DNA of 64,000 bases from Halobacteriovoraceae bacterium (GTDB taxonomy: Bacteria > Bdellovibrionota > Bacteriovoracia > Bacteriovoracales > Bacteriovoracaceae), in assembly GCA_002712005.1 (NCBI GenBank), contig PASP01000011.1, positions 95,483 to 159,482 on the forward strand, in the 5' to 3' direction. Shown one piece after another: positions 1 through 64,000 of this stretch (position 1 is the first letter of the stretch; every line of letters starts with the position of its first letter). The position numbers and the translations under genes are program-made. The notes beneath the pieces are model-generated. The model saw only the letters and a list, made by a program, of their open reading frames with translations. It was not told where the DNA came from and did no database searches.

Positions 1-1470
1 ACCAACAATGAGACCATTCTTAAGAACAGGAAATCCAGAGAATGGATATTCTTTAATAACCTCAATAGCTTCTTCAATCTTTAGGGTTGAACTAAGACTA
101 ACAGGATCTGGCTTCATAGCATCTTCAACAATTAGACTTTCCAATATTTCGGCATCTTCTTTCGTAGGAAGATGAATTCCATCTTGTTCAGAGATCGATT
201 CATAAATAGAGCCTTCATGGAGCTTTGAACTAATGTAGTAGCTAACAATATTGGCAACCATCAAGGGTAAAATAATATTATAATCCCGAGTCATTTCAAA
301 AATCATGATTATGCTCGTGAAAGGAACTCGAATCACGGATACAAAATAGCTTCCCATTCCAACTAGAGCAAATGCTCCAATATTTAATCCAAGTTGGGGA
401 AATAGAATCTCAAAAAGAGAACCAAATAAACTTCCCAGTATTGCACCCATAAGTAGGGTAGGTAAGAAGAGACCTCCACTTACCCCTGAACCATAAGAAA
501 GGGTCGTGGCCAAGAATTTCAAAATAAATAGAAAAAGAAGAAATTTCCAATCTTTTAAAAGGGAAAGGAGTGCTTCTTCGATCGTATCATGTCCACTTCC
601 TAGAGCATCTGGTTGGATATAAGAGATAATTCCAATGAGTAAGAAGGTCACCATAATGATGGTTAAGCGGTGACCTTTAAAAACTTTATTATTGAAATCT
701 CTGGTCCAAAGAACCGATTTCGTCCAAAGAGGTCCAACTAAAGAGCTCCCAAGGCCGACAATAACATAGAGGAGGAGCTCAGCTGGGGGGCCAAGGCTGT
801 AGTTCAAACTTTGAAAGGTTGGCTGATTTCCCATCATAAGATGTGCAGCAATTGATGCGACTACCGAGGAAATAATGATATTCCCTAAGACCTTGGCATT
901 TAAGTCTCCTACAACTTCTTCTAATGTGAAGACAACCGCTGCAATCGGCGTATTAAAAGCGGCAGCAATACCACCGGCTGAACCAATAGCAACGAGGGCC
1001 TTAACCTTTCTTTTAGAAAGTTTGAATTGTTGACCAAAGAAGGATCCTATTCCGGCTGAAATAGCTGCAGTGGGCCCTTCTCTTCCAAGCGACATTCCTG
1101 AGGAAAGGGAGAGAGCACTTGTTACAAATTTAGCAACAGTATCCTTTAGCGGGATTTTTCCATGAAAAACGGCAAGGGCCACTCGGACTCCAGGAATACC
1201 GGATCCAGAAGTCGAAGGATATTTTCGCGTTGAAATATAGCCACTGATAAAAACGGCGAGTCCACCAAAGAGAAATGACTTCAATTCGAATGGTTTATTC
1301 GTACCAAAATAATTAATGAGAGCGTGAGTGACTTTACTTAGACCTACTGCCGTTGCTGCAGAGAGAAGAGCAGTGATCATCGTTAGGGCAAAGTAAGTCC
1401 TTTCCTCATTCGCCGAGTTTTTAAAAAAGACTTTGAGAATTTTGTTATTCCATAGGTTCGATAATCGCAA
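1..1470 (-). CDS. ClC-family chloride channel/transporter with C-terminal CBS domain (3' end outside window)
   Basis: The reverse strand reads open for 490 codons and leaves the window without a stop, so the C-terminus is missing. The translation carries the ClC signatures in order: GSGIPGV, GREGPT and a GSAGGIAAAFNTPIA stretch, which are the Cl- selectivity-filter loops of the family, with many hydrophobic helices between them. The last ~60 visible residues (EDAMKPDPVSLSS, then YPFSGFPVLKNG) look like the start of a CBS domain, as in soluble-tailed ClC proteins. It is an inner-membrane protein for chloride movement, either channel or H+/Cl- exchange. No in-frame ATG precedes the conserved region; an in-frame TGA lies upstream and the first usable start is TTG at 1470. 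The start is therefore uncertain; the family call is firm. Confidence 0.9.
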   Translation of the reverse strand, partial: MRLSNLWNNKILKVFFKNSANEERTYFALTMITALLSAATAVGLSKVTHALINYFGTNKPFELKSFLFGGLAVFISGYISTRKYPSTSGSGIPGVRVALAVFHGKIPLKDTVAKFVTSALSLSSGMSLGREGPTAAISAGIGSFFGQQFKLSKRKVKALVAIGSAGGIAAAFNTPIAAVVFTLEEVVGDLNAKVLGNIIISSVVASIAAHLMMGNQPTFQSLNYSLGPPAELLLYVIVGLGSSLVGPLWTKSVLWTRDFNNKVFKGHRLTIIMVTFLLIGIISYIQPDALGSGHDTIEEALLSLLKDWKFLLFLFILKFLATTLSYGSGVSGGLFLPTLLMGAILGSLFGSLFEILFPQLGLNIGAFALVGMGSYFVSVIRVPFTSIIMIFEMTRDYNIILPLMVANIVSYYISSKLHEGSIYESISEQDGIHLPTKEDAEILESLIVEDAMKPDPVSLSSTLKIEEAIEVIKEYPFSGFPVLKNGLIVG

Positions 1471-1651
1471 TTCAATGCATCCTAGGCTTTTGATTCAATA
1501 GTAAAGCTTTTTGCTGAATTTACACCATGATATCTATTAATATAACAAATTTTTGAAATTATCTTGAGTACCGGTAATTCTGATCTTTATCTGATCTTTA
1601 AGGAGAGGAATCGAATGAGCAAACTAAAATAGAAATTGTTGGCGTCGGCCT

Positions 1652-3019
1652 TTAGTTTGATTCAAGTTTCTCAAGAGAGGCAGATATGGCATCCGCTACA
1701 ATCTCATTCCCCTGGGAGGTGAGATGTTGATAATCAACGAGGAGATCTTCTTTCTTTTTTAAAGATCTCTTATTGAAAATAATCTCTAAATCAATCAATG
1801 CAGAATGAGTTTCTTGGGCAACATCTCTAATGGATTGATTCACTTCACTATAAGAAAGTGGGTAAGTTAGAAAAACTGGTTTCATATTCGCTTTTTTGAG
1901 GATATTAGCGATTTGAAAAAGTCGCAGCCTCCTCTTCTCCAGCAATTCTCTTCTGTCTTCTATAGTTTTAGCAAAATTGTGAATAGCATTTGCAAAAAGA
2001 GGATACTCTTTTAATTTTAAAGAATTTTGAATAATCCTTAGCCTCTTGAGAATATCCTGGTAACTAAATTGACTTTGCTTAGAGGAGATAAAAGCAAGTG
2101 TGGCCGTCATGTCGACAAGAGAGAAGTCTTTTAATGTATGAGCATGAATATCTAAATAGTCGAGTAGATCATTGATCTTTTTGGAGTAGTCTTTAGAATC
2201 CATTCCCAATTCAAGTTTCAAAAGGTGTTCCAGAATGTAGTCTCTTGCATCATTTGCCTCTTCTGAACTCAAGTTCTTGGCCAGGCAATGGCCATGAGAA
2301 TTGTGATTAGCACAATCCTTATATTTTGGAGATTCAATGATGCGATTAAGTCGCTCCACTGTAGCTAGGTCGTATTTGGGAATGAAAAGAGGTCCGGATT
2401 GTTTGATCTGTCTAAAGAGTTCTTTCACGAGAAGGTAAGATTTAAAATGAGAAAGAAAAGACTCGAGTCCAGCTTGATCAACTTTTTCTCTTCTTTGAAT
2501 CGAAATGAGAGGAGTGGCCATGGTTGGAATTGAATCATCTGCTCCTGCAAATATATCAGTAGCACCTGTAAGAATAAGAAAGTAAGAGTTCTTTTTGATT
2601 TTCTTAGTTAAAAGTTCTTGAATAATCTTTAAACTGTCGGCACTTGTGGATTCACATACTCCCATATTGTGAACGGTCCAGGTTTGTTCTAATTTATGAT
2701 AGAGCTTGTAGGGGTAGCTGGAAGTGTAAATCAGATTTCCACCATTGGTGAAGCTATCCCCGATAGTGTAGATTGTCCCTTTTTCCCCTTGGGCAGCAGA
2801 ATATTCTTCCTGAATATCGTTTCTCTCATAACCACGAGAAAGCTCTTGCTGCTCTTTGACTATGGAATGAACAAGTTCTTTATTAAAAGTGTAGGTTTTT
2901 TGATCATTTAAAAGATAAACGTACAATCTTAATACGATTTCAAAGCAGAGAATACTTAAACCTACTCCAAAGAGGATCAAACAAACTCTTTGACCATATA
3001 ACCTTTTTTTATCTGTCAT
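1652..3019 (-). CDS. Membrane-anchored SGNH/GDSL-type hydrolase
   Basis: A 455-residue protein with one N-terminal membrane segment (about residues 12-37), so the rest probably lies in the periplasm. Residues 87-89 (GDS, inside YTIGDSFTNGGN) form the SGNH nucleophile block with Ser89. A C-terminal D-Y-Q-H followed by LTSQGNEIVADAI matches block V, which supplies catalytic Asp and His. Such proteins act as esterases or O-acyl transferases on glycans; the substrate is not readable here. It is divergent from the carbamoyltransferase operon across only 45 bp, and that operon also encodes an SGNH protein, so a shared pathway is plausible. The ATG at 3019 has no Shine-Dalgarno and sits 6 nt after a TATAAT, suggesting a leaderless mRNA. 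Confidence 0.8.
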   Translation of the reverse strand: MTDKKRLYGQRVCLILFGVGLSILCFEIVLRLYVYLLNDQKTYTFNKELVHSIVKEQQELSRGYERNDIQEEYSAAQGEKGTIYTIGDSFTNGGNLIYTSSYPYKLYHKLEQTWTVHNMGVCESTSADSLKIIQELLTKKIKKNSYFLILTGATDIFAGADDSIPTMATPLISIQRREKVDQAGLESFLSHFKSYLLVKELFRQIKQSGPLFIPKYDLATVERLNRIIESPKYKDCANHNSHGHCLAKNLSSEEANDARDYILEHLLKLELGMDSKDYSKKINDLLDYLDIHAHTLKDFSLVDMTATLAFISSKQSQFSYQDILKRLRIIQNSLKLKEYPLFANAIHNFAKTIEDRRELLEKRRLRLFQIANILKKANMKPVFLTYPLSYSEVNQSIRDVAQETHSALIDLEIIFNKRSLKKKEDLLVDYQHLTSQGNEIVADAISASLEKLESN

Positions 3020-3025
3020 GTTACA

Positions 3026-3031
3026 ATTATA
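3026..3031 (-). promoter_or_regulatory. -10 box TATAAT of the SGNH gene, leaderless arrangement
   Basis: On the minus strand TATAAT is followed by exactly six bases and then the ATG at 3019, so transcription would begin at or next to the start codon. A weak -35 (TTGTGT) lies 16 nt upstream. No Shine-Dalgarno is present. Confidence 0.5.
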
Positions 3032-3064
3032 TTCACTTTAGCAACTAACACAAAGTATTCATTC

Positions 3065-4018
3065 ATGAAGTTGTATAACGATAGAAATGATCATTTCCTA
3101 TGCCATTACACCTTGGTAATGGATAGCTTTTCCAAGTTTTGTGATATTGGATGTGTCTATTGCTACGCTAAAGACTTCGGACCAGAGCAAAGAACAGCGA
3201 TTAGTTTAAAAAATCTTGAAAAAGAATTCATCAATGCCTTTGATAAAGAAGAAAAAGGTGGCTTGTCTGAAATTCTCAGAAAGAAGATTCCTATCCGTCT
3301 AGGCTTCGAAACTGACCCGTTTCAGGACTTAGAAAAGAAAACAAATATCACTTATTCGGTTTTAAAGCTTTTTAAAAAATATCATTATCCTTATATTATT
3401 TTTACCAAGTCTGATCTTTGCCTAGAGGAAAAGTACCGAGAACTTTACGATCCTGATCTAACCTATATTCAAGTGAGCGTTTCAAGCCCATTAAAAGAAA
3501 TAAGTAAACGAATTGAGCCTCTTGCAAAACCTGCTGAGCAAAGGGCTGATATTGTCAAAATTTTAGAAGCCTGGGGAATCGAGAGTGCATTACGTTTTAA
3601 TCTATTGCCTCGAGAGCTTCATCAAATGGAAGACGCCCAGTACTTCAAAGATTGCTTGGAGTTCATTAAGAAGGCAAAAGTAAAAAAACTTATCCTTAAT
3701 AAAATAACCTTAACGAAAGATAAGGAAAGAATTCAGTTTCCATTATCTCTTGAGGACTTTAGCAAGATACAAGAAGAAAACTCAGAACATACAACAGTAA
3801 GTTTATGCTACCTTGGAAGTTCTGCAGTTGATTATTATACCTTTAAAAATGAACAGTGTGATAACTGCTGTCAGTGCGATCTAAAAAGTCGTTCTAAAAC
3901 TACCGATCTTTCTATTTTTCTCTCTCCCCATGAAGGGATGAAAAATAGGCTTGAGCATGTTGTAAGAATGGGGATGTTAAAGACGCTAAAGTTCACTCTC
4001 AAAAATGGAGTTTCATGA
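3065..4018 (+). CDS. Radical SAM protein, photoproduct-lyase-like architecture
   Basis: A 317-residue protein with a CX3CX2C cluster (Cys26, Cys30, Cys33 in CDIGCVYCYAK), the ligand set for the radical SAM [4Fe-4S] cluster. The following GFETDPFQDLE and the FTKSDL and QVSVSSP strands resemble the SPL/radical SAM barrel used for stand-alone enzymes of this size. A second cysteine group near residues 267-274 (CDNCCQC) might bind metal. It is the first gene of a tight ten-gene operon and overlaps the next gene by 4 bp (ATGA). Its substrate is unknown; by context it modifies the same molecule as the carbamoyltransferase and the PP-loop enzyme. Confidence 0.8.
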   Translation: MKLYNDRNDHFLCHYTLVMDSFSKFCDIGCVYCYAKDFGPEQRTAISLKNLEKEFINAFDKEEKGGLSEILRKKIPIRLGFETDPFQDLEKKTNITYSVLKLFKKYHYPYIIFTKSDLCLEEKYRELYDPDLTYIQVSVSSPLKEISKRIEPLAKPAEQRADIVKILEAWGIESALRFNLLPRELHQMEDAQYFKDCLEFIKKAKVKKLILNKITLTKDKERIQFPLSLEDFSKIQEENSEHTTVSLCYLGSSAVDYYTFKNEQCDNCCQCDLKSRSKTTDLSIFLSPHEGMKNRLEHVVRMGMLKTLKFTLKNGVS

Positions 4019-5169
4019 AGTTTCTTTTAAAAAATATTCTCATCACTACGATATTACTCGTATTTATTGAAATTTGTGCAGGCCTACTTCTTACCCCTAA
4101 TCGATATAATGAAATTTATGGAGCATTACGAGTAGACTCAGATTATATGTGGAAGGTAACGCCAAATTACGAAGATCTTTTCTTTGGGGCGCCTTTGAAA
4201 ACGAATAAGCATGGATTTCGTGTTAATGAAGGCCTTTCTGAATGTGAAAAACGTATTGGCGTTTTTGGAGCCTCTCCAAGTTTTGGTTGGGGAGTAGAAA
4301 ATCAATATACATATACGAATCAGTTGAATGAAATCTATCGTTCTAAAGGTATATGCTTTTTTAACTACAGCGCCATTGGTTATTCCAGCTCCCAAGGGAG
4401 AAAACTATTTTCGAAAATGATTAACAAAGAGAATCTAGATGCTGTTATTGTTAGTTATTTAGTCAATGATGTGGACTTTAATAGGTTCTTCTTCTTGTCA
4501 GATAAAACAGATCAGAAGGTTCTCGATAATCTAGGTCTACTGAGTTTGAGTTTTTGGATGGAGAGACTTAAGGAGAGCCACTCCTTCAAGCTTGTAAGGC
4601 AGTTGATGACTAAGGAAATTAGTCAGGAAATTCAGCGAAATCAACTCGAGAAATCAATGGGTTACGTTCGGGTGGAGAGTGCTGAATTTATTGAGAATTT
4701 AAATTCTATGTTAAAATTAGCTCAAGATAAGAAGATTGATTTTTATTACTTGGAAATGCCTATGGGCTTAATGACCATAACAAAATACTTGAAGGATAAG
4801 TGTGCAATTCGCTTCCAAGAAAGATTTGAGACTGAGACCGATTTTAAAGAAAATATAGATGATATTCTTTTAAAATTAACTCAATGTAATACAGAAGAGT
4901 ATTCAGAAATTTTAAAAAAGAATACAGATAATAAAATTGATCAAATACGTGCTTTAGTGGCCATGGGAAGATTTGAAAAAAATAGAAACCTCTTAAGAAA
5001 GGCCTGGGCTAAAAAGAATGTACCTATCATTAAAGTAAGAGAACAAAATATGAATGATTTAAAAAGTAGTTTTCTTTCTCGTAATTATGACTTTGTACAT
5101 CCAAGTTCCTTGGGGCATCAAATGATTGCAGAGGATATCGTTAAAGAGCTAAATTTAGGGCTAGATTGA
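4015..5169 (+). CDS. SGNH hydrolase-like membrane-anchored protein with Ala in the GDS motif
   Basis: A 384-residue protein with an N-terminal hydrophobic anchor (about residues 5-26). The nucleophile block reads VFGASPSFGWGVEN, with Ser87 preceded by Ala86 instead of the common Asp; a glycine-rich turn and downstream Asn (SYLVNDVDFN) follow. The C-terminal DFVHPSSLGH (Asp359, His362) gives a complete Ser-Asp-His set. It is likely an exported esterase or acyltransferase. Its start overlaps the stop of the radical SAM gene and its stop overlaps the next start (TGATG), indicating translational coupling. SGNH proteins recur beside SxtI/SxtK-like genes, supporting a role in the same pathway. Confidence 0.75.
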   Translation: MKFLLKNILITTILLVFIEICAGLLLTPNRYNEIYGALRVDSDYMWKVTPNYEDLFFGAPLKTNKHGFRVNEGLSECEKRIGVFGASPSFGWGVENQYTYTNQLNEIYRSKGICFFNYSAIGYSSSQGRKLFSKMINKENLDAVIVSYLVNDVDFNRFFFLSDKTDQKVLDNLGLLSLSFWMERLKESHSFKLVRQLMTKEISQEIQRNQLEKSMGYVRVESAEFIENLNSMLKLAQDKKIDFYYLEMPMGLMTITKYLKDKCAIRFQERFETETDFKENIDDILLKLTQCNTEEYSEILKKNTDNKIDQIRALVAMGRFEKNRNLLRKAWAKKNVPIIKVREQNMNDLKSSFLSRNYDFVHPSSLGHQMIAEDIVKELNLGLD

Positions 5170-5351
5170 TGAAAGCATTTTATATCAACTTAAAGAAAAC
5201 GTTTACCTTTTTGAAAGAAGTATGGACTCTTATCGTTAAGAATAAGAAATGGTGGCTTATTCCATTTTTTATTTTACTCTGCATGTTTGCTCTCATGGTT
5301 GCTCTTGTCGGAGGCGGAGCAATTCTTCCGGCAATTTACGCAATCTTTTAA
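5169..5351 (+). CDS. SxtK/DUF5989-like small membrane protein, copy 1
   Basis: A 60-residue protein: amphipathic N-terminus, KNKKWW basic-aromatic patch, one membrane helix (about residues 34-52), and a C-terminal end of the form P-x-Y-x-x-F. This matches small DUF5989 proteins, known from the saxitoxin cluster (SxtK) and from many carbamoyltransferase loci. Their function is unknown; a membrane adaptor for the carbamoyltransferase is a reasonable guess. The ATG lies inside the upstream stop (TGATG). A second copy closes the operon at 10145-10330. Confidence 0.65.
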   Translation: MKAFYINLKKTFTFLKEVWTLIVKNKKWWLIPFFILLCMFALMVALVGGGAILPAIYAIF

Positions 5352-5366
5352 GGAATCGGTGAGTCG

Positions 5367-5558
5367 ATGTTCTCAAGAGTTATAGCCTTTTTTGTGTGTT
5401 TAATTGCTGTGCTGCTGCCTTTTAGGTTGAGAATTGTATTCGCAGAGTTTGTAGGTTGGGTGGTTCAACTTTTCTATGGAACTTATTACGGAATTATAAA
5501 CTTTATTTTGAAAGAACTTAAAAAAGCTGAAGAAGAGGGGAAGCATGGAGGAGAATAA
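5367..5558 (+). CDS. Small two-helix membrane protein
   Basis: A 63-residue protein with two hydrophobic stretches (about residues 4-20 and 27-48) and a charged C-terminal tail (LKKAEEEGKHGG). It sits between a DUF5989-like gene and the PP-loop gene and overlaps the latter by 14 bp. The LPFRLR turn followed by an aromatic helix faintly recalls the C-terminal half of SxtJ proteins, but the similarity is too slight to name it. Function unknown. Confidence 0.6.
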   Translation: MFSRVIAFFVCLIAVLLPFRLRIVFAEFVGWVVQLFYGTYYGIINFILKELKKAEEEGKHGGE

Positions 5559-6396
5559 GCCTGTAGGTATACTCTTTTCTGGAGGAACAGACTCAACCCT
5601 AACTGCCGCTCTTTTAACAAAAGAGTATAAGAAAATTCATCTTATTACCTTTGATCGACTTGGAATCTTTGAAGTAAAGAATTCAGAAAAAAATTATAAA
5701 CGGCTTCAAGATAAATTTCCAGAGACAGAATTTGTCTACAAAATCATAGACTTCAACGACGTTTTCAAAAAAATTTCTTATCAAAACTATATTAAGAATC
5801 TTACCAAATATGGCTTTATGAACTTGAGTACTTGTGGGCTATGCAAGCTTTCTATGCATATTGCTATGATTGCTTATTGTCTGGAAAACCAAATAGAACA
5901 AGTTTCTGATGGAGCTAATCGTGGCATGGAGATCTTTCCTGCTCAAATGGATATCATCATTGAGAAATTACGAGACTTCTATAAAACCTATGGGATTAGT
6001 TACACTAATCCAGTTTTTGATTTTGCTCCTCCAGAAGAAAAGTCCTTAATAAAAGATAAGGAGATGGCGCAGATTATGTCTGGTGGTGTTTCTAAGAGAG
6101 AAGCTAATTACGAGTCTTCAGGTGAAACGACAGAGCAAAAACTTTATTCACTTGGTCTGTCTCCACAGCAAGAAGTTAAGGGAACCCATTATGATAAGAA
6201 GAGGCAACCGAGATGTTTTCAATTTATGATTTTTAATGTCTATGTACAAAAATGGTTCTTACCCAAGCATAATATGGATGAATATAGAAAGAATACGCTA
6301 GATTTTTTTAGTCATAAAATTACAGAATCCAAGTTCCTTTTAGATGATTATCAAAAAGGAATTGGTAAAGGCATATTCAATAAGGAAAAGACCTAG
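5545..6396 (+). CDS. PP-loop ATP pyrophosphatase (QueC/ThiI/adenylating type)
   Basis: A 283-residue cytosolic enzyme. Residues 12-17 form a PP-loop SGGTDS, preceded by the strand VGILF; the family uses it to adenylate a carbonyl or carboxyl oxygen for replacement by N or S. A CGLC pair near residue 98 could bind zinc, as in QueC-like proteins, or carry sulfur. The mid-region DGANRGMEIFPAQ and the C-terminal half are not those of a named family I recognise. The start has a good Shine-Dalgarno (GAGGGG). With a SufS-like desulfurase two genes downstream, sulfur insertion into a pathway intermediate is one reading; amidation is the alternative. Confidence 0.75.
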   Translation: MEENKPVGILFSGGTDSTLTAALLTKEYKKIHLITFDRLGIFEVKNSEKNYKRLQDKFPETEFVYKIIDFNDVFKKISYQNYIKNLTKYGFMNLSTCGLCKLSMHIAMIAYCLENQIEQVSDGANRGMEIFPAQMDIIIEKLRDFYKTYGISYTNPVFDFAPPEEKSLIKDKEMAQIMSGGVSKREANYESSGETTEQKLYSLGLSPQQEVKGTHYDKKRQPRCFQFMIFNVYVQKWFLPKHNMDEYRKNTLDFFSHKITESKFLLDDYQKGIGKGIFNKEKT

Positions 6397-6747
6397 GTGT
6401 TAGATACAGGATGCTGTGGAACAAATTTGCGAAACGATAGAATATCTTTTTGGGGATATTTTACATTGGCGTTTCCTGCTCTTATCGTCTTAAGTGCAAT
6501 GTATCCCTTATCTTTTTTAATTGGATCAGAACGACGTGGCAAATGGAAAACCATAGTTGTAAGTCTTTATGAAATGAGTAAGAGAATCATCCTTGTTCCC
6601 AAGCTAAAGCTTTTTATATCGACAAAAATTTATTTAATTTCTCCTGTGCTATCAGGCTTCACGTTTAAACTATTTAACCTTTTTTGGATGATGAGTATGT
6701 GGTTTCTGTTAGCTTGGATTGTATTGACTATTCAAAGGCTCATCTAG
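6397..6747 (+). CDS. Small integral membrane protein, unknown
   Basis: A 116-residue protein with at least two membrane helices (about residues 19-41 and 92-114). The N-terminus is odd (LDTGCCGTN) and the GTG start directly follows the upstream TAG; an internal TTG at 6427 would remove the cysteines. I do not recognise the family. Its place inside the operon suggests a membrane partner of the modification pathway. Confidence 0.55.
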   Translation: MLDTGCCGTNLRNDRISFWGYFTLAFPALIVLSAMYPLSFLIGSERRGKWKTIVVSLYEMSKRIILVPKLKLFISTKIYLISPVLSGFTFKLFNLFWMMSMWFLLAWIVLTIQRLI

Positions 6748-7968
6748 ATGTTTTTTAAAAAGAAATTAAACCATGAGAATGTTGAGTCAGGAGATTTTCC
6801 CTTAAAATCGAATCATCCTGATGTTGTTTTCTTGGATAACGCTTGTACTAGCTTAAAGCCACGAGAAGTTATTGAAGGAATAAGCTCCTATTACTCAGAA
6901 TTTGGTAGTTGTGCCTTGAGGTCTGTACATAAATTGGGAAAGCAAACGACTACGGCAGTTGACCACGCTAGAAAGAAAATCTCTCAATTTGTGGGTTTGA
7001 AAAAGGCAGAAGAAGTCATTTTTACCCGAGGAGCAACAGATTCCATAAATCTCTTATGTCGTTCATTTCAGTGGAGTGAAGGAGACGAGGTTATTATTTC
7101 TTCTCTTGAGCACAACTCTAATTTGTTGCCCTGGATTGCCTTAGGGGAGGGACAACGAGTAAATTTAAATATATGGAATATTGATAAAGATGGAAGATTC
7201 GATTTAAAAGAACTGGAAGCATTATTGTCTAAAAAAGAATCGAAGTTACTTTCTCTATGTTCTGACTCTAATATTATTCCAATTGATTTGCCTTTAGCCG
7301 AAATCATTTCCCTCGCTCATAAGAACGATGTTCTCGTTCATTTAGACGCCTCTCAAACTCTTTTGCATCGCCCATTAAACTTCAATGATCTTAATTTTGA
7401 TTTTATGTCTTTTTCTTTCCATAAGATATTAGGGCCTACTGGAATCGGAGCTCTTTGTTTAAAAGAAGAACATTATGATAAAATGAAGCCTGCAATCCTT
7501 GGGGGTGAAACAGTCGTAAATGTTACGAATAAAGCTTATGTTTTATCTGATCCACCCCACTGTTATGAAGCGGGGATAGGTTCTTATGCTGAAATATTTG
7601 GAGCTGTAAAAGCGATTGAGTACATTGAGAAAATAGGCTACTCTCAAATTCAAAAAAAGGAAGAAGAGTTATCTCTCCTTATGCAAGAAGGACTAGAATC
7701 CCTAAGGGGAATGACGTTTCTTGGCCCAGGTTTAAACTCTCATCTCGTCAATTTATATCTTGGTGAAATGGATTCTGGTGAGTTATCGATATTACTTGAT
7801 AAGAACTATAATATAATGACTAGGGCAGGAGTTCATTGTGGACACTATTGGTATAATCAAAATCAACTCAATCCTTCTCTTAGAATAAGCGCTGCTTTCT
7901 ATAATACAGAAAGCGATATTCAGCGGTTGGTAGAAGCTTTACAAGAAGTATCAAAGAATTATCTATGA
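6748..7968 (+). CDS. SufS-like group II cysteine desulfurase / class V aminotransferase
   Basis: 406 residues, the usual SufS length. The PLP lysine is Lys226 in FSFHKILGPTGIG, and Cys364 in TRAGVHCGHY sits at the position of the persulfide cysteine of SufS. ISSLEHNSNLLPW and HLDASQ provide the conserved PLP-contacting His and Asp. The enzyme would release sulfur from cysteine onto Cys364. No suf genes (SufBCD/E) are nearby; instead it lies with a PP-loop ATPase, so it is probably a dedicated pathway sulfur donor, or a lyase/transaminase acting on a pathway intermediate. Its stop overlaps the next start (TATGA). Confidence 0.85.
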   Translation: MFFKKKLNHENVESGDFPLKSNHPDVVFLDNACTSLKPREVIEGISSYYSEFGSCALRSVHKLGKQTTTAVDHARKKISQFVGLKKAEEVIFTRGATDSINLLCRSFQWSEGDEVIISSLEHNSNLLPWIALGEGQRVNLNIWNIDKDGRFDLKELEALLSKKESKLLSLCSDSNIIPIDLPLAEIISLAHKNDVLVHLDASQTLLHRPLNFNDLNFDFMSFSFHKILGPTGIGALCLKEEHYDKMKPAILGGETVVNVTNKAYVLSDPPHCYEAGIGSYAEIFGAVKAIEYIEKIGYSQIQKKEEELSLLMQEGLESLRGMTFLGPGLNSHLVNLYLGEMDSGELSILLDKNYNIMTRAGVHCGHYWYNQNQLNPSLRISAAFYNTESDIQRLVEALQEVSKNYL

Positions 7969-8420
7969 CAGCGGAAAGATTTTTATCTCCATATTATTAT
8001 CATGACCTTCTTCAGGTGGCTAAGAATGAGGATCAGATTCAATTATTGTTAGAAATAAGAGAACGTGTTGCTAGCAATACATCTAATGGTCTTATGAAAG
8101 TGGAGACGCATGAGAGAAGAGATATTTTAGATATAGACAAAGAACTTGTTCAACTAAATTCAGAAATATCGTATTTCCTCTTTATACACCGATGCATTCC
8201 AATGAGGTCTCCAACTTTTAACCTTGAAAAAGCTTATCAAATAAAAGAAAAATTGGAGAAATCTAAAGTGGAGGTAAAGGCGTTTAGAGTTTTTCACCTC
8301 GCGATTTTGAATATTTCCAAACCTCTTAATGATTTTGTACTCTTTTTAACCAAAGTCTTTATGACCACCGTATATATATTATTAGGATGGTTAGGGAAAA
8401 TTACAAAATGTATACGTTAG
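7965..8420 (+). CDS. Hypothetical protein with C-terminal hydrophobic helix
   Basis: A 151-residue protein, mostly helical and charged in the first 110 residues, with one hydrophobic segment near the C-terminus (about residues 121-142). It overlaps its neighbours on both sides (4 bp upstream, 13 bp downstream), so it is translated with them. No family is recognised. It may tether the cytosolic desulfurase or carbamoyltransferase to the membrane. Confidence 0.55.
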   Translation: MTAERFLSPYYYHDLLQVAKNEDQIQLLLEIRERVASNTSNGLMKVETHERRDILDIDKELVQLNSEISYFLFIHRCIPMRSPTFNLEKAYQIKEKLEKSKVEVKAFRVFHLAILNISKPLNDFVLFLTKVFMTTVYILLGWLGKITKCIR

Positions 8421-10144
8421 GTGTCTCCTGTTACTTTCACGATTCATCGGTTGCTGTACTTAGAGATGGGGAGCTAATCTTTTTTATCTTGGAAGACCGT
8501 TTTTCTCGTAAAAAGCATGATTCGAGTTATCCTGAGAGTGCCATTGAATATGTTCATAAAACGATCTTTAATTCAGAGAAATTATCGAGTGAGGATCGAG
8601 TTATTTATTACGAAGATAATGAATTAAAGTTTCTAAATATCCTTTCTGAAGCTCTTGAAAAGTACCCCTTTCAGTGGAGAGGCTTTTTTAAAGCTATTCC
8701 CATGTGGATATTCGAAAAGTTTTGGGTAAAGTCAAAGTTGGCCATGAGTTTTTCCATTCCTCTTAAGCAAGTTCAGATGGGTGATCACCATCTCTCTCAT
8801 GCTGCCTATGGATATTATGCGAGTGGGTTTAAAGAGAGTTTGGTTCTGTGTTCTGATGGCTTTGGTGATCGAGCTTCTTTAAGCTTGTATCATTTTGAGG
8901 GGCAAGATCATGAAAAGTTTCTATCTTTTGATAAGAAGAAGTCACTAGGATTAATTTATACAACTTTTACGACATTTTTTGGATTTAAGGCCAATGATGG
9001 AGAATGTTCTTTAATGGCGATCTCTCGCTTTGGTAAACCGATTTATAAGGATAAGATTACTAAAGCGCTTCGATTAGATCGTAATCATATTTATACTGTT
9101 GAAGATCGATTTTTTAATTTTGATCTAGATTCAGAGTGTTTTTATACCTCTGAATTTTTGAAAGAGTTTGGAAAACCTTTTAAAGGCAAATATACGGTAT
9201 CATGTTTTGAGAATATGATTTGTTCTGAAGGAGAACAGTATTATCTAGATCTCGCCTCAAGCTTTCACGAGGTTTTCGAAGAAGTTTATATACAAATTTT
9301 CAAAGAGGCCTTTGCTAAAAAAGGAATCAGAAATTTTGTTTTTTCTGGAGGAGTTGCACAAAACTGCGTTCTTATTGCTAAGTTGAATGAGTTGGATTTT
9401 GTGGACGAAATCTTTATTCCTTTAGATCCAGGCGATGGCGGGACGGCAATTGGTGCAGCAGCGCTAGCTTATGTTGAGAAAACAGGGCGATATCCTAATA
9501 TCAATCAAACCTTTGCAGGGGCTAATCTTGAATTGAATCAGAGGATTATTGATAATATGCCTTCGTTATCTGCGTGTCAGTTGGATAGTGCTCAAAAGGC
9601 AACGAATGTCTTTGATGTACTCTTTCAATATGAAAAAGTTGTCGCTGTATTTCAAGACAAGATGGAAGTCGGACCAAGGGCCTTGGGGAATCGAAGTCTT
9701 CTTTGTCGTGCTGATCATGCTGAAATGGTAAAAACTCTTTCCGAGGATATTAAGACGAGAGCTTATTTCAGACCTTATGCTCTAATTGTACTAGAAGAAG
9801 ATGCTGAAGTGATAGTAGATGACTTTAAACTTAATGAACAAGTCATGAGAATGCAGACGGTAGTAAAGATCAAAGAACAATATCATCGTATCCTGAAGTA
9901 TGGACTGCATATTGATGGAACAACAAGAATCCAGGTCATAAATGAGAAGAGCGATCCTTTTCTTTATTCTCTTTTGTTAAAAGTTAAAGAGAAAATTGGG
10001 ATTGGGGCCCTGATTAATACGTCTTTTAATGAATCAGGTTTTCCCCTTATTCATTCTCCAGTAGATGCTTTATACTTTTTTAAATCTCGCCCATTAGGGG
10101 CATTGGTTATAAACGATACCTGGCTGACAAAGGTAGGGGATTAA
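8408..10144 (+). CDS. NodU/CmcH/SxtI-type O-carbamoyltransferase
   Basis: 579 residues, the family length. The start chosen is the second ATG, because carbamoyltransferases begin MYxLGxSxxxHDSS; an upstream ATG at 8387 would add seven unrelated residues. Visible blocks: EDRFSRKKHD, MGDHHLSHAAYGYYAS (metal/ATP-site histidines), FSGGVAQNC and DPGDGGTAIGAA (Kae1-like ATP fold), then the C-terminal domain with MEVGPRALGNRSLL and RAYFRPYA. These enzymes make carbamoyl-adenylate from carbamoyl phosphate and ATP, then carbamoylate a hydroxyl on a sugar, antibiotic or toxin. With DUF5989 partners it most resembles the SxtI subgroup. The substrate is unknown. Confidence 0.93.
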   Translation: MYTLGVSCYFHDSSVAVLRDGELIFFILEDRFSRKKHDSSYPESAIEYVHKTIFNSEKLSSEDRVIYYEDNELKFLNILSEALEKYPFQWRGFFKAIPMWIFEKFWVKSKLAMSFSIPLKQVQMGDHHLSHAAYGYYASGFKESLVLCSDGFGDRASLSLYHFEGQDHEKFLSFDKKKSLGLIYTTFTTFFGFKANDGECSLMAISRFGKPIYKDKITKALRLDRNHIYTVEDRFFNFDLDSECFYTSEFLKEFGKPFKGKYTVSCFENMICSEGEQYYLDLASSFHEVFEEVYIQIFKEAFAKKGIRNFVFSGGVAQNCVLIAKLNELDFVDEIFIPLDPGDGGTAIGAAALAYVEKTGRYPNINQTFAGANLELNQRIIDNMPSLSACQLDSAQKATNVFDVLFQYEKVVAVFQDKMEVGPRALGNRSLLCRADHAEMVKTLSEDIKTRAYFRPYALIVLEEDAEVIVDDFKLNEQVMRMQTVVKIKEQYHRILKYGLHIDGTTRIQVINEKSDPFLYSLLLKVKEKIGIGALINTSFNESGFPLIHSPVDALYFFKSRPLGALVINDTWLTKVGD

Positions 10145-10330
10145 GTGAAAAAGAAAATGATACAGATTTTCTATGGTCTAAGAATATTGAAAGACTTTTT
10201 TGTGAATCGTTTCAATAAAAAGAACTTTCACCTTATTCCTTTTCTTATTATTCTCTTTATTTTTTCAATTTTAGGATTTCTTGTTTTAGGTAGTGGAGGA
10301 GTTTCTCCACTGTTATATCCTCTATTTTAG
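10145..10330 (+). CDS. SxtK/DUF5989-like small membrane protein, copy 2
   Basis: 61 residues starting at a GTG directly after the carbamoyltransferase stop. It has a basic N-terminal half, one membrane helix (about residues 30-49), a glycine/serine break and the C-terminal ending SPLLYPLF, closely paralleling the protein at 5169-5351 and the DUF5989 pattern. A DUF5989 gene directly after a carbamoyltransferase is the arrangement seen in saxitoxin-like loci. It is the last gene of the operon, which ends convergently against the next gene. Confidence 0.65.
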   Translation: MKKKMIQIFYGLRILKDFFVNRFNKKNFHLIPFLIILFIFSILGFLVLGSGGVSPLLYPLF

Positions 10331-10336
10331 TTAAGA

Positions 10337-10957
10337 CTAGAAAGAGATTCCATTCTGATTGCAAACGCTACGTGACCAAACGATCTCTGGAGACAATGAG
10401 ATTGAAATAATATTCTTCTGGTCGATACTGAGTTCAGCTACTTTAAAGTTAAAAATCTTAGTACCTCCTTCAGAGAGGCTAAGGGTTGCTAGAATATCAA
10501 GGGAAGACATTTGATATTTTCCTTTCCCTTCAGCAAGGGTACTGGTGGTAAGCTTTGTGTTTTTCTTAACTTCGTAAAAGGTAACAACTCCTCCTTTAAA
10601 ATAAAGAACTTCATATGTGGAAATATTACCATTGTTGTCTTCTTCTACCTCTGAGCAAAAATATTTGCCATCAATATCAAAGGAGGTTTTCATGAGAAGT
10701 TTATCTGCAGATTCACTAATTTTAGATGGAGCATTATCGCTAATAGAAATACTTGTTGGAGAAGGAGAACTAAGGGTGCCGGCCCTTGATTCGAGTTCAG
10801 AGATTCGAGCAAGTAAGCTTTGAGTAGAGTTTTCCAAAAGATCAATTCGATTATTGGTTTCTCCATTTAGGTAAAAAAGAGCACCTGAAATAATAAAGAG
10901 AAATAATAGAGCGATAGTCATAATACTGCTGGGTTTATTTTGATTCTTTTTGGCCAT
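10337..10957 (-). CDS. Membrane-anchored hypothetical protein with short coiled coil
   Basis: 206 residues from the ATG at 10957 (MAKKNQNKPSS): a short basic cytosolic tail, one membrane helix (about residues 13-31), a short coiled coil (NNRIDLLENSTQSLLARISELES), a Ser/Pro linker, and a beta-rich periplasmic domain with two cysteines. An upstream ATG at 11035 would add 26 residues that look less protein-like. A TATTAA at 11042-11047 lies six bases before that upstream ATG, so transcription likely starts near 11035 either way. Family unknown. Confidence 0.6.
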   Translation of the reverse strand: MAKKNQNKPSSIMTIALLFLFIISGALFYLNGETNNRIDLLENSTQSLLARISELESRAGTLSSPSPTSISISDNAPSKISESADKLLMKTSFDIDGKYFCSEVEEDNNGNISTYEVLYFKGGVVTFYEVKKNTKLTTSTLAEGKGKYQMSSLDILATLSLSEGGTKIFNFKVAELSIDQKNIISISLSPEIVWSRSVCNQNGISF

Positions 10958-11145
10958 GGAGTGCTCGCTTTTGAGTTCTAGAACAATAAATTTAATAAAT
11001 AATATCAGCTTAATTTTAGCATAGTTATGGCCCATTGCGCATTAATAGTTGGATCTTTAATCGTTTAGACACGGAGCAAATTCAAGAAAAAGACCTGAAA
11101 TCGAGTATTTTCCTAAAAAATTAATTTTTTCTACTAAGACCACCC

Positions 11146-11173
11146 TTGACACTGGTTCAACCGATATTAGATT
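11146..11173 (+). promoter_or_regulatory. Putative groESL promoter
   Basis: A consensus -35 TTGACA (11146-11151) is followed after 16 nt by TAGATT as a -10. No CIRCE (HrcA) element is visible. A CCGATATTA stretch between them hints at a heat-shock sigma site, but the spacing does not fit the RpoH consensus. Confidence 0.45.
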
Positions 11174-11224
11174 GTGTTGCGTAAGTTTTATTTAATAAAT
11201 TAACCATGCAACCGTGTGTTGCGT
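11173..11224 (+). repeat. Direct repeat pair in the groESL leader
   Basis: The 10-mer TGTGTTGCGT occurs at 11173-11182 and 11215-11224, 42 bp apart, followed by AAG and TAG respectively. The second copy lies just before the groES Shine-Dalgarno. It could be a regulator site or a chance repeat in the leader. Confidence 0.4.
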
Positions 11225-11243
11225 TAGAAATGGAGGATACGTT

Positions 11244-11531
11244 ATGCAGGTAAGACCTTTGCAAGATCGCGTACTCGTTGAGAGACTTGAAGAAGAAACA
11301 AAGACAGCTGGTGGAATCATCATCCCAGACAATAATAAAGAAAAGCCAGCTCATGGAAAAATCATTGCAGTTGGACCTGGTCGTACAAGCCCTGAAGGTA
11401 ACACTATTAAGCTTGGTGTTAAAGAAGGGGAGACTGTTCTTTTCGGTAAGTATGCTGGAACAGAAGTTAAAGTAGAAGGAAAAGAGCTTCTCGTTATGAG
11501 AGAAGACGATATCCTAGCAGTACTTGGATAA
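11244..11531 (+). CDS. groES: Co-chaperonin GroES (Cpn10)
   Basis: 95 residues from [18 protein letters not shown], the standard GroES opening, with the mobile loop ([15 protein letters not shown]) and the DDILAVLG ending. It forms the heptameric lid on GroEL in the cytosol. The start at 11244 has a GGAGG eight bases upstream; an in-frame ATG 30 bases earlier lacks one. groEL follows after 41 nt. Confidence 0.97.
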
Positions 11532-11560
11532 GACCTCATACATAATAAAACTATAATTAA

Positions 11561-13222
<1,662 letters not shown>

Positions 13223-13262
13223 TAAAAAAATGGAGTGCCGCTAGGCAGTTCAGTTTTAGAAG

Positions 13263-13289
13263 AGGCCTTGCTAATGCAAGGCCTTTTTT
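13263..13289 (+). terminator. Rho-independent terminator of groESL
   Basis: A perfect 9-bp stem (AGGCCTTGC / GCAAGGCCT) with a TAAT loop, followed directly by five Ts. The small minus-strand ORF downstream ends right at this hairpin, so it may also slow transcription from that side. Confidence 0.9.
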
Positions 13290-13392
13290 ATAATCCTTTA
13301 GGTCTAACTTTTCTAAATTCTAATTTTCTAAAATCTTCTTCTGTTTCTTGAGCTTTAAGTAGAGCAAAAAGCCATTTAAAAATTTTTTTCAC
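13288..13392 (-). CDS. Putative 34-residue small protein
   Basis: A GTG start at 13392 is preceded by AAAGGAG at good spacing and opens a 34-codon ORF: MKKIFKWLFALLKAQE then a strongly charged tail (EEDFRKLEFRKVRPKGL). The short hydrophobic, basic N-terminus could associate with membrane. It converges on the groEL terminator. Support is the strong Shine-Dalgarno only; the family is not recognised. Confidence 0.4.
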   Translation of the reverse strand: MKKIFKWLFALLKAQETEEDFRKLEFRKVRPKGL

Positions 13393-13501
13393 CGTAAAAT
13401 CTCCTTTAAACTATTTTGGCCATTATCATAAATAGCTTAAAGAAATAACAATGAAGATCTTCTTAGTATTGTGAAGAGAATTTTATGTATTTCAGGAATC
13501 T

Positions 13502-13591
13502 ATGAGAGTTAAATTTAAGTCAATTATCCGTGAAAGCTCATCTTTAATCTTCTGCATAGGAGCAATAGCTGTTATACTTTTAGGGTTTTAA
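13502..13591 (+). CDS. Putative 29-residue single-helix membrane peptide
   Basis: ATG at 13502, weakly preceded by CAGGA, opens MRVKFKSIIRESSS followed by a hydrophobic helix (LIFCIGAIAVILLGF) and a stop. The composition (basic front, one TM) is typical of small membrane proteins. It lies 26 bp before lepB and could be its leader or chance. Confidence 0.3.
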   Translation: MRVKFKSIIRESSSLIFCIGAIAVILLGF

Positions 13592-13617
13592 ATAAATGCT
13601 TTTAATAGGGATTACAA

Positions 13618-14355
13618 TGAATTGGGATGCTCAAAAGATAAAAAAAAGAGATTATTTCGTATATTTTGATTTTTGTAGGTGTTTTTGGATTTAAATCAAG
13701 CTTCTTTGAACCCAATCATATTCCCTCTGGTTCAATGCTTCCCACCATGGCCATTGGAGACTTTATTATTGTTAATAAAATGTCTTATGGTTTTAAGCTT
13801 CCTTTCTTTGAGTGGTTTGGTGATCCCGTTTATGTAACAGATTTTAAAGAGCCTGAGCGCGGCGATATCATGGTTTTTGAATTCCCAAAAAATCGTGACA
13901 TTCTCTATGTCAAAAGACTTGTTGGATTACCAGGGGATACGATTGAAGTAATGGATAATCAGGTTTTTATCAATGATAAAAAAGTAACCACTGAGGACGT
14001 CACTCCTGAACAAGCTAAAGAGTTCATGGAACTTTATGATGATAAGGGACGCCCTTTAGATATGAAATTCGAAAAATTTCACAACGGAAAACTTAAGCAT
14101 ATTGTAGCCTATAATGAAGCCCAGTCTATTCATCTGAGTCAACCTAAGAGAACGATCCCTGAGGGACATTATTTTATGATGGGTGATAATAGAGACTTTT
14201 CTTCAGACTCTCGTCGTTGGGGATTTGTTAAGAAGGAGCATATTAGAGGAAAGGCATTATTTGTTTGGTTTAATATGGTTTACCCGTGGTCAGATGAGCC
14301 TTTTCATTTTAGACCTGGTCGTATCGGAACAACATTCTATAACGGTGTAGAATAA
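13618..14355 (+). pseudogene. lepB: Signal peptidase I, frameshifted at an A8 tract near the start
   Basis: From ATG 13618 the reading is MNWDAQKIKK, then a run of eight As shifts it out of frame. With seven As it continues EIISYILIFVGVFGF into the large ORF, giving a ~245-residue enzyme with its N-terminal membrane anchor. The large ORF alone begins at a poor TTG (13666) inside the anchor. Catalytic features are intact: IPSGSMLPTM (Ser nucleophile), YVKRLVGLPGDTIEV (Lys general base) and GDNRDFSSDSR. It cleaves Sec signal peptides at the periplasmic membrane face. The shift may be a homopolymer sequencing error, a real mutation, or be rescued by polymerase slippage on the A tract. No second lepB is visible here. 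Confidence 0.85.
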
Positions 14356-14356
14356 T

Positions 14357-15382
14357 TCAATCAGAGCGATTTCTTTTTTTAAAGCGAGCGAGTGCAAACT
14401 CTTTGGCCAAGGGATCACATCCTGTGTACTCGCCCGTATTGATATAAGCGCTCCCTGAGCTTCTTGAGCAGTCGGTTATAAGCTCACAGTCTTGGCATTT
14501 TTTAAAGTCGGTATCTTGTAAGTCACGAATTCTCTTAAATACAGGTGAATCATTCCATATTTTTACAAGAGAAAGAGAGTGTATATTACCAGCAGGAATA
14601 GGGGATCCAATGCATGGGTATACGTCTCCTTGATGGCCAATCCCAATAACCGTTTTTGCACATCCACACATCAAAGCTTTATCGGGGTTTTTATGATTAA
14701 AGTACTCTTTATAAGGACCATCAAGTAGCTTCTCATATTGATCTTGAGTGATAGCAAGTGTTTGAGAAGCCATTGTTTTATCATACCTATCCGTTATCTC
14801 ATCACTGATCTGGTATGGGCAATCTAGAGACTTAGCTAATTGAATAAACTGATCAAGATATTCCACATTCTGGCGATGTAGAATAATTCCTAAGTTAACA
14901 ACAATTCCGGCTTTTTTTAAAGAATGAATTCCTCGAAGGGTTTTTTCATAACCTTCCTTTCCAGTAAAATCTAAGTACTGTTTTTCATTCACACCATAGA
15001 GGCTGATATCAAACTCTTTCACTCCTAAATGATAAAGCTCTTGGGCTCTTTTCTCTGATACCAAGGTCGCATTCGATTTAATACGAATATGAAAATGATA
15101 TTTCATTGCAAAGAGTATGACTTCGTTTAAATGAGGATAGAGTAATGGCTCTCCACCAGTAAAGGCCAGGGAAAGTGCTCCAATCTCATAAAGTTCATAA
15201 ATCGTTCTCTTTACGAGTTCGGGGGGGAAGGATTCCTTTTTTTGGCTTGGTAAGGACTCTCGATCGAAATTGTAGCAATGCTTACATTTCAAATTGCATG
15301 ACTGAGTCAGCTCTATTGTAGAAAAAAGAGGTTGGAAAATTTGTCTTGCAGATTGAATTTTTCGATCGAGAACATTTGCCAT
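14357..15382 (-). CDS. Radical SAM/SPASM peptide-modifying enzyme (PqqE/RiPP maturase type)
   Basis: 341 residues from the ATG at 15382, which follows the PqqD-like gene's TAA almost directly; a longer TTG-started form would overlap that gene. The radical SAM ligands are Cys29, Cys33 and Cys36 (CNLKCKHCYNF), followed by FTGGEPLLYPHL. A C-terminal SPASM domain has the expected cysteines (CGCAK, VYPCIGSP, CQDCELITDC, GCDP) for auxiliary clusters. Such enzymes install C-C, thioether or epimerised linkages in ribosomal peptides. With the PqqD-like gene and a precursor-like ORF, it is the likely maturase of a RiPP. Confidence 0.88.
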   Translation of the reverse strand: MANVLDRKIQSARQIFQPLFSTIELTQSCNLKCKHCYNFDRESLPSQKKESFPPELVKRTIYELYEIGALSLAFTGGEPLLYPHLNEVILFAMKYHFHIRIKSNATLVSEKRAQELYHLGVKEFDISLYGVNEKQYLDFTGKEGYEKTLRGIHSLKKAGIVVNLGIILHRQNVEYLDQFIQLAKSLDCPYQISDEITDRYDKTMASQTLAITQDQYEKLLDGPYKEYFNHKNPDKALMCGCAKTVIGIGHQGDVYPCIGSPIPAGNIHSLSLVKIWNDSPVFKRIRDLQDTDFKKCQDCELITDCSRSSGSAYINTGEYTGCDPLAKEFALARFKKRNRSD

Positions 15383-15383
15383 A

Positions 15384-15662
15384 TTAATCTTTATGGGGGG
15401 CTGGACAAATGATTGCGAGATCTTCAAGTTCTTTAAGGAACTTGAAGAAATCGTTTTTTACTTCAGGGGTATCTCCATACTGATTTAACAGTAGCTGAAG
15501 AATTTGTTGAGTCGAAACTCCTTGGTAAATTTTCTCAAAAATATAACTACCAATTTGATTGAGGTCGTGGGCTGCTTGTTTACCGTTACTGTCAAGTATT
15601 AGGATTTCATTTTGAATGAAGCGCCAAGAGATTTTAGAGTTTATACTATAGTAAGTTTCCAT
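15384..15662 (-). CDS. PqqD-family RiPP recognition element
   Basis: 92 residues from METYYSINSKISWRF. The pattern (strand, LILDSNGKQAAHDLNQIGSYIFEKI, GVSTQQILQLLLNQYG, then FLKELEDLAII) matches PqqD: a winged-helix fold that binds the precursor leader and presents it to the radical SAM enzyme. It is directly followed by that enzyme. An upstream in-frame start would add 20 residues, but a -10-like TATCAT lies exactly six bases before ATG 15662, supporting the short form. Confidence 0.78.
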   Translation of the reverse strand: METYYSINSKISWRFIQNEILILDSNGKQAAHDLNQIGSYIFEKIYQGVSTQQILQLLLNQYGDTPEVKNDFFKFLKELEDLAIICPAPHKD

Positions 15663-15668
15663 AAGGTA

Positions 15669-15674
15669 ATGATA
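15669..15674 (-). promoter_or_regulatory. -10 box TATCAT of the pqqD-like gene, leaderless arrangement
   Basis: TATCAT, six bases, then ATG at 15662 on the minus strand. TTTACC lies 17 nt upstream as a possible -35. No Shine-Dalgarno is present. The site overlaps the leader of the divergent nucleotidyltransferase gene. Confidence 0.4.
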
Positions 15675-15697
15675 GATAAAATGAGAATAGAGGTAAA

Positions 15698-16603
15698 GTG
15701 AAAGAAGTCTTAGCTTCCCCATTGTTTAGAGAAATTTCTTTGTTGCCAGAGAAAAGAAGAGAAACTGTACTCAAAGAACAAGGAATTGAAGATTTTTTCA
15801 CAATTCATTTTTTTAAAAAAGAATCTCATTCTCAGCTGAAGTACAGGAATGCTCTACTATTAGAGACTGCGTATGAAATTATGGAGGTTCTGAAAAAGGG
15901 AAATGTTAATTTTTGTTTTATCAAAGGCATAGTTTTTCTGGAATCACTTTATCCTAGTTTAGAAGATCGCTTTCTCAGCGATATTGATATTCTTGTCTCT
16001 GAAGATCAGTTTGAAGAAGTAATCTCATTGGTAAAACATAACTTTCCTGAAGCTGATGTCTCTAGAGGCTCTTGGGTTGGCGATGCCCATAAGGTAGAGG
16101 TTCAAATTTCAAATGAATATAACTTAGAAATAACAGTAGAGTTTCATAGCAAACTCTTTTGGCATACAGACTTTTGGGGAACCAGTGAAGTTGTAAAAGA
16201 TAAAGGTCTTTATAGACCAAAAGATGAGGATCACTTCGTTTATTTAATCTATCACTATGCCTTTCAACATAATTGTCAGAAGTTGTATTGGTTACTGGAT
16301 ATACTATATTTCTATCAGGAAAATAAAGACCAGCTCGATTGGGGATATATAAATAAGAAAATTAAAGAGATTAAAATTGTAAGATCATCCTTATTTGTAA
16401 AGAAAATACTGTGTCGAGAGTTTGGAATCAATATGTCACAGTTAAATGGACAAACATGGATTCCTTTTTATAGAAAGTACTTATTAGAAGCCAACCAGAG
16501 AAGTTTATATTATCTTTTTTTAAAGTTTTTTTTAAAAGATAAGATTTTTAAGCAGGGGCTCTTTTACTCGATAAAATGGTTAAAATATTACAGAAAAGAA
16601 TAA
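15698..16603 (+). CDS. Nucleotidyltransferase-fold protein (NTP_transf_5 type) of the RiPP locus
   Basis: 301 residues from a GTG with GAGGT upstream. The region CFIKGIVFLESLYP, then LEDRFLSDIDILVSED, shows the G-x(n)-D-x-D arrangement of nucleotidyltransferases of the uncharacterised PF14907 type. That family recurs in RiPP clusters with PqqD, HPr-kinase-like and S24/S26 genes; its function there is unknown, perhaps nucleotidylation or pyrophosphate chemistry on the precursor. It lies on the opposite strand from its partners, divergent from the PqqD-like gene and overlapping the peptidase gene 3' to 3' by 56 bp. Confidence 0.75.
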   Translation: MKEVLASPLFREISLLPEKRRETVLKEQGIEDFFTIHFFKKESHSQLKYRNALLLETAYEIMEVLKKGNVNFCFIKGIVFLESLYPSLEDRFLSDIDILVSEDQFEEVISLVKHNFPEADVSRGSWVGDAHKVEVQISNEYNLEITVEFHSKLFWHTDFWGTSEVVKDKGLYRPKDEDHFVYLIYHYAFQHNCQKLYWLLDILYFYQENKDQLDWGYINKKIKEIKIVRSSLFVKKILCREFGINMSQLNGQTWIPFYRKYLLEANQRSLYYLFLKFFLKDKIFKQGLFYSIKWLKYYRKE

Positions 16604-16958
16604 CCGATTTAATGAGTTTACGGGTTAGGCTTGAGGATTGAGAGTTATATTGATTAGAAAGTTTCTGTATTGTATTTTTAAAGAAAGGAAATAAAGCATA
16701 ATTTATGTCGGCTCTACCTAGGATTGTTATAGTGCGGTCATAATACAAAGAATTGTCACCCTTCGTTACCCCTGAAGCAAGCTTTCTATGAATAACTATT
16801 TCTCCACTCTCATGGCATTTCACACAAACAATATCACCTACAGTTGATTCAACTTGTGTTTGTATTGTCACAACATCACCATCCCTTAGTAAAGGCCACA
16901 TACTGCACCCTTTAACTTTAATGGTGAAGGGTTTTAGTTCGGGTTTAACTGATTCCAT
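16548..16958 (-). CDS. S24/S26-type serine peptidase, candidate RiPP leader peptidase
   Basis: 136 residues. VKGCSMWPLLRDGDVV carries the catalytic Ser19 in the typical (G)xSMxPxLxxGD box, and GEIVIHRKL supplies His57 where Sec11/SipW-type enzymes use His instead of Lys; KGDNS follows. No clear membrane anchor is seen, unlike housekeeping signal peptidases. Overlap of 25 bp with the HPr-kinase-like gene implies coupled translation. In this locus a role in trimming the precursor is likely. Confidence 0.75.
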   Translation of the reverse strand: MESVKPELKPFTIKVKGCSMWPLLRDGDVVTIQTQVESTVGDIVCVKCHESGEIVIHRKLASGVTKGDNSLYYDRTITILGRADINYALFPFFKNTIQKLSNQYNSQSSSLTRKLIKSVILFCNILTILSSKRAPA

Positions 16959-17824
16959 ATGTCTTTTCTTTTGGGAAAGTAGAGATTTTCAATTTCTTTA
17001 AGATGAGTAATACGATCTGCAAAAGCAAGAATCTGTTCCTCTAAAGTGATATCAATATTCCCTAGAGGAAGATTGGCAAAGGTTGCTAGAAGGAATTTTA
17101 ATTGGTGGATTTGTGCAACTTTTTCAGTGCTATAAAGGTCGCTTTGTATGAGCCAGAAAATGGATTTGACGGGGTATTTTCTATCAAGGCTCACTTGAGG
17201 CTTATAGAGACCTCCGACTCCCCCTGGTGAACAGAAGAGTTGTCCATTTTCAATGTGGAGGACATTCATATCATCAGATAGTATTTTTCTAGGTGAGGCG
17301 AGTTCTGTAATTGTCGTTTTTCCAGCTCCACTTGGGCCAAAGAAGAGAAAAGCCTCTCTTTCGTCTTTAGATAGAATTGCAGAGCTGTGAATCATGGCCT
17401 TGTTTAGTGGAAGTAACTGAGGTGAAAGATACCATCTAAAAAAGTTATGAAGTCCATCATCAAGTTTTGCTTCGAAGGCCGTGTATGTAGTTTGTGAACC
17501 TTTTTCATAATGAGCAATAAAGTCTCTTTGAATAATATAACCGTGATGAAAATGTGTAAGAGAAGATTTCTCATTGTCGAAAGGTTCTGCTTCTGACCAC
17601 TGGGCAACATCAAAATGGAATATAGATTGAGCCCTCGGGTTTGGCTTGGTTAGCCAATCAGACGGGATATATTCTTTTAGTTCTTTAATGAAGTCTTGGT
17701 TGTCGGAGTGAAAAGAAATTTCTATTTCATGAAACCTAAAAGAGAGTTGATAGAAAGTTTGATTATTCTGGGATCTTTGAGCTTGGAGATATTCTATCTT
17801 TTTTTCAAAAAGCTGAAGATTCAT
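16934..17824 (-). CDS. HPr kinase-like P-loop protein of the RiPP locus
   Basis: 296 residues from ATG 17824, which overlaps the precursor's stop (TAATG). FFGPSGAGKTT (about residues 161-171) is the Walker A, and ILSDDMNVLHI gives the Asp pair seen in HPrK/P C-terminal domains; SPGGVGG follows. The N-terminal half is not HprK-like and may bind the peptide. Such stand-alone HPrK-like proteins recur in lasso-type and related RiPP clusters and may phosphorylate a Ser/Thr of the precursor. A phosphotransferase (PTS) role is unlikely, as no ptsH is nearby. Confidence 0.8.
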   Translation of the reverse strand: MNLQLFEKKIEYLQAQRSQNNQTFYQLSFRFHEIEISFHSDNQDFIKELKEYIPSDWLTKPNPRAQSIFHFDVAQWSEAEPFDNEKSSLTHFHHGYIIQRDFIAHYEKGSQTTYTAFEAKLDDGLHNFFRWYLSPQLLPLNKAMIHSSAILSKDEREAFLFFGPSGAGKTTITELASPRKILSDDMNVLHIENGQLFCSPGGVGGLYKPQVSLDRKYPVKSIFWLIQSDLYSTEKVAQIHQLKFLLATFANLPLGNIDITLEEQILAFADRITHLKEIENLYFPKRKDIWNQLNPN

Positions 17825-18036
17825 TATGAATTTAAGCGGTTTGACCGGCAAAAATTTGGAGCACCAACTGAAGCTTTTCGTTTACCTGCAGTCGAACCAT
17901 TACAAGATGCTGCAAAAGCCAATAGGTCTTGGCTTTCTATTTTAGGAGCATGATAAGTGGCAGGCAATTTCGCCTTGTCATCCTGAATATCATTTTCCCT
18001 ATGTTGTTCATTTAAATCTTTATTCTTAACACTCAT
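17824..18036 (-). CDS. Candidate RiPP precursor peptide
   Basis: 70 residues from ATG 18036. A hydrophilic leader (MSVKNKDLNEQHREND) is followed by YHAPKIESQDLLAFAASC, a Y-x-x-P-x-I leader motif running into an Ala-Ser-Cys boundary as in many PqqD-dependent precursors, and then a small-residue core, NGSTAGKRKASVGAPNFC, with Cys45 and Cys63. Its stop overlaps the HPrK-like start, so it is first in the modification operon. Possible modifications are a thioether from either Cys, phosphorylation of Ser/Thr, or C-C links. The product is not predictable. Confidence 0.65.
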   Translation of the reverse strand: MSVKNKDLNEQHRENDIQDDKAKLPATYHAPKIESQDLLAFAASCNGSTAGKRKASVGAPNFCRSNRLNS

Positions 18037-18042
18037 ATTAAA

Positions 18043-18073
18043 ACTATAACATAGCTGAGGAGATAAAGAACAA
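18043..18073 (-). promoter_or_regulatory. Promoter of the RiPP precursor operon, leaderless arrangement
   Basis: On the minus strand TTGTTC (18068-18073) and TATAGT (18043-18048) are separated by 19 nt; the -10 ends six bases before ATG 18036. No Shine-Dalgarno is seen. A 5-bp hairpin (GGGCA/TGCCC, 18085-18098) lies upstream. Confidence 0.4.
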
Positions 18074-18309
18074 GCAAAAAGATAGGGCATTCTTGCCCAA
18101 AACACTTAAATATAAAGCTTTCTTAATAAGTTCCTCTTAAATGTGATGATAATTTTACTAAAGAAGATCTTTCTTCCTAGTAGGAGAAAGTCAATTAATT
18201 TCGATAACTTATAGTTCCGAAACAGATCTTGCGAAAATTAATCCCTCTCCAGAATAGAAGAGAACTTAGATAAAATAATAATTAGAGGTTTAAAGGATAA
18301 AATAACCAA

Positions 18310-21300
18310 ATGTGTCGCACATTTTCATTTTTCTTCATTCGATTACTTCTGACGTTAGTTCTGTATTTTACAGTTCCCAATATTTACGCTCAAGTTCAAG
18401 GTTATGGTGTATTCCAAGGAAATACTACAACAGCTCCTAGTGATGTCGACAATTTATTTCAAGCAAATCCTTATTCGATAAAATGGAATATTGAGAAATT
18501 TGATTCTAGCTATTTTTCTCATTCCAATACTAATTTCTCGCATCAAATTACTTTTGCGACCGCTGGTAATTTTCACCTCTCTTTATCTATTCCATTAGAA
18601 GAGGTGAGTGGAAATAATAGAAGGTCAGTTAGGGCAGAGGTATATATTAATGGCGCCCCTATTGATATAGGAAGAGCTGAGTCTGGTTATATACGAGATA
18701 ATAACGATCACACAAAGAGCTCCCTTCATTTAGATCTCATTTTATCTGACTTAAAAGTAGATGATATTTTAGAAGTTAAAGTGATTAAGGCAACGACACC
18801 TACCGGGAAAGTTCGTACTTCCGGAGCAAAACTTTTTCTACAGTATATAGAACCTGCCAGAGAGGTTCTCTTATTAAAAGGACAGGAGACGATTGCGGGA
18901 GCTAATTTAAACCCCATTAGCGCTACTCCTTTTTCATGGACAGAGACAGAACTGAAAACAGCCGCTTTTTCTCACTCATCAGCAGCAGGACAAAGCGTGA
19001 CGTTTAATCAAAGTGGTGATTATAGAGTATCTTTAAACATTCCTCTTCAAGATCCATCAGGATGTCCTAATTCAAATTATCGATCATCAGCTCAGGCCAT
19101 AATAAAAGTAAATGGTTCTCAAGTAAATTCAGGTAGAGCATCTCAGGGATATATTAGATGTTATGAAGGTCATCAGTTTTCTTCGCTTCATTGGTTTGGA
19201 GTTCTCCATAATATTAGTTCTGGTCAAACTTTGACAGTAGATTTGGTAGGTGAGGCTGATGTAAATCAACAAATTATTATACCTTCATCGAAAAGTGCAA
19301 GCCTTAGTATCGAAAAGCTAGAGTCAGGTATTAAGAAGATTTCTTTATCCGGTAATCAATTAACGACGGGGAATAACTGGAATCCAACGAATGGTGGAAG
19401 TGTACGTTGGAGTAGTTCCATAGAGAAAGATAGCGATGTCTTTTCTCATTCGACATCAACAAATAATCATCAAATTACCTTCAGTGAAAGCGGTGACTAT
19501 TTAATTCTCTATAATGACGTTTTATCTAGTTCTGTTCAGAGGGCCAATCCTACTGTGCAATTTAGATTAAATGGGTCCCTTCCCGATGGTGCAGAATGTT
19601 CGACACATTATGTGAGAAACTTAAATTCTCATAGTGAATCAAGTTGCTCCTTTTCTTACTTATTAGATAATGTCTCTTCAGGGGACCGATTAGACATTGC
19701 TCTTTCTGCAGAAGCCGCTAATGGAACAGTGAATGATAAGAATAATGCGCAATTAACGATTGTCCAAATTTCGAATAATGAGCCAATTGTTGATTTAGAC
19801 AATATCCCTAATAAAATCATTCATTTTGATTCATCTCGATTAGGAGATGTGTTGGATTCGGTAAATCGTAATGCTTCCGATCTTTCCTTTTCTGGAAATA
19901 TTAAAACATTTAAAGATATTTCAGAGAGTGAATTTCCTCACGATGCCGTTCAAACCAACGCAAGTTATCAGCCGGCCTTTAATCCAGAAACTAAGGTGAT
20001 GTCATTTGATGGAGTAAATGATTATTTCTTTATCGATAATGCAGACGATATTAATACAGGTACTACGAGTGAGAGGACCTTTGCTCTCGTGATAAGAACA
20101 GGCTCCGATGTATCAAGTCGTCAGATGATTTATGAAGAAGGGGGAACAGTACGAGGGATTAATATTTATATTGATAATGGATCAATCTATCTTGGGTTTT
20201 GGAATGATACTAATGATGGTGATGGAAGGCAGGGATTTGTAAGTACGAATACTTCAGTTTCTCCAAGAACGAATTATTACATTACTCTTGTCTATGATTA
20301 TTCAAATTACACTGGACCGTCCGGACCAAATGGATTTTTGAGAGGAATGATTAATGGTACTCCATTTACCTTCTCAGGCACAACGACATCAAGGCTTTAC
20401 AACCATCCAGGGAATATTGGTTTAGGAGCGATGAACAATGGTACTTGCTATCACGATAATTCGTGCCCAGGAGGAAATGGTAATTACTTTGGAGGAGATA
20501 TATTTGAATTCATCGCATATAATTCTGCGATTTCTATCGCAATGGAAACAGAATATTACAATTTTCTATCTGAAAAATGGCCCGACCCATTTCCTGTACG
20601 AAATTTATTACTAGATTCTCAATATGTTTCTACTGCATCTTCTTCTCCTCTCATTACTTGGGATTCAAGTATTTCTACAGATGTTACAGATTATGTAGTT
20701 GGAGTAGGTTCTAATGAAACAAATGATGATGTTCAAGCCTTTACAAGTGTAGGTAATATTAATTCAACAACTGTAAGCGGATTGAATTTAACGGAATGTT
20801 CCAGCTACTATGTTTTAGTTAAAGCTGTAGATAATGAACTCAAAGAATCGACAGTGGAGAGCAGTGTCTTTTTTAAATTCGATGGCACAATCCCAAGTGA
20901 CCCCCAATCTCTAATATCAACAGGTGTTGCCTCAACAGCTCAATCTCCTGACTTTAGTTGGCAACCAGCTGTTGATAACTGTAGTCTTGAAAAATATGAG
21001 GTAGCACTTGGTTCTACTAGTGGTGGTGATGAAATTGAATCTTGGATTGATATTGGTACTAATTTAAACCATACTTTTAGAAATCTAAATTTGAATCTAG
21101 CAACAGATTACTACTTCTCAGTTCGGGCCATTGATGCTGCAGGAAATATTTCACAAGTTGTTTCATCTGCATCTTTTCAAGTCGATTCTTGTGCATCAAC
21201 TGACAGTACAAATCCTTCTGACCCTAGTGGGTTAACAATATCAGGCTCTGCCGGAGCAACTTATTCACCCACACTTAGTTGGAATACAAGTACTGACAAT

Positions 21301-24300
21301 TGTGGTATTAGTCACTATGAGATTGCAATCGGATTAAGTCCTGGAGCAAGTGATGTTAAGAGTTTTACTTCTATATCTGACACAAATAACCACAAATTCT
21401 ATAATCTTTCCCCACCTCTTTTAACAAATACAAATTATTATTTTTCATTAAGGTCTGTTGATCTTGCTGGAAATGAATCTTCTATTGTCTCTTCGAGTGC
21501 ATGGTTATTAGATGGTCCAGGAGGGGTGAACTCAGGAATCTTACTGTGGCTTGATGCCAAAGATGAAAACTCATTTTATCAAGCTAATGATTGTAATTCG
21601 AATCAAGTAACTGCTAATGGACAAAGCATTGGGTGTTGGAAGGATAAATCTTCCAACTCGAATCATGCTGTTGCGAGTGGAGGACAAAGACCACTATTTC
21701 AAACAAATGAGTTTAATGGCGCTAGTGTTGTACAATTTGACGGGTCCAATGACCGCTTGTCTTTTCCCGACCTTAATAATATCCGGACAGCTTTTTTTGT
21801 AAATAAATCTCTTTCTACGAGTTATCAACCATTCTTGGGTCATTCGAGTTCAAATGACTGGTTTACAAATGATGACAGTTTACTGAGTTCCTCTGCCGCG
21901 AGCGCCTTGAGAAATGGAAACTGGAGAGTGTCACGAGTTGATGTAGAAAATCCTCTTCTTTATACCCAAAGTGGTCAGTTCAGTATTACATCTGTAGTCA
22001 GTACAGGGAATGTGTCGGCGAATCACCTTTCTTCTGATCGCTTGCAAAACGGTCGCTTCTTTAATGGACAATTTGCAGAAGTTATTCTTTTTGATCGAGC
22101 ACTAACTCATTCCGAAATAAATGATATTGAAAATTATCTTTATAATAAGTGGTTCTCAATTGCTCCTGAGCAGCTAAGTGGCCTGAGCCTATCATCAGAG
22201 TTTACTGCTATTTCTAATCAGTCACCAGTTCTTACATGGAACGACTCTACAGCATTAGACTTTTCTCACTATGAAGTAGCGTTGGGAGATTCTCCTCATA
22301 CGAATAATATTGCGGGATGGCTGAACAATAATGCAACCAATAGCTTTTCTTACAATTCCTTCAATTTTACTGAATGTACCGATTATTTCTTAAGTGTACG
22401 AGCTGTGGATAGTGATGGAAATATTGGTGAGTCGGCGAGTAGTAATGGTTTTAAGTATGATGGCACAAACCCATCTGGTGTACCCCAAAGCTCGATTTCT
22501 CTGACGGGAGAAGCTTCAATAAGTACCTCACCTATTTTATCTTGGGCTTCGGCAAGTGATAATTGCCAAATTGGTACATATGAAGTCTCCCTTGGTACCT
22601 CGTTAGGCTCAGATGATGTAAGAAGTTGGCAAGATATTGGTAATGTGAATGAGTATCAATACACAGGCCTTTCACTAACTTCTTCAGTAGACTATTTCCT
22701 TAATATTCGGGCCAAAGATGCAGCAGGAAATTTATCGATTTCTAAAAGTTCTGATGCTTGGCAAGTTTCTAATTGTGTGGCTTCAGATACTACGAATCCT
22801 TTACCACCAACATCAGCTTATTTCACGGGAGAAGCCTCTTTGAGGCAGTCTCCTGTATTGTATTGGAGTCCGGGGAGTGATGAGTGTTCCTTTTCTCCCC
22901 ATGAAGTCTCTGTTGGAGTTTCTCCAGGAGATACAAGTATAAGCTCATGGTTGGATGTGGGGGCTCTAGGAAGTTATCAATTTAACCTAAATCAGAACTT
23001 AACTTATGGACAAAATTATTTTTTCAATATTAGGGCCGTTGATCTCGCTGGTAATTATTCAACTGTTCTTTCAAGTTCAGCTTGGAGTTTAAATACTCCT
23101 GGTAATGTAAATCCTCTCGGTCTTAATTTATGGATTGATGTCGATGATTCTGAAACTCTATTTACTGATCAAGCTTGTTCTAATGCCGTCGCAAATAATT
23201 TTGCTCCCGTTGGTTGTGTTAAAGACTTAAGTGGTAATGACAATCATTTAACTATTGGAAGTAATTCCAATAAACCAACTTATATTAATCGCTATTTTAA
23301 TGATAAATTTGGTCTCTATTTCGATGGTGGCTCTAATGAGTTTTTAAACTTTACGAATACTTTAAGTGATATTCGTACTGTTTTTTGGGTAATTAAAGAA
23401 GACGTAGCAAATGCTGGAAATAGCGCGCCTCTATTGGGTGACAATAATGGAACGACTCGTGATTTTAGAAGGGCTTCAACACTAGGTCCATTCTTTTCAA
23501 GTTCAGCAGCAGCGCAGGTAAGAAACGGAAACTTACGACTTAATCAAAGCGATATTAATGGTCAGGTCGTTTCGGTACCTACGTCAGAATCTGTCGTTTC
23601 TCTAGTAACCCAATCAAATGCTACAGCATCAAGTTTTTCCAGAGATAATCTAAGCTGCTGTGGAAATCAAACGTTTGGTGGTGTTTTAGCTGAACTCATT
23701 ATTTTCAATAGAGCTCTAAGTACCAACGAAGTTGAAGATATTGAAAATTATCTTATGACGAAATGGAATATATCAGTTGATTCCACGGAATGGGTTGGTG
23801 GTGTGAGTTCTGACTGGAATAATGCATCTAATTGGTCAAACGGAGTTCCCACTTCTCAAATGGATTGTGTCATAGCAGATCGAACATTTGACCCTGAATT
23901 GAGTGGTGGAGGACATAGTTGTCAAAATTTATTTTTGAATTCAGGTAGTCTTACTTTTCTTAATTCAACAGCAGCTCGTTTAGAAATTTATGGGAATATT
24001 GAAATTAATTCTTCAAATACATCTCTTAATATTAATGATGGTTTAATTAATCTAAAAGACGATGGTTCCAATTCTACAGATCAAATGATCAACTCTGGTA
24101 ATCATACTATGAGATTAGATTTCACTAAATCAGCAGGGGGGAAGGTCACTGTATCACATGATGCGGAACTTCTCGATTTTGAATTACCCTTAGGGGGGAG
24201 TTTTGAATTTGAGGTATCCAGCGGAGTGACTCTTGAACTTCCTCAAGGACTCGTTCAAAGAGGAGCGAGTTTTAATCTTCTTGGAGGAGCCAATTTATTT

Positions 24301-27300
24301 ATTGCTGATGGACAAGGTATCTTGGTTGAAGGTGGAACATTCAAGATTTCAGGTATAAATGATTCTTTGGATCAGAACTTAACAAATAAAGGTCATATTT
24401 TTTCTGATGGAAGATGGAGTTTTGAGGCAACTGGTGGAGGAGTTAGCTTTACTGGTTTTATAATTGATAGAGTTGATGTCAATGGTATTGTTCTTAGTGG
24501 GGACTCTAATTTATTGAGTTTTGACGGAGGGCAATTTGTTCATCTTGTAGAGGATTATATCACTCCTGTTAGGGCCCTTCAGCTAAATACTTCTTCAATC
24601 ATAAGTGAAACAATAGCTAGAAATGTAGGTTTTAATTGGGGAGTGGCCAATTCGGGCTATAGGGGAAATCCTACTTCAGTAGATAATTACTTTCTTGTTT
24701 ATGCACCTAACTGTGGAGGGGGAACTCTTATCTTTGATCAATGGTTTGGTGACTTTTGGGGGGAAAGTGAATCTTTCGATACCGAGCTAAAGCTATATGA
24801 TAATGAGGATGGTGGAAACTGTACTCTAAATATGGATATTGCAGCTTCTCCAGTAACTCTAACTGACATGAGTGCTACTGGTTTCGATCAAAGTATATTA
24901 ATTGAATGGGAAACAGGGTCTGAATTAAATCATCTTGGCTTTAATATCTATCGATCCGAAAGTCCTAACGAAGGGTTCGCCCAAATTAATCAAGACCTCA
25001 TTAGAAACTACCTAACATCTGGAGATTTTAAAGGACGTTATCGATTTGAAGATAAAGAGTTAGATAATGATAGAGTCTACTATTACCTCATAGAAGATGT
25101 CGCAACTGATGGGGAAAGGAAACTTCATGGTCCTGTTTTCGCAAGAACATCTCAAGATGCAGGTGATATTCCTTTACCTGACTCAAATACAAATAGACCC
25201 ATAGATGAGCCTGGGGCAGTTGATTTAGGTGGCGGTGTAAGTTTGTTAACACAAATTAAGGGAAGTTTCAGAGTTTCTATTAATCCTGCAACTCTAACAG
25301 CTTCATTGAGTTCATGGGATAGTGATTACTTAGATTTAGAAATTCCTGGTTATGCTAAGTTTGGTAATGTAGGAAGTCCTGCTCTTTTAGAAAAGAAAAT
25401 TTTAATCCCTGTTTCAGATGCTTATTCATCTGTTGTTTCTGAACGTTATTCAATTACGACAAGCGATGAATCATCGATTTTATCAAATAAGAAAGTTACT
25501 CCAAATCCAAGCTTTGCTACAGATGCATCAGGTGTGCAGAGACCACTTTACTCGATAGATGGAGAAGCTTATGGGCTCAATCAACTTCTACCAGAGAATT
25601 GGTATGAAATAAGCTCCCAAACGGTGAGTATATTAGGTAAACATTACGTTGAAATTATCGTATTCCCCCTAAAGTATAATCCCTCTACAGATGAATTAAC
25701 TAAACTGAATCAGATTATTCTTGATGTTGGATTAGAAGGAAGAATATGGAGTAGAGATCCCAATGAAAGTACTCATACCGTTTCTCCAAATATTGCCGAA
25801 GGGGCCCTGACGATCTCTTATCTTAAAGAAGGAATGTATAAGATTTCTTATGATCAACTCATTGCTGAGCATTTAGCAGGCCCGTTTGACGAATTAGAGG
25901 TCTCTCAAATTCGAGGCTATTATCACAATAAAGAAATCCCTCTTCTTATAGAATCAAGTGACAACTATTTTAATAGTGGTGATGAAATTATTTTCTTTGG
26001 GAAGTATATCGAATCACTAGAGGATCTAAGTGATAATGTGGTTATTAGTCCATATGCGATAGTCAATGACGATGTAGATGAGGGAGATCCTCTAAGAATA
26101 AAAAATCTAAAACCCTTGAATAACTCTTTTACGTCATTAAGAGAAGCATCTCTTGAAACAATTGTTTTTTCGGATGATCAATATGCTGTATTCGATAATC
26201 CTTTAGGAAATGGTTTCGACCATTTATACATGAAGAGAATCTATACTCAAAATGGTGCTGGAATAAATTCGAACTCTCGTCTTGTACTAAATGCTGATAT
26301 CGATGAAGCAGACCAGAATCAAGAAGAAATCCGAATCAGCGTAGACTTGAGTGGTAGAGGTGTATTAGAAGATAACCCCAAACACAATCTAAGATTAACG
26401 GTTAATGGGATTGATGTTGAAGATATTAGTTTTCAAATTAATACTCCTGTATCAATAGACTTTTATGTGCCTCTTCATTATTTCCTAGATGGCAGTAATG
26501 AAATTACTCTTACTGCTTTAGGTAATCTTGTCTCTCCTGGCGACTATGATCTCTTGGATATAAATGAAGTACAAATTACTTATGAGAGAAAATTAATCTA
26601 TGATCGTGAACAAGTCATTCTCAAAGGTGGTTCTGGAGGACAGAAGGTTGAAGTATTCGGAATGGGGTCTTCAGATGTCAGAGTCTTTGATATTGGCGAT
26701 TCATCGAATGTCTTTGAGTATCAAGAAACCTATATCGATAGTTTTGATAACGGTACGAGCTACCTTGTAACTTTTAAGTCTCTTTTTGGAGGATCAAATA
26801 ATTCTGGGGGGGACCAGATCCTAGTTAGGGATAATGAATTTTTTGAGCCCAATCAAATTGAACTTAACTATGGTAGAGATATCCTTCTTCGCAACTATGA
26901 GAATGATTTTGATTACATCATCGTGGCAAAATCGCATTTAATACCCAGTGCTAGAAGACTTGCAGATTATCGTGGTCAAGATGGATTTAATCCCTTGGTG
27001 ATTTCATTTTCTCAAATTTATGATGAGTTTAATCATGGAAGAGTTTCTTCTTATGCCATTAATGAATTTCTCCAATATGCTTATACAAATTGGAAAACGA
27101 AACCAAAATATTTATTTCTATTGGGAGATGCTTCTTATGATCCTAAAGATAGATTAGGGATTATGGGTAAAAACACTGAACCAATTTTTCTAACTTCAGG
27201 AGTTGATAACGACTTTGGTTCAGATTTTTCACTTGGTATTTTAAACTTTGGAGAGGAAGATGAAAGTTTAAGGCCTTATTTATCGATTGGGCGTCTACCT

Positions 27301-28224
27301 ACTGATGATCTATACCTTATTGACTCCTATATTGATAAGTTAATTGATTTCGAAACAGGTTCGGTTAGTCCAATTCAGAATGTAAAAAAATTCGATTTTA
27401 TAATTGGGCAAGGATCCGAAAATGAAAATTTTACTAAAATGGCTTTAGAATTAGGAAACACCGTTCTTTCTTCCAATAGAGAGTTTTCGCTAGAAATGAT
27501 AGATCATAAAGATTATGCGGATAGTGAACTCATGAATGATGAAGTGATCGCTTCCTTTAATGATTCTCCTTTATTTTTGACCTATCTTGGGCACGGAGCA
27601 GAGGATCTATGGGGACTAGATGGTTTCTTCGAGGCAACTCATGCTGATTCATTAGAAAATATGGAAACGCCCATTGTTATAGGACTAAATTGTTTAAATG
27701 GATACTTTTATGATCCAGACGAAACTTGGTATAGTTTAGGGGAAAGCCTTGTTTTAAATCCTAATCACGGAGCAATCGCATTTTACGGATCGACAAGTTT
27801 AACAAGTCCTCAGTCTCAAATTAAATTGGCGACAAGCTTTTTCTCATTATTTGGACAAAAAAGTAAAACCCATCAAACTGATGTGCGACTCGGTGAAGTC
27901 ATGCTTTCATCAAGTCTATCACTTTCTAATAATGAAGTAGATTCAGAGATGCTTAAGAGTTTGATTCTCTTTGGGGATCCAGCTTTAAAATTTCCAGAAG
28001 GAGCATTTTCTAAGCCTATTGCTCCTCCAAAAAGTGCTCTTCCTAAGGAAACGGTGGTTGAAAGTACGAGTTCTGGGGGAGGCTGTTCTCTTCTCGCTGA
28101 TACAGGTGCAGGATCAAAGACAAGTTCACCGATAGATTATTTTTATTATCTAATTGAAGTTCTACTCTATATTCTTATTTATCGTAGAGCAAAGAAGCAT
28201 TTTCTCTTAGCGAAGCGTTTTTAA
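18310..28224 (+). CDS. Giant secreted multidomain adhesin-like protein with C25 (gingipain-like) peptidase and C-terminal sorting tail
   Basis: 3304 residues. Signal peptide (to about residue 27). Three ~150-residue beta repeats follow (about 30-495, each with FSHS and a YIR or YVR motif). Then come LamG/concanavalin-like domains (about 500-770, 1070-1285, 1600-1825) separated by blocks of ~95-residue fibronectin-III-like repeats (FNIRAVDLAGN-type motifs). A W-x(n)-NW-x-NGVP beta region starts near 1827, then a GFNIYRSE FnIII-like domain near 2200, and a C25 peptidase domain from about 2865 (LFLLGDASYDPKD). Catalytic His3095 (YLGHGAED) and Cys3128 (GLNCLNG) are intact. The end carries SSGGGCSLL (Cys3259), a membrane helix and YRRAKK, a sorting signal. 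It is probably a surface protease/adhesin. Start: AAAGGA ten bases upstream. Confidence 0.88.
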   Translation: MCRTFSFFFIRLLLTLVLYFTVPNIYAQVQGYGVFQGNTTTAPSDVDNLFQANPYSIKWNIEKFDSSYFSHSNTNFSHQITFATAGNFHLSLSIPLEEVSGNNRRSVRAEVYINGAPIDIGRAESGYIRDNNDHTKSSLHLDLILSDLKVDDILEVKVIKATTPTGKVRTSGAKLFLQYIEPAREVLLLKGQETIAGANLNPISATPFSWTETELKTAAFSHSSAAGQSVTFNQSGDYRVSLNIPLQDPSGCPNSNYRSSAQAIIKVNGSQVNSGRASQGYIRCYEGHQFSSLHWFGVLHNISSGQTLTVDLVGEADVNQQIIIPSSKSASLSIEKLESGIKKISLSGNQLTTGNNWNPTNGGSVRWSSSIEKDSDVFSHSTSTNNHQITFSESGDYLILYNDVLSSSVQRANPTVQFRLNGSLPDGAECSTHYVRNLNSHSESSCSFSYLLDNVSSGDRLDIALSAEAANGTVNDKNNAQLTIVQISNNEPIVDLDNIPNKIIHFDSSRLGDVLDSVNRNASDLSFSGNIKTFKDISESEFPHDAVQTNASYQPAFNPETKVMSFDGVNDYFFIDNADDINTGTTSERTFALVIRTGSDVSSRQMIYEEGGTVRGINIYIDNGSIYLGFWNDTNDGDGRQGFVSTNTSVSPRTNYYITLVYDYSNYTGPSGPNGFLRGMINGTPFTFSGTTTSRLYNHPGNIGLGAMNNGTCYHDNSCPGGNGNYFGGDIFEFIAYNSAISIAMETEYYNFLSEKWPDPFPVRNLLLDSQYVSTASSSPLITWDSSISTDVTDYVVGVGSNETNDDVQAFTSVGNINSTTVSGLNLTECSSYYVLVKAVDNELKESTVESSVFFKFDGTIPSDPQSLISTGVASTAQSPDFSWQPAVDNCSLEKYEVALGSTSGGDEIESWIDIGTNLNHTFRNLNLNLATDYYFSVRAIDAAGNISQVVSSASFQVDSCASTDSTNPSDPSGLTISGSAGATYSPTLSWNTSTDNCGISHYEIAIGLSPGASDVKSFTSISDTNNHKFYNLSPPLLTNTNYYFSLRSVDLAGNESSIVSSSAWLLDGPGGVNSGILLWLDAKDENSFYQANDCNSNQVTANGQSIGCWKDKSSNSNHAVASGGQRPLFQTNEFNGASVVQFDGSNDRLSFPDLNNIRTAFFVNKSLSTSYQPFLGHSSSNDWFTNDDSLLSSSAASALRNGNWRVSRVDVENPLLYTQSGQFSITSVVSTGNVSANHLSSDRLQNGRFFNGQFAEVILFDRALTHSEINDIENYLYNKWFSIAPEQLSGLSLSSEFTAISNQSPVLTWNDSTALDFSHYEVALGDSPHTNNIAGWLNNNATNSFSYNSFNFTECTDYFLSVRAVDSDGNIGESASSNGFKYDGTNPSGVPQSSISLTGEASISTSPILSWASASDNCQIGTYEVSLGTSLGSDDVRSWQDIGNVNEYQYTGLSLTSSVDYFLNIRAKDAAGNLSISKSSDAWQVSNCVASDTTNPLPPTSAYFTGEASLRQSPVLYWSPGSDECSFSPHEVSVGVSPGDTSISSWLDVGALGSYQFNLNQNLTYGQNYFFNIRAVDLAGNYSTVLSSSAWSLNTPGNVNPLGLNLWIDVDDSETLFTDQACSNAVANNFAPVGCVKDLSGNDNHLTIGSNSNKPTYINRYFNDKFGLYFDGGSNEFLNFTNTLSDIRTVFWVIKEDVANAGNSAPLLGDNNGTTRDFRRASTLGPFFSSSAAAQVRNGNLRLNQSDINGQVVSVPTSESVVSLVTQSNATASSFSRDNLSCCGNQTFGGVLAELIIFNRALSTNEVEDIENYLMTKWNISVDSTEWVGGVSSDWNNASNWSNGVPTSQMDCVIADRTFDPELSGGGHSCQNLFLNSGSLTFLNSTAARLEIYGNIEINSSNTSLNINDGLINLKDDGSNSTDQMINSGNHTMRLDFTKSAGGKVTVSHDAELLDFELPLGGSFEFEVSSGVTLELPQGLVQRGASFNLLGGANLFIADGQGILVEGGTFKISGINDSLDQNLTNKGHIFSDGRWSFEATGGGVSFTGFIIDRVDVNGIVLSGDSNLLSFDGGQFVHLVEDYITPVRALQLNTSSIISETIARNVGFNWGVANSGYRGNPTSVDNYFLVYAPNCGGGTLIFDQWFGDFWGESESFDTELKLYDNEDGGNCTLNMDIAASPVTLTDMSATGFDQSILIEWETGSELNHLGFNIYRSESPNEGFAQINQDLIRNYLTSGDFKGRYRFEDKELDNDRVYYYLIEDVATDGERKLHGPVFARTSQDAGDIPLPDSNTNRPIDEPGAVDLGGGVSLLTQIKGSFRVSINPATLTASLSSWDSDYLDLEIPGYAKFGNVGSPALLEKKILIPVSDAYSSVVSERYSITTSDESSILSNKKVTPNPSFATDASGVQRPLYSIDGEAYGLNQLLPENWYEISSQTVSILGKHYVEIIVFPLKYNPSTDELTKLNQIILDVGLEGRIWSRDPNESTHTVSPNIAEGALTISYLKEGMYKISYDQLIAEHLAGPFDELEVSQIRGYYHNKEIPLLIESSDNYFNSGDEIIFFGKYIESLEDLSDNVVISPYAIVNDDVDEGDPLRIKNLKPLNNSFTSLREASLETIVFSDDQYAVFDNPLGNGFDHLYMKRIYTQNGAGINSNSRLVLNADIDEADQNQEEIRISVDLSGRGVLEDNPKHNLRLTVNGIDVEDISFQINTPVSIDFYVPLHYFLDGSNEITLTALGNLVSPGDYDLLDINEVQITYERKLIYDREQVILKGGSGGQKVEVFGMGSSDVRVFDIGDSSNVFEYQETYIDSFDNGTSYLVTFKSLFGGSNNSGGDQILVRDNEFFEPNQIELNYGRDILLRNYENDFDYIIVAKSHLIPSARRLADYRGQDGFNPLVISFSQIYDEFNHGRVSSYAINEFLQYAYTNWKTKPKYLFLLGDASYDPKDRLGIMGKNTEPIFLTSGVDNDFGSDFSLGILNFGEEDESLRPYLSIGRLPTDDLYLIDSYIDKLIDFETGSVSPIQNVKKFDFIIGQGSENENFTKMALELGNTVLSSNREFSLEMIDHKDYADSELMNDEVIASFNDSPLFLTYLGHGAEDLWGLDGFFEATHADSLENMETPIVIGLNCLNGYFYDPDETWYSLGESLVLNPNHGAIAFYGSTSLTSPQSQIKLATSFFSLFGQKSKTHQTDVRLGEVMLSSSLSLSNNEVDSEMLKSLILFGDPALKFPEGAFSKPIAPPKSALPKETVVESTSSGGGCSLLADTGAGSKTSSPIDYFYYLIEVLLYILIYRRAKKHFLLAKRF

Positions 28225-29025
28225 TCTTACACCTTTTTTACGATAGATTTTAAGAGCATATTTCATCGCTTTATAACTGATGATCATGGCGATTAATCCT
28301 ATTGCGAGAATATAACATAGACTTGATAAGTATGAAGTAATACTGAGAATCTTCTCTGCACTTAAGATCAGTCGAGTTTGTTTGACAAGATAGAAGAAGG
28401 GGTTGAGTCCTGATATTAAACCTGTGAAAAACTTCGGAAATACTGCAATTGGAAAATAAGCACCAGATGTAACGGAAAGCAATGTAGTTATAATTCCTGT
28501 TACAGAGCTTCCACGGCGAAAATGAATGTAAAGCGCACAATTGATCAGGCCCAGAGAAATAAAAAGTGGGAGGGCCATGATATTTAGCAAGAGAGCAAAT
28601 AAGAACTCGATAAATCCGAAAGAATAGTTAGAAATAATGAAGAGTATGAGAAGCTCAACAAATAAAAAGAGCCCACTATATAAGAGAGAACTTATTCCTT
28701 TATTTAAGATAATTCTGAAAAAAGGGGTCTTAGTATTTAAAAGGGTATCAAAAATCCCATTGCTAATAATAATTCGTGTATGTTGATTGAAAAAAACGAG
28801 AGCATCGCATGCGAGCCTTAAAGTCAGGTCTCCAATGATAATATACTCAAAAACATTCACATGATTAAGGTCTGTGAAAGTCTCGGAGAGGTTATAGGCT
28901 TTTGAAGCAAAAAATAGAAAGAGTATATTGAATATAATCGACAGGAATCTAAAGAGAATGATTTGATAAGATGAGAAATTATTTCTCCTTTCGAGAATGA
29001 AAAAAAGGATTAAGGAACTAAGCAT
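28207..29025 (-). CDS. ABC-2 type exporter permease
   Basis: 272 residues with six hydrophobic segments and a TRLILSAEKILS-type cytosolic turn, the layout of ABC-2 permeases. It overlaps its ATPase gene by 8 bp. Its stop overlaps the end of the giant gene by 18 bp in convergent orientation. The substrate is unknown; export of the nearby RiPP, or of a lipid or polysaccharide, are options. Confidence 0.8.
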   Translation of the reverse strand: MLSSLILFFILERRNNFSSYQIILFRFLSIIFNILFLFFASKAYNLSETFTDLNHVNVFEYIIIGDLTLRLACDALVFFNQHTRIIISNGIFDTLLNTKTPFFRIILNKGISSLLYSGLFLFVELLILFIISNYSFGFIEFLFALLLNIMALPLFISLGLINCALYIHFRRGSSVTGIITTLLSVTSGAYFPIAVFPKFFTGLISGLNPFFYLVKQTRLILSAEKILSITSYLSSLCYILAIGLIAMIISYKAMKYALKIYRKKGVRLKTLR

Positions 29026-29644
29026 TTTGAATTCCTTTTCCTGTTAGGAGAATCTTCGAATAGGTTTTCATAGAGTCTTGAATCTTATGATCAGTTACCC
29101 AAACGAGATGGTCCTGAGAGAGAGCTTCTAAAATTTCGGTGACCCTGTCTCTGTTTTTTTCATCCAAGCTTACAAAAGGTTCATCAAAGAGGTAAAAATG
29201 GGCGTCTTTAGTTAAGGCAATGGCAATGTTAATCAGCTGGCGCATTCCTGTCGAGCATTCACCATAGCGGGTAATCAAGGCTTGTTGAAAACTATCACTC
29301 TTATTTAATATCTGCATCCATAATAAATCTTCTCTATATTCTCTTTGATTCAGCTGAAAAAATAAGCGAAGAGTTTCCCTACCTGTAAGATTAGGAAAGG
29401 AGCATTCATTTTGAGTTTGAAGTAAAGATATTTGGTTTTCACTTAAGGGATGGCCCTTTACATGAATTTGACCGGAGTGAGCTTGAGCTAATCCTCCCAA
29501 AATTCTCAGAAGAGTAGTCTTACCTGATCCATTTTCTCCTATAAGATAGAAGAGCTCTGCACTAGGGCAATGAAAGGATAGATTTTCAAAGAGAAGTTCT
29601 TTCTGGTTTGGATAGCGGAAACTAAGATTTTCTATATTCAACAT
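29018..29644 (-). CDS. ABC transporter ATP-binding protein
   Basis: 208 residues, a single nucleotide-binding domain. Walker A is IGENGSGKTTLLRI. The signature region reads YGECSTGMRQL, where CSTGM replaces the usual LSGGQ, followed by Walker B YLFDEPFVSLDE and the H-loop WVTDHK. The short length resembles CcmA-type ATPases. It pairs with the permease downstream. The non-canonical signature suggests a divergent exporter; the substrate is not known. Confidence 0.88.
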   Translation of the reverse strand: MLNIENLSFRYPNQKELLFENLSFHCPSAELFYLIGENGSGKTTLLRILGGLAQAHSGQIHVKGHPLSENQISLLQTQNECSFPNLTGRETLRLFFQLNQREYREDLLWMQILNKSDSFQQALITRYGECSTGMRQLINIAIALTKDAHFYLFDEPFVSLDEKNRDRVTEILEALSQDHLVWVTDHKIQDSMKTYSKILLTGKGIQNA

Positions 29645-29678
29645 GAATAGGAACTCGTGAGTGTTAATAATTAAATAA

Positions 29679-29684
29679 ATTATA
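29679..29684 (-). promoter_or_regulatory. Extended -10 promoter of the ABC exporter genes
   Basis: TATAAT preceded by TGG (TGGTATAAT) on the minus strand; transcription would start about 28 nt before the ATG at 29644. The -35 (GTTTAT at 17 nt) is poor, as is common with extended -10 promoters. Confidence 0.5.
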
Positions 29685-30076
29685 CCACTTAATAGAATGG
29701 AATAAACTCTGTCATGTTAGTGTCAATGAGTTGAAGTGCTGGTTAGATTTTGACACTGATGTTTGAAGTGGTGACAGGTTGTGAAAGGACAGTGTTGATC
29801 GGCCTTTTCCTCATTTAAGGTATTTACTTCGGCCCGAATAATCTTATTTAAATCTCTTATAAAATTCTTCTTTTCTCTAAACGTTGGAAATAGTTAGGTG
29901 ATAGAAAAAGCAAGAAGCAATCATTTTTTTTGAGGTCGATAAATTGACCTACAAATTCCCAAAATGCACCTAGCTAAGCTCAAGTAATCATAAGGGAGAT
30001 GGTCAATACGACTATACATAAACCTTATAGACTACCTATCCATGGGGACTTAGAGCATTTTAGCGTATGAAAAAAG

Positions 30077-30093
30077 TTGGCACGGTATGTGCT
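30077..30093 (+). promoter_or_regulatory. Sigma54-type promoter
   Basis: TTGGCACGGTATGTGCT: the -24 element TTGGCAC is perfect, GG and GC are 12 bp apart as required, and the -12 element (TGTGCT) is close to TTGCT. Transcription would begin near 30104, about 77 nt before the gene at 30181. Confidence 0.6.
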
Positions 30094-30180
30094 TTATATA
30101 AACGCAAGACAGGTCAGGAAGACTAGTCGATGAAGTATCATGGAAGATGCGCAAGAAATAGAGAAGAAAGGAGCCCATGG

Positions 30181-30537
30181 ATGAAGCTTACTATTCGCAA
30201 AAGTTCTCAAAGGAAGTACTTGATTGCAATAGCTGTCTTTTTCATCTCTCTCTCCAACAACTCTTTGGCAACCTCATTGGAATCAAGTAGCAAATGCCGT
30301 ACTCATTTTAAAGGTACGGTTGTGAAGGTAACTGAATCAGGTGCTCCTTTCTCTATTCAAAATCAAAAACAAAAAGTCACTTTTGAAGTGGGTGAAGACT
30401 TAGGATCTCAGGAAGAGGTCAAATCAAGTTATTCGCTTAACTTAATAAAAGGTGGACCCTATAAATTTAAAGAGGGGAGTGAATACGAAGTCTATGCCGA
30501 TTCGGGATATCTTTGTCATTCAAAAGCCTCAAATTAA
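30181..30537 (+). CDS. Small exported protein, unknown
   Basis: 118 residues from ATG 30181, which has AGGAG upstream (an in-frame ATG at 30130 has none). A signal peptide (about residues 1-32) precedes a mature part with two Cys (KCRTHF and GYLCHS) likely forming one disulfide, and beta-like GTVVKVTESG and GSEYEVYADSG segments. It may be a small beta-barrel (OB-like) domain. The sigma54-type promoter upstream implies conditional expression. Confidence 0.6.
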   Translation: MKLTIRKSSQRKYLIAIAVFFISLSNNSLATSLESSSKCRTHFKGTVVKVTESGAPFSIQNQKQKVTFEVGEDLGSQEEVKSSYSLNLIKGGPYKFKEGSEYEVYADSGYLCHSKASN

Positions 30538-30593
30538 ATTGCCTAATGCTTCCCAACTTAGGATGAGATGGGAGAAGAAAACAAGGATGTTTT

Positions 30594-31406
30594 ATGAAAG
30601 CAAAGGCCATATTTTTAATCCTAGGAGTAATCCTAGGATTAAAAACTTCTTATGCTTATCAATTCACTGAAGATTTTGTAAACGGCATCTACTGGCGAAA
30701 TTTCCCCATTACAATGAAAACTTTTGTGGATACGGCTTCGGAAGGTTCAGTGCTATCACAACTGATTAGTGAAGCAGAACAGGAATGGGAAAATAGCACG
30801 GGAACAGATATTTGGAGTTTTCCCGACTCTTATGAAGTTTCAAATTCTTACTCAGGAAATTATATTCGCTGGTCTAATAATTTCGCAGAGGAAACAGGAT
30901 ATAGTCCTATTTCTACCTTAGCCGTTACCATTCGATATCGTGTCGGTACCTACTTTACCCAAACTGAAATTATATTAAATGGAGAAAATGCCAAATTACG
31001 GGCGAATCAAAACGGAATACTCTATCAAACGATTCTTCATGAACTTGGTCATACTATAGGAATTGATCACTCTGAATATACATCTGCCGTTATGTACGCA
31101 TCCCTTCAAGGAATTGATCGTCTCTCCTTTGATGATCAGGAAGCTATTCTCGCCTTGATGGATCAAACAGTTGAGAGACAGGAAACAGGTTATATTTCAG
31201 CCTTAGCAACAGAGACACGAACGGATAAAAATGCTCTTGCTTGTGGGTCGGTTGCATTCATTAATTCTGATGACAACAATGACGGCCCTGGAAATGGAGC
31301 TTTAACCGTTGTCTTTGGCTTCCTATTAACCTTGCTTTTTAGTCAATTAACCTCCACGAAGGCGACCGGTAGGCAAAAATTGCCGATTCTTATCTCAAGG
31401 GACTGA
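30594..31406 (+). CDS. Matrixin-like zinc metalloprotease with C-terminal Cys-TM sorting tail
   Basis: 270 residues. Signal peptide (AIFLILGVILGLKTSYA). The zinc site is HELGHTIGIDH (His149, Glu150, His153, His159), followed by SAVMYASL, a Met-turn, as in metzincins of the M10 type. The C-terminus has ACGSV (Cys217), an acidic Gly/Asn spacer, a hydrophobic helix (about 237-251) and a short basic end, a sorting-signal layout like that of the giant C25 protein. It is an exported protease, plausibly anchored at the cell surface. RBS AAGGA. Confidence 0.85.
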   Translation: MKAKAIFLILGVILGLKTSYAYQFTEDFVNGIYWRNFPITMKTFVDTASEGSVLSQLISEAEQEWENSTGTDIWSFPDSYEVSNSYSGNYIRWSNNFAEETGYSPISTLAVTIRYRVGTYFTQTEIILNGENAKLRANQNGILYQTILHELGHTIGIDHSEYTSAVMYASLQGIDRLSFDDQEAILALMDQTVERQETGYISALATETRTDKNALACGSVAFINSDDNNDGPGNGALTVVFGFLLTLLFSQLTSTKATGRQKLPILISRD

Positions 31407-31444
31407 GCAATTGATCTCTGACTCTCTTTTTACGAAAAGAGAGT

Positions 31445-31954
31445 ATGAAGAAGCTCGATCTTTTTGATTCTGATGATTCAAATGAAGTATCAGAAATCTA
31501 TGATGAACACTATATTCTCTACATCCAATGGTCAGAAAAACTCGACCCAGCCTTTATTCGTTTTGCTGCAGAATTTAAGAAGTTTAAAATTAACTTAATT
31601 CCTATCAAAGCCAATGAGTTAGATTACTTCTTAGAAAAAAGGCAGATTCCAGTTATCTTGATGACTCCAAGCTTGGGTGAATATCAAAAATATAAATCCG
31701 TCCGTAAGAAGTGTTTTGATTTCTATGTTAAAAATAGAAAAATTAAACTCTTTCATCTCAGTTCTTTTTCAATGGATCATGACTTTATATCTTCATCAAG
31801 AAGAAGGTCATATGTTCACATTCCTTTACCGATTGAATTCAGTAAGGCTACACTATTAGTACTTTCTCATTATCTTGAAGATGTGGAAGGCGATAAAAAA
31901 TGGCCAGGTGGTAAGCGATCAAAGCTTCCATCATTGGGTAGCTCTGAAGCTTAA
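31445..31954 (+). CDS. Hypothetical cytosolic protein
   Basis: 169 residues, no signal peptide or membrane segment. An acidic N-terminus (LFDSDDSNEVSE) is followed by alternating strands and helices (HYILYIQWSEKL, QIPVILMTP, IKLFHLSSFS), a Rossmann/receiver-like flavour, and a basic SRRRS patch before a disordered tail. Not recognised. It is followed 12 bp later by another unknown gene, so the two are probably co-transcribed. Confidence 0.6.
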   Translation: MKKLDLFDSDDSNEVSEIYDEHYILYIQWSEKLDPAFIRFAAEFKKFKINLIPIKANELDYFLEKRQIPVILMTPSLGEYQKYKSVRKKCFDFYVKNRKIKLFHLSSFSMDHDFISSSRRRSYVHIPLPIEFSKATLLVLSHYLEDVEGDKKWPGGKRSKLPSLGSSEA

Positions 31955-31966
31955 TAAGGAATAGCG

Positions 31967-32446
31967 ATGAATCTCACAAAAGCTCATAAACAGTCTCTCA
32001 TTATGTTGACTATATTAAGAGTAGACGCTCAAAGGCTTTATGAAAGAATTAAATATCGTGAACCCGAATATATGCACTACTTTTCTGCAAAGAGAACTCG
32101 TGACCATTTTCCAAATATTTTCAAAAATAAATATCGTTCGGTTACGATCGATGATCTCAAACTTTGCGGAGAAGAGGTCATAATAGGATTAGATCAATTT
32201 TATACAGCTGCTGATGAAATGGAATGGTATCTTATGGTGACAGAGGACATGCCTGGTACAGTTCAGGAGCGAGTCACACATATGATTAAAGAAATTGATG
32301 AAGCCTATGATATTTTACAGCTCTATATCAATGCCGAACTTGATAATTATCGACCTCAAAGAAATTATGATCAACAAGAGCCAGAAGAGGATATCTTTCA
32401 AGAAAACGATGAGGAGTCTCCAGACTTCGAAGATCTCGATTCTTAA
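31967..32446 (+). CDS. Hypothetical helical protein with acidic tail
   Basis: 159 residues, mostly helical, ending in a strongly acidic low-complexity tail (about residues 133-159, rich in Glu and Asp). AAGGA precedes the ATG. No known domain is recognised. The acidic tail may mediate protein binding or mimic nucleic acid, but this is a guess. Confidence 0.6.
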   Translation: MNLTKAHKQSLIMLTILRVDAQRLYERIKYREPEYMHYFSAKRTRDHFPNIFKNKYRSVTIDDLKLCGEEVIIGLDQFYTAADEMEWYLMVTEDMPGTVQERVTHMIKEIDEAYDILQLYINAELDNYRPQRNYDQQEPEEDIFQENDEESPDFEDLDS

Positions 32447-32521
32447 ATCTAAAAAAATAAGAGAGCTTTAGTCAATTAAAGGGAAGCTTGTTCCTTAGAT
32501 TTGGTTTTCTGTGCTTCACGC

Positions 32522-32527
32522 TATAAT
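32522..32527 (+). promoter_or_regulatory. -10 box TATAAT, leaderless arrangement
   Basis: A consensus TATAAT ends six bases before the ATG at 32534; TTGGTT at 32501-32506 is a possible -35 with 15-nt spacing. There is no Shine-Dalgarno. Confidence 0.5.
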
Positions 32528-32533
32528 AGAGTT

Positions 32534-33232
32534 ATGAAATTATGGATATCTATAGCTTTATTTTCATTTTTCTTTCTCACGAATTCAGGTTTCGCTGCGA
32601 GCTCAAAAGTTAAAAAAAGTAATGGGATTTTTTCGGGAAGAATATCTCGTATTAATGAGAAAGCGAGTCTTCTGCGATTGAAGGTCGACTTTGCGAATAT
32701 GAAGTACTTGAATAAGAAAGATAAAGTCGAATTTTGGGATGAGAGGGGTTCCGATATTCGATGCAAAGCTTATATCATCGGGAAGTCCAATAATTATCTT
32801 CTCATGAAGGTGCCCGAATTTGATTACTGCAAGAGATTCATATTTATTTCTGAGGGAGCCTACGTTCAGCTATTCAGTCAGGATCTTATAAATAATCTTT
32901 CGATGGGAAAGGAATTGGTGGACATTCTCTTAAAGAAGAAAATGGCGATAAGCAGCAAGCTTTTGAGAAATAAAAAGAGTCTGGATAGCCATATCGAAAG
33001 AGTTAACGCGATTAATCTAAGATATAAAGTTTTACGCGATAAGTTGGAAGCAGAGTGGCGAGAAGATCTTGCTTCACTTGAAGAAGATCGACTAACTTCA
33101 TTTAGAAATCACAAAGACCTCGAGGGGCAACTCCTTGAAATTGATGATAAATTGGAAAAGTATCGTATCGAAGATAAGAACCTTAAAGAGGATCGATGGG
33201 CCCTCGATCCGAGGCTATATTTTAGTAAATAG
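32534..33232 (+). CDS. Exported coiled-coil protein, unknown
   Basis: 232 residues from ATG 32534: signal peptide (about 1-21, ending SGFAAS), a beta-rich segment (GIFSGRISRINEKASLLRLK, two Cys later) that could be a small OB/SH3-like domain, then about 100 residues of charged coiled coil. An upstream start at 32501 would disrupt the signal peptide. The layout resembles periplasmic scaffolding proteins; no named family is recognised. Confidence 0.65.
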   Translation: MKLWISIALFSFFFLTNSGFAASSKVKKSNGIFSGRISRINEKASLLRLKVDFANMKYLNKKDKVEFWDERGSDIRCKAYIIGKSNNYLLMKVPEFDYCKRFIFISEGAYVQLFSQDLINNLSMGKELVDILLKKKMAISSKLLRNKKSLDSHIERVNAINLRYKVLRDKLEAEWREDLASLEEDRLTSFRNHKDLEGQLLEIDDKLEKYRIEDKNLKEDRWALDPRLYFSK

Positions 33233-33305
33233 ACACATCGTGCGATTATTCTCTAAAACCTACCTTTTTCTTCAAATTTTGTTTCATTTCTATTAGTGTA
33301 GTGTG

Positions 33306-33320
33306 ACTTAAACTTTAAGT
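33306..33320. promoter_or_regulatory. 15-nt perfect palindrome, possible operator
   Basis: ACTTAAA-C-TTTAAGT lies 30 nt before the start of the solute-binding protein gene. The symmetry and place suit a dimeric repressor site. AT-rich palindromes can occur by chance. Confidence 0.4.
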
Positions 33321-33350
33321 TTACCGAACCTATGCTAAAGGAAATCCTTC

Positions 33351-35000
33351 ATGTTGAAGCTTGAAAAATTTCATGTAGTTACACTTTGTTTCATTTCTCT
33401 TCTCTTTTTCAGTTCTTGTGAAAAAGAAGGCAATGGCAGCTCAACGGCAAATACATTTACTTACAACTTTTCCTCTCAACCAACGACGCTCAATGCTCTA
33501 TCTTCAACCGATAATTATGCCACTCTTGTTCAAGAATGGGTGATTGAAGGTTTAGCCTATAGGGACTCTGACACTTATGAGTGGAAGCCTGCGCTTGCGA
33601 CTTCATGGGAAATTTCAGAAGACGGTCTTACATTTACTTTTAATTTAAGAGAAGGCGTAAAGTGGCATGATGGTAAGCCCTTAACAGCGGAAGATATCAA
33701 GTTCACTTTCGATGCTCTTACGGATAAAGATAATAAGTATAATACAGCGACTAAAAAGCCTTATCTTGAAAATATTGAAAGCTGTACTATTTTAGCTCCC
33801 AATAAAATTCAATTTAAAGCTAAGAAGAAGTACTTTGGAAACTTTGATGTCGTTGCCGGTGGAATCATTAGAGTTGTTCCCAAGCATCTCTACGAGAATC
33901 CTTCAGAAGATCAAGAGAAAGAATTAAATAAGACTCTTGTTGGAACAGGACCTTATAAATTTGTTAAGTGGAGAAAAGGTAACTCAATTCACCTTGAGAA
34001 AAATGAGAATTGGTGGGGGAATGAAGTTTATCCAGAAATGTATAATTTTGAAAAAATTCGTATCCGCTTTATTAAAGATAGTAGTGTAGCCCTTCAAAGG
34101 CATGAAAAAGGTGATATCGACTACTTACCAATGAGCCCAGAAGAGTTCACTAAGAAAACAGATGGAAAGAAATGGGGCAAAGAAGTTTTCAAAGTAAAGT
34201 ATGAAAACTCGGCTCCAAAGAATTATGGATTTATTGGTTGGAACTTAAAGAACCCTCTTTTTAAAGACAGAGAAATTCGTGTGGCCTTAAATAAGTTAGT
34301 GGATCGTCAAAAGATGATTGATAAATTTACTTATGGTCTAAGTCTTCCTGCAACAGGTCCTTGGTATCGTCAGTCTGAATATGCAGACCCTAATGTAAAA
34401 CCCATTATGTTTGATTCAAAAGGAGCACTTCAACTTCTAAGAAAGAACGGGCGGAAGGACACGGATGGTGATCAGATCCTTGATAAGATGATTGATGGAA
34501 AGAAGACTCCATTTAAATTTACTCTTCTTAATCCCAATAAAGAATTCAACAAGTATCTGGTTATTTTTCAACAAGATGCTAAGAAAGTGGGAATTGATGT
34601 AGATATTAAGGTGATTGAGTGGAACACCTTTATCTCACTTCTTAATGAAAGAAACTTTGATTCTGTAATTCTAGCTTGGAGTGCAGGTTCGGTAGATATG
34701 GACCCTAAGCAAATTTGGCACTCTGAATCTATTGATAATGGTGGTTCGAACTTCATTAGCTACAGTAACCCAAGAGTTGATGAGCTGATTGAAAAGGCGA
34801 GAACTGAATTGGATAAAGAGAAGAGAATTCCTATGATGCAAGAAGTGTATCGTGAAATTGCACATGATGCTCCTTATGTATTCTTATTCAATGCTCAATA
34901 TGGTTTCTACGGTCATCGTAAGAATGTTGAGCGTCCAAAAGATACTTTTAATTATGAAGTTGGGATTAAGCATTGGAGCTTAAAGCAACCAGGTAAGTAA
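33351..35000 (+). CDS. Peptide/oligopeptide ABC transporter substrate-binding lipoprotein (SBP family 5, YejA/OppA-like)
   Basis: 549 residues. Lipoprotein signal with Cys23 (LFFSSC). The family-5 signature is clear: FNLREGVKWHDGKPLTAEDIKFTFDAL, then GTGPYKFVKW, and EIRVALNKLVDRQKMI. It binds peptides outside the inner membrane and delivers them to the permeases encoded next. Because those are YejB/YejE-like, this is probably the YejA counterpart, somewhat shorter than enterobacterial YejA. AAAGGA precedes the ATG. Confidence 0.9.
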   Translation: MLKLEKFHVVTLCFISLLFFSSCEKEGNGSSTANTFTYNFSSQPTTLNALSSTDNYATLVQEWVIEGLAYRDSDTYEWKPALATSWEISEDGLTFTFNLREGVKWHDGKPLTAEDIKFTFDALTDKDNKYNTATKKPYLENIESCTILAPNKIQFKAKKKYFGNFDVVAGGIIRVVPKHLYENPSEDQEKELNKTLVGTGPYKFVKWRKGNSIHLEKNENWWGNEVYPEMYNFEKIRIRFIKDSSVALQRHEKGDIDYLPMSPEEFTKKTDGKKWGKEVFKVKYENSAPKNYGFIGWNLKNPLFKDREIRVALNKLVDRQKMIDKFTYGLSLPATGPWYRQSEYADPNVKPIMFDSKGALQLLRKNGRKDTDGDQILDKMIDGKKTPFKFTLLNPNKEFNKYLVIFQQDAKKVGIDVDIKVIEWNTFISLLNERNFDSVILAWSAGSVDMDPKQIWHSESIDNGGSNFISYSNPRVDELIEKARTELDKEKRIPMMQEVYREIAHDAPYVFLFNAQYGFYGHRKNVERPKDTFNYEVGIKHWSLKQPGK

Positions 35001-35045
35001 TTAAAAAACATTAAATATTCGCGCTCAGCCTAGAAGGAGTTGCAG

Positions 35046-36068
35046 TTGTTACAGTACATTTTAAGAAGGCTCTTGTTGATGATACCCACCCTTTTTGGGG
35101 TGACGATTATTGTCTTTATTATTATTAACCTTGCTCCCGGGTCACCTGTGGAGCAAAAACTTCAGCAACTCCAATTTGCTGGGGCTATGGGCAGTGGGGA
35201 TACGGGTGGCGATTCAGCCGTAGTATCTGAAGAGGTCGTTGAGGCCCTTAAGAAGCAATATGGATTTGATAAGCCCATCCATATTCGTTACTTCATCTGG
35301 CTTAAGAACTTGGCCACTCTTGATTTTGGAGAGTCATTTACATATGAAGAGCCGGTTACGGATGTTATCTTCAGTAAGTTTCCCGTCTCCCTTCAATTTG
35401 GATTTGCCTCTCTCTTTCTTTCCTATCTGATTTGTATTCCCCTAGGTGTCCTTAAGGCCATTTATGATGGAACGAAATTTGATTATGCGAGTAGTTTCAT
35501 GATCATGGGAATGTACTCCATTCCAGGTTTTATGTTAGGGATTCTTCTTATAGTTTTCTTTGCTGGTGGTCAGTTCTTTGATTGGTTTCCCGCTGGAGAC
35601 CTTTACTCTGATGACTATTGGGACTATGGCTTCTGGGGTAGGGTTGCAGATCGACTGCACCATTTTATTCTTCCTTGTATTTCCTACATGATTAGTCAAT
35701 TCACCGTTTTGACGATGCTACAGAAGAACTCATTACTTGAAGAAATTAAAAAAGATTATATCAGAACAGCTCGTGCTAAAGGTCTTCCCGAAAAGACTGT
35801 TTATCTCAAGCATGCTCTTCGAAACGCTCTTATTCCCATTGTAACGGGGATTGGTGGTTTTCTCTCTATTTTCTTTGCCGGGTCTCTTCTTATAGAAACG
35901 ATCTTCAACCTCGATGGTATTGGGTTGCTGGGATATCGTTCTGTATTAGAGCGTGATTATAATGTGATTATGGGACTGACTTTCATTCAGTCTATTTTGA
36001 TGCTCCTAGGGAATTTAATTAGTGACCTAGCATACGTACTCGTTGACCCAAGGATTGATTTCAAATGA
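35046..36068 (+). CDS. yejB: YejB-like peptide ABC transporter permease
   Basis: 340 residues from a TTG at 35046, chosen because AAGGAG ends six bases upstream; an in-frame TTG at 35040 is too close. LRRLLLMIPTLFGVTIIVF and PGSPVEQKLQQLQF resemble YejB, as do the long periplasmic insert, the EAA loop TARAKGLPEKTVYLKHALRNALIP, GSLLIETIFNLDGIGLLGY and the VDPRIDF end. It forms the inner-membrane channel with YejE. It overlaps yejE by 4 bp. Confidence 0.88.
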   Translation: MLQYILRRLLLMIPTLFGVTIIVFIIINLAPGSPVEQKLQQLQFAGAMGSGDTGGDSAVVSEEVVEALKKQYGFDKPIHIRYFIWLKNLATLDFGESFTYEEPVTDVIFSKFPVSLQFGFASLFLSYLICIPLGVLKAIYDGTKFDYASSFMIMGMYSIPGFMLGILLIVFFAGGQFFDWFPAGDLYSDDYWDYGFWGRVADRLHHFILPCISYMISQFTVLTMLQKNSLLEEIKKDYIRTARAKGLPEKTVYLKHALRNALIPIVTGIGGFLSIFFAGSLLIETIFNLDGIGLLGYRSVLERDYNVIMGLTFIQSILMLLGNLISDLAYVLVDPRIDFK

Positions 36069-37084
36069 TCGAAAAACTAATAAGTAACGAACTGACACTT
36101 AAGAGATGGAGAAGATTCAAGGCTGGAAGATCAGCTTTCTTGTCCGCAATAATCTTCTTGTCCATGGTAGTGATGACATTCATTGCACCCATGCTTGCCA
36201 ATAATAAGCCTCTTTACCTTTCTTATAAGAGTAAGTCTTATTTTCCTGTATTTAACGACTATCATCCAAAGCAGTTTGGTCTAAAGAATACTCTTGTTGT
36301 TAATTATAAGAAATTAAAACTAGCTGAAGAGGATACCGTGATCTGGCCAATCATTAAATGGGACCCATTGAGCTCAAACTCTGAGGTTTATTCTTATCCC
36401 TCTCCGCCAACAGCTTCTAATATTATGGGGACTGATGAATCGGGTAGGGATGTATTTTCTCGTATTCTTTATGGATTTAAGTATTCTATTAGTTACGCGT
36501 TCCTCGTTTGGTTTCTCAGTTTAATTCTAGGAATCATCTTTGGTGGAACTATGGGTTACTTTGGTGGAACATTCGATATGATAGGTCAAAGAATTGTGGA
36601 AATTTTTAGTACGATTCCCATGTTCTTTCTTCTGCTTATTTTAATCTCGATCTTTACGCCGAGTATGCTTCTACTTGTCACGATTTCATCTGCTTTTGGG
36701 TGGGTAGCGATAAGTTATTATGTACGAGCTGAATTTTTAAAAAATAGAAAGCGCGAATTTGTTGAGGCTGCTCGCTCAATGGGAGCAAAGAGTAGCACTA
36801 TTATATTCAAGCATATTCTACCCAACTCATTAGTGCCTATTATCACTTTTGCACCCTTTGTAATTTCAAGTCATGTTATTTCTCTCTCTATGCTTGATTA
36901 CCTAGGTTTTGGACTTCCTGTTCCAACACCTTCTTGGGGAGAATTATTATCACAAGCACAAAAGCACTTTACAGTGGCCTGGTGGTTGGCCGTTTATCCA
37001 TCTGCAGCTCTCTTTGTAACTCTAACTCTACTTAATTTAATTGGAGAAGGGGTAAGAGATGCAATGGATCCCAATATGAATTAA
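36065..37084 (+). CDS. yejE: YejE-like peptide ABC transporter permease
   Basis: 339 residues. RWRRFKAGRSAFLSA and ANNKPLYLSYKSKSYFPVF match YejE's N-terminus. The EAA motif is EAARSMGAKSSTIIFKHILPNSLVPI, and PSWGELLSQAQKHF is typical for the family. The E. coli locus has an ATPase gene (yejF) next; here a riboswitch and btu genes follow, so the ATPase must be encoded elsewhere. Translation is coupled to yejB through ATGA. Confidence 0.88.
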   Translation: MIEKLISNELTLKRWRRFKAGRSAFLSAIIFLSMVVMTFIAPMLANNKPLYLSYKSKSYFPVFNDYHPKQFGLKNTLVVNYKKLKLAEEDTVIWPIIKWDPLSSNSEVYSYPSPPTASNIMGTDESGRDVFSRILYGFKYSISYAFLVWFLSLILGIIFGGTMGYFGGTFDMIGQRIVEIFSTIPMFFLLLILISIFTPSMLLLVTISSAFGWVAISYYVRAEFLKNRKREFVEAARSMGAKSSTIIFKHILPNSLVPIITFAPFVISSHVISLSMLDYLGFGLPVPTPSWGELLSQAQKHFTVAWWLAVYPSAALFVTLTLLNLIGEGVRDAMDPNMN

Positions 37085-37095
37085 ATCAAGTAACG

Positions 37096-37165
37096 AACGA
37101 AGGCAGTGAAGCTGGTGAAACTCCAGCACTGTCCCGCAACGGTAAAGTCCGATCCTGTCTTCGTT
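37096..37165 (+). ncRNA. Compact cobalamin riboswitch
   Basis: The conserved core is readable: GGTGAAACTCC (37114-37124), CCCGCAACGGTAA (37133-37145) and a B12-box-like AGTCCGATCCTG. Closing stem P1 pairs AACGAAG (37096-37102) with CTTCGTT (37159-37165), and GCTGG pairs with CCAGC. At 70 nt it lacks the peripheral helices of long cobalamin riboswitches. It lies 11 nt after yejE and 25 nt before btuB, whose Shine-Dalgarno follows P1, so control may act on translation. In known cases B12 binding turns off uptake genes. Confidence 0.85.
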
Positions 37166-37190
37166 TTCATTTATCCCGAGGAGGAATATC

Positions 37191-38999
37191 ATGATTAGGC
37201 ATTATCCTAAAATCACACTGCTTACCCTTTTATTTTCCCCAACTATTTTTTCCGAACCTGGAGATATTCTAGTATCTGCAGAAAAGTTTGAAAGAAAGTA
37301 TGAAAGGAGTACTTCTTCTATTCTTGTTCTAGGCGAAGAAGAAATTGAGTCTTTTCAGGCCACAAGTGTTGCAGACCTATTAAAGCGCTTCGGTGGACTC
37401 TCTGTTCAAACAAATGGAGCTTATGGGAAAGCGAGTTCTCTTAATTTGAGAGGAACTGACAATCGTCATACACTTGTTCTTATCGATGGGGTCAGGGTTA
37501 CCGATATCACTTCAATAAGTGGAGGAACACGGCTCGAGTTTTTGGATCCCTCTCAGATTGAAAAAATCGAAATACTAAAGGGAAATCAAGGAGTTCTCTA
37601 TGGTTCTGAAGCCGTAGGTGGAGTGATTAGCATAACGACAAAGAAAGAAGGACGTGGAAATTTACAGCTCTCTTATGGGAGTTATGATTATAAAAAAGTT
37701 TCAGCTTTTAATTCATTTAAAGAGGGAGATAATGAACTATCCATTACAGGGTCCTTGCAAGATGTTGATGGAATTTCAGCTTATAATGAAGAGAGGATTG
37801 AGGGAAGTGTTGAAAATGACGGACTTAAGCAAACCGATGCTTTGGTTCATTGGAAAAATACTTCAATTGATAAACTAACCTTTGATTTTCAGGCGCAACT
37901 TACAAGTTCGAGGTATCTCTATGATGATCAAAATGCGGATAATGCAAATCTCTATGGTCATTATCAAACAACTCGTTATACCGGTGGTGTGGAGTATAAA
38001 TATTCTGAATTAATAAATTTGAATTTAAATTATTCTCATTATGAAGTGGATAGAAAACTATTTGGTGAAAATAGTTTTGGTAAGTTCCATTACCTCTATA
38101 AAGGGGACTATGACCGCTACACTCTCGTTAATCGTTCTTTTTATGGAGACTCAGGTGAATGGATTACTGGAATTGAGTATGAAAAGGAGAGAACGAAGGC
38201 CCTTGATAGTCTTTTAGATCAAACTCGTTCAAAAGAAAGATTTGGGGCTTATATGAATAATTATAACGAGTTTGGATCATGGATCATCGAAGAAGGATTA
38301 CGTTATGAAAACTTACAATTCTTTGGAGATGAATGGGTATATAGAGTAGGGATTGGCTATTCAATAGACTCTTTTACGATCAAAGCAACTCGAGGAACTA
38401 GCTTTAAAGCACCAACTCTCTATCAAAGTTTTGCCCAATTTGGAGGAAATAGAAATCTAGAGATGGAAAAATCAGACTCTCAGGAAGTATCCCTTTTATT
38501 CAAAGAGAAACGCCTTTTTTCAGAATTAACGTACTTTGAAATTAATTACGATAATTACATAGATTATGATCTAACTCGATCAATTTATAATAATAGTGGA
38601 GACTTTGAGAGCTATGGTGTGGAATGGAATAATAAAATCACATTTGATCATTTTAGTTTAGGGCTTTATTACAATTATCTTCGTTCAAAGAATGAAAAAA
38701 CAGGTGAAGCTCTTCCTAGGAGGGCCAAGCATAATGGTGGTTTAAATCTTTCCTATAAGATGAACGATCAATGGCAATTCTTTTGGGATTCTCAATATAG
38801 AGGAAAAAGAACGGATTCCAATAATAAGAAATTACCAAGTTTTATGCTGACGAATATAAGCGTTGAGTACCTAACGAATAAGAGTTCTGATATACTTTCC
38901 TTAAGTATTAAAAACCTTTTCAATAAGGAATATGAAGAAGTTTGGGGTTACGGAACACCAGATAGAAACTTCCTTATATCTTATAGGGTCGGATTTTGA
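37191..38999 (+). CDS. btuB: TonB-dependent outer-membrane receptor, cobalamin (BtuB-like)
   Basis: 602 residues. Signal peptide (to about residue 21), plug domain (ATSVADLLKRFGGLSVQ, LNLRGTDNRHTLVLIDGVRV, EKIEILKGNQGVLYGSEAVGGVISI), and a beta-barrel ending NLFNKEYEEVWGYG...ISYRVGF with a terminal Phe for Bam insertion. The cobalamin riboswitch and btuFDC set the substrate. AGGAGG upstream. Confidence 0.93.
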   Translation: MIRHYPKITLLTLLFSPTIFSEPGDILVSAEKFERKYERSTSSILVLGEEEIESFQATSVADLLKRFGGLSVQTNGAYGKASSLNLRGTDNRHTLVLIDGVRVTDITSISGGTRLEFLDPSQIEKIEILKGNQGVLYGSEAVGGVISITTKKEGRGNLQLSYGSYDYKKVSAFNSFKEGDNELSITGSLQDVDGISAYNEERIEGSVENDGLKQTDALVHWKNTSIDKLTFDFQAQLTSSRYLYDDQNADNANLYGHYQTTRYTGGVEYKYSELINLNLNYSHYEVDRKLFGENSFGKFHYLYKGDYDRYTLVNRSFYGDSGEWITGIEYEKERTKALDSLLDQTRSKERFGAYMNNYNEFGSWIIEEGLRYENLQFFGDEWVYRVGIGYSIDSFTIKATRGTSFKAPTLYQSFAQFGGNRNLEMEKSDSQEVSLLFKEKRLFSELTYFEINYDNYIDYDLTRSIYNNSGDFESYGVEWNNKITFDHFSLGLYYNYLRSKNEKTGEALPRRAKHNGGLNLSYKMNDQWQFFWDSQYRGKRTDSNNKKLPSFMLTNISVEYLTNKSSDILSLSIKNLFNKEYEEVWGYGTPDRNFLISYRVGF

Positions 39000-39796
39000 A
39001 TCGAGTCTTTTTATTCATACTCACAATAATTTTAAGTTTAGGGGCTCATGCTGAGCGTGTGATCAGCATGTCCCCAACCATAACTGAGATTATTTATGAG
39101 CTTGATCAAGCGGACGTTTTAGTTGGTGTAAGTAGCTTTTGTCTTTATCCTAAAATGGCATGCTCAAAACCTAATGTCGGTACGGCCTTGACCCCTGATC
39201 TCGAGAGCATCCTTAAATTAAAACCTACTCGAATCTATTCTCAAAAAATGGAAAATTCAGCTCTTTCTAAAAAAGCTTCAAAGCTTAATCTAAAAGTTGA
39301 AAATCTAGAATTTGATTCTTTTGAAGATATTATTGAATCGATAGAAAAATTAGGGCGAGACCTTGGGGCAACCTCCAAAGCAAAAGAACTGACCATAGCT
39401 CTTGAAAAAGGTTTCTCTCAACTAGGGGACTTGGATAAAAAGGGATCTTTTTTGGCCGTTATTGATGTTGTTGAAAAGATGGGACATGTTTCAAGAGTAT
39501 TAGTCGCTGAAACTGATACTTTCTATAGTGATCTCATCTCTCAAATAGGAATGAAGAATTATGTTTCAGGAAAAGGTGGCTATAGAAGTTTGACAATAGA
39601 AGAACTTCTTAAAAAGGATTTAACCTTTTTTCTCTTTTCCCCTAAAAAAAGTCAAAAAGCGGAACTTTTAAATACAGAGCTCAAGCGTTTCAAGAAGAAT
39701 GAGATTAAAATCTATTCTTTTGAAGAAAATTATGCAGTTATACCTGGTCCCCGTCTCATTTTGCTCATAGATGACCTTATCAAGGTTTTAAAATGA
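38996..39796 (+). CDS. btuF: Periplasmic cobalamin-binding protein
   Basis: 266 residues from a TTG overlapping the btuB stop (TTGA). Signal peptide cleaved after AHA. ERVISMSPTITEIIYEL and ADVLVGVSSFC are typical of BtuF-type helical-backbone binding proteins, as are PDLESILKLKPTRIYS and the C-terminal PRLILLIDDL. It carries B12 to BtuCD. It overlaps btuD by 4 bp. Confidence 0.9.
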   Translation: MNRVFLFILTIILSLGAHAERVISMSPTITEIIYELDQADVLVGVSSFCLYPKMACSKPNVGTALTPDLESILKLKPTRIYSQKMENSALSKKASKLNLKVENLEFDSFEDIIESIEKLGRDLGATSKAKELTIALEKGFSQLGDLDKKGSFLAVIDVVEKMGHVSRVLVAETDTFYSDLISQIGMKNYVSGKGGYRSLTIEELLKKDLTFFLFSPKKSQKAELLNTELKRFKKNEIKIYSFEENYAVIPGPRLILLIDDLIKVLK

Positions 39797-40581
39797 TACT
39801 AGTAAAGAACTTAAAAATACATTCGGAAGATGATTTAAGTCTAAGATTAGATATACCTTCTCTAGAATTTGAAAAGAACAAAGTGAATATACTTCTGGGT
39901 CCAAATGGTGGAGGAAAGTCGACACTATTAGACTGTTTGAGTTTGAATCTCCCCCTGGATGGGCCAGGTAGGGAAGGGCAAATCTTCATTGAGGATAGAG
40001 AATTAAGTAAATATTCCTATCACGATTTGTCCTTAAAAATGTCCTACATTCCCCAACAACTCGATTGGAATCATTCTTTTAAAGTTGAAGATATTTTAAA
40101 CTTCAGTGTATTTCCACGCTCTCAAAAGAATGAACTTACAAACATCGATAGAAAACAGTTAGATGAAATTTGTGAACTTTTAGAAATTCAAAAGTTTAGA
40201 AATAGACTTTTTTCTCATTTAAGTGGAGGAGAGCAAAAAAGAGTCTCCATAGCCTGTTCACTATTTCAAGGGACAGACTATATTTTAATTGATGAACCCT
40301 TTGCTGCTTTAGATCCTATATATAAGAAGAAAGTGGCCAAAGTTGTTATTGATTGGCAAAAAAAGTATCAAACCACTTTTATACTTTGTGTTCATGAACT
40401 GAATCTTGCCTCATTGATGGGAGATCGTTTCTTGTCCTTAAAAGAAGGTCAACTCGTGAAAGAATCGAGCAGACTCACTAAAGAAGACCTTTCTTCGCTT
40501 TTTGAAACCCCTTTTGAAATATTCTCTAAAGGAGAAGATCAAATCTTCTTTGCTTATTCAAAAGGAGATCTTCATGAGTAA
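39793..40581 (+). CDS. btuD: Cobalamin/iron-siderophore-type ABC transporter ATPase
   Basis: 262 residues, one nucleotide-binding domain: Walker A GPNGGGKSTLLD, Q-loop YIPQQLDW, signature LSGGEQKRVSIA, Walker B YILIDEPFAALDP, and H-loop CVHELN. It powers B12 import with BtuC. ATGA overlap with btuF; its end overlaps btuC by 8 bp. Confidence 0.92.
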   Translation: MILVKNLKIHSEDDLSLRLDIPSLEFEKNKVNILLGPNGGGKSTLLDCLSLNLPLDGPGREGQIFIEDRELSKYSYHDLSLKMSYIPQQLDWNHSFKVEDILNFSVFPRSQKNELTNIDRKQLDEICELLEIQKFRNRLFSHLSGGEQKRVSIACSLFQGTDYILIDEPFAALDPIYKKKVAKVVIDWQKKYQTTFILCVHELNLASLMGDRFLSLKEGQLVKESSRLTKEDLSSLFETPFEIFSKGEDQIFFAYSKGDLHE

Positions 40582-41533
40582 AGTCTTATTCTTTGCTGGA
40601 GGATTCGTAGGGATTTTTCTCTCGCTCTTTTTTAGAGACCTTAGCTTTTTAAATATTCGGGATGAATTATCTTCTCAAATATTTTGGCAAATCAGACTCC
40701 CTCGTCTCCTGCTCACTTATATTTGTGGTGGCGGTCTCTCTATTGTAGGACTCTTCTATCAGTCCCTTTTTAAAAATGATTTGGCTTCGCCTTATACTCT
40801 AGGTGTTGCATCGGGAGCTTCCTTTGGGGCAAGCTTTGTTCTTTGGCTTGGACTATCGTTAAGTTTCTCAATTGGCCCCTTCTCTTTTGATACCATCTCT
40901 ATTGGCGCATTCTTGGGGGCTCTCAGCTGTGTCGCCTTAATTCTTTCATTGGCCCATCTTAAGAAAAATCATAGCCCTCATTTTCTTATCTTGGCCGGAG
41001 TTATGATTAGCTTTATTTTTTCTAGTGCGATAATGCTCATCCAATTTCTTGCTGGGGAGCTGGGTCTTCAGAAAATGGTCTATTGGTTGATGGGAGATTT
41101 AGGAATTGTAGGTCTAGAATCTCTATCCTTACTCTATCCATTAAGTTTTCTTGTTTTATTCTATGCTTACAAAAAACGTGATCTCACAAATATATTATCC
41201 ATGGGAGATCGATTTGCTATTTCAAAAGGAATTAATGCGCAAAAGGAAAGAAAGAAAATCTTTATAACTCTTTCACTCTTTGTATCTTATATTGTGAGCC
41301 TATGTGGTCCCATCGGATTTGTGGGCTTAATGGTTCCTCACATGGTTAAAGAACGTTTCGGAGCAAATTTAAAAGGAAGTTTCTTTCCTTCCTTCTTTGG
41401 AGGAGGATTCTTTCTTGTTTGGTGTGACTTCTTTTCCAGATCCCTATTTACTCAAATGAGTGTTCCTATAGGGGTAATCACTTCCTTTTTGGGAGGAGGT
41501 TTTTTTCTCTATCTTCTTCTAAAAAGAAGATAG
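40574..41533 (+). CDS. btuC: FecCD-family permease for cobalamin
   Basis: 319 residues from ATG 40574, which has AAAGGAG upstream. FecCD features: QIRLPRLLLTYICGGGLSIVG, ASPYTLGVASGASFGASF, the CGPIGFVGLMVPHMVKERFG ATPase-contact loop, and PIGVITSFLGGGFFLYLLLKRR at the end. It is the inner-membrane channel of the BtuCDF importer. A perfect 10-bp inverted repeat covers its stop codon. Confidence 0.92.
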   Translation: MSKVLFFAGGFVGIFLSLFFRDLSFLNIRDELSSQIFWQIRLPRLLLTYICGGGLSIVGLFYQSLFKNDLASPYTLGVASGASFGASFVLWLGLSLSFSIGPFSFDTISIGAFLGALSCVALILSLAHLKKNHSPHFLILAGVMISFIFSSAIMLIQFLAGELGLQKMVYWLMGDLGIVGLESLSLLYPLSFLVLFYAYKKRDLTNILSMGDRFAISKGINAQKERKKIFITLSLFVSYIVSLCGPIGFVGLMVPHMVKERFGANLKGSFFPSFFGGGFFLVWCDFFSRSLFTQMSVPIGVITSFLGGGFFLYLLLKRR

Positions 41534-41555
41534 GTCATTTCATGAATGACAAAGA

Positions 41556-42974
41556 TCAACGACAATTCCTAAAAATCATAGAATTCTCTTTCACTTCTAA
41601 GATTCTTTGAATACGAAGATTTAAAGGAGGAGTGGCCAGACCCTTGGTGATCTGTGAACTTGCTCCTTGATAGAAGTAGTAGAGATAGTCCGCCCAATTG
41701 TCTTCGGTAATATTAGAATGACGATTTGCAAAGTGGCGAAGATAGCCAAGCTTCTCTTTTAAAACAAACATTGTTGCCAGTGCTGCATTTTCAGGATCAT
41801 CAAGATCTGAGTCTTCTAGGTAGGCGTATTCGGTATCTTTCAAAAAGGGACCAATATCCTTTATCTGAGTAAGTCCTCGTGAGTTTTCATCATTACGTCC
41901 TTTTAATCTTTTGAGAAGTTTGATCGCAAGTTGACCTAAGTTAAGTTTACCGATTCGAATATCTTCTTTAATTTTATATTTAAGACTTGCTCCCATTTTA
42001 CTTTCCACGGCCAAAATCCCCAGAGACAGTTGCATGAGTTCATCATATTCATTATTGGTTAGCTCTAAGATATCCATAAGTTTAGATTTATGTTCAAGTA
42101 GGGTTTCAATGAATTCCTTGGCCTCACTCCGTCTTGATAGAGAACGATAATAAAACCGAGTTTCACAAGCATAATGAGGATTATCTATGGCCTCGTCATA
42201 TAAGAAGGCCTGGTATTTGAGATTCGCATAACTTTCTAGTCCATTTGAAAAACTTAATCCCTTTCCCTTCACACTTGAGTTTAGAATATCTTCTGCTGAA
42301 GCGTGACGTCCCACTTGTCTTGTGAAATCGTCGAGAAGTGGGCTTAAATGTCGTTCCATTACATAGATACCAGTAGGTAAGATAATTCCGGAATCCTGAC
42401 TTAGGGGAAAGTATGTCTTTCTATTGAGAAGACTCTTTGCTAATTTTTCGAAATCAAGATGGGGAGCATATCTCTTTACTTGAAAGAAAATTCGATGATC
42501 GAGAATGCGCTCTGTAAATTTTAGGCCACTTAAAGTGTAGAAGTATGCGTCTTTCTTAAATACATATTCACCATTTTCATACGCAGCGCTGACCTCTTCT
42601 TTCATTTGTTTCCATTGGTCATATGGAATTTGGCTGACGCTACTTAAATTGAAAATATCTTTGTAACCTTTTTCCTTTCCTGTAAGTTGAGACGGAATCG
42701 GTCTGACTTGATTTGTGTCGATCTGTCCCATAAGGGCATAAAGCTCCCTTTCCTTTTCCTCAGAGGAAAGCTCTTCGAAGCTTCCATATTTCTTGGGTTC
42801 AAAGGAGAGGATATAGCGGGCAGATTCAATTCTAAATTTTTCCAGAAAGTGATCACTTGATAACCCAGCAGGATTTCTCTTTTTTGATGAGTCACCATAG
42901 TGGAGATGTGAGCAACTCGAGAAGAAGAAGAGTAAGAGAAAGGAAAGTAGCGATAAGAGGTTTTCTTTTTTCAT
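41556..42974 (-). CDS. Lipoprotein with lysozyme-like (lytic transglycosylase-type) C-terminal region
   Basis: 472 residues. Lipoprotein signal with Cys21 (FFFSSC). The first ~280 residues are not recognised. The C-terminal ~190 show a goose-type/SLT-like pattern: LSLGILAVESKMG (candidate catalytic Glu), SRGLTQIK, then NAALATMFVLKEKLGYLR and DYLYYFYQGASS. This suggests peptidoglycan cleavage or binding in the periplasm or at the outer membrane. In a predatory lineage a role in remodelling the prey or own wall is conceivable. AAGAGGA precedes the ATG. Confidence 0.65.
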   Translation of the reverse strand: MKKENLLSLLSFLLLFFFSSCSHLHYGDSSKKRNPAGLSSDHFLEKFRIESARYILSFEPKKYGSFEELSSEEKERELYALMGQIDTNQVRPIPSQLTGKEKGYKDIFNLSSVSQIPYDQWKQMKEEVSAAYENGEYVFKKDAYFYTLSGLKFTERILDHRIFFQVKRYAPHLDFEKLAKSLLNRKTYFPLSQDSGIILPTGIYVMERHLSPLLDDFTRQVGRHASAEDILNSSVKGKGLSFSNGLESYANLKYQAFLYDEAIDNPHYACETRFYYRSLSRRSEAKEFIETLLEHKSKLMDILELTNNEYDELMQLSLGILAVESKMGASLKYKIKEDIRIGKLNLGQLAIKLLKRLKGRNDENSRGLTQIKDIGPFLKDTEYAYLEDSDLDDPENAALATMFVLKEKLGYLRHFANRHSNITEDNWADYLYYFYQGASSQITKGLATPPLNLRIQRILEVKENSMIFRNCR

Positions 42975-43050
42975 GTCCTCTTATCGGCTACTTAGAAGAC
43001 TTACTTGAGCGTTTAGGTATTCTTTTTAATGGACTAAGTTATTAAAATAG

Positions 43051-44214
43051 TTAGAGTTCCATGAGTTTAAGCTTCGTGGTTCTCTTTTCATCACCTCGCA
43101 AATAGGTGACATCGACTTTATCGCCTACATTATATTTATCTAGGACATTAAAAATCTCGTCGTAATCGTTAACCTCCTGGCCATCGATTTCCAAAATAAT
43201 ATCTCCGAGAATATAACGACCTCTTCTATCTTTTTGGATTCCTTCAAGGCCTGACTCTGCTGCGGGAGAGGAAGGGGAAACATATTTAACGACAATTCCT
43301 TTTTCTATTCCAAAGTAATGCTTAAGTCTTTCTTCCAGTAAAGTGATCCCAAGCCCAGGACGTTTCACTTTTCCATGTTTAATAATTTGAGGGACGATTG
43401 AATTGATCGTATCAATGGGGACGGAGAATCCTACCCCTGCCGATGAACCGGAGGCGGAATAAATCATAGTATTCATTCCGATAACACGCCCTTGGGAATC
43501 GTAGAGTGGCCCACCTGAGTTTCCGGGATTGATAGAGCAATCGGTTTGAATCATACCGTTTATATGAACCCCTCCGACTCCTCGAATCTTTCTTCCTGTG
43601 GCCGATATAATTCCTGAAGTGATTGTATGATCAAGCCCAAATGGATTTCCAATGGCCATGGCCTTTTGACCAACCTTCAAGGTTTTAGATTTACCCGGAG
43701 TCACCGGATAGAGTTTGGAGGGTTTCTTTTTTAACTTTAAGACAGCGATATCTTTTTGAGGATAAGTTCCAACGACCTCTGCTTCATAGGTTTCTTTATC
43801 TTGATGAAAGGAAACGACAAAACTATCTCCTCCTTGAATAACATGAAAATTGGTTACAATATGCCCTTCTTTGTCCCATACAAATCCAGACCCTGCTCCG
43901 GCGGGAACTTCAAACTCTTCTGCATGAAACCACCAGCCTGAACGTGCAATTCTAATATTACTTACGTTGACGACGGATTTAACATTCTTTTGAAAAACAG
44001 AAATGGTATTTTTCTCACTTTGTAAGAGTGAGTAGGCTTCCACTTCTTTTATAATTTCTTCCTTTTTTTGGGAGACTTCTTTGCTTTCTTCTTCTCCCAT
44101 TCCAAAGAGGGCAAAGGCCGAATTAGGAGTTAGTATAGTGATGAGAGAGAAGGTCAAAAATCCCAATTTAATTTGTTGCCAAAATTTATTTGACTGAGAG
44201 TGTTGATCTAACAT
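43051..44214 (-). CDS. HtrA/DegP-like periplasmic serine protease with one PDZ domain
   Basis: 387 residues. Hydrophobic signal/anchor (about 17-37), a short helical linker, then a trypsin-like domain with His124 (TNFHVIQGG), Asp155 (KDIAVLKL) and Ser233 (SINPGNSGGPLYD). One PDZ domain follows (about 285-385, GLGITLLEE to the C-terminus). One PDZ is the DegS layout, and the possible retained anchor also fits DegS; a free protease is not excluded. RBS GGAGGA. Confidence 0.92.
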   Translation of the reverse strand: MLDQHSQSNKFWQQIKLGFLTFSLITILTPNSAFALFGMGEEESKEVSQKKEEIIKEVEAYSLLQSEKNTISVFQKNVKSVVNVSNIRIARSGWWFHAEEFEVPAGAGSGFVWDKEGHIVTNFHVIQGGDSFVVSFHQDKETYEAEVVGTYPQKDIAVLKLKKKPSKLYPVTPGKSKTLKVGQKAMAIGNPFGLDHTITSGIISATGRKIRGVGGVHINGMIQTDCSINPGNSGGPLYDSQGRVIGMNTMIYSASGSSAGVGFSVPIDTINSIVPQIIKHGKVKRPGLGITLLEERLKHYFGIEKGIVVKYVSPSSPAAESGLEGIQKDRRGRYILGDIILEIDGQEVNDYDEIFNVLDKYNVGDKVDVTYLRGDEKRTTKLKLMEL

Positions 44215-44364
44215 GAGTAAACATCCTCCATATTATTTAGGTTCACATTAATATTTATACCGAAATCAAATTCAATTTCTACAAAGTTTATGCAAAGTCT
44301 ATGTAATTTTTGATAAGCTAGGGAAAATTCATGAATTCAAGATCTTTAATTAGGAGATAAGTCC

Positions 44365-45267
44365 TTGGAAATAAAGTACTTTAATCGCGAGAAAGGCGAA
44401 GTTGAAAATGAGAAAGTCTATGGATCTGAAGCTGTAAATTGGCTCTATGATTCAGCGTCTGGGAAAATGTTAACCACTTTCTTAGTCAAAAAGCCTTTAA
44501 GTAAACTCTATGGCGCCCTTCAGTCTCACGGCATGACAAAGAAGAAGGTAAAGCCATTCATAAAAGATTTTAATATCAACATGGAAGAATATCTTCCAGA
44601 AGAGGGGAGAACTGAAGCTTCTCCTTATTCGAGTTTCAATCAATTCTTTATAAGACGTTTTAAAGAGGGAAAGAGACCTTTTGCCGAAGGTCCTAAGTTT
44701 CCCGCTTTTTCAGAAGCAAGATATTTTGGATACGATGCTTTAACTGATGACGAAACAATTCCTGTTAAAGGAAAATTTCTAACGGCCAAGGCCTTATTGG
44801 CCAACGATAAATGGGCTCCATTTTTTGAGGAAGGACCGTGCCTCTTAGCGAGGTTATGTCCTGTGGATTACCACCGCTTCCATTTTCCAGATGATGGAGA
44901 GGTTCTCGACTTCTATCCTGTAGAGGGTGCCCTTCATTCTGTTAATCCCTTAGCTCTCAAAAAAGTTCCTGAAATTTTTTCGATAAATGAGAGGGCCGTC
45001 ACGATTTTTGAAACGAAGCATTTTGGAAAATTGGCCTATGTTGAAGTTGGTGCTATTTGTGTGGGTAAAATTATCCAATCACGCGAGATGAGAGGTGAAT
45101 TCAAAAGAGGAGAGGAGAAGGGATACTTCCTCTTTGGAGGCTCGACTGTCATTGTATTAGGTGAAAAGGGTAAGTGGAAGCCCGATGATATCGTTCTAGA
45201 GCATACAAAGAAAGGCATGGAAGTCTATCAAAAACTAGGATCTCAAATTGGAGAAGCTCTTAACTAA
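44365..45267 (+). CDS. psd: Phosphatidylserine decarboxylase proenzyme
   Basis: 300 residues from a TTG with TAGGAGA upstream. The family blocks ARLCPVDYHRFHFPDDG, EVGAICVGKI and the self-cleavage site FGGSTVIVLG are present; cleavage before Ser260 makes the pyruvoyl cofactor (usual LGST is GGST here). It makes phosphatidylethanolamine at the inner membrane. The 3' end overlaps the convergent nuclease gene by 8 bp. Confidence 0.93.
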   Translation: MEIKYFNREKGEVENEKVYGSEAVNWLYDSASGKMLTTFLVKKPLSKLYGALQSHGMTKKKVKPFIKDFNINMEEYLPEEGRTEASPYSSFNQFFIRRFKEGKRPFAEGPKFPAFSEARYFGYDALTDDETIPVKGKFLTAKALLANDKWAPFFEEGPCLLARLCPVDYHRFHFPDDGEVLDFYPVEGALHSVNPLALKKVPEIFSINERAVTIFETKHFGKLAYVEVGAICVGKIIQSREMRGEFKRGEEKGYFLFGGSTVIVLGEKGKWKPDDIVLEHTKKGMEVYQKLGSQIGEALN

Positions 45268-46036
45268 GAGTGCTATGAACAAAGAAATGGTCTGAAGGAA
45301 ATTGACCGTTTCTTTGCTCTTTAATCAATTCAATTTGATTCGCTTTCCAATGGGAACTATGAAGCAACCAATCAATCCTTGTGGCTTCCCCCGTTGGATC
45401 TTTCCCATCAAACTTATGAAAACTTGATTCTTCAGTGAGCTTAAAATCAAACCAAGGATCACGAATATCACTAAAATGATCTTCAATCACTTTACGAACT
45501 GGCCCGAGTGGAGAAGAGTTGAAGTCTCCTGTGAGAATGAGAGATTCTCCCTCTTTAATATGCTTACCAACTTCCTCACAAAGAACTCTGGCCTGTTCAA
45601 TTCTTGTTTCTTCTTTAACATGGTCCAGATGGCAATTGATGTAGAAAAACTTCTTTTGCGACTCTTTGTGAGTGGCCCTAACCCAGCTTGATAGTCTGGG
45701 AAAAGCTGAATCGAAATCCTTTGTTCCGGGAGTATAAGGGGTTTTAGATAGCCAAATATCACCACAGTCTTGAATATCTATTGTCTTTGGATTGAAGTAG
45801 ATACAGGGGTACATACGCTCCTCGATCCACTGCCTATTTTGATCACATAGAATGAGATCAGTGAGTCTATTTTCAAGATCTCGTAATTGAGGCTCGCGTC
45901 CTTCTTGGGTTCCCAATAGGTCTAGGCCTCTCGAATTTAAGATCTCACATAGAAAGCTTCGACGATGAGGCCAATCATTCTGGCCATCTGCTGGGTTTTC
46001 AAATCTTATATTTGCGCTACAAATTGAAAGAACCAT
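45260..46036 (-). CDS. Endonuclease/exonuclease/phosphatase (EEP) family protein
   Basis: 258 residues. Catalytic-family motifs in order: SICSANIRF, LLGTQEG (metal Glu), FFYINCHLDH, ILTGDFNSSP, RIDWLL and PSDHFFV (general base Asp-His). No signal peptide, so it is cytosolic. The substrate (nucleic acid, phosphoinositide-like or other phosphodiester) cannot be told. Confidence 0.85.
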   Translation of the reverse strand: MVLSICSANIRFENPADGQNDWPHRRSFLCEILNSRGLDLLGTQEGREPQLRDLENRLTDLILCDQNRQWIEERMYPCIYFNPKTIDIQDCGDIWLSKTPYTPGTKDFDSAFPRLSSWVRATHKESQKKFFYINCHLDHVKEETRIEQARVLCEEVGKHIKEGESLILTGDFNSSPLGPVRKVIEDHFSDIRDPWFDFKLTEESSFHKFDGKDPTGEATRIDWLLHSSHWKANQIELIKEQRNGQFPSDHFFVHSTLS

Positions 46037-46135
46037 AGTCTATCTCATTCCTTTTTCTAGTCCATTCTAGACCATTATTTCTCTTTTTCCCAATATCGAA
46101 GTTCTACTTTCGATGACTTACGCCCGTTCTTTTTT

Positions 46136-46150
46136 GGTCTCAGTATTGCT
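46136..46150 (+). promoter_or_regulatory. Possible sigma54-type promoter
   Basis: GG at 46136-46137 and GC at 46148-46149 are 12 bp apart, with a perfect -12 TTGCT but a poor -24 (TTGGTCT). Transcription would start near 46161, 54 nt before the gene at 46215. Confidence 0.3.
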
Positions 46151-46214
46151 TATGCTGAAGTGAGTTGAATTTCAAAATCAAAATAGGACAGTTCGCATAC
46201 TTAGGAGAGCGTAA

Positions 46215-46592
46215 ATGACAAAAAAGGCGAAAATTACTGAGCTTCAAAAAAAGACCATGGATAATTTCCTTCAAGTCGCAGGAGAAATGACTCTATCGGA
46301 GTATGGAGAGTTACTTGGAATAGAGAGAACAAGATTATTTCGACTTCTCCATGGAGCAGAAATGAAAATGTGGGAATTTGAAAAAATTCAAATTTATCTC
46401 GACGAAAATGGTCAAAACTCTGTGAATTGGGAAAACGAAATCAAGAAAAGCCATCAGAAAAAAGCTTTGGGAGCGGGAGTAGGAATAGATTTGGGGATTC
46501 AATGGGAGAGAAATATTCGTCTTAGAGATCTCGTTCAGGAGTCAGAATCACTAAAGAGTACATCAGAAAGTCTTGAAGCATTATCAGCATAG
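46215..46592 (+). CDS. Small putative DNA-binding protein
   Basis: 125 residues. MTLSEYGELLGIERTRLFRLLHGAEMKMWEFEKI reads like a helix-turn-helix of the Xre/TIGR02147 sort, with the recognition helix at TRLFRLLHG. The C-terminal part is charged. It is followed after 11 bp by a gene resembling the C-terminal half of TIGR02147 regulators, so the two may form a split regulator. Confidence 0.5.
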   Translation: MTKKAKITELQKKTMDNFLQVAGEMTLSEYGELLGIERTRLFRLLHGAEMKMWEFEKIQIYLDENGQNSVNWENEIKKSHQKKALGAGVGIDLGIQWERNIRLRDLVQESESLKSTSESLEALSA

Positions 46593-46603
46593 GAAAATTA
46601 CTC

Positions 46604-47107
46604 ATGGAAAAATCATTACTTATTATCGAAAGAATTGTGGTCGAGTCTCTTTTTAAAAAATCTCTCGATTTTGAAAAATTAAAAGTTCAAACATCGCTTA
46701 GTGAATCTCTTCTACAGGCCGTTCTTGGTCAATTGATTCAAAAAGGAATTCTCGTCTTTAAAAACTATGAATATGAACTTAATTGGGAGCATAAGAGCCT
46801 ATGGTTACCCATCGTTACTGATAAAGAAGGGGCTAAAGCAGAAATCAAAGAACTCTTTTCTTCACTGGTTAATCAGATTTATGAAAAAGAAGAAGGAGCC
46901 AAATTAAAAGTTCAGAAGATATATTTAAATCAAAGAGAGAAAGAAGAATTAGAAAGGAATCTTGCCGATATCGATTCTTTTATTCAAGGAGTGAGAAATC
47001 AACGAAAAGTCTTCCCTGTAAAAGAGAATATATCAAAGCAGCAAGTTGTATTCTACGGACATTGTGAATATCGAAGTCTCGTCGATGAGATTTTAAAAGT
47101 GAGTTAA
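46604..47107 (+). CDS. Putative regulator resembling DUF4423/TIGR02147 C-terminal half
   Basis: 167 residues. A winged-helix-like start (KLKVQTSLSESLLQAVLGQLIQKGIL) is followed by a region ending KVQKIYLNQREKEELERNLA-DIDSFIQGV, the pattern of the DUF4423 part of TIGR02147 proteins common in Bdellovibrionota. The frame differs from the preceding gene, and both have their own ribosome sites, so this looks like two genes and not a broken one. A strong terminator follows. Confidence 0.5.
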   Translation: MEKSLLIIERIVVESLFKKSLDFEKLKVQTSLSESLLQAVLGQLIQKGILVFKNYEYELNWEHKSLWLPIVTDKEGAKAEIKELFSSLVNQIYEKEEGAKLKVQKIYLNQREKEELERNLADIDSFIQGVRNQRKVFPVKENISKQQVVFYGHCEYRSLVDEILKVS

Positions 47108-47111
47108 AGAG

Positions 47112-47138
47112 AAGCCCCTTAATAAAGGGGCTTTTTTT
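47112..47138 (+). terminator. Rho-independent terminator
   Basis: A perfect 9-bp stem AAGCCCCTT / AAGGGGCTT (47112-47120, 47125-47133) with loop AATA and a T tract. It ends the regulator pair and touches the stop of the convergent small gene. Confidence 0.9.
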
Positions 47139-47436
47139 ATTTATTTTCACAAACTGGAGTATAACAACGCCAATCATAAGGATCGACATAAACATCGCAA
47201 TAGCGAGTTTCAGATTCAAATTCGAATGTATAGCGTGACATATCGACGTAGAAAGGAAGATCTTGATCGGCTTCATAGGCTACTTGTAATTCAGCATACA
47301 TCTCTTCAAAGATTTCAGGATGAATGGCATCGCTACACATATCAAATCGAGTAACAATTTCTTCGATTTCATAGAAGAAGGCTTGGGAAGATAGACTAAT
47401 TGAAAATAGAATAATTAATTTTGAAATTAATTTCAT
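47137..47436 (-). CDS. Small exported Cys-containing protein
   Basis: 99 residues. Signal peptide (LIILFSISLSSQAFF, cleavage near residue 19). The mature part is acidic with four cysteines (MCSD, YCDV, RCYT, VCEN), probably two disulfides. No family recognised. It stands alone on the minus strand. Confidence 0.6.
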   Translation of the reverse strand: MKLISKLIILFSISLSSQAFFYEIEEIVTRFDMCSDAIHPEIFEEMYAELQVAYEADQDLPFYVDMSRYTFEFESETRYCDVYVDPYDWRCYTPVCENK

Positions 47437-47549
47437 AATGACCCCTCATTTAATTAATTCAAGTTTTATAGCAAATAAATTTTAGGATTATGTGGGCCTA
47501 TCCAAGTTGGGTAATTTTTACAGACAAACTGTATAAGCCTTTAATTTCT

Positions 47550-48662
47550 CTAGTGATAGAGATGCACAACAAGAAAACTGCGATGAGAAGGATTATCTTT
47601 TTGAGCATAGGAAGTTCGATACTGGTGCTCAAATTGTATCTCTACGTGACTAATGGGAAAGAATTGGAATCCAATACCAGGAGAGGTAGTCAAACTTTGT
47701 CTACTTTGGTCAAGGTTGGATTGTTTATGCTCATAGATTAAATAGGGGAAGAAGCCATCAAAGGGTTTCGTTCCAAGGAGAATATTTCCGTAAAGACCAT
47801 GGTTTTTTCCATTATTCGAGGCGGATAACTTGTCTTCTTTAACTTCATAGTCGAGTTCAAAGCGAAGTATATTTGTCTTGGTTCCAAGTACAGCATTGAC
47901 GCCATAGAGTGATCTTCTTGAGCGAGATGATTCTCCTAGGAGTAAATTAAATCCCAGTCTGGATTTTCCAGAGAGGTAATGGGTAAATTGTCCAAAAATA
48001 TTCTTCTCACGATTTGAATCAGGTAGGTCAATACGTCCTAATGATGTGGAGACAACAAATTCACCTAGACTTAAGGCCTTAAAATATTCAAGCTGATAGC
48101 TTTCGCTATAACTTCCAAAACCAAGATCTTGCTTCGTAAAGCGAGTGTGATTGGGGTCATTAATGCCATAATTTTGCCTGAACTTTCCAACTCGAACTCT
48201 AGAAGTAGGATCCCCTTGGTACATAATATAGTGGCGCTCAGATATAAATTGACCCTTCTTGGGAATTTGACTCGGTCCTTCTTGCGTTCCAACAGTTCCA
48301 ACAAAAACAAAATCTTTTACATAGGTTGCTACCTCAATATTATTTTGCATGACAAATTGGGAGCCCCTTTTTATTTGGTTATTTTCGGCTCTGGTTTGAA
48401 TCGCTCTTAGGTCTCCTCCCCATTTAACGGTTTCGCTATTTTTGACAAGGCCATAGAAAGGATTTTGGAAATCTTTTGTTTTAATCGTAGACATAAGTTC
48501 ACTAGAGAGACTTCTTCCATAGTCCGTAAGTATATTTCCACCAGTGGGACTTACGTGACAGGCCATACAATTAGGATAACCGCTCGTGACATTCTCCACC
48601 CAGGCGCTGGGGGAAGGTTGAAAGAGAATGATTAAAACAAAGAAGAGGATACTTAACTTCAT
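47550..48662 (-). CDS. Outer-membrane beta-barrel protein with a single c-type heme motif
   Basis: 370 residues. Signal peptide, then YPNCMACHVSPTGGN, one CxxCH heme-attachment motif near residue 32, followed by ~300 residues of alternating aromatic/polar strands (SYSESYQLEYF, FVVSTSLGRI, RTSYAQK) ending FLVVHLYH, typical of a beta-barrel. A heme plugged into a porin-like barrel suggests electron transfer across or at the outer membrane. It follows yceI by 4 bp and is probably co-transcribed. Confidence 0.65.
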   Translation of the reverse strand: MKLSILFFVLIILFQPSPSAWVENVTSGYPNCMACHVSPTGGNILTDYGRSLSSELMSTIKTKDFQNPFYGLVKNSETVKWGGDLRAIQTRAENNQIKRGSQFVMQNNIEVATYVKDFVFVGTVGTQEGPSQIPKKGQFISERHYIMYQGDPTSRVRVGKFRQNYGINDPNHTRFTKQDLGFGSYSESYQLEYFKALSLGEFVVSTSLGRIDLPDSNREKNIFGQFTHYLSGKSRLGFNLLLGESSRSRRSLYGVNAVLGTKTNILRFELDYEVKEDKLSASNNGKNHGLYGNILLGTKPFDGFFPYLIYEHKQSNLDQSRQSLTTSPGIGFQFFPISHVEIQFEHQYRTSYAQKDNPSHRSFLVVHLYH

Positions 48663-48666
48663 AGGA

Positions 48667-49203
48667 TTACTTTTGGTTGTGAGCGGTGAAATCTACCGAT
48701 ACTTTAACATCTTTTGCTACAGAGATTCCCTGAAAGCTTGGAGTGGCTATGGCATAGTCTGAGAGATCGATACTAAATTGACAATTGAATGTGATATTTT
48801 CTTGTGAAAGCGAAACCCTTTTGTATTCAACTATAATTTCTCTGCTCTTACCGTGTAGCTTGAGGGTTGCATTTACTTTACCTTCAGCTTTTGGATTAAG
48901 TTTATCAATGATGATTTCAGCATGAGGGAATTTATCGGTTTCAAGATATTTGGTTGTCATATGTTCATCTCTTAATTCCATTCCTGTCTTTAAAGTCGCT
49001 AAGGGGACGGTGAGAGAAAGGTCTTTAATTTCTTCCTTCTCCGGATCATAGGAAAAGGTTCCGTTAAGTTCTTGAGTCTTTCCATTAATATTAATGAAGC
49101 TTGGAAAGCCTTTTGCTTGAAACTCAACTTGAGCGTCTTTAATACTATAGGGAGAGCTATAGGTGTTTAGAGAGAGTAAGAGGGCAATTAATAATTTTTT
49201 CAT
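48667..49203 (-). CDS. YceI-family exported lipid-binding protein
   Basis: 178 residues from ATG 49203, with TTGGAG upstream; a longer frame would remove the signal peptide. Family blocks: LSLTVPLATLKTGMELRDEHM, TDKFPHAEI, VNATLKLHGKSREI and FSIDLSDYAI. YceI proteins are periplasmic barrels that bind isoprenoid-type lipids such as quinone relatives, which suits the cytochrome neighbours. Confidence 0.85.
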   Translation of the reverse strand: MKKLLIALLLSLNTYSSPYSIKDAQVEFQAKGFPSFININGKTQELNGTFSYDPEKEEIKDLSLTVPLATLKTGMELRDEHMTTKYLETDKFPHAEIIIDKLNPKAEGKVNATLKLHGKSREIIVEYKRVSLSQENITFNCQFSIDLSDYAIATPSFQGISVAKDVKVSVDFTAHNQK

Positions 49204-49241
49204 ATATATACTCCAAATTTTTTTTAAATGATGAAATCTTT

Positions 49242-49904
49242 TTAAGGTAAACCTTTGCTGATCCATTCGATAATGATTTCACGCTCTTCTTTTGTAAGCG
49301 GAGAGATTCCACTTCTCTCAGGTGGCATTTGCTCTATAGGATCATCACTTACTAATCTTTTTACAAAGTCACTTTCTTCTGGAAATTCAAAATCAAATAG
49401 AAAAGGATTAAATACTGAGGCATAGACCATTAGATTTTGCCTGTCATTTAAATAGAAAGGAGAAGGCCCTCCTTCGCTATGGCACCGAATACACTTTGTA
49501 GCAAAAATTGTTTTTTCAAGAGAGTTAAAAGTGGGCTCAGGTTTTATTGGCTCAATGACCACGTCTCCTCTCGGTGCACCTATTGCAATCCAAGAAAAAA
49601 GCTTTTGTTTGAGTTCATTATTGAGTGGGCCATCTTTTGGCATTCTATCCGAACGAACAGAAGAAGCAATGGCATCTAAATTTTCAATGACGTGATTATA
49701 GTCACTATACTCTTGTCCATGGCAACGGGCACATTGAGCATCGAAAATTTCTTCTTTGATTACACCATAGTTTAAATTTCCTAAGTTTGAATTACCCTAA
49801 AAAAATGCGGAAGAATCTTCTTTGAATTCTTCATAGTTACCACAAGATGTGATGAATACAATCGTCGTAGGGATAACAATGAGAAATAGCCTAATCGAAT
49901 TCAT
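49242..49904 (-). pseudogene. Di-heme c-type cytochrome lipoprotein interrupted by in-frame TAG
   Basis: ATG 49904 opens a lipoprotein signal (Cys21 in FITSC) that stays in one frame to 49242 except for a TAG at codon 36 (49797-49799). Beyond it are two heme motifs, CARCH (58-62) and CIRCH (138-142), and a C-terminal MPPERSGISPLTKEEREIIIEWI, the Met-ligand and helix of cytochrome c. Both halves look functional; a single base change (for example CAG) would restore a ~220-residue protein. The stop sits in the linker after the lipobox. It may be a sequencing error, a fresh mutation, or be read through. The internal ATG at 49643 would give only the second heme without export. Confidence 0.8.
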
Positions 49905-49930
49905 CTTCCGCTCCTTTATATTAAATAAAA

Positions 49931-50422
49931 TTAAAGTCTTGGGCCTTCACCTGTGAGGTTCTCCCAATTTCTATCTGCACGAGCTGAAAAACGAGCGACA
50001 TCTCTATCAAAACTCTTCTTTGTACTCGGTGCGATAAAGAAGTGGATACGATTTCCATCAATTGTGTAAAGAAGGGGATCGATATCTACCTTGCTTCCAC
50101 TTGCGGCCATTGCCCATGCACAATAACCTCCGTAGGTAGGCTCGTATCTTTCAGGCATGATCTTGAAAAGTTCTTTATTTTCTAGAGAACTGAAGCGATA
50201 AGTTACCCCTTTATGGTGATGAGTGATTTCTTCATTACCTTTTGCGGGTAGAGATCCCCCTTCGGCAAAATAAGAAACAGGATCATAGCCTTTTAAACCT
50301 AAATCTCCGTTTAAGTTATACTCAGAGACATTTCGATTGGCCTGGGCATGAGTGTTCATTGAGAAAAGGGTAAGGGCAGTTAAGAATAGAGCTATCCATT
50401 TAGATAAATTTAGTGATTTCAT
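49931..50422 (-). CDS. YHS-domain exported protein
   Basis: 163 residues with a signal peptide (to about 26). GLKGYDPVSYFAEG and the later YGGYCAWAMA match YHS-domain proteins, which bind metal ions. It lies 26 bp before the cytochrome gene (transcription order: YHS, cytochrome, YceI, barrel) and may act in the same periplasmic redox set. RBS AAGGAGG. Confidence 0.85.
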   Translation of the reverse strand: MKSLNLSKWIALFLTALTLFSMNTHAQANRNVSEYNLNGDLGLKGYDPVSYFAEGGSLPAKGNEEITHHHKGVTYRFSSLENKELFKIMPERYEPTYGGYCAWAMAASGSKVDIDPLLYTIDGNRIHFFIAPSTKKSFDRDVARFSARADRNWENLTGEGPRL

Positions 50423-50507
50423 AGAATCCTCCTTGCGATGTTTTACTCTTTGTCTTTTTTAAAGCATGGAGAAGGATTCTAAAATTGAATAAATGGAATC
50501 TTATGTA

Positions 50508-50531
50508 TTGCCGTGGGGAATACCACGGCAA
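50508..50531 (-). terminator. Terminator-like hairpin after metH
   Basis: A perfect 9-bp GC-rich stem TTGCCGTGG / CCACGGCAA with a 6-nt loop, 41 nt downstream of the metH stop on the minus strand. No proper T tract follows, so it may only stabilise the 3' end. Confidence 0.45.
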
Positions 50532-50571
50532 GGATAAATGATGTTAGAGAAATATTTCTTTGAGATCTATT

Positions 50572-53500
50572 TTATAGATTAGGGGCGAGCCATCTTCTCA
50601 TTTCAGATTCAGGAATATCTTTCTTCTTAGCATATTCAATGAGTTGATCTGAGTCTATTTTTCCTAGATTGAAATACTTAGAGTCGGGATATTGCATATA
50701 GAATCCGGAAACTGAGCTGGCCGGATACATGGCAAAGTTTTCAGTGAGGATCGCCACCACTTTTTCTTTGGCATCAAGTAATTCCCAAAGCAAGCCTTTT
50801 TCAGTGTGATCAGGACAAGCTGGATACCCTGGAGCCGGACGAACACCTCGGTACTTTTCTTTAATGATATCTTCTCGGCTTAAGTTTTCTGTTAACCCAA
50901 AGCCCCAATTATCTCGAACCTTCTTATGGAGCATTTCTGCTAAGGCTTCGGCCATGCGATCGCCTAGGGCCTTAATCATGATAGAAGTATAGTCATCTCC
51001 TTGGTCAGAAAATTCTTTCGCGTAGAGTTCTACTTCTTTACCCATGGTAACTACAAAGCCCCCGCTATAGTCTTTGTATTCTTTAGGGGCTACGAAGTCT
51101 GCTAGTGACTTATATTGACCACTTTTTTGTTCTTTTTGTTGGCGAAGAAAATGAAAGGTTTGAAGAACCTCTTTTCGATTTTCATCTTTATAAAGTACGA
51201 CGTCGTCTCAGATAGAGTTGGCAGGCCATAGGCCCCACACAGCACGAGCTCTGAAGCGCTTATTTTTAATAATGTCTCTAAGAATAACTTGAGCATCTTT
51301 AAATAACTTTGTCGCTTCTTGGGCATATTTAGGGTTTTCTAAGATTTTAGGGTAGGTGCCTTTTATCTCCCAAGTCCAAAAGAATGGACTCCAGTCGATA
51401 TGATCAGCAATGAGATCAAGTGGAATATTGTCCCAAGTATTCAACCCTAACTTATCAGGCGTATGAAGTTTTATTTCATTCCAGTCAATTTGAGGCTTAT
51501 TCTCTCTGGCCATCTCAATAGGAATAAGTTTTTCAGTCTTAGAGGAATTGAAGTTTTCCTTCATTTTGATCTGTTTATCTTTTAATTCAGAAATATACTC
51601 TTTTGAATTTTTTCCCAATAGATTAGAACAGACTTCAACGACTAGAGAAGCATCACCAACTTGTACCACTGGACCACTATAGTGTTCTGCGATTTTGACA
51701 GCTGTATGAAGTTTAGAAGTCGTTGCCCCACCTATAAGAAGCGGAACTTTGAATCCTTGTTTTTCCATTTCTGTTGCATTGAAAATCATTTCATCAAGAC
51801 TCGGTGTAATCAGTCCTGATAATCCAATGATGTCGGCATCAATCTCTTTTGCTCTTTTCAGAATTTGATCACAACTTACCATAACTCCCATATCTTCAAC
51901 CTTGTAGCCATTACAGGCCAAGACAACGGCAACAATATTCTTACCAATATCGTGCACATCGCCTTTAACGGTCGCGATAAGAAAAGTTCCCTGTTCTTTT
52001 TGGCCGGGGTTTTTCGCCTTTTCTTCTTCCATATAGGGCTCAAGATAGGCCACCGCTTTTTTCATGACTCGAGCTGATTTTACGACTTGAGGTAAGAACA
52101 TCTTACCTGAGCCAAAAAGGTCACCGACAACTCTCATTCCATTCATGAGGGGTCCTTCAATGACATCGAGTGGTCGACCAAGATTTTTTCTCGCTTCTTC
52201 AGTATCCTCATCAACAAATTCTAAAATACCTTGAACGAGAGAATGAGTAATTCTTTCTTGAAGTGATCCTTCTCTCCAAGACAGGTCGTTACGGTCTTTC
52301 TTCTTAGATTTGCCTTTAAATTGTTCAGAATATTCAATGAGGGCATCCGTCGCCTCTGGAGAGCGATTAAAGAGGACATCCTCTACTTTTTCCAGAAGGT
52401 CAGGTTTAATATCTTCATAAATTTCAAGCATTCCTGCATTCACGATCCCCATATCGAAACCAGCATCAATTGCGTGGTAGAGAAATGCTGAATGCATGGC
52501 CTCACGAACAATATTATTTCCTCTGAAACTAAAGGAGAGATTCGAGACTCCACCAGAAGTGAGAGCTCCTGGGCATTTTTCTTTGATTTCCTTAACTGCT
52601 TCAATGAAGTCGACAGCATAGTTGGCATGTTCTTCCATTCCTGTAGCTACCGTAAGAATATTGGGATCAAAGATTATATCTAAAGGATCAAAATCAGCTT
52701 TTTCAACTAAGAGATTGTAAGCGCGAGTACAAATTCTAACCTTATCTTCCTTGGTGGCGGCCTGCCCTTTTTCATCAAAGGCCATCACAATAGTTGCGGC
52801 ACCATAGCGTTTGATAAGTTTTGCCTTTTCAAGAAAGGCTTCTTCTCCATCTTTTAATGAAATTGAATTTACAATGCATTTTCCTTGCACACATTTTAGA
52901 CCTGCCTCAATAATTTCCCATTTTGATGAGTCAATCATGATGGGAACTCTCGAAATATCAGGTTCTGCTGCAACTAAGTTAAGAAACTTAGTCATGCATG
53001 CAATTCCGTCGATAAGACCTTCGTCAAAATTGATATCGATAATATTGGCACCATTTTCGACTTGTTGCCTGGCAACTTCTAGGGCTTCTTCAAATTTTTC
53101 TTCTTTAATAAGTCGAGAAAATTTAGGAGAGCCAGTTACATTGGTTCGCTCTCCAACCATGAAGAATTTTGTACTTCGATCTTTTTGATCATTGATGATA
53201 CTAAGAGGCTCTAGTCCTGAAAGTCTAAGGGCCTTATAAGTTTTTGGGATCTCTCTCGGTGTAACGGGAGAAACATTTTCTACAATGGATTGAATATGGG
53301 CGGGAGTGGTTCCACAGCAACCACCGACAATATTAAGAAGCCCATCTTGGGCGAATTCTTTCATCAGTTTACCAGTGATATCAGGTGTCTCGTCATACCC
53401 TGTTGGCGCTAGTGGGTTAGGAAGCCCAGCATTGGGGTAGCAAGAAGTATAAACAGGAGCTATTCGAGAAAGCTCCGCCATAAAGGGGCGCATCTCTCTT

Positions 53501-54264
53501 GCCCCAAGAGCACAGTTAATACCGACACTAATGGGATGAGCGTGTCGAATTGAATTCCAACAAGCTTCAACGGTCTGACCTGAAAGAGTTCGCCCAGATT
53601 GATCGGTGATCGTAATGGAAATCATAATAGGAATATCTTCATTCCTTTCTTCTTTTAATTGATCAATTGCAAAGAGGGCCGCCTTAAGGTTTAAGGTATC
53701 AAAGGTTGTTTCAGGCAAGAGAATATCTGCTCCACCTTCCATCAAGGCCTTGGCCTGGTGATAATAATCATCTCTTAACTCTTCAAAAGTTATGGCCCTA
53801 AATGCAGGATTATTAACATCAGGACTCATGGAAGCTGTTCTATTGGTTGGCCCCATCGCTCCTGCTACGAAACAACGTCTTCCGGTTTCTTTCTCAACAA
53901 TTTGACAGGCCTCTTTCGCTAATTTCGCTGATTCAAAATTAATTTCGTCGACAACACTTTCTAAGTCATAATCTTTTTGGGCCACACGTGTCCCTGAGAA
54001 AGTATTGGTCTCGATAATATCTGCGCCTGCTCTTAAATACTCGAGATGAATATCTTTAATAATATCTGGTCTCGTTAGACTGAGAAGATCATTATTTCCT
54101 TTAAGATCCTTTTGATGGTCTTTAAAACGAACTGATCGAAAATCATCTTCTTCTAATTTATATTGTTGGATCATGGTTCCCATGGCGCCATCCATAAATA
54201 CAATACGTTCTTTCAAAGAAGAGAGCAGGTCCTTATGGGCCTTTGTCTTGGGGAGTTGACTCAT
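50572..54264 (-). pseudogene. metH: Cobalamin-dependent methionine synthase, interrupted by in-frame TGA
   Basis: A 1230-residue MetH in one frame, broken by a single TGA at codon 1019 (51208-51210). Upstream: homocysteine domain with zinc cysteines ([17 protein letters not shown]), the folate domain, and the B12 domain with GDVHDIGKN. The sequence before the stop, [15 protein letters not shown], is followed after it by DDVVLYKDENRKEVL, and MetH homologues have Gly there (NSxGDD), so GGA to TGA explains it. The remaining activation domain is intact to RRWLAPNL (SAM site RPAPGYPACPDHTEK). The 1018-residue product would keep catalysis but lose reductive reactivation. metF precedes it by 14 bp. 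Confidence 0.92.
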
Positions 54265-54278
54265 TTTGTGATTCCTAA

Positions 54279-55226
54279 TTATTTAAATTGTTTGATGACA
54301 TCGATAACAGAACTTGTGTCATTCATTATGTAAAAGTGGACACAGGGAACACCATTATTTACTAAATCTTCGACTTGTTTCTTTGCCCAACGAAGTCCAA
54401 TCTCTTTGACATGATCTTGATTTTGCATGACTTCATCTACAAGCTCATCAGGGAAGTTGATATAGAAATGTTTGGGAATAGATTGCAACTGTCTTACTGA
54501 TTTTAGAATTTTAATTCCTGGAATGATGGGAACGTCGATACCCTCTGCCCGACATTGTTCTACATAAGACCAGTAGTGTTTATTGTCATAGAACATTTGA
54601 GTGGTTACGTACTCGGCTCCAGCATCAACTTTTTTCTTTAGCCATCCAAGATCATATTTCATATTGGGAGCTTCAAAGTGTTTCTCTGGATAACCTGCAA
54701 CACCTACACACATTTCAAGAGGATCAGCCCCTGAAAGTTCGTCAAGAAATCGACCTTGCTTCATTTCTTCAACTTGTTCAACTAGATCAATGGCATATTG
54801 ATTCACCCTTCTTGAGCGATCTATTTTTTTAGAATAATTGAGACCATCTCCACGCAAGGCCAAGATATTATGAATACCGAGATACTGAAGTTCAATAAGA
54901 GCATCTTCAGTCTCCTCTTTTGTAAATCCATTACAAAGGAGATGGGTAACGGTATCGATTTTGAAGCGATTTTGAATAATTCCACAAATACCGATAGTTC
55001 CTGGACGCTTCTTATAAATTCTTCTCTCTACACTTCCATCTTTTTTCTCGTTATAGAAAGCTCCAGCTGAATGAGCGGTTACATCGATCCAAGGAGGATT
55101 ATAGGGAACAAGTTTCTCTACAATATCCACAACTGACTTAACCGATTTACCTCTTGGGGGAGGGACGATCTCGAAACTAAATGTGGTTTTTCCTTTTGAT
55201 TCTTCAAGATGTTCTATAACTTTCAT
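54279..55226 (-). CDS. metF: 5,10-methylenetetrahydrofolate reductase
   Basis: 315 residues from ATG 55226 with AGGAAGG upstream. Family motifs: [11 protein letters not shown] (substrate Glu), [18 protein letters not shown], then [12 protein letters not shown] and IIPGIKIL. It is a FAD enzyme that makes the methyl-folate used by MetH, whose gene is next in the operon. No SAM riboswitch is visible in the 128-bp upstream gap. Confidence 0.93.
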
Positions 55227-55354
55227 TGCCTTCCTAAATAAGAAATGTGTAAATAAATAATACACTAGTATTGTAAGTGTTATTAGTAATTTAGGGAAGT
55301 TTTTTCAATTCCTTCCTAGCCTTTACGGGACCGGCCATATTAGACTAGCAAGCT

Positions 55355-56449
55355 ATGAGAGTAGTGTTATTACATGATTGGCTCACGGGTTTTCGTGGGG
55401 GAGAAAGAGTTCTGGAGGTATTTTGTGAAATGTTTCCAGATGCTCCTTTGTACACATTGATTCATAAGAAAGGATCTGTCCCTGCCAGTATAGAAAATAG
55501 AAAAATTGTAACAAGCTATCTCAATAATATTCCTGGAATACACGAGCATTATAGAAAGTTTTTACCTCTGTTTCCAAGTGCAGCAGCTGGGCTTCATATT
55601 ACTGATGAAGCCGACTTGATTCTTTCTTCAAGTCATTGTGTGATCAAGGGTGTTGTTAAACCTTTGGGAGCTAAACATATTAGTTATGTTCATTCTCCAA
55701 TGCGCTATCTTTATGATCAATTTGATAATTATTTTGGCGCTCATGCTCCGTGGTATCAAAGATGGGGAATTAAACTTTTTAAAAACTATCTCGTGAACTG
55801 GGATAAGGCCTCTAATCGTAATGTCGATATTATGCTGGGAAATTCATCCTTTGTTCAGCAAAGAATATCGAAATACTATGAGATGGATAGTGACGTCGTC
55901 TATCCCTTTGTAGATTTAGATGATTTTAGAAGAGTACAAAATAATCCTTTAGATAAAGAGGATTATTATATTATGGTGACGGCCTTCGCTCCCAACAAGA
56001 GAGTTGATCTCGCCGTTAGAACTTTCAATGGTCTGGGAAAGAAGTTAAAGATTATTGGTAGTGGTCAACAAGAGAGTGAGCTCAAGTCTATGGCCGCTAG
56101 TAATATTGAGTTTCTTGGAAATTTATCACGGGAAGAAGTTGTTGATCACTTTGCCAAGGCGAAGGCGCTTATTTTCCCTGGAGTTGAAGACTTTGGAATT
56201 ACGCCTTTAGAATCTCTTGCCGCTGGAACTCCTGTTGTTGCCTTTCGCGCGGGAGGCGTATTAGAGACTTTGACTGATAAGACGGCAATATTCTTTGATG
56301 ATGCGACTGAGGAATCTTTACTCGAAGCTGTTCAAAGATTTGAACAGAAGACATTCTCTAAAGGAGAACTCTTCGCTCGAGCAGAAAAGTTCTCCAAGAA
56401 AGTGTTTAAGCAAAATATTACGGATGTAATTTTACAAACGGTATCTTAA
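55355..56449 (+). CDS. Glycosyltransferase family 4 protein (WbaZ-like)
   Basis: 364 residues. RVVLLHDWLTGFRGGERVLEVF is the usual N-terminus of this GT4 subgroup; the donor-binding EDFGITPLESLAAGTPVVAF holds the E-x7-E pair. It transfers a sugar from a nucleotide donor to a lipid-linked glycan in O-antigen or exopolysaccharide assembly. It stands alone here. No Shine-Dalgarno is visible before its ATG. Confidence 0.88.
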   Translation: MRVVLLHDWLTGFRGGERVLEVFCEMFPDAPLYTLIHKKGSVPASIENRKIVTSYLNNIPGIHEHYRKFLPLFPSAAAGLHITDEADLILSSSHCVIKGVVKPLGAKHISYVHSPMRYLYDQFDNYFGAHAPWYQRWGIKLFKNYLVNWDKASNRNVDIMLGNSSFVQQRISKYYEMDSDVVYPFVDLDDFRRVQNNPLDKEDYYIMVTAFAPNKRVDLAVRTFNGLGKKLKIIGSGQQESELKSMAASNIEFLGNLSREEVVDHFAKAKALIFPGVEDFGITPLESLAAGTPVVAFRAGGVLETLTDKTAIFFDDATEESLLEAVQRFEQKTFSKGELFARAEKFSKKVFKQNITDVILQTVS

Positions 56450-56450
56450 T

Positions 56451-56909
56451 TTATTTTACAACTTTGCAATTAAAGAATTCAGACTGAATCCAAGTTCCGT
56501 CTCCGTCATCGCCTGAGAGGATCATAGAAACTTCATCTCCGGTGCGTAGGGAATCTAGATTATCTTGGAAAGTAAGTTTAAGCTCAGCATCCCAATAAGC
56601 AGCATCTGTTGAAAGATGAAGAGTATTATTGGAGAGGGAATCAATTTCCCAAATATCACTGTTATTGGAAAAACTAAAAGAACAGCTAGAGAAGTTACCT
56701 ACCCAACACGGTGAATATTGGCGATTTAAGAAAGTATCATTGGTGAAGTTAACCTGTTCCGAATCTTCACTAATTTGAAAATCTAATGAAGACGCCACGA
56801 AGTAGTTTTCTGCATGTTCACTGGTTTCAATCCAATCACATTTTAATGATGTATTTGCCCATAGGTTTTGAGAAAGTACAAGAGTACAAACAAGTAGTTG
56901 TTTTTTCAT
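56451..56909 (-). CDS. Exported hypothetical protein
   Basis: 152 residues. Signal peptide (about 1-18, ending LWANTS). The mature part has four cysteines and alternating beta strands, probably a single beta sandwich with two disulfides. No family recognised. AAAAGGGGA precedes the ATG. Its stop is 1 bp from the convergent glycosyltransferase stop. Confidence 0.6.
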   Translation of the reverse strand: MKKQLLVCTLVLSQNLWANTSLKCDWIETSEHAENYFVASSLDFQISEDSEQVNFTNDTFLNRQYSPCWVGNFSSCSFSFSNNSDIWEIDSLSNNTLHLSTDAAYWDAELKLTFQDNLDSLRTGDEVSMILSGDDGDGTWIQSEFFNCKVVK

Positions 56910-57003
56910 TTAATATCCCCTTTTAAAAATAATCAGATATATAACGCAACGAGAATATAACTTAAATTGCATTGAATCTTTTACACTTGAAAGGGCTTCG
57001 AGC

Positions 57004-57009
57004 TAGAAT
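57004..57009 (+). promoter_or_regulatory. -10 box TAGAAT, leaderless arrangement
   Basis: TAGAAT ends six bases before the ATG at 57016, with TTACAC 17 nt upstream as a possible -35. No Shine-Dalgarno is present. Confidence 0.4.
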
Positions 57010-57015
57010 ATTGAT

Positions 57016-59292
57016 ATGAAAAAACAAGGGTTTATATTAATTTGTTGCCTCTTTATTTTAGGGCTAATGGCCCAAGAGGATGTCTTATCTCAATCCTATA
57101 CGGAGGTGACTAAAAAGTGGAAGGCCGTTGCGCTTAATACTTATAATCCCAGGGAAGGGGATGAGAATCTCACTCAAGCTCAGTGGGAGGCCTTACGTAC
57201 AGAGCGCCTATTAAAGTTAGGTAAGAAAAGGTCGGCCCTTATTGAAAAAGATGAAACGGATATTTCTTTATCGGCTTATATAGACGACTCCTTATTTGAG
57301 GTTCGAATTATCCCCTTAAAATGGATGGGGATTTTTAAGCTTCGTTACCAAGCGATTTCGAAACACCTTGATCAAGGTCTTTCTGGAATTAAAAATCTGA
57401 TTCCTGAAATGATGGTGATCCTTCTTTTTATTCTCTTACCTTTTATTATTATGAAAATTAATAAGTGGGTACTTGATCGAATCAATGAGATTAGAAGGAA
57501 AATGTCTAATCCCTATACCTTGACCCCCTTTAGGCAAAAAGTGGTGTTGCTGCTCCAAAGAACCGCTCCTTTTATACCACTAGGTCTTTCCATCTTAGGT
57601 ATTAAGGCGTTTGAAATCTCGGTTAAGCAAACTCTCTTTCCCGAATTTAATCTTCTTCTTCCTTATATTCTTTATTATCTCTATTACCTGATTTTTCGTC
57701 AGGCCTTGTTGATGTTCCTACGCTTTATTTCAGAATTCTCGGTAGAGGGAAGATCAAGAGACCAAGTAAGACAAACCAAGGCCAAAATTTTTAGTACTTC
57801 AAAAATTATTGGAAGAGTCGCCTTTTGGGTGCTTGTATTACTTCATCTTGTTTCGAGTGTGGCCGGCAAAGGTCTGGTTTATTATGAATTAAGTATGCTC
57901 TTTAAAGTTCTTGGAGTTTTCTATTACTTCTGGCTTGTTTATAAGTGGAAGGATGAGATTCGTGGATTCATTAAGAAAAATACGCCAGAAGGCATGGCCA
58001 ACTTATATGAACGATTTGATAAAGGATTAACAGCTCCTATCGTTCGTTCCCTCGGACTAATTGTCATTGCCGTTGTTCCCCTTGGAGATTGGCTAGAAAA
58101 TAAACTTCTTGAATTCAATATGGGAAAGAAACTTCTCGCCAAGCTTTTTGAAAGAAAGCTTGAAGGAAGTGAAGAAGTAGAAGATTTCTCTGGAAAAGAA
58201 CTTCCTGAAAAATACTTAGAGTGGTTTTCAGAGCAAAAGGATGACAACCGCGACCTATGGGTTAAAAGTAAAAATCAACAAGTAGATAATATTGTTCAAG
58301 AAATAGAGGAATGGGCATCTCATAAATCGGATGAGCACTCTTTGGCCATTTATGGGGATAAAGGGGTTGGGAAAACCTTAGTACTAAAGGAAATTGAAAA
58401 ATGGGTTGGAGAAACCTATCAAGATAGTGAACAGGGAATGGATGTTGTTTTTGCCAATGTTCCCGCAAAGCTTACAGATCGTAAGTCGGTACTTAAATTT
58501 CTCGGTCAACTTGTCGCCGGTAGAGAATTAAATGATCTTGCTGAGCTCATTGAATTTGATAAAGAGATGAAGCCTTGTGTTGTCATTTTAGATGAGGCAC
58601 ATAACTTCTTTCTCTCTCAGTTTGGTGGACTCAAAGGGATAGAAGCTTTTTTTGAAACCCTAAACGTGAGAACAGATAATATCTTTTGGGTGGCCTGTTT
58701 TAATACCTATTCTTGGACTTTCCTAGATCAAGTCTTCTATAAGAATAAATATTTTCGCTCCGTCTTCAGAATAAAAGGTCTTACAGATGAAGAATTACAG
58801 GAATATATTTTAAGAAGACATCTCAGAACAGGATTTTCACTTTCCTATGCTGATATTATTAGGGCCGTCAAAACAAGTAGTGAAGCCGATGAAGTAACTT
58901 ATGTTGAAAATCTTTTCTTCAGACTCCTATGGGAACAATCAAAAGGAAATCCCGAGTTAGCTGAAAAGTTGTGGTTAGCGAGTTTAAGGCCGATGCGGGG
59001 GAGAAGATTAAAAGTAGGTCTACCCAAAGGGAGAGATTACTCGGTTCTATCTGGATTAAGTGATGAATCTTTCTTCGTTCTCGCGGCACTACTCAGACAT
59101 GAGAATTTAAATAGTTCTGAATTTATGAAAGTAACAGATATGAAAGAAGGTCACGTACGTCACTGCTTAAGGATTGGTTTAGAAAATGGACTCGTCATAA
59201 GAAGTGATTCAGATAGACGTTATAGAATTAAAGTAGAAGGACAGTATTCTGTCATATCCGCTCTAAAAGCAAAGAATTTTGTATATGAATGA
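57016..59292 (+). CDS. Membrane-anchored AAA-type ATPase with winged-helix C-terminus
   Basis: 758 residues. Signal-like N-terminus, a periplasmic stretch with DDSLFEVRIIPLKW, then about six membrane helices (130-370), a linker, and a cytosolic P-loop domain: Walker A GDKGVGKT (447-454), Walker B VVILDEAH (Asp526, Glu527), and a sensor-like WVACFNTYSW. The C-terminus (LLRHENLNSSEFMKVTD to the end) looks like a winged helix. The fold resembles STAND/AAA+ signalling ATPases. It overlaps the MscS gene, so the ATPase probably gates or senses with the channel. The family is not recognised by name. Confidence 0.7.
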   Translation: MKKQGFILICCLFILGLMAQEDVLSQSYTEVTKKWKAVALNTYNPREGDENLTQAQWEALRTERLLKLGKKRSALIEKDETDISLSAYIDDSLFEVRIIPLKWMGIFKLRYQAISKHLDQGLSGIKNLIPEMMVILLFILLPFIIMKINKWVLDRINEIRRKMSNPYTLTPFRQKVVLLLQRTAPFIPLGLSILGIKAFEISVKQTLFPEFNLLLPYILYYLYYLIFRQALLMFLRFISEFSVEGRSRDQVRQTKAKIFSTSKIIGRVAFWVLVLLHLVSSVAGKGLVYYELSMLFKVLGVFYYFWLVYKWKDEIRGFIKKNTPEGMANLYERFDKGLTAPIVRSLGLIVIAVVPLGDWLENKLLEFNMGKKLLAKLFERKLEGSEEVEDFSGKELPEKYLEWFSEQKDDNRDLWVKSKNQQVDNIVQEIEEWASHKSDEHSLAIYGDKGVGKTLVLKEIEKWVGETYQDSEQGMDVVFANVPAKLTDRKSVLKFLGQLVAGRELNDLAELIEFDKEMKPCVVILDEAHNFFLSQFGGLKGIEAFFETLNVRTDNIFWVACFNTYSWTFLDQVFYKNKYFRSVFRIKGLTDEELQEYILRRHLRTGFSLSYADIIRAVKTSSEADEVTYVENLFFRLLWEQSKGNPELAEKLWLASLRPMRGRRLKVGLPKGRDYSVLSGLSDESFFVLAALLRHENLNSSEFMKVTDMKEGHVRHCLRIGLENGLVIRSDSDRRYRIKVEGQYSVISALKAKNFVYE

Positions 59293-60082
59293 TGGACAAC
59301 TCGATCAAGTAGGTCAAATTTTAGAACTCCTCAAGTTTGAAAGAATTTCTATTCTGATTCTTGGGATTGTTCTTCTTATTTTTATTTCTAAATTTATTTC
59401 AAGAGCAGGTGAGTCTCTTGGGCTTAAATTCACCAACAAAAGACTCTTCATATTACAGATCGTTACGATTTTAAATTTTGCGGTTTATGTACTTGGTCTT
59501 CCTCTTTTAATCTATGGTGTTTTGAGACCACCCAAAGAGTTATTGATTGCACTTGGGGGATCTGTTGCTGTTGCGGTAGGTTTTGCTATCAAAGATGTTG
59601 TAGCTTCCTTTGTATCAGGGGTGGTTATGCTCTTTGATCGTCCTGCTCATGTTGGAGACCGGATAACTGTAGGAGATGTTTACGGGGAAGTTAAATCTAT
59701 CGGACTTAGAGCAGTAAAGCTTGTAACACTTGATGATAACGTCGTAACGATTCCCAATAGTAAACTTGTCTCTGATCAAGTCAGCTCTGGTAACTTCGGT
59801 GCTCTTGATATGATGGTTGTCGTAAATTTTCATACTTCATTAAATGAAAATATTGATCATGTTATCGAAATTCTAAGAGAAGTCGTTGTGACTTCACGTT
59901 ACGCTTATTTGGCCAAGCCCGTTAATGTGGTGGTTAAAGAAGTTGAAGTAGGGATGAAGTTGGCCCTGAGATTTAGCGTTAAGGCCTATGTACTTGATGT
60001 GCACTATGAGAAGGCTTTTGAAACAGATATCGTGACGAGAGTTTCTGAGGTATTTAAAGAACAAAACATAGAAAGGCCTTGA
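59285..60082 (+). CDS. MscS-family mechanosensitive ion channel
   Basis: 265 residues from ATG 59285 (a TTG six bases earlier is possible). Three membrane helices, the last being the pore helix GGSVAVAVGFAIKDVVASFVSGVVMLFDRP, followed by the beta domain VGDRITVGDVYGEVKSIGLRAVKLVTLDDNVVTIPNS. These are the core MscS signatures. It opens under membrane tension to release solutes. It overlaps the membrane ATPase gene by 8 bp, an unusual pairing. Confidence 0.92.
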   Translation: MNDGQLDQVGQILELLKFERISILILGIVLLIFISKFISRAGESLGLKFTNKRLFILQIVTILNFAVYVLGLPLLIYGVLRPPKELLIALGGSVAVAVGFAIKDVVASFVSGVVMLFDRPAHVGDRITVGDVYGEVKSIGLRAVKLVTLDDNVVTIPNSKLVSDQVSSGNFGALDMMVVVNFHTSLNENIDHVIEILREVVVTSRYAYLAKPVNVVVKEVEVGMKLALRFSVKAYVLDVHYEKAFETDIVTRVSEVFKEQNIERP

Positions 60083-60083
60083 A

Positions 60084-60881
60084 ATGATAGATTTAGATCT
60101 CCTTGTTAATATTGTTGAAAAAGCTGGTGAAGAGGCCATGCGCTTTCATGGAGATCTATCTAAGACGGATATTGAAATTAAGTCTGATGATACACCTGTG
60201 ACTAAAGCAGACTTTGCTGCCCATAAGTTGATCATTAGTCTCTTAGAAACTCATTTTCCTGAAATCCCTAGGCTATCAGAAGAAAGTTCTCAAGATGTTT
60301 TCGATAAGAGACTCTATTTTGATAGATACTTTTTAATTGATCCCATCGATGGCACAAAAGAATTCATTAAGATCAGTGGAGAGTTTACTGTAAATATCGC
60401 CTATATTGAAGGACATCAAGTCATTGCAGGAGTAGTCGGTTTACCTGCAAAGAACGAAGTTTTCTTTGGAACTCGAAAAGAGAGTTTTGTTAAGAGAGAC
60501 GCAGAGATATTAAAGTTACCCCTTGAGCCCTTTGATAAGAGATGTTTAAGAGTTGTGTCTTCAAAGTCCCATCCTAATAAAGAGACTGATCAGTATATTT
60601 TAAATTTAAGAAATAAATTTGAAAAAGTAGAGTCCCTACAATTTGGATCCAGCCTAAAAATTTGTAAAGTCGCCGAGGGAGTTGCGGATTTAAATCCAAG
60701 ACTTGGAGGAACAAGTGAATGGGATATTGCTGCTGCTCACGCCGTTTTACTTGGAGCAGGTGGTAATATTTTAGAAATCGAATCAGGAAAAGAAGTTCTC
60801 TATAATAAGGAGAGTTTACTCAATCCTCATTATGAAGCGAGAAGAAAAGAACTTTTAGGTTTTAATTTTATTAAATCGTAA
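60084..60881 (+). CDS. cysQ: 3'(2'),5'-bisphosphate nucleotidase CysQ
   Basis: 265 residues of the inositol-monophosphatase fold: KSDDTPVTKADFAAH, LSEESSQ (metal Glu), DPIDGTKEFIK (metal Asp pair) and GGTSEWDIAAAHAVL. It hydrolyses PAP to AMP in sulfur assimilation. It starts 1 bp after the MscS stop, so it is probably co-transcribed. Confidence 0.92.
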   Translation: MIDLDLLVNIVEKAGEEAMRFHGDLSKTDIEIKSDDTPVTKADFAAHKLIISLLETHFPEIPRLSEESSQDVFDKRLYFDRYFLIDPIDGTKEFIKISGEFTVNIAYIEGHQVIAGVVGLPAKNEVFFGTRKESFVKRDAEILKLPLEPFDKRCLRVVSSKSHPNKETDQYILNLRNKFEKVESLQFGSSLKICKVAEGVADLNPRLGGTSEWDIAAAHAVLLGAGGNILEIESGKEVLYNKESLLNPHYEARRKELLGFNFIKS

Positions 60882-60918
60882 CAAAGAAAGATAATTGATC
60901 TTGGCAAAAGGAGTAAAA

Positions 60919-61830
60919 GTGAAGTTGCTTATATTTGTGCTCATTCTTTTTTCACTAAGCTCTTGTGCAGGTATTGAAGAATTCGACTTTCGTCGAAGTC
61001 CTGATCGGAAAATCAAATGCCTTTCCGTTTTTGATGATTTAGTTGCCCAAGAAAGAGGATGGAGACTATCTGATAAGAGAGACTCCATTGCTTTAACTGA
61101 ATTTGATCAATCTATCCAAGTAACACAGTCTGAATATGGAAGACCGAGCGTCGCCAATCGTATTGAAAAATTATCCCATTCTAGTTTCAAAGATATTAAA
61201 ACAATGTTGCAAGATAACCCCATTCCCTATGTGATGGGACCAGATGGGAAAAGGTATATCATTGATCGCCATCATTTTTCTTTATCATTTTATGAGTACC
61301 GTGACGAGATAGAGAGACGTTTTCCTAAAAAAGCCCATAAGTTAAAGGTTGAGTTTCAAAGAGTCGATTTGATTGGTTATCCCAATTCACAAGAACTCAG
61401 TTTCTCCCAGTTTGAAAGAGTAATGAAGAGATTAAAACTAGTCTATTTAAAAGGGACTGAGGAGAGAGGCTTTGGAAGTCTTCCTCGTCACCTAAGTGGC
61501 TTAAGAGAAGATCATTACCGAGGACTTGCTTGGGTGATGAGAAAGTCAAAGATCTTTGATAAGAGTGATATTCCTTTTGCTGAGTTCTATTGGGGGGAAT
61601 ACTATAAAAAGAAACTTGGAAAGGCTCATTTGCCTGCGACTTCGCATCCTTCTTTTACTGAAGAGCATTTAAGAGCTGCACTGAAGGTAAGTTTAGATTC
61701 AGAGGCCTCTTCTCTTCCTGGATTTAAGGGAGATTCCAATATGAGCACAGCTCAAATTAAAGCTCGAATAGAAAAGGCCTATCAAAAATTAGAAGAAAAG
61801 GGTCTTATTAATCTTTTAAACCGTTTATAA
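60919..61830 (+). CDS. Lipoprotein with ParB-like (ParBc_2) domain
   Basis: 303 residues from GTG 60919, which has AAAGGAG upstream. Lipoprotein signal with Cys16 (LFSLSSC). PYVMGPDGKRYIIDRHHFSLSFYEY matches the His-His core of the putative ParB-like nuclease domain PF08857, and a helical region follows. A ParB-like fold outside the cytosol is unusual; a peptidoglycan or nucleotide role cannot be told. The end overlaps the convergent dehydrogenase gene by 23 bp. Confidence 0.65.
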   Translation: MKLLIFVLILFSLSSCAGIEEFDFRRSPDRKIKCLSVFDDLVAQERGWRLSDKRDSIALTEFDQSIQVTQSEYGRPSVANRIEKLSHSSFKDIKTMLQDNPIPYVMGPDGKRYIIDRHHFSLSFYEYRDEIERRFPKKAHKLKVEFQRVDLIGYPNSQELSFSQFERVMKRLKLVYLKGTEERGFGSLPRHLSGLREDHYRGLAWVMRKSKIFDKSDIPFAEFYWGEYYKKKLGKAHLPATSHPSFTEEHLRAALKVSLDSEASSLPGFKGDSNMSTAQIKARIEKAYQKLEEKGLINLLNRL

Positions 61831-63316
61831 AATCTTTAACCTGATTTACTTCTTCTGTGGATAGTTTTTTAGGCGTTGGTGGCATTTGTCTACCAAAATC
61901 ACCATCTTTAATTCTAAGATAAAGAGGACTCTTCTCTGCTTCACCTGGTTTGATCCATCCTTCTTGAATAAGGTTTTTTAGAGATTCATCTTCAGTGCCT
62001 TGAAAACTAGAATGGCAACTCTGGCAACGATTTGCAAAAATCGACTTACTCAAGGTTGAGTATTCATTTACCATCGCATCTCTAATGACAAAGCTTGCAG
62101 AATCTTGTTCTTCTCTTTCTTGGGCCTTTTCGCCTTTTTTAAGTACCATTATCGTTTTATTTTTATCTTCAACAAACCAAAGAGATCCATCTTTTGCCAC
62201 GGTCATCCCAACTGGGGCACCTTTAGGGCGAACTCCTTCTTTGGCACTCCATTGGTTAACAATTTCGTTATAGGAATCATTTTTGTTGAGATCAAGACTG
62301 ACAATTCGATGTCCAGTTTCTCGATAGCCATGGAGAGATAAAAGAAGTTTCCCTTTCAGTTCGGGAAACATGTCTCCTTGATAAAAGAGCATATCTAGAG
62401 GAGCTGAGTGTGAAGGAAGAGTAGCAACAGGCGCCTCATAGGACTGACAATTAATTTTAGGAATACGACGATTAAAGAATGTTCGCTTATACTTTGGATT
62501 GAGAAGTCCATCATCATAGCAGTAAGGCCAACCATAGTGAGCACCTTCTATAATTTGATTGACCTCTTCTTTAGGTCCATCATCGAGATCAAAGTCCATA
62601 TTATTTTCAGCTTGATAAAGCTGACCTGTTTCTGGATGAATGGCCAGACCCATGGAATTTCTTAATCCAAGAGCTACCACTTTAAAATTCGCATCATATT
62701 CACCATTTGATGTTCTAAAATACTTGCGAATCGCAGCTTCATCTTCATAGACACACGGATAGATAGGCTTCTTATCTTCATCCAAGCACTGATCACTTGG
62801 AGCTCCGGCATTTACATAGAGATCACCTTCTTTATCAAAAATAAAGTGAGTTAAGGGGTGACTTCCTTCTAGGGGAAGATTAGTAATGACGTATTCTTTG
62901 GTGGCCTCTGGATGATTGGGATCAAATCTAAAAATTTTTGATCTCTCTCCCACATAAACGAGTCCATCAGGTCCTTGAGCAAGACCGTGAGCATGATCAA
63001 CGCCAGTAAGGATTTTTTGAAGTTTCTTTTCTTTAGCGAAGTAACGCCAAACGATTCCACGATTGGCCACCCATCCGTACATGTCGGTAATGAGAAAGTC
63101 TCCACCTTCAATCTGAATAATTCTTCTTGGTCGGCGAAGCCCGTCTTCTGCACTCGCCACGATTCCAACACAATGATCCGATTGCGTTCCCACATTAACC
63201 TTTGCAAAGCCTCCGCAATCAGCAGAATCTTCGTTAAGGGTATAGCCTGATAATTCCTGGGCCTGTACTCCAAAACTTAGTGTTAGGGTTAATCCGAGAA
63301 GCAGTTGAATCTTCAT
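61808..63316 (-). CDS. PQQ-dependent sugar dehydrogenase-like protein fused to c-type cytochrome
   Basis: 502 residues. Signal peptide (to about 19), a six-bladed beta-propeller of the glucose/sorbosone dehydrogenase kind (DGLVYVGERSKIFRFDP, LGLRNSMGLAIHPETGQLY, EVNQIIEGAHYGWPYCYDDG), then a C-terminal heme domain with CQSCHSSF and MPPTPKKLSTEEVNQVKDFI. It would oxidise a sugar or alcohol in the periplasm and pass electrons to its own heme. No pqq genes are nearby. Confidence 0.85.
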   Translation of the reverse strand: MKIQLLLGLTLTLSFGVQAQELSGYTLNEDSADCGGFAKVNVGTQSDHCVGIVASAEDGLRRPRRIIQIEGGDFLITDMYGWVANRGIVWRYFAKEKKLQKILTGVDHAHGLAQGPDGLVYVGERSKIFRFDPNHPEATKEYVITNLPLEGSHPLTHFIFDKEGDLYVNAGAPSDQCLDEDKKPIYPCVYEDEAAIRKYFRTSNGEYDANFKVVALGLRNSMGLAIHPETGQLYQAENNMDFDLDDGPKEEVNQIIEGAHYGWPYCYDDGLLNPKYKRTFFNRRIPKINCQSYEAPVATLPSHSAPLDMLFYQGDMFPELKGKLLLSLHGYRETGHRIVSLDLNKNDSYNEIVNQWSAKEGVRPKGAPVGMTVAKDGSLWFVEDKNKTIMVLKKGEKAQEREEQDSASFVIRDAMVNEYSTLSKSIFANRCQSCHSSFQGTEDESLKNLIQEGWIKPGEAEKSPLYLRIKDGDFGRQMPPTPKKLSTEEVNQVKDFINGLKD

Positions 63317-63412
63317 TACTCTTTATCCTTATTAAATTTTTATGTCTTAGATTATCTCAGTATGAGGTGGGGAGGGAGGAGATTATAAAAAGGATAGGGG
63401 GGTGGTTAAAGA

Positions 63413-63502
63413 GTGGGCAGTGAGCGGTGTGCAGTGGGCGGTGGGCTGTGTGCAGTGGGCGGTGAGCGGTGGCTGTGGCAGTGGCGGTGGCGGTGGGTGG
63501 TG
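63413..63502 (+). repeat. Left GC-rich tandem-repeat arm
   Basis: About 90 bp of degenerate heptamer/hexamer units of the form GTGNGCN (GTGGGCA, GTGAGCG, GTGTGCA, GTGGCG). Its composition (about 70% G+C, nearly pure G on one strand) is unlike the surrounding DNA. The complementary units appear on the far side of the adjoining gene. Confidence 0.85.
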
Positions 63503-63552
63503 ATTTTGCAATTTGGGTTTTGTTTCTGGATAGTTTGATGGAGATTGGGTGA

Positions 63553-63858
63553 ATGAAAAAGTTTAGAACTCTTGAATTGGCCCACTCCCTTTATGAAGAA
63601 ACTGTTGAATTGAAATTCAAAAAAGTTCATTTTCAAGATCAATATGATAGAGCTCTTTTGAGCATTGTTCTAAATCTCTCAGAGGGAAGCGGTCGCCGTA
63701 CAGCTAAAGATAGAAGAAGATTTTATTTTATGAGCTATTCTTCTTTAAAAGAGGTTCAAACCATTTTGCGTCTTAATCGAATCGACAAATTCGACTCAAA
63801 ATTCGATACCTTAGCCGCCCACCTTTATCAACTCACCAAAAACCCCGGTGGCCACTAA
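63553..63858 (+). CDS. Four-helix-bundle protein (S23/IVP family)
   Basis: 101 residues. ALLSIVLNLSEGSGRRTAKDRRRFYFM followed by SYSSLKEVQTIL is the signature of the four-helix-bundle family (TIGR02436/PF05635) first seen in 23S rRNA intervening sequences and related to Avd of diversity-generating retroelements. Function unknown. GGAG lies upstream of the ATG. It stands between two GC-rich repeat arms in inverted orientation, with no rRNA or reverse transcriptase in view. Confidence 0.85.
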   Translation: MKKFRTLELAHSLYEETVELKFKKVHFQDQYDRALLSIVLNLSEGSGRRTAKDRRRFYFMSYSSLKEVQTILRLNRIDKFDSKFDTLAAHLYQLTKNPGGH

Positions 63859-64000
63859 CCCCCACCGCCACCGCCCACAGCCACCGCTCACCGCTCACCG
63901 CTCACCGCTCACCGCTCACCGCCACCGCTCACCGCCACCGCTCACCGCCACCGCTCACCGCCACCGCTCACCGCCACCGCTCACCGCCACCGCTCACCGC
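63859..64000 (-). repeat. Right GC-rich tandem-repeat arm (runs off window)
   Basis: Starts right after the stop codon. It consists of CGCTCAC heptamers and CGCCAC hexamers; the last ~85 bp settle into a regular 13-bp unit. Read on the minus strand these are GTGAGCG and GTGGCG, the same units as the left arm, so the arms are inverted. Confidence 0.9.

Follow-up and report, generated by a model that had tools for sequence, protein, structure and literature searches.

Gene content of the module

The window, i.e. the whole stretch of 64,000 nucleotides that was analysed, carries a module that spans 14357-29644 and comprises a short precursor gene, genes of RiPP-type maturation, a giant protease gene and a two-gene ABC exporter. 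The original prediction had confined the locus to 14357..18036; the genes reported there were all located at their positions, but this limit is too short, as the giant C25 gene and the ABC exporter also belong to the locus. The gene families were surveyed in 42 assembled stretches from 39 genomes.

The precursor gene (17824..18036, minus strand) encodes 70 residues with the landmarks Y28-x-x-P31-x-I33, F41-A42-A43-S44-C45-N46-G47, C63 and S70, and the features first ascribed to this ORF, namely the Y-x-x-P-x-I motif, the Ala-Ser-Cys boundary, Cys45 and Cys63, are all present in its translation. The TAATG overlap with the HPrK-like gene was likewise seen in the sequence, with the precursor stop at 17826-17824 and the kinase ATG at 17824-17822. 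By its conservation, and by analogy with lasso peptides and linear polyphosphorylated peptides (LPP, PMC13381572), the leader motif (17938..17955, minus strand) is predicted to bind the RiPP recognition element (RRE). Conservation also delimits a predicted core of residues 44-70 (17827..17907, minus strand) that contains Cys45, Cys63 and the terminal Ser70.

Starting inside the precursor stop, the 296-aa kinase gene (16934..17824, minus strand; likelier start by eye, ATG 17824) was assigned to the PEPCK/HPrK fold through alignment and a structure model. PEPCK_ATP alone among the Pfam families scored above threshold (27.2 bits, cut-off 26.5), HprK_rel_A matched with an E of only 0.014, and a profile search of the PDB returned weak PEPCK matches together with chance-looking P-loop ones. 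The predicted model (pLDDT 95.2) resembles a PEPCK-type P-loop fold in structure comparisons, with no HPrK entries among the matches listed. H147, K170, D185 and D186, numbered after the alignment's first sequence, which begins one codon before the ATG, are invariant in 85/85 aligned rows (the window's kinase and 84 of the best 120 matches listed), and the DD pair differs in six diverged loci.

The signal-peptidase-like serine protease of the S26/S24 type (16548..16958, minus strand), identified by Pfam Peptidase_S24 and alignment, has S19, H57 and D68 at positions conserved in 31/31 aligned sequences each, and matches the archaeal signal peptidase model TIGR02228 at E 7.2e-7, its 29.2 bits lying below the cut-off of 51.85. 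A signal peptidase I gene upstream (13666-14355) scores as an ordinary lepB. The nucleotidyltransferase (15698..16603, plus strand) belongs to NTP_transf_5 (PF14907, E 2.3e-28), with its KG, R, DxD and ExH elements kept in 32/32 aligned sequences each and its family present in 32/42 stretches. The PqqD-type RRE (15384..15662, minus strand; likelier start by eye, ATG 15662) exceeds the cut-off of PF05402 (E 6.3e-8), while its best NCBIfam match, the lasso PqqD model, reaches 21.9 bits versus a cut-off of 80; the family occurs in 33/42 stretches.

The radical SAM/SPASM enzyme (14357..15382, minus strand; likelier start by eye, ATG 15382) matches Pfam Radical_SAM and SPASM and keeps the three radical SAM cysteines in 36/36 aligned sequences. 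It falls under the cut-off of every NCBIfam model among the best 25 of 91, and its profile finds SkfB (E 9.8e-32) and 5v1q, a SuiB-type enzyme, among its relatives of solved structure. At least two radical SAM subtypes with differing SPASM cysteine patterns stand beside the same core, therefore the chemistry is not readable from the enzyme. SynChlorMet and HPr-rel-A, known kinase/PqqD sets, were considered and rejected: ScmC was not matched at E≤1, PqqD matched ScmD with an E of only 0.1, and HprK_rel_A gave the weak value above. At the far end of the module lie an ABC-2 type permease gene (28207..29025, minus strand; PF01061) and an ABC transporter ATPase gene (29018..29644, minus strand; PF00005), with their families in 22/42 and 24/42 stretches, respectively.

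Conservation and distribution of the precursor

The homologue search suggested in the original prediction was run, and short ORF homologues were found beside the enzymes and aligned. A phmmer search with the precursor yielded 19 matches including the window's own ORF, and a precursor profile of 22 rows yielded 202 clusters at E≤1, with the best 120 of them listed. Among 144 distinct sequences the second half of the precursor is nearly fixed, with two conserved cysteines, and the last residue is Ser in 142 and Thr in 2, the latter confined to the diverged precursors of G090 and G106; a terminal Ser or Thr is retained even where the core has diverged. The leader Tyr and Pro are each present in 137/137 motif-bearing precursors, and the motif by which these were collected imposes neither. 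Two other sites, directly behind residue 42 and directly behind Gly47, satisfy the (-3,-1) rule of signal peptidases in 137/137 precursors each, partly because the collecting motif imposes those residues; they count against the cut after Ala43 that is proposed below. Over the Y28-S70 codons of six genus members, with one inserted codon left out, pN/pS was 0.24, indicating purifying selection. The homologues, their distribution across phylum genomes and this selection rule out a chance ORF; the 70-aa ORF is a real precursor gene.

The precursor family is present in 35/368 phylum genomes under six family labels. The PEPCK/HPrK-fold kinase was found in 37 phylum genomes, 33 of them shared with the precursor (33/35 precursor genomes). 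The original prediction had named lack of conservation of the short ORF in related loci as a ground for doubt, which was not borne out: precursor ORF and kinase occur together in 34/42 stretches, at a distance of ≤150 nt in 32/34 of those having both. The six-gene set of precursor, kinase, radical SAM, PqqD, nucleotidyltransferase and S26 genes is complete in 26/42 stretches, is joined by both ABC genes in 17/42, and all nine families are present in 12/42. In G001 the S26 gene was not found, and its contig ends inside the C25 gene. The other ground for doubt, that the enzymes might accompany another precursor, was encountered in an unsystematic look only at the rim of the family, where distant kinases of G310, G361 and G028 stand next to different short ORFs. 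No relatives outside the phylum appeared among the minority of listed matches that bear an organism name (best 120 each for precursor and kinase), and a contig scan with two peptide patterns returned four loci, all from Bacteriovoracia. Between the precursor and C25 genes, the sequences of five members of the genus showed no clear block of a conserved promoter.

Co-occurrence with a giant C25 protein

The giant C25 (gingipain/PorU-type) protein of 3304 aa (18310..28224, plus strand), recognised by domain matches, alignment and co-occurrence, contains Fn3/LamG-type domains and has a tail of Gly-Cys followed by hydrophobic and basic residues; by eye, it bears an export signal and its tail is of the anchoring type. 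H3095 and C3128 are conserved in 30/30 aligned frames each. By defining 'giant' as an open frame of ≥1400 aa among the matches listed, a limit chosen after viewing the list, we found such proteins in at least 30 genomes, 27 of which carry the precursor (27/35 precursor genomes). Expressed the other way, the precursor occurs in 27/30 giant-C25 genomes versus 8/338 others among the matches listed, unlinked cases included, and Fisher values for such co-occurrence ignore the shared ancestry of the genomes. In two same-genus genomes the S26, nucleotidyltransferase, permease and ATPase genes directly follow the C25 gene, which therefore lies inside the module; in G022 it stands between precursor and kinase; and in several genomes it is distant from the precursor.

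The C25-precursor link is strong but not absolute, because G090, G106 and G238, with diverged precursors, have no C25 match among the matches listed, whereas a giant C25 protein is encoded in G250 and G276, two genomes that lack both precursor and kinase. These exceptions and the unlinked genomes would suit a C25 gene that is a neighbour selected independently and functionally untied to the peptide. Against this stand the co-occurrence itself, which holds even for unlinked genes, the embedding of the C25 gene in the module of G002, G003 and G022, and G006 of the same genus, where precursor, kinase and giant C25 are absent together; we consider an independent neighbour unlikely. A role of the S26 protease as the peptidase for the C25 tail also became less likely, S26 being present at the loci of G106 and G238, whose genomes have no C25 match.

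Proposed pathway and alternative readings

We propose, with a probability of about 0.6, that the conserved precursor has its core modified by the radical SAM enzyme, is phosphorylated at Ser70 by the kinase, is cut after Ala43, is exported, and acts with the giant C25 protease. The PqqD protein would bind the YxxPxI leader and present the precursor, and the radical SAM enzyme would work on the Cys45-Cys63 segment, for which a Cys thioether is our guess, a tentative one. The kinase would then phosphorylate the invariant C-terminal hydroxyl residue, and the PF14907 enzyme may next add a sugar or nucleotide to the phosphate. The Ser/His/Asp protease, aided by the RRE, would cleave F-[AG]-A|x-C-N-G, the ABC-2 pair would export the ∼27-residue product, and the extracellular C25 protein with its catalytic His/Cys pair would process or receive it. 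The cleavage site is predicted because the residue at Tyr+13 is aromatic, as in LppA (PMC13381572); it is F in 120, Y in 17, V in 2 and another residue in 5 of 144 precursors.

Ser70 is the likely kinase target by analogy. PadeK-type lasso kinases phosphorylate a C-terminal Ser and have a His-Lys-Asp-Asp set reported as essential, and PsmN, annotated as a nucleotidyltransferase, was tied to hexoses on the phospho-Ser phosphate, according to PMC9266682. The assignment leans on conservation and this lasso analogy since LppK, the closest kinase studied outside lasso systems, acts on core residue Ser3 instead of the C-terminus (PMC13381572). That precedent would also fit a kinase acting on another residue near the core N-terminus, the terminal Ser being kept e.g. 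because the C25 protease or the exporter recognises it, and Ser/Thr is frequent at position 48 (106/137) and position 56 (117/137). However, neither position is invariant, and no hydroxyl residue other than the terminal one (Ser/Thr in 144/144, Thr only in G090 and G106) is invariant among the 137 tabulated precursors, so we regard another phosphosite as improbable.

In another reading, only the radical SAM enzyme makes the product, a RiPP of the sactipeptide or ranthipeptide class that acts as a bacteriocin or a signal, and the kinase and nucleotidyltransferase serve in regulation or immunity. The resemblance of the radical SAM profile to SkfB and 5v1q and the two conserved core cysteines point that way, but the kinase accompanies nearly all precursors at close range, the terminal Ser/Thr is kept despite core divergence, and the core seems too fixed for an arms-race bacteriocin; this reading is quite unlikely. 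A paeninodin-type lasso cluster with unrecognised cyclase genes, to which the YxxP-type leader, the discrete RRE with its sub-cut-off lasso PqqD match, the kinase and the nucleotidyltransferase would be congenial, was rejected as very improbable, as the B2 transglutaminase-like peptidase (Transglut_core3, PF13471) was found in 0/8 genomes searched, no Asn_synthase (PF00733) cyclase lay at the locus in any of these 8, despite matches elsewhere in 8/8 (the nearest in G000 being a 24.6-bit scrap ∼9 kb away), and the core has no conserved Asp/Glu among the 137 tabulated precursors.

Returning to the proposed phosphorylated, radical SAM-modified peptide, the near-fixed core across most of the six family labels suggests a cofactor or dedicated partner more than a diversifying antibiotic. 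A bolder version, which we think rather unlikely, is that the peptide is a fixed-structure, sugar-phosphate-capped molecule for the giant C25 protein, cut or transferred at the cell surface, and not a secreted antibiotic; if true, it would be the first case of a sortase-like surface protease that has a RiPP for its substrate, cofactor or anchor. Bdellovibrionota are home to many bacterial predators. The tie to C25 would provide a candidate protein partner for such a peptide, the first to our knowledge. The whole set seems to be present in a named strain, Halobacteriovorax sp. HLS, which would make the question testable if the strain can be grown. For a core that starts at residue 44, the calculated masses are 2700.234 Da without modification, 2778.185 Da with -2H +HPO3, 2776.169 Da with -4H +HPO3, and 2938.222 Da when a hexose is added to the last of these.

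Comparison with known systems

The giant protein shares with PorU and gingipains the C25 domain with its His/Cys pair and the C25 propeptide, and NCBIfam PorU models match it over about 700 residues; it scores 174.2 bits versus the cut-off of 420 of the T9SS sortase PorU equivalog and thus stays far below it. The giant Fn3/LamG-type N-terminal part, the Gly-Cys tail and the co-occurrence with a RiPP set it apart from these proteases.

A radical SAM/SPASM maturase and a Cys-bearing core are shared with sactipeptides and other radical SAM/SPASM RiPPs (SkfB, SuiB, PqqE), and PqqD-type RREs are found in some such systems, whereas the kinase, the nucleotidyltransferase and the serine leader peptidase are distinctive here. 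Paeninodin- and pseudomycoidin-type lasso systems have in common with the locus a terminal Ser of the precursor (here Ser, rarely Thr) with a His-Lys-Asp-Asp kinase, a nucleotidyltransferase (PMC9266682) and a [Y/W]xxP leader with an RRE; here, in contrast, the B2 peptidase and a cyclase at the locus, neither found in the 8 genomes searched, give way to the signal-peptidase-like protease and the radical SAM/SPASM enzyme.

The LPP family was published in May 2026 (Popov et al., PMC13381572), and no description of the present locus was found among the best matches of our searches of open-licence literature. According to that paper, the LPP precursor motif is YxxPxVLxHQxIxFETxxS with the Ser3 phosphosite, LppS has a catalytic S29/H68/D93, requires an RRE and has Phe at -3, the phosphorylation toolkit of LPP and paeninodin is restricted to Bacillota, and the biological role of the family is given as unknown. 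Shared with LPP are an archaeal-type signal-peptidase-like leader peptidase with Ser/His/Asp (leader cleavage being predicted here), a discrete RRE, an HprK-like kinase (with the invariant HKDD and, by the model, a PEPCK-type P-loop fold), an NTP transferase (PF14907 here), an exporter, the lack of a macrolactam cyclase, and the YxxPx[IVL] leader with an aromatic residue at Tyr+13, the spacing being equal by our own count.

The locus differs from LPP in that the HQ, ET and phosphosite Ser of the motif are not kept, Asn46 standing at the Ser site; the core is conserved with two cysteines and a terminal Ser, whereas LPP have variable C-termini; and separate ABC2_membrane and ABC_tran genes take the place of an MsbA-like transporter. 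It further has a giant C25 partner, and an additional radical SAM/SPASM enzyme, 'radical SAM' having 0 occurrences in PMC13381572. The expectation of a RiPP locus of open class thus stands, while its newness is qualified by the LPP-like enzyme set. We read the locus as a new LPP-like variant, hosted in Bdellovibrionota where LPP are hosted in Bacillota, which would extend the phosphorylation toolkit beyond Bacillota to a distant Gram-negative phylum and join it to a radical SAM enzyme.

Distribution and conservation of the precursor

The precursor peptide gene (17824–18036, minus strand; 70 residues, C-terminal end LPATYHAPKIESQDLLAFAASCNGSTAGKRKASVGAPNFCRSNRLNS) matched no Pfam or NCBIfam family at E ≤ 1. 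A phmmer search of 5.8 billion proteins yielded 19 matches, the window's own ORF among them, and a profile from 22 diverse precursors yielded 202 clusters, the best 120 of which were listed; every organism named among these listed matches (names being given for a minority) belongs to Bdellovibrionota, under the labels Bacteriovoracaceae, Halobacteriovorax, Bdellovibrionales, Oligoflexia and Bdellovibrionia. The view beyond the phylum is shallow, consisting of these best-120 protein listings and one scan of genome contigs with two peptide patterns, which returned four loci, all from Bacteriovoracia. Within the phylum, the precursor was present in 35 of 368 whole genomes (G handles) from families f1, f8, f11, f17, f19 and f20, one of them (G283) being a weak match interrupted by a stop and regarded as doubtful. 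The majority of the genomes with G handles are drafts split over many contigs. Most of these homologues lie beside kinase, PqqD and radical SAM (rSAM) sets, bearing out the original prediction of a precursor-like ORF.

Conservation was determined on 155 precursors (119 of the 120 listed profile matches, plus 35 ORFs from the loci and the window's own), 144 being distinct by their last 60 residues. The N-terminal part varies in length and sequence, and conservation begins at Tyr28. The motif L..[FYV][AG]A.C[NG]G was found in 137 of the 144, with fixed positions outside it at Tyr28, Pro31 and Lys54 (each 137/137), Arg53 (136/137) and Gly51 (135/137). Exactly seven residues follow the last Cys in 140 of the 144; 142 sequences end in Ser and the remaining two in Thr. 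The seven motif-less precursors, i.e. that of G221, with Val replacing Leu38, and the diverged ones of G090, G106, G238, G243, G259b and G310, still terminate in Ser or Thr. Among six genus members, the Y28–S70 codons gave a pN of 0.19 and a pS of 0.78.

Composition of the gene set

Profile HMMs built on the window proteins were searched against 42 stretches of 39 genomes chosen for a precursor or kinase match, many of these stretches stopping at contig ends. The family counts were precursor 36, kinase 39, rSAM 36, PqqD 33, nucleotidyltransferase (NTP) 32, S26 protease 31, ABC ATPase 24, ABC permease 22 and C25 14. The first six co-located in 26 of the 42 stretches, together with both ABC genes in 17, and all nine families in 12; the proposed conservation of short ORFs beside kinase, PqqD and SPASM enzymes was thus upheld. 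The precursor and kinase frames lie ≤150 nt apart in 32 of the 34 stretches holding both, the exceptions being G106 and G022, the latter with the C25 gene in between, and the two genes were associated over the 368 genomes with a Fisher value of 3e-40, relatedness ignored. The kinase has no adjoining S26 and NTP genes in G001, G002 and G003; in G002 and G003 the C25 gene is directly followed by S26, NTP, permease and ATPase, with the S26 frame overlapping the C25 end, and in G001 the contig terminates within the C25 gene. The groES- and groEL-like ORFs (by eye) and ordinary lepB preceding the locus (11214–14355, plus strand) are placed outside the module, since 14 stretches searched gave one marginal 34-residue groEL match and neither groES nor lepB.

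A second PqqD-like gene adjoins the kinase in four loci (L071, L109, L111 and L112), where a division of labour between the two recognition elements is possible. The same precursor core is found with at least two rSAM subtypes that differ in their SPASM Cys pattern (window 14357–15382 versus loci L072, L073, L113, L114 and L116), as though one maturase had replaced another and left the product unchanged. Related kinase loci in G310 (L127, with three radical SAM genes), G028 (L135) and G361 (L128) carry very different short ORFs retaining Y-x-x-P; the G310 peptide and the G028 candidate end in Ser, the G361 candidate in Cys. The kinase-based RiPP class in the phylum looks wider than the present precursor family.

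The giant C25 protein

Divergently from the precursor, a C25 protein of 3304 aa is encoded (18310–28224), with Fn3/LamG-type domains, a C25 propeptide, a C25 domain and a start resembling a signal peptide by eye. C25 domains occur in 96 of the 368 genomes, many listed frames being ~500–1100 aa, and giants were defined as open frames ≥1400 aa among the matches listed. Giants were found in at least 30 genomes, 27 with the precursor and 28 with the kinase (Fisher value for precursor and C25 1e-30 over 368 genomes, relatedness ignored and giants taken from the matches listed). Eight precursor genomes had no giant among the matches listed, namely G001, G004, G256 and G260, all in many contigs, G090, G106 and G238, with diverged precursors, and the doubtful G283. 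A giant without precursor and kinase was found in G250 and G276; G085, an assembly of 600 contigs, has both a giant and the kinase, its precursor not being found; and in G006, of the window's genus, precursor, kinase and, among the matches listed, giant are all missing.

The catalytic His and Cys are retained in 30/30 giant frames (27 genomes). A C-terminal tail in which Gly-Cys is followed by hydrophobic and then basic residues (window copy 28075–28221) is present in 30 of 33 giant frames, this tail being nearly the selection criterion for the 30 and the other three all being cut at the stretch end; it looks like a C-terminal sorting tag. Just past the ABC genes, a matrixin-like Peptidase_M10 metalloprotease (30594–31406, plus strand) likewise carries, by eye, a hydrophobic tail behind a Cys.

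Proposed maturation and comparison with known systems

The published gene set for linear polyphosphorylated peptides (LPP) combines an RRE with an HprK-like kinase, an NTP transferase and a SpI-like leader peptidase and lacks a lasso cyclase; the precursor motif is YxxPxVLxHQxIxFET, with Phe 13 residues past Tyr; LppS is RRE-dependent, with Ser/His/Asp, and Phe at −3 is important (PMC13381572). The leader here is predicted to be cut after Ala43, because the aromatic at Tyr+13 (F 120, Y 17, V 2, other 5 in the 144 precursors, not imposed by selection) matches this Phe spacing; the plain (−3,−1) rule fits a cut after residue 42 equally well. The rSAM enzyme would modify the core. Since Asn46 is the counterpart of Ser3, the LppK target (PMC13381572), the kinase would have to act elsewhere, and it is predicted to phosphorylate Ser70, the sole invariant hydroxyl residue of the core. 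According to a review (PMC9266682), PadeK places a phosphate on the C-terminal Ser of its precursor, the His-Lys-Asp-Asp motif is required in PadeK-type kinases, and PsmN, an annotated nucleotidyltransferase, is tied to hexoses on phospho-Ser.

A lasso peptide was rejected: the B2 peptidase was found in 0 of 8 genomes searched, and the absence of a lasso cyclase, read originally from the window, held at the locus in those 8. Read from sequence, the locus would work like LPP and paeninodin-type tailoring, yet it is not classed as an LPP because its exporter type differs and the LPP precursor motif with its phosphosite was not found here. Of the 33 mapped stretches, 12 (L070, L107 and L113 among them) have glycosyltransferase-like genes (cluster c7; by eye) near the module, reminiscent of LPP clusters situated near capsule loci.
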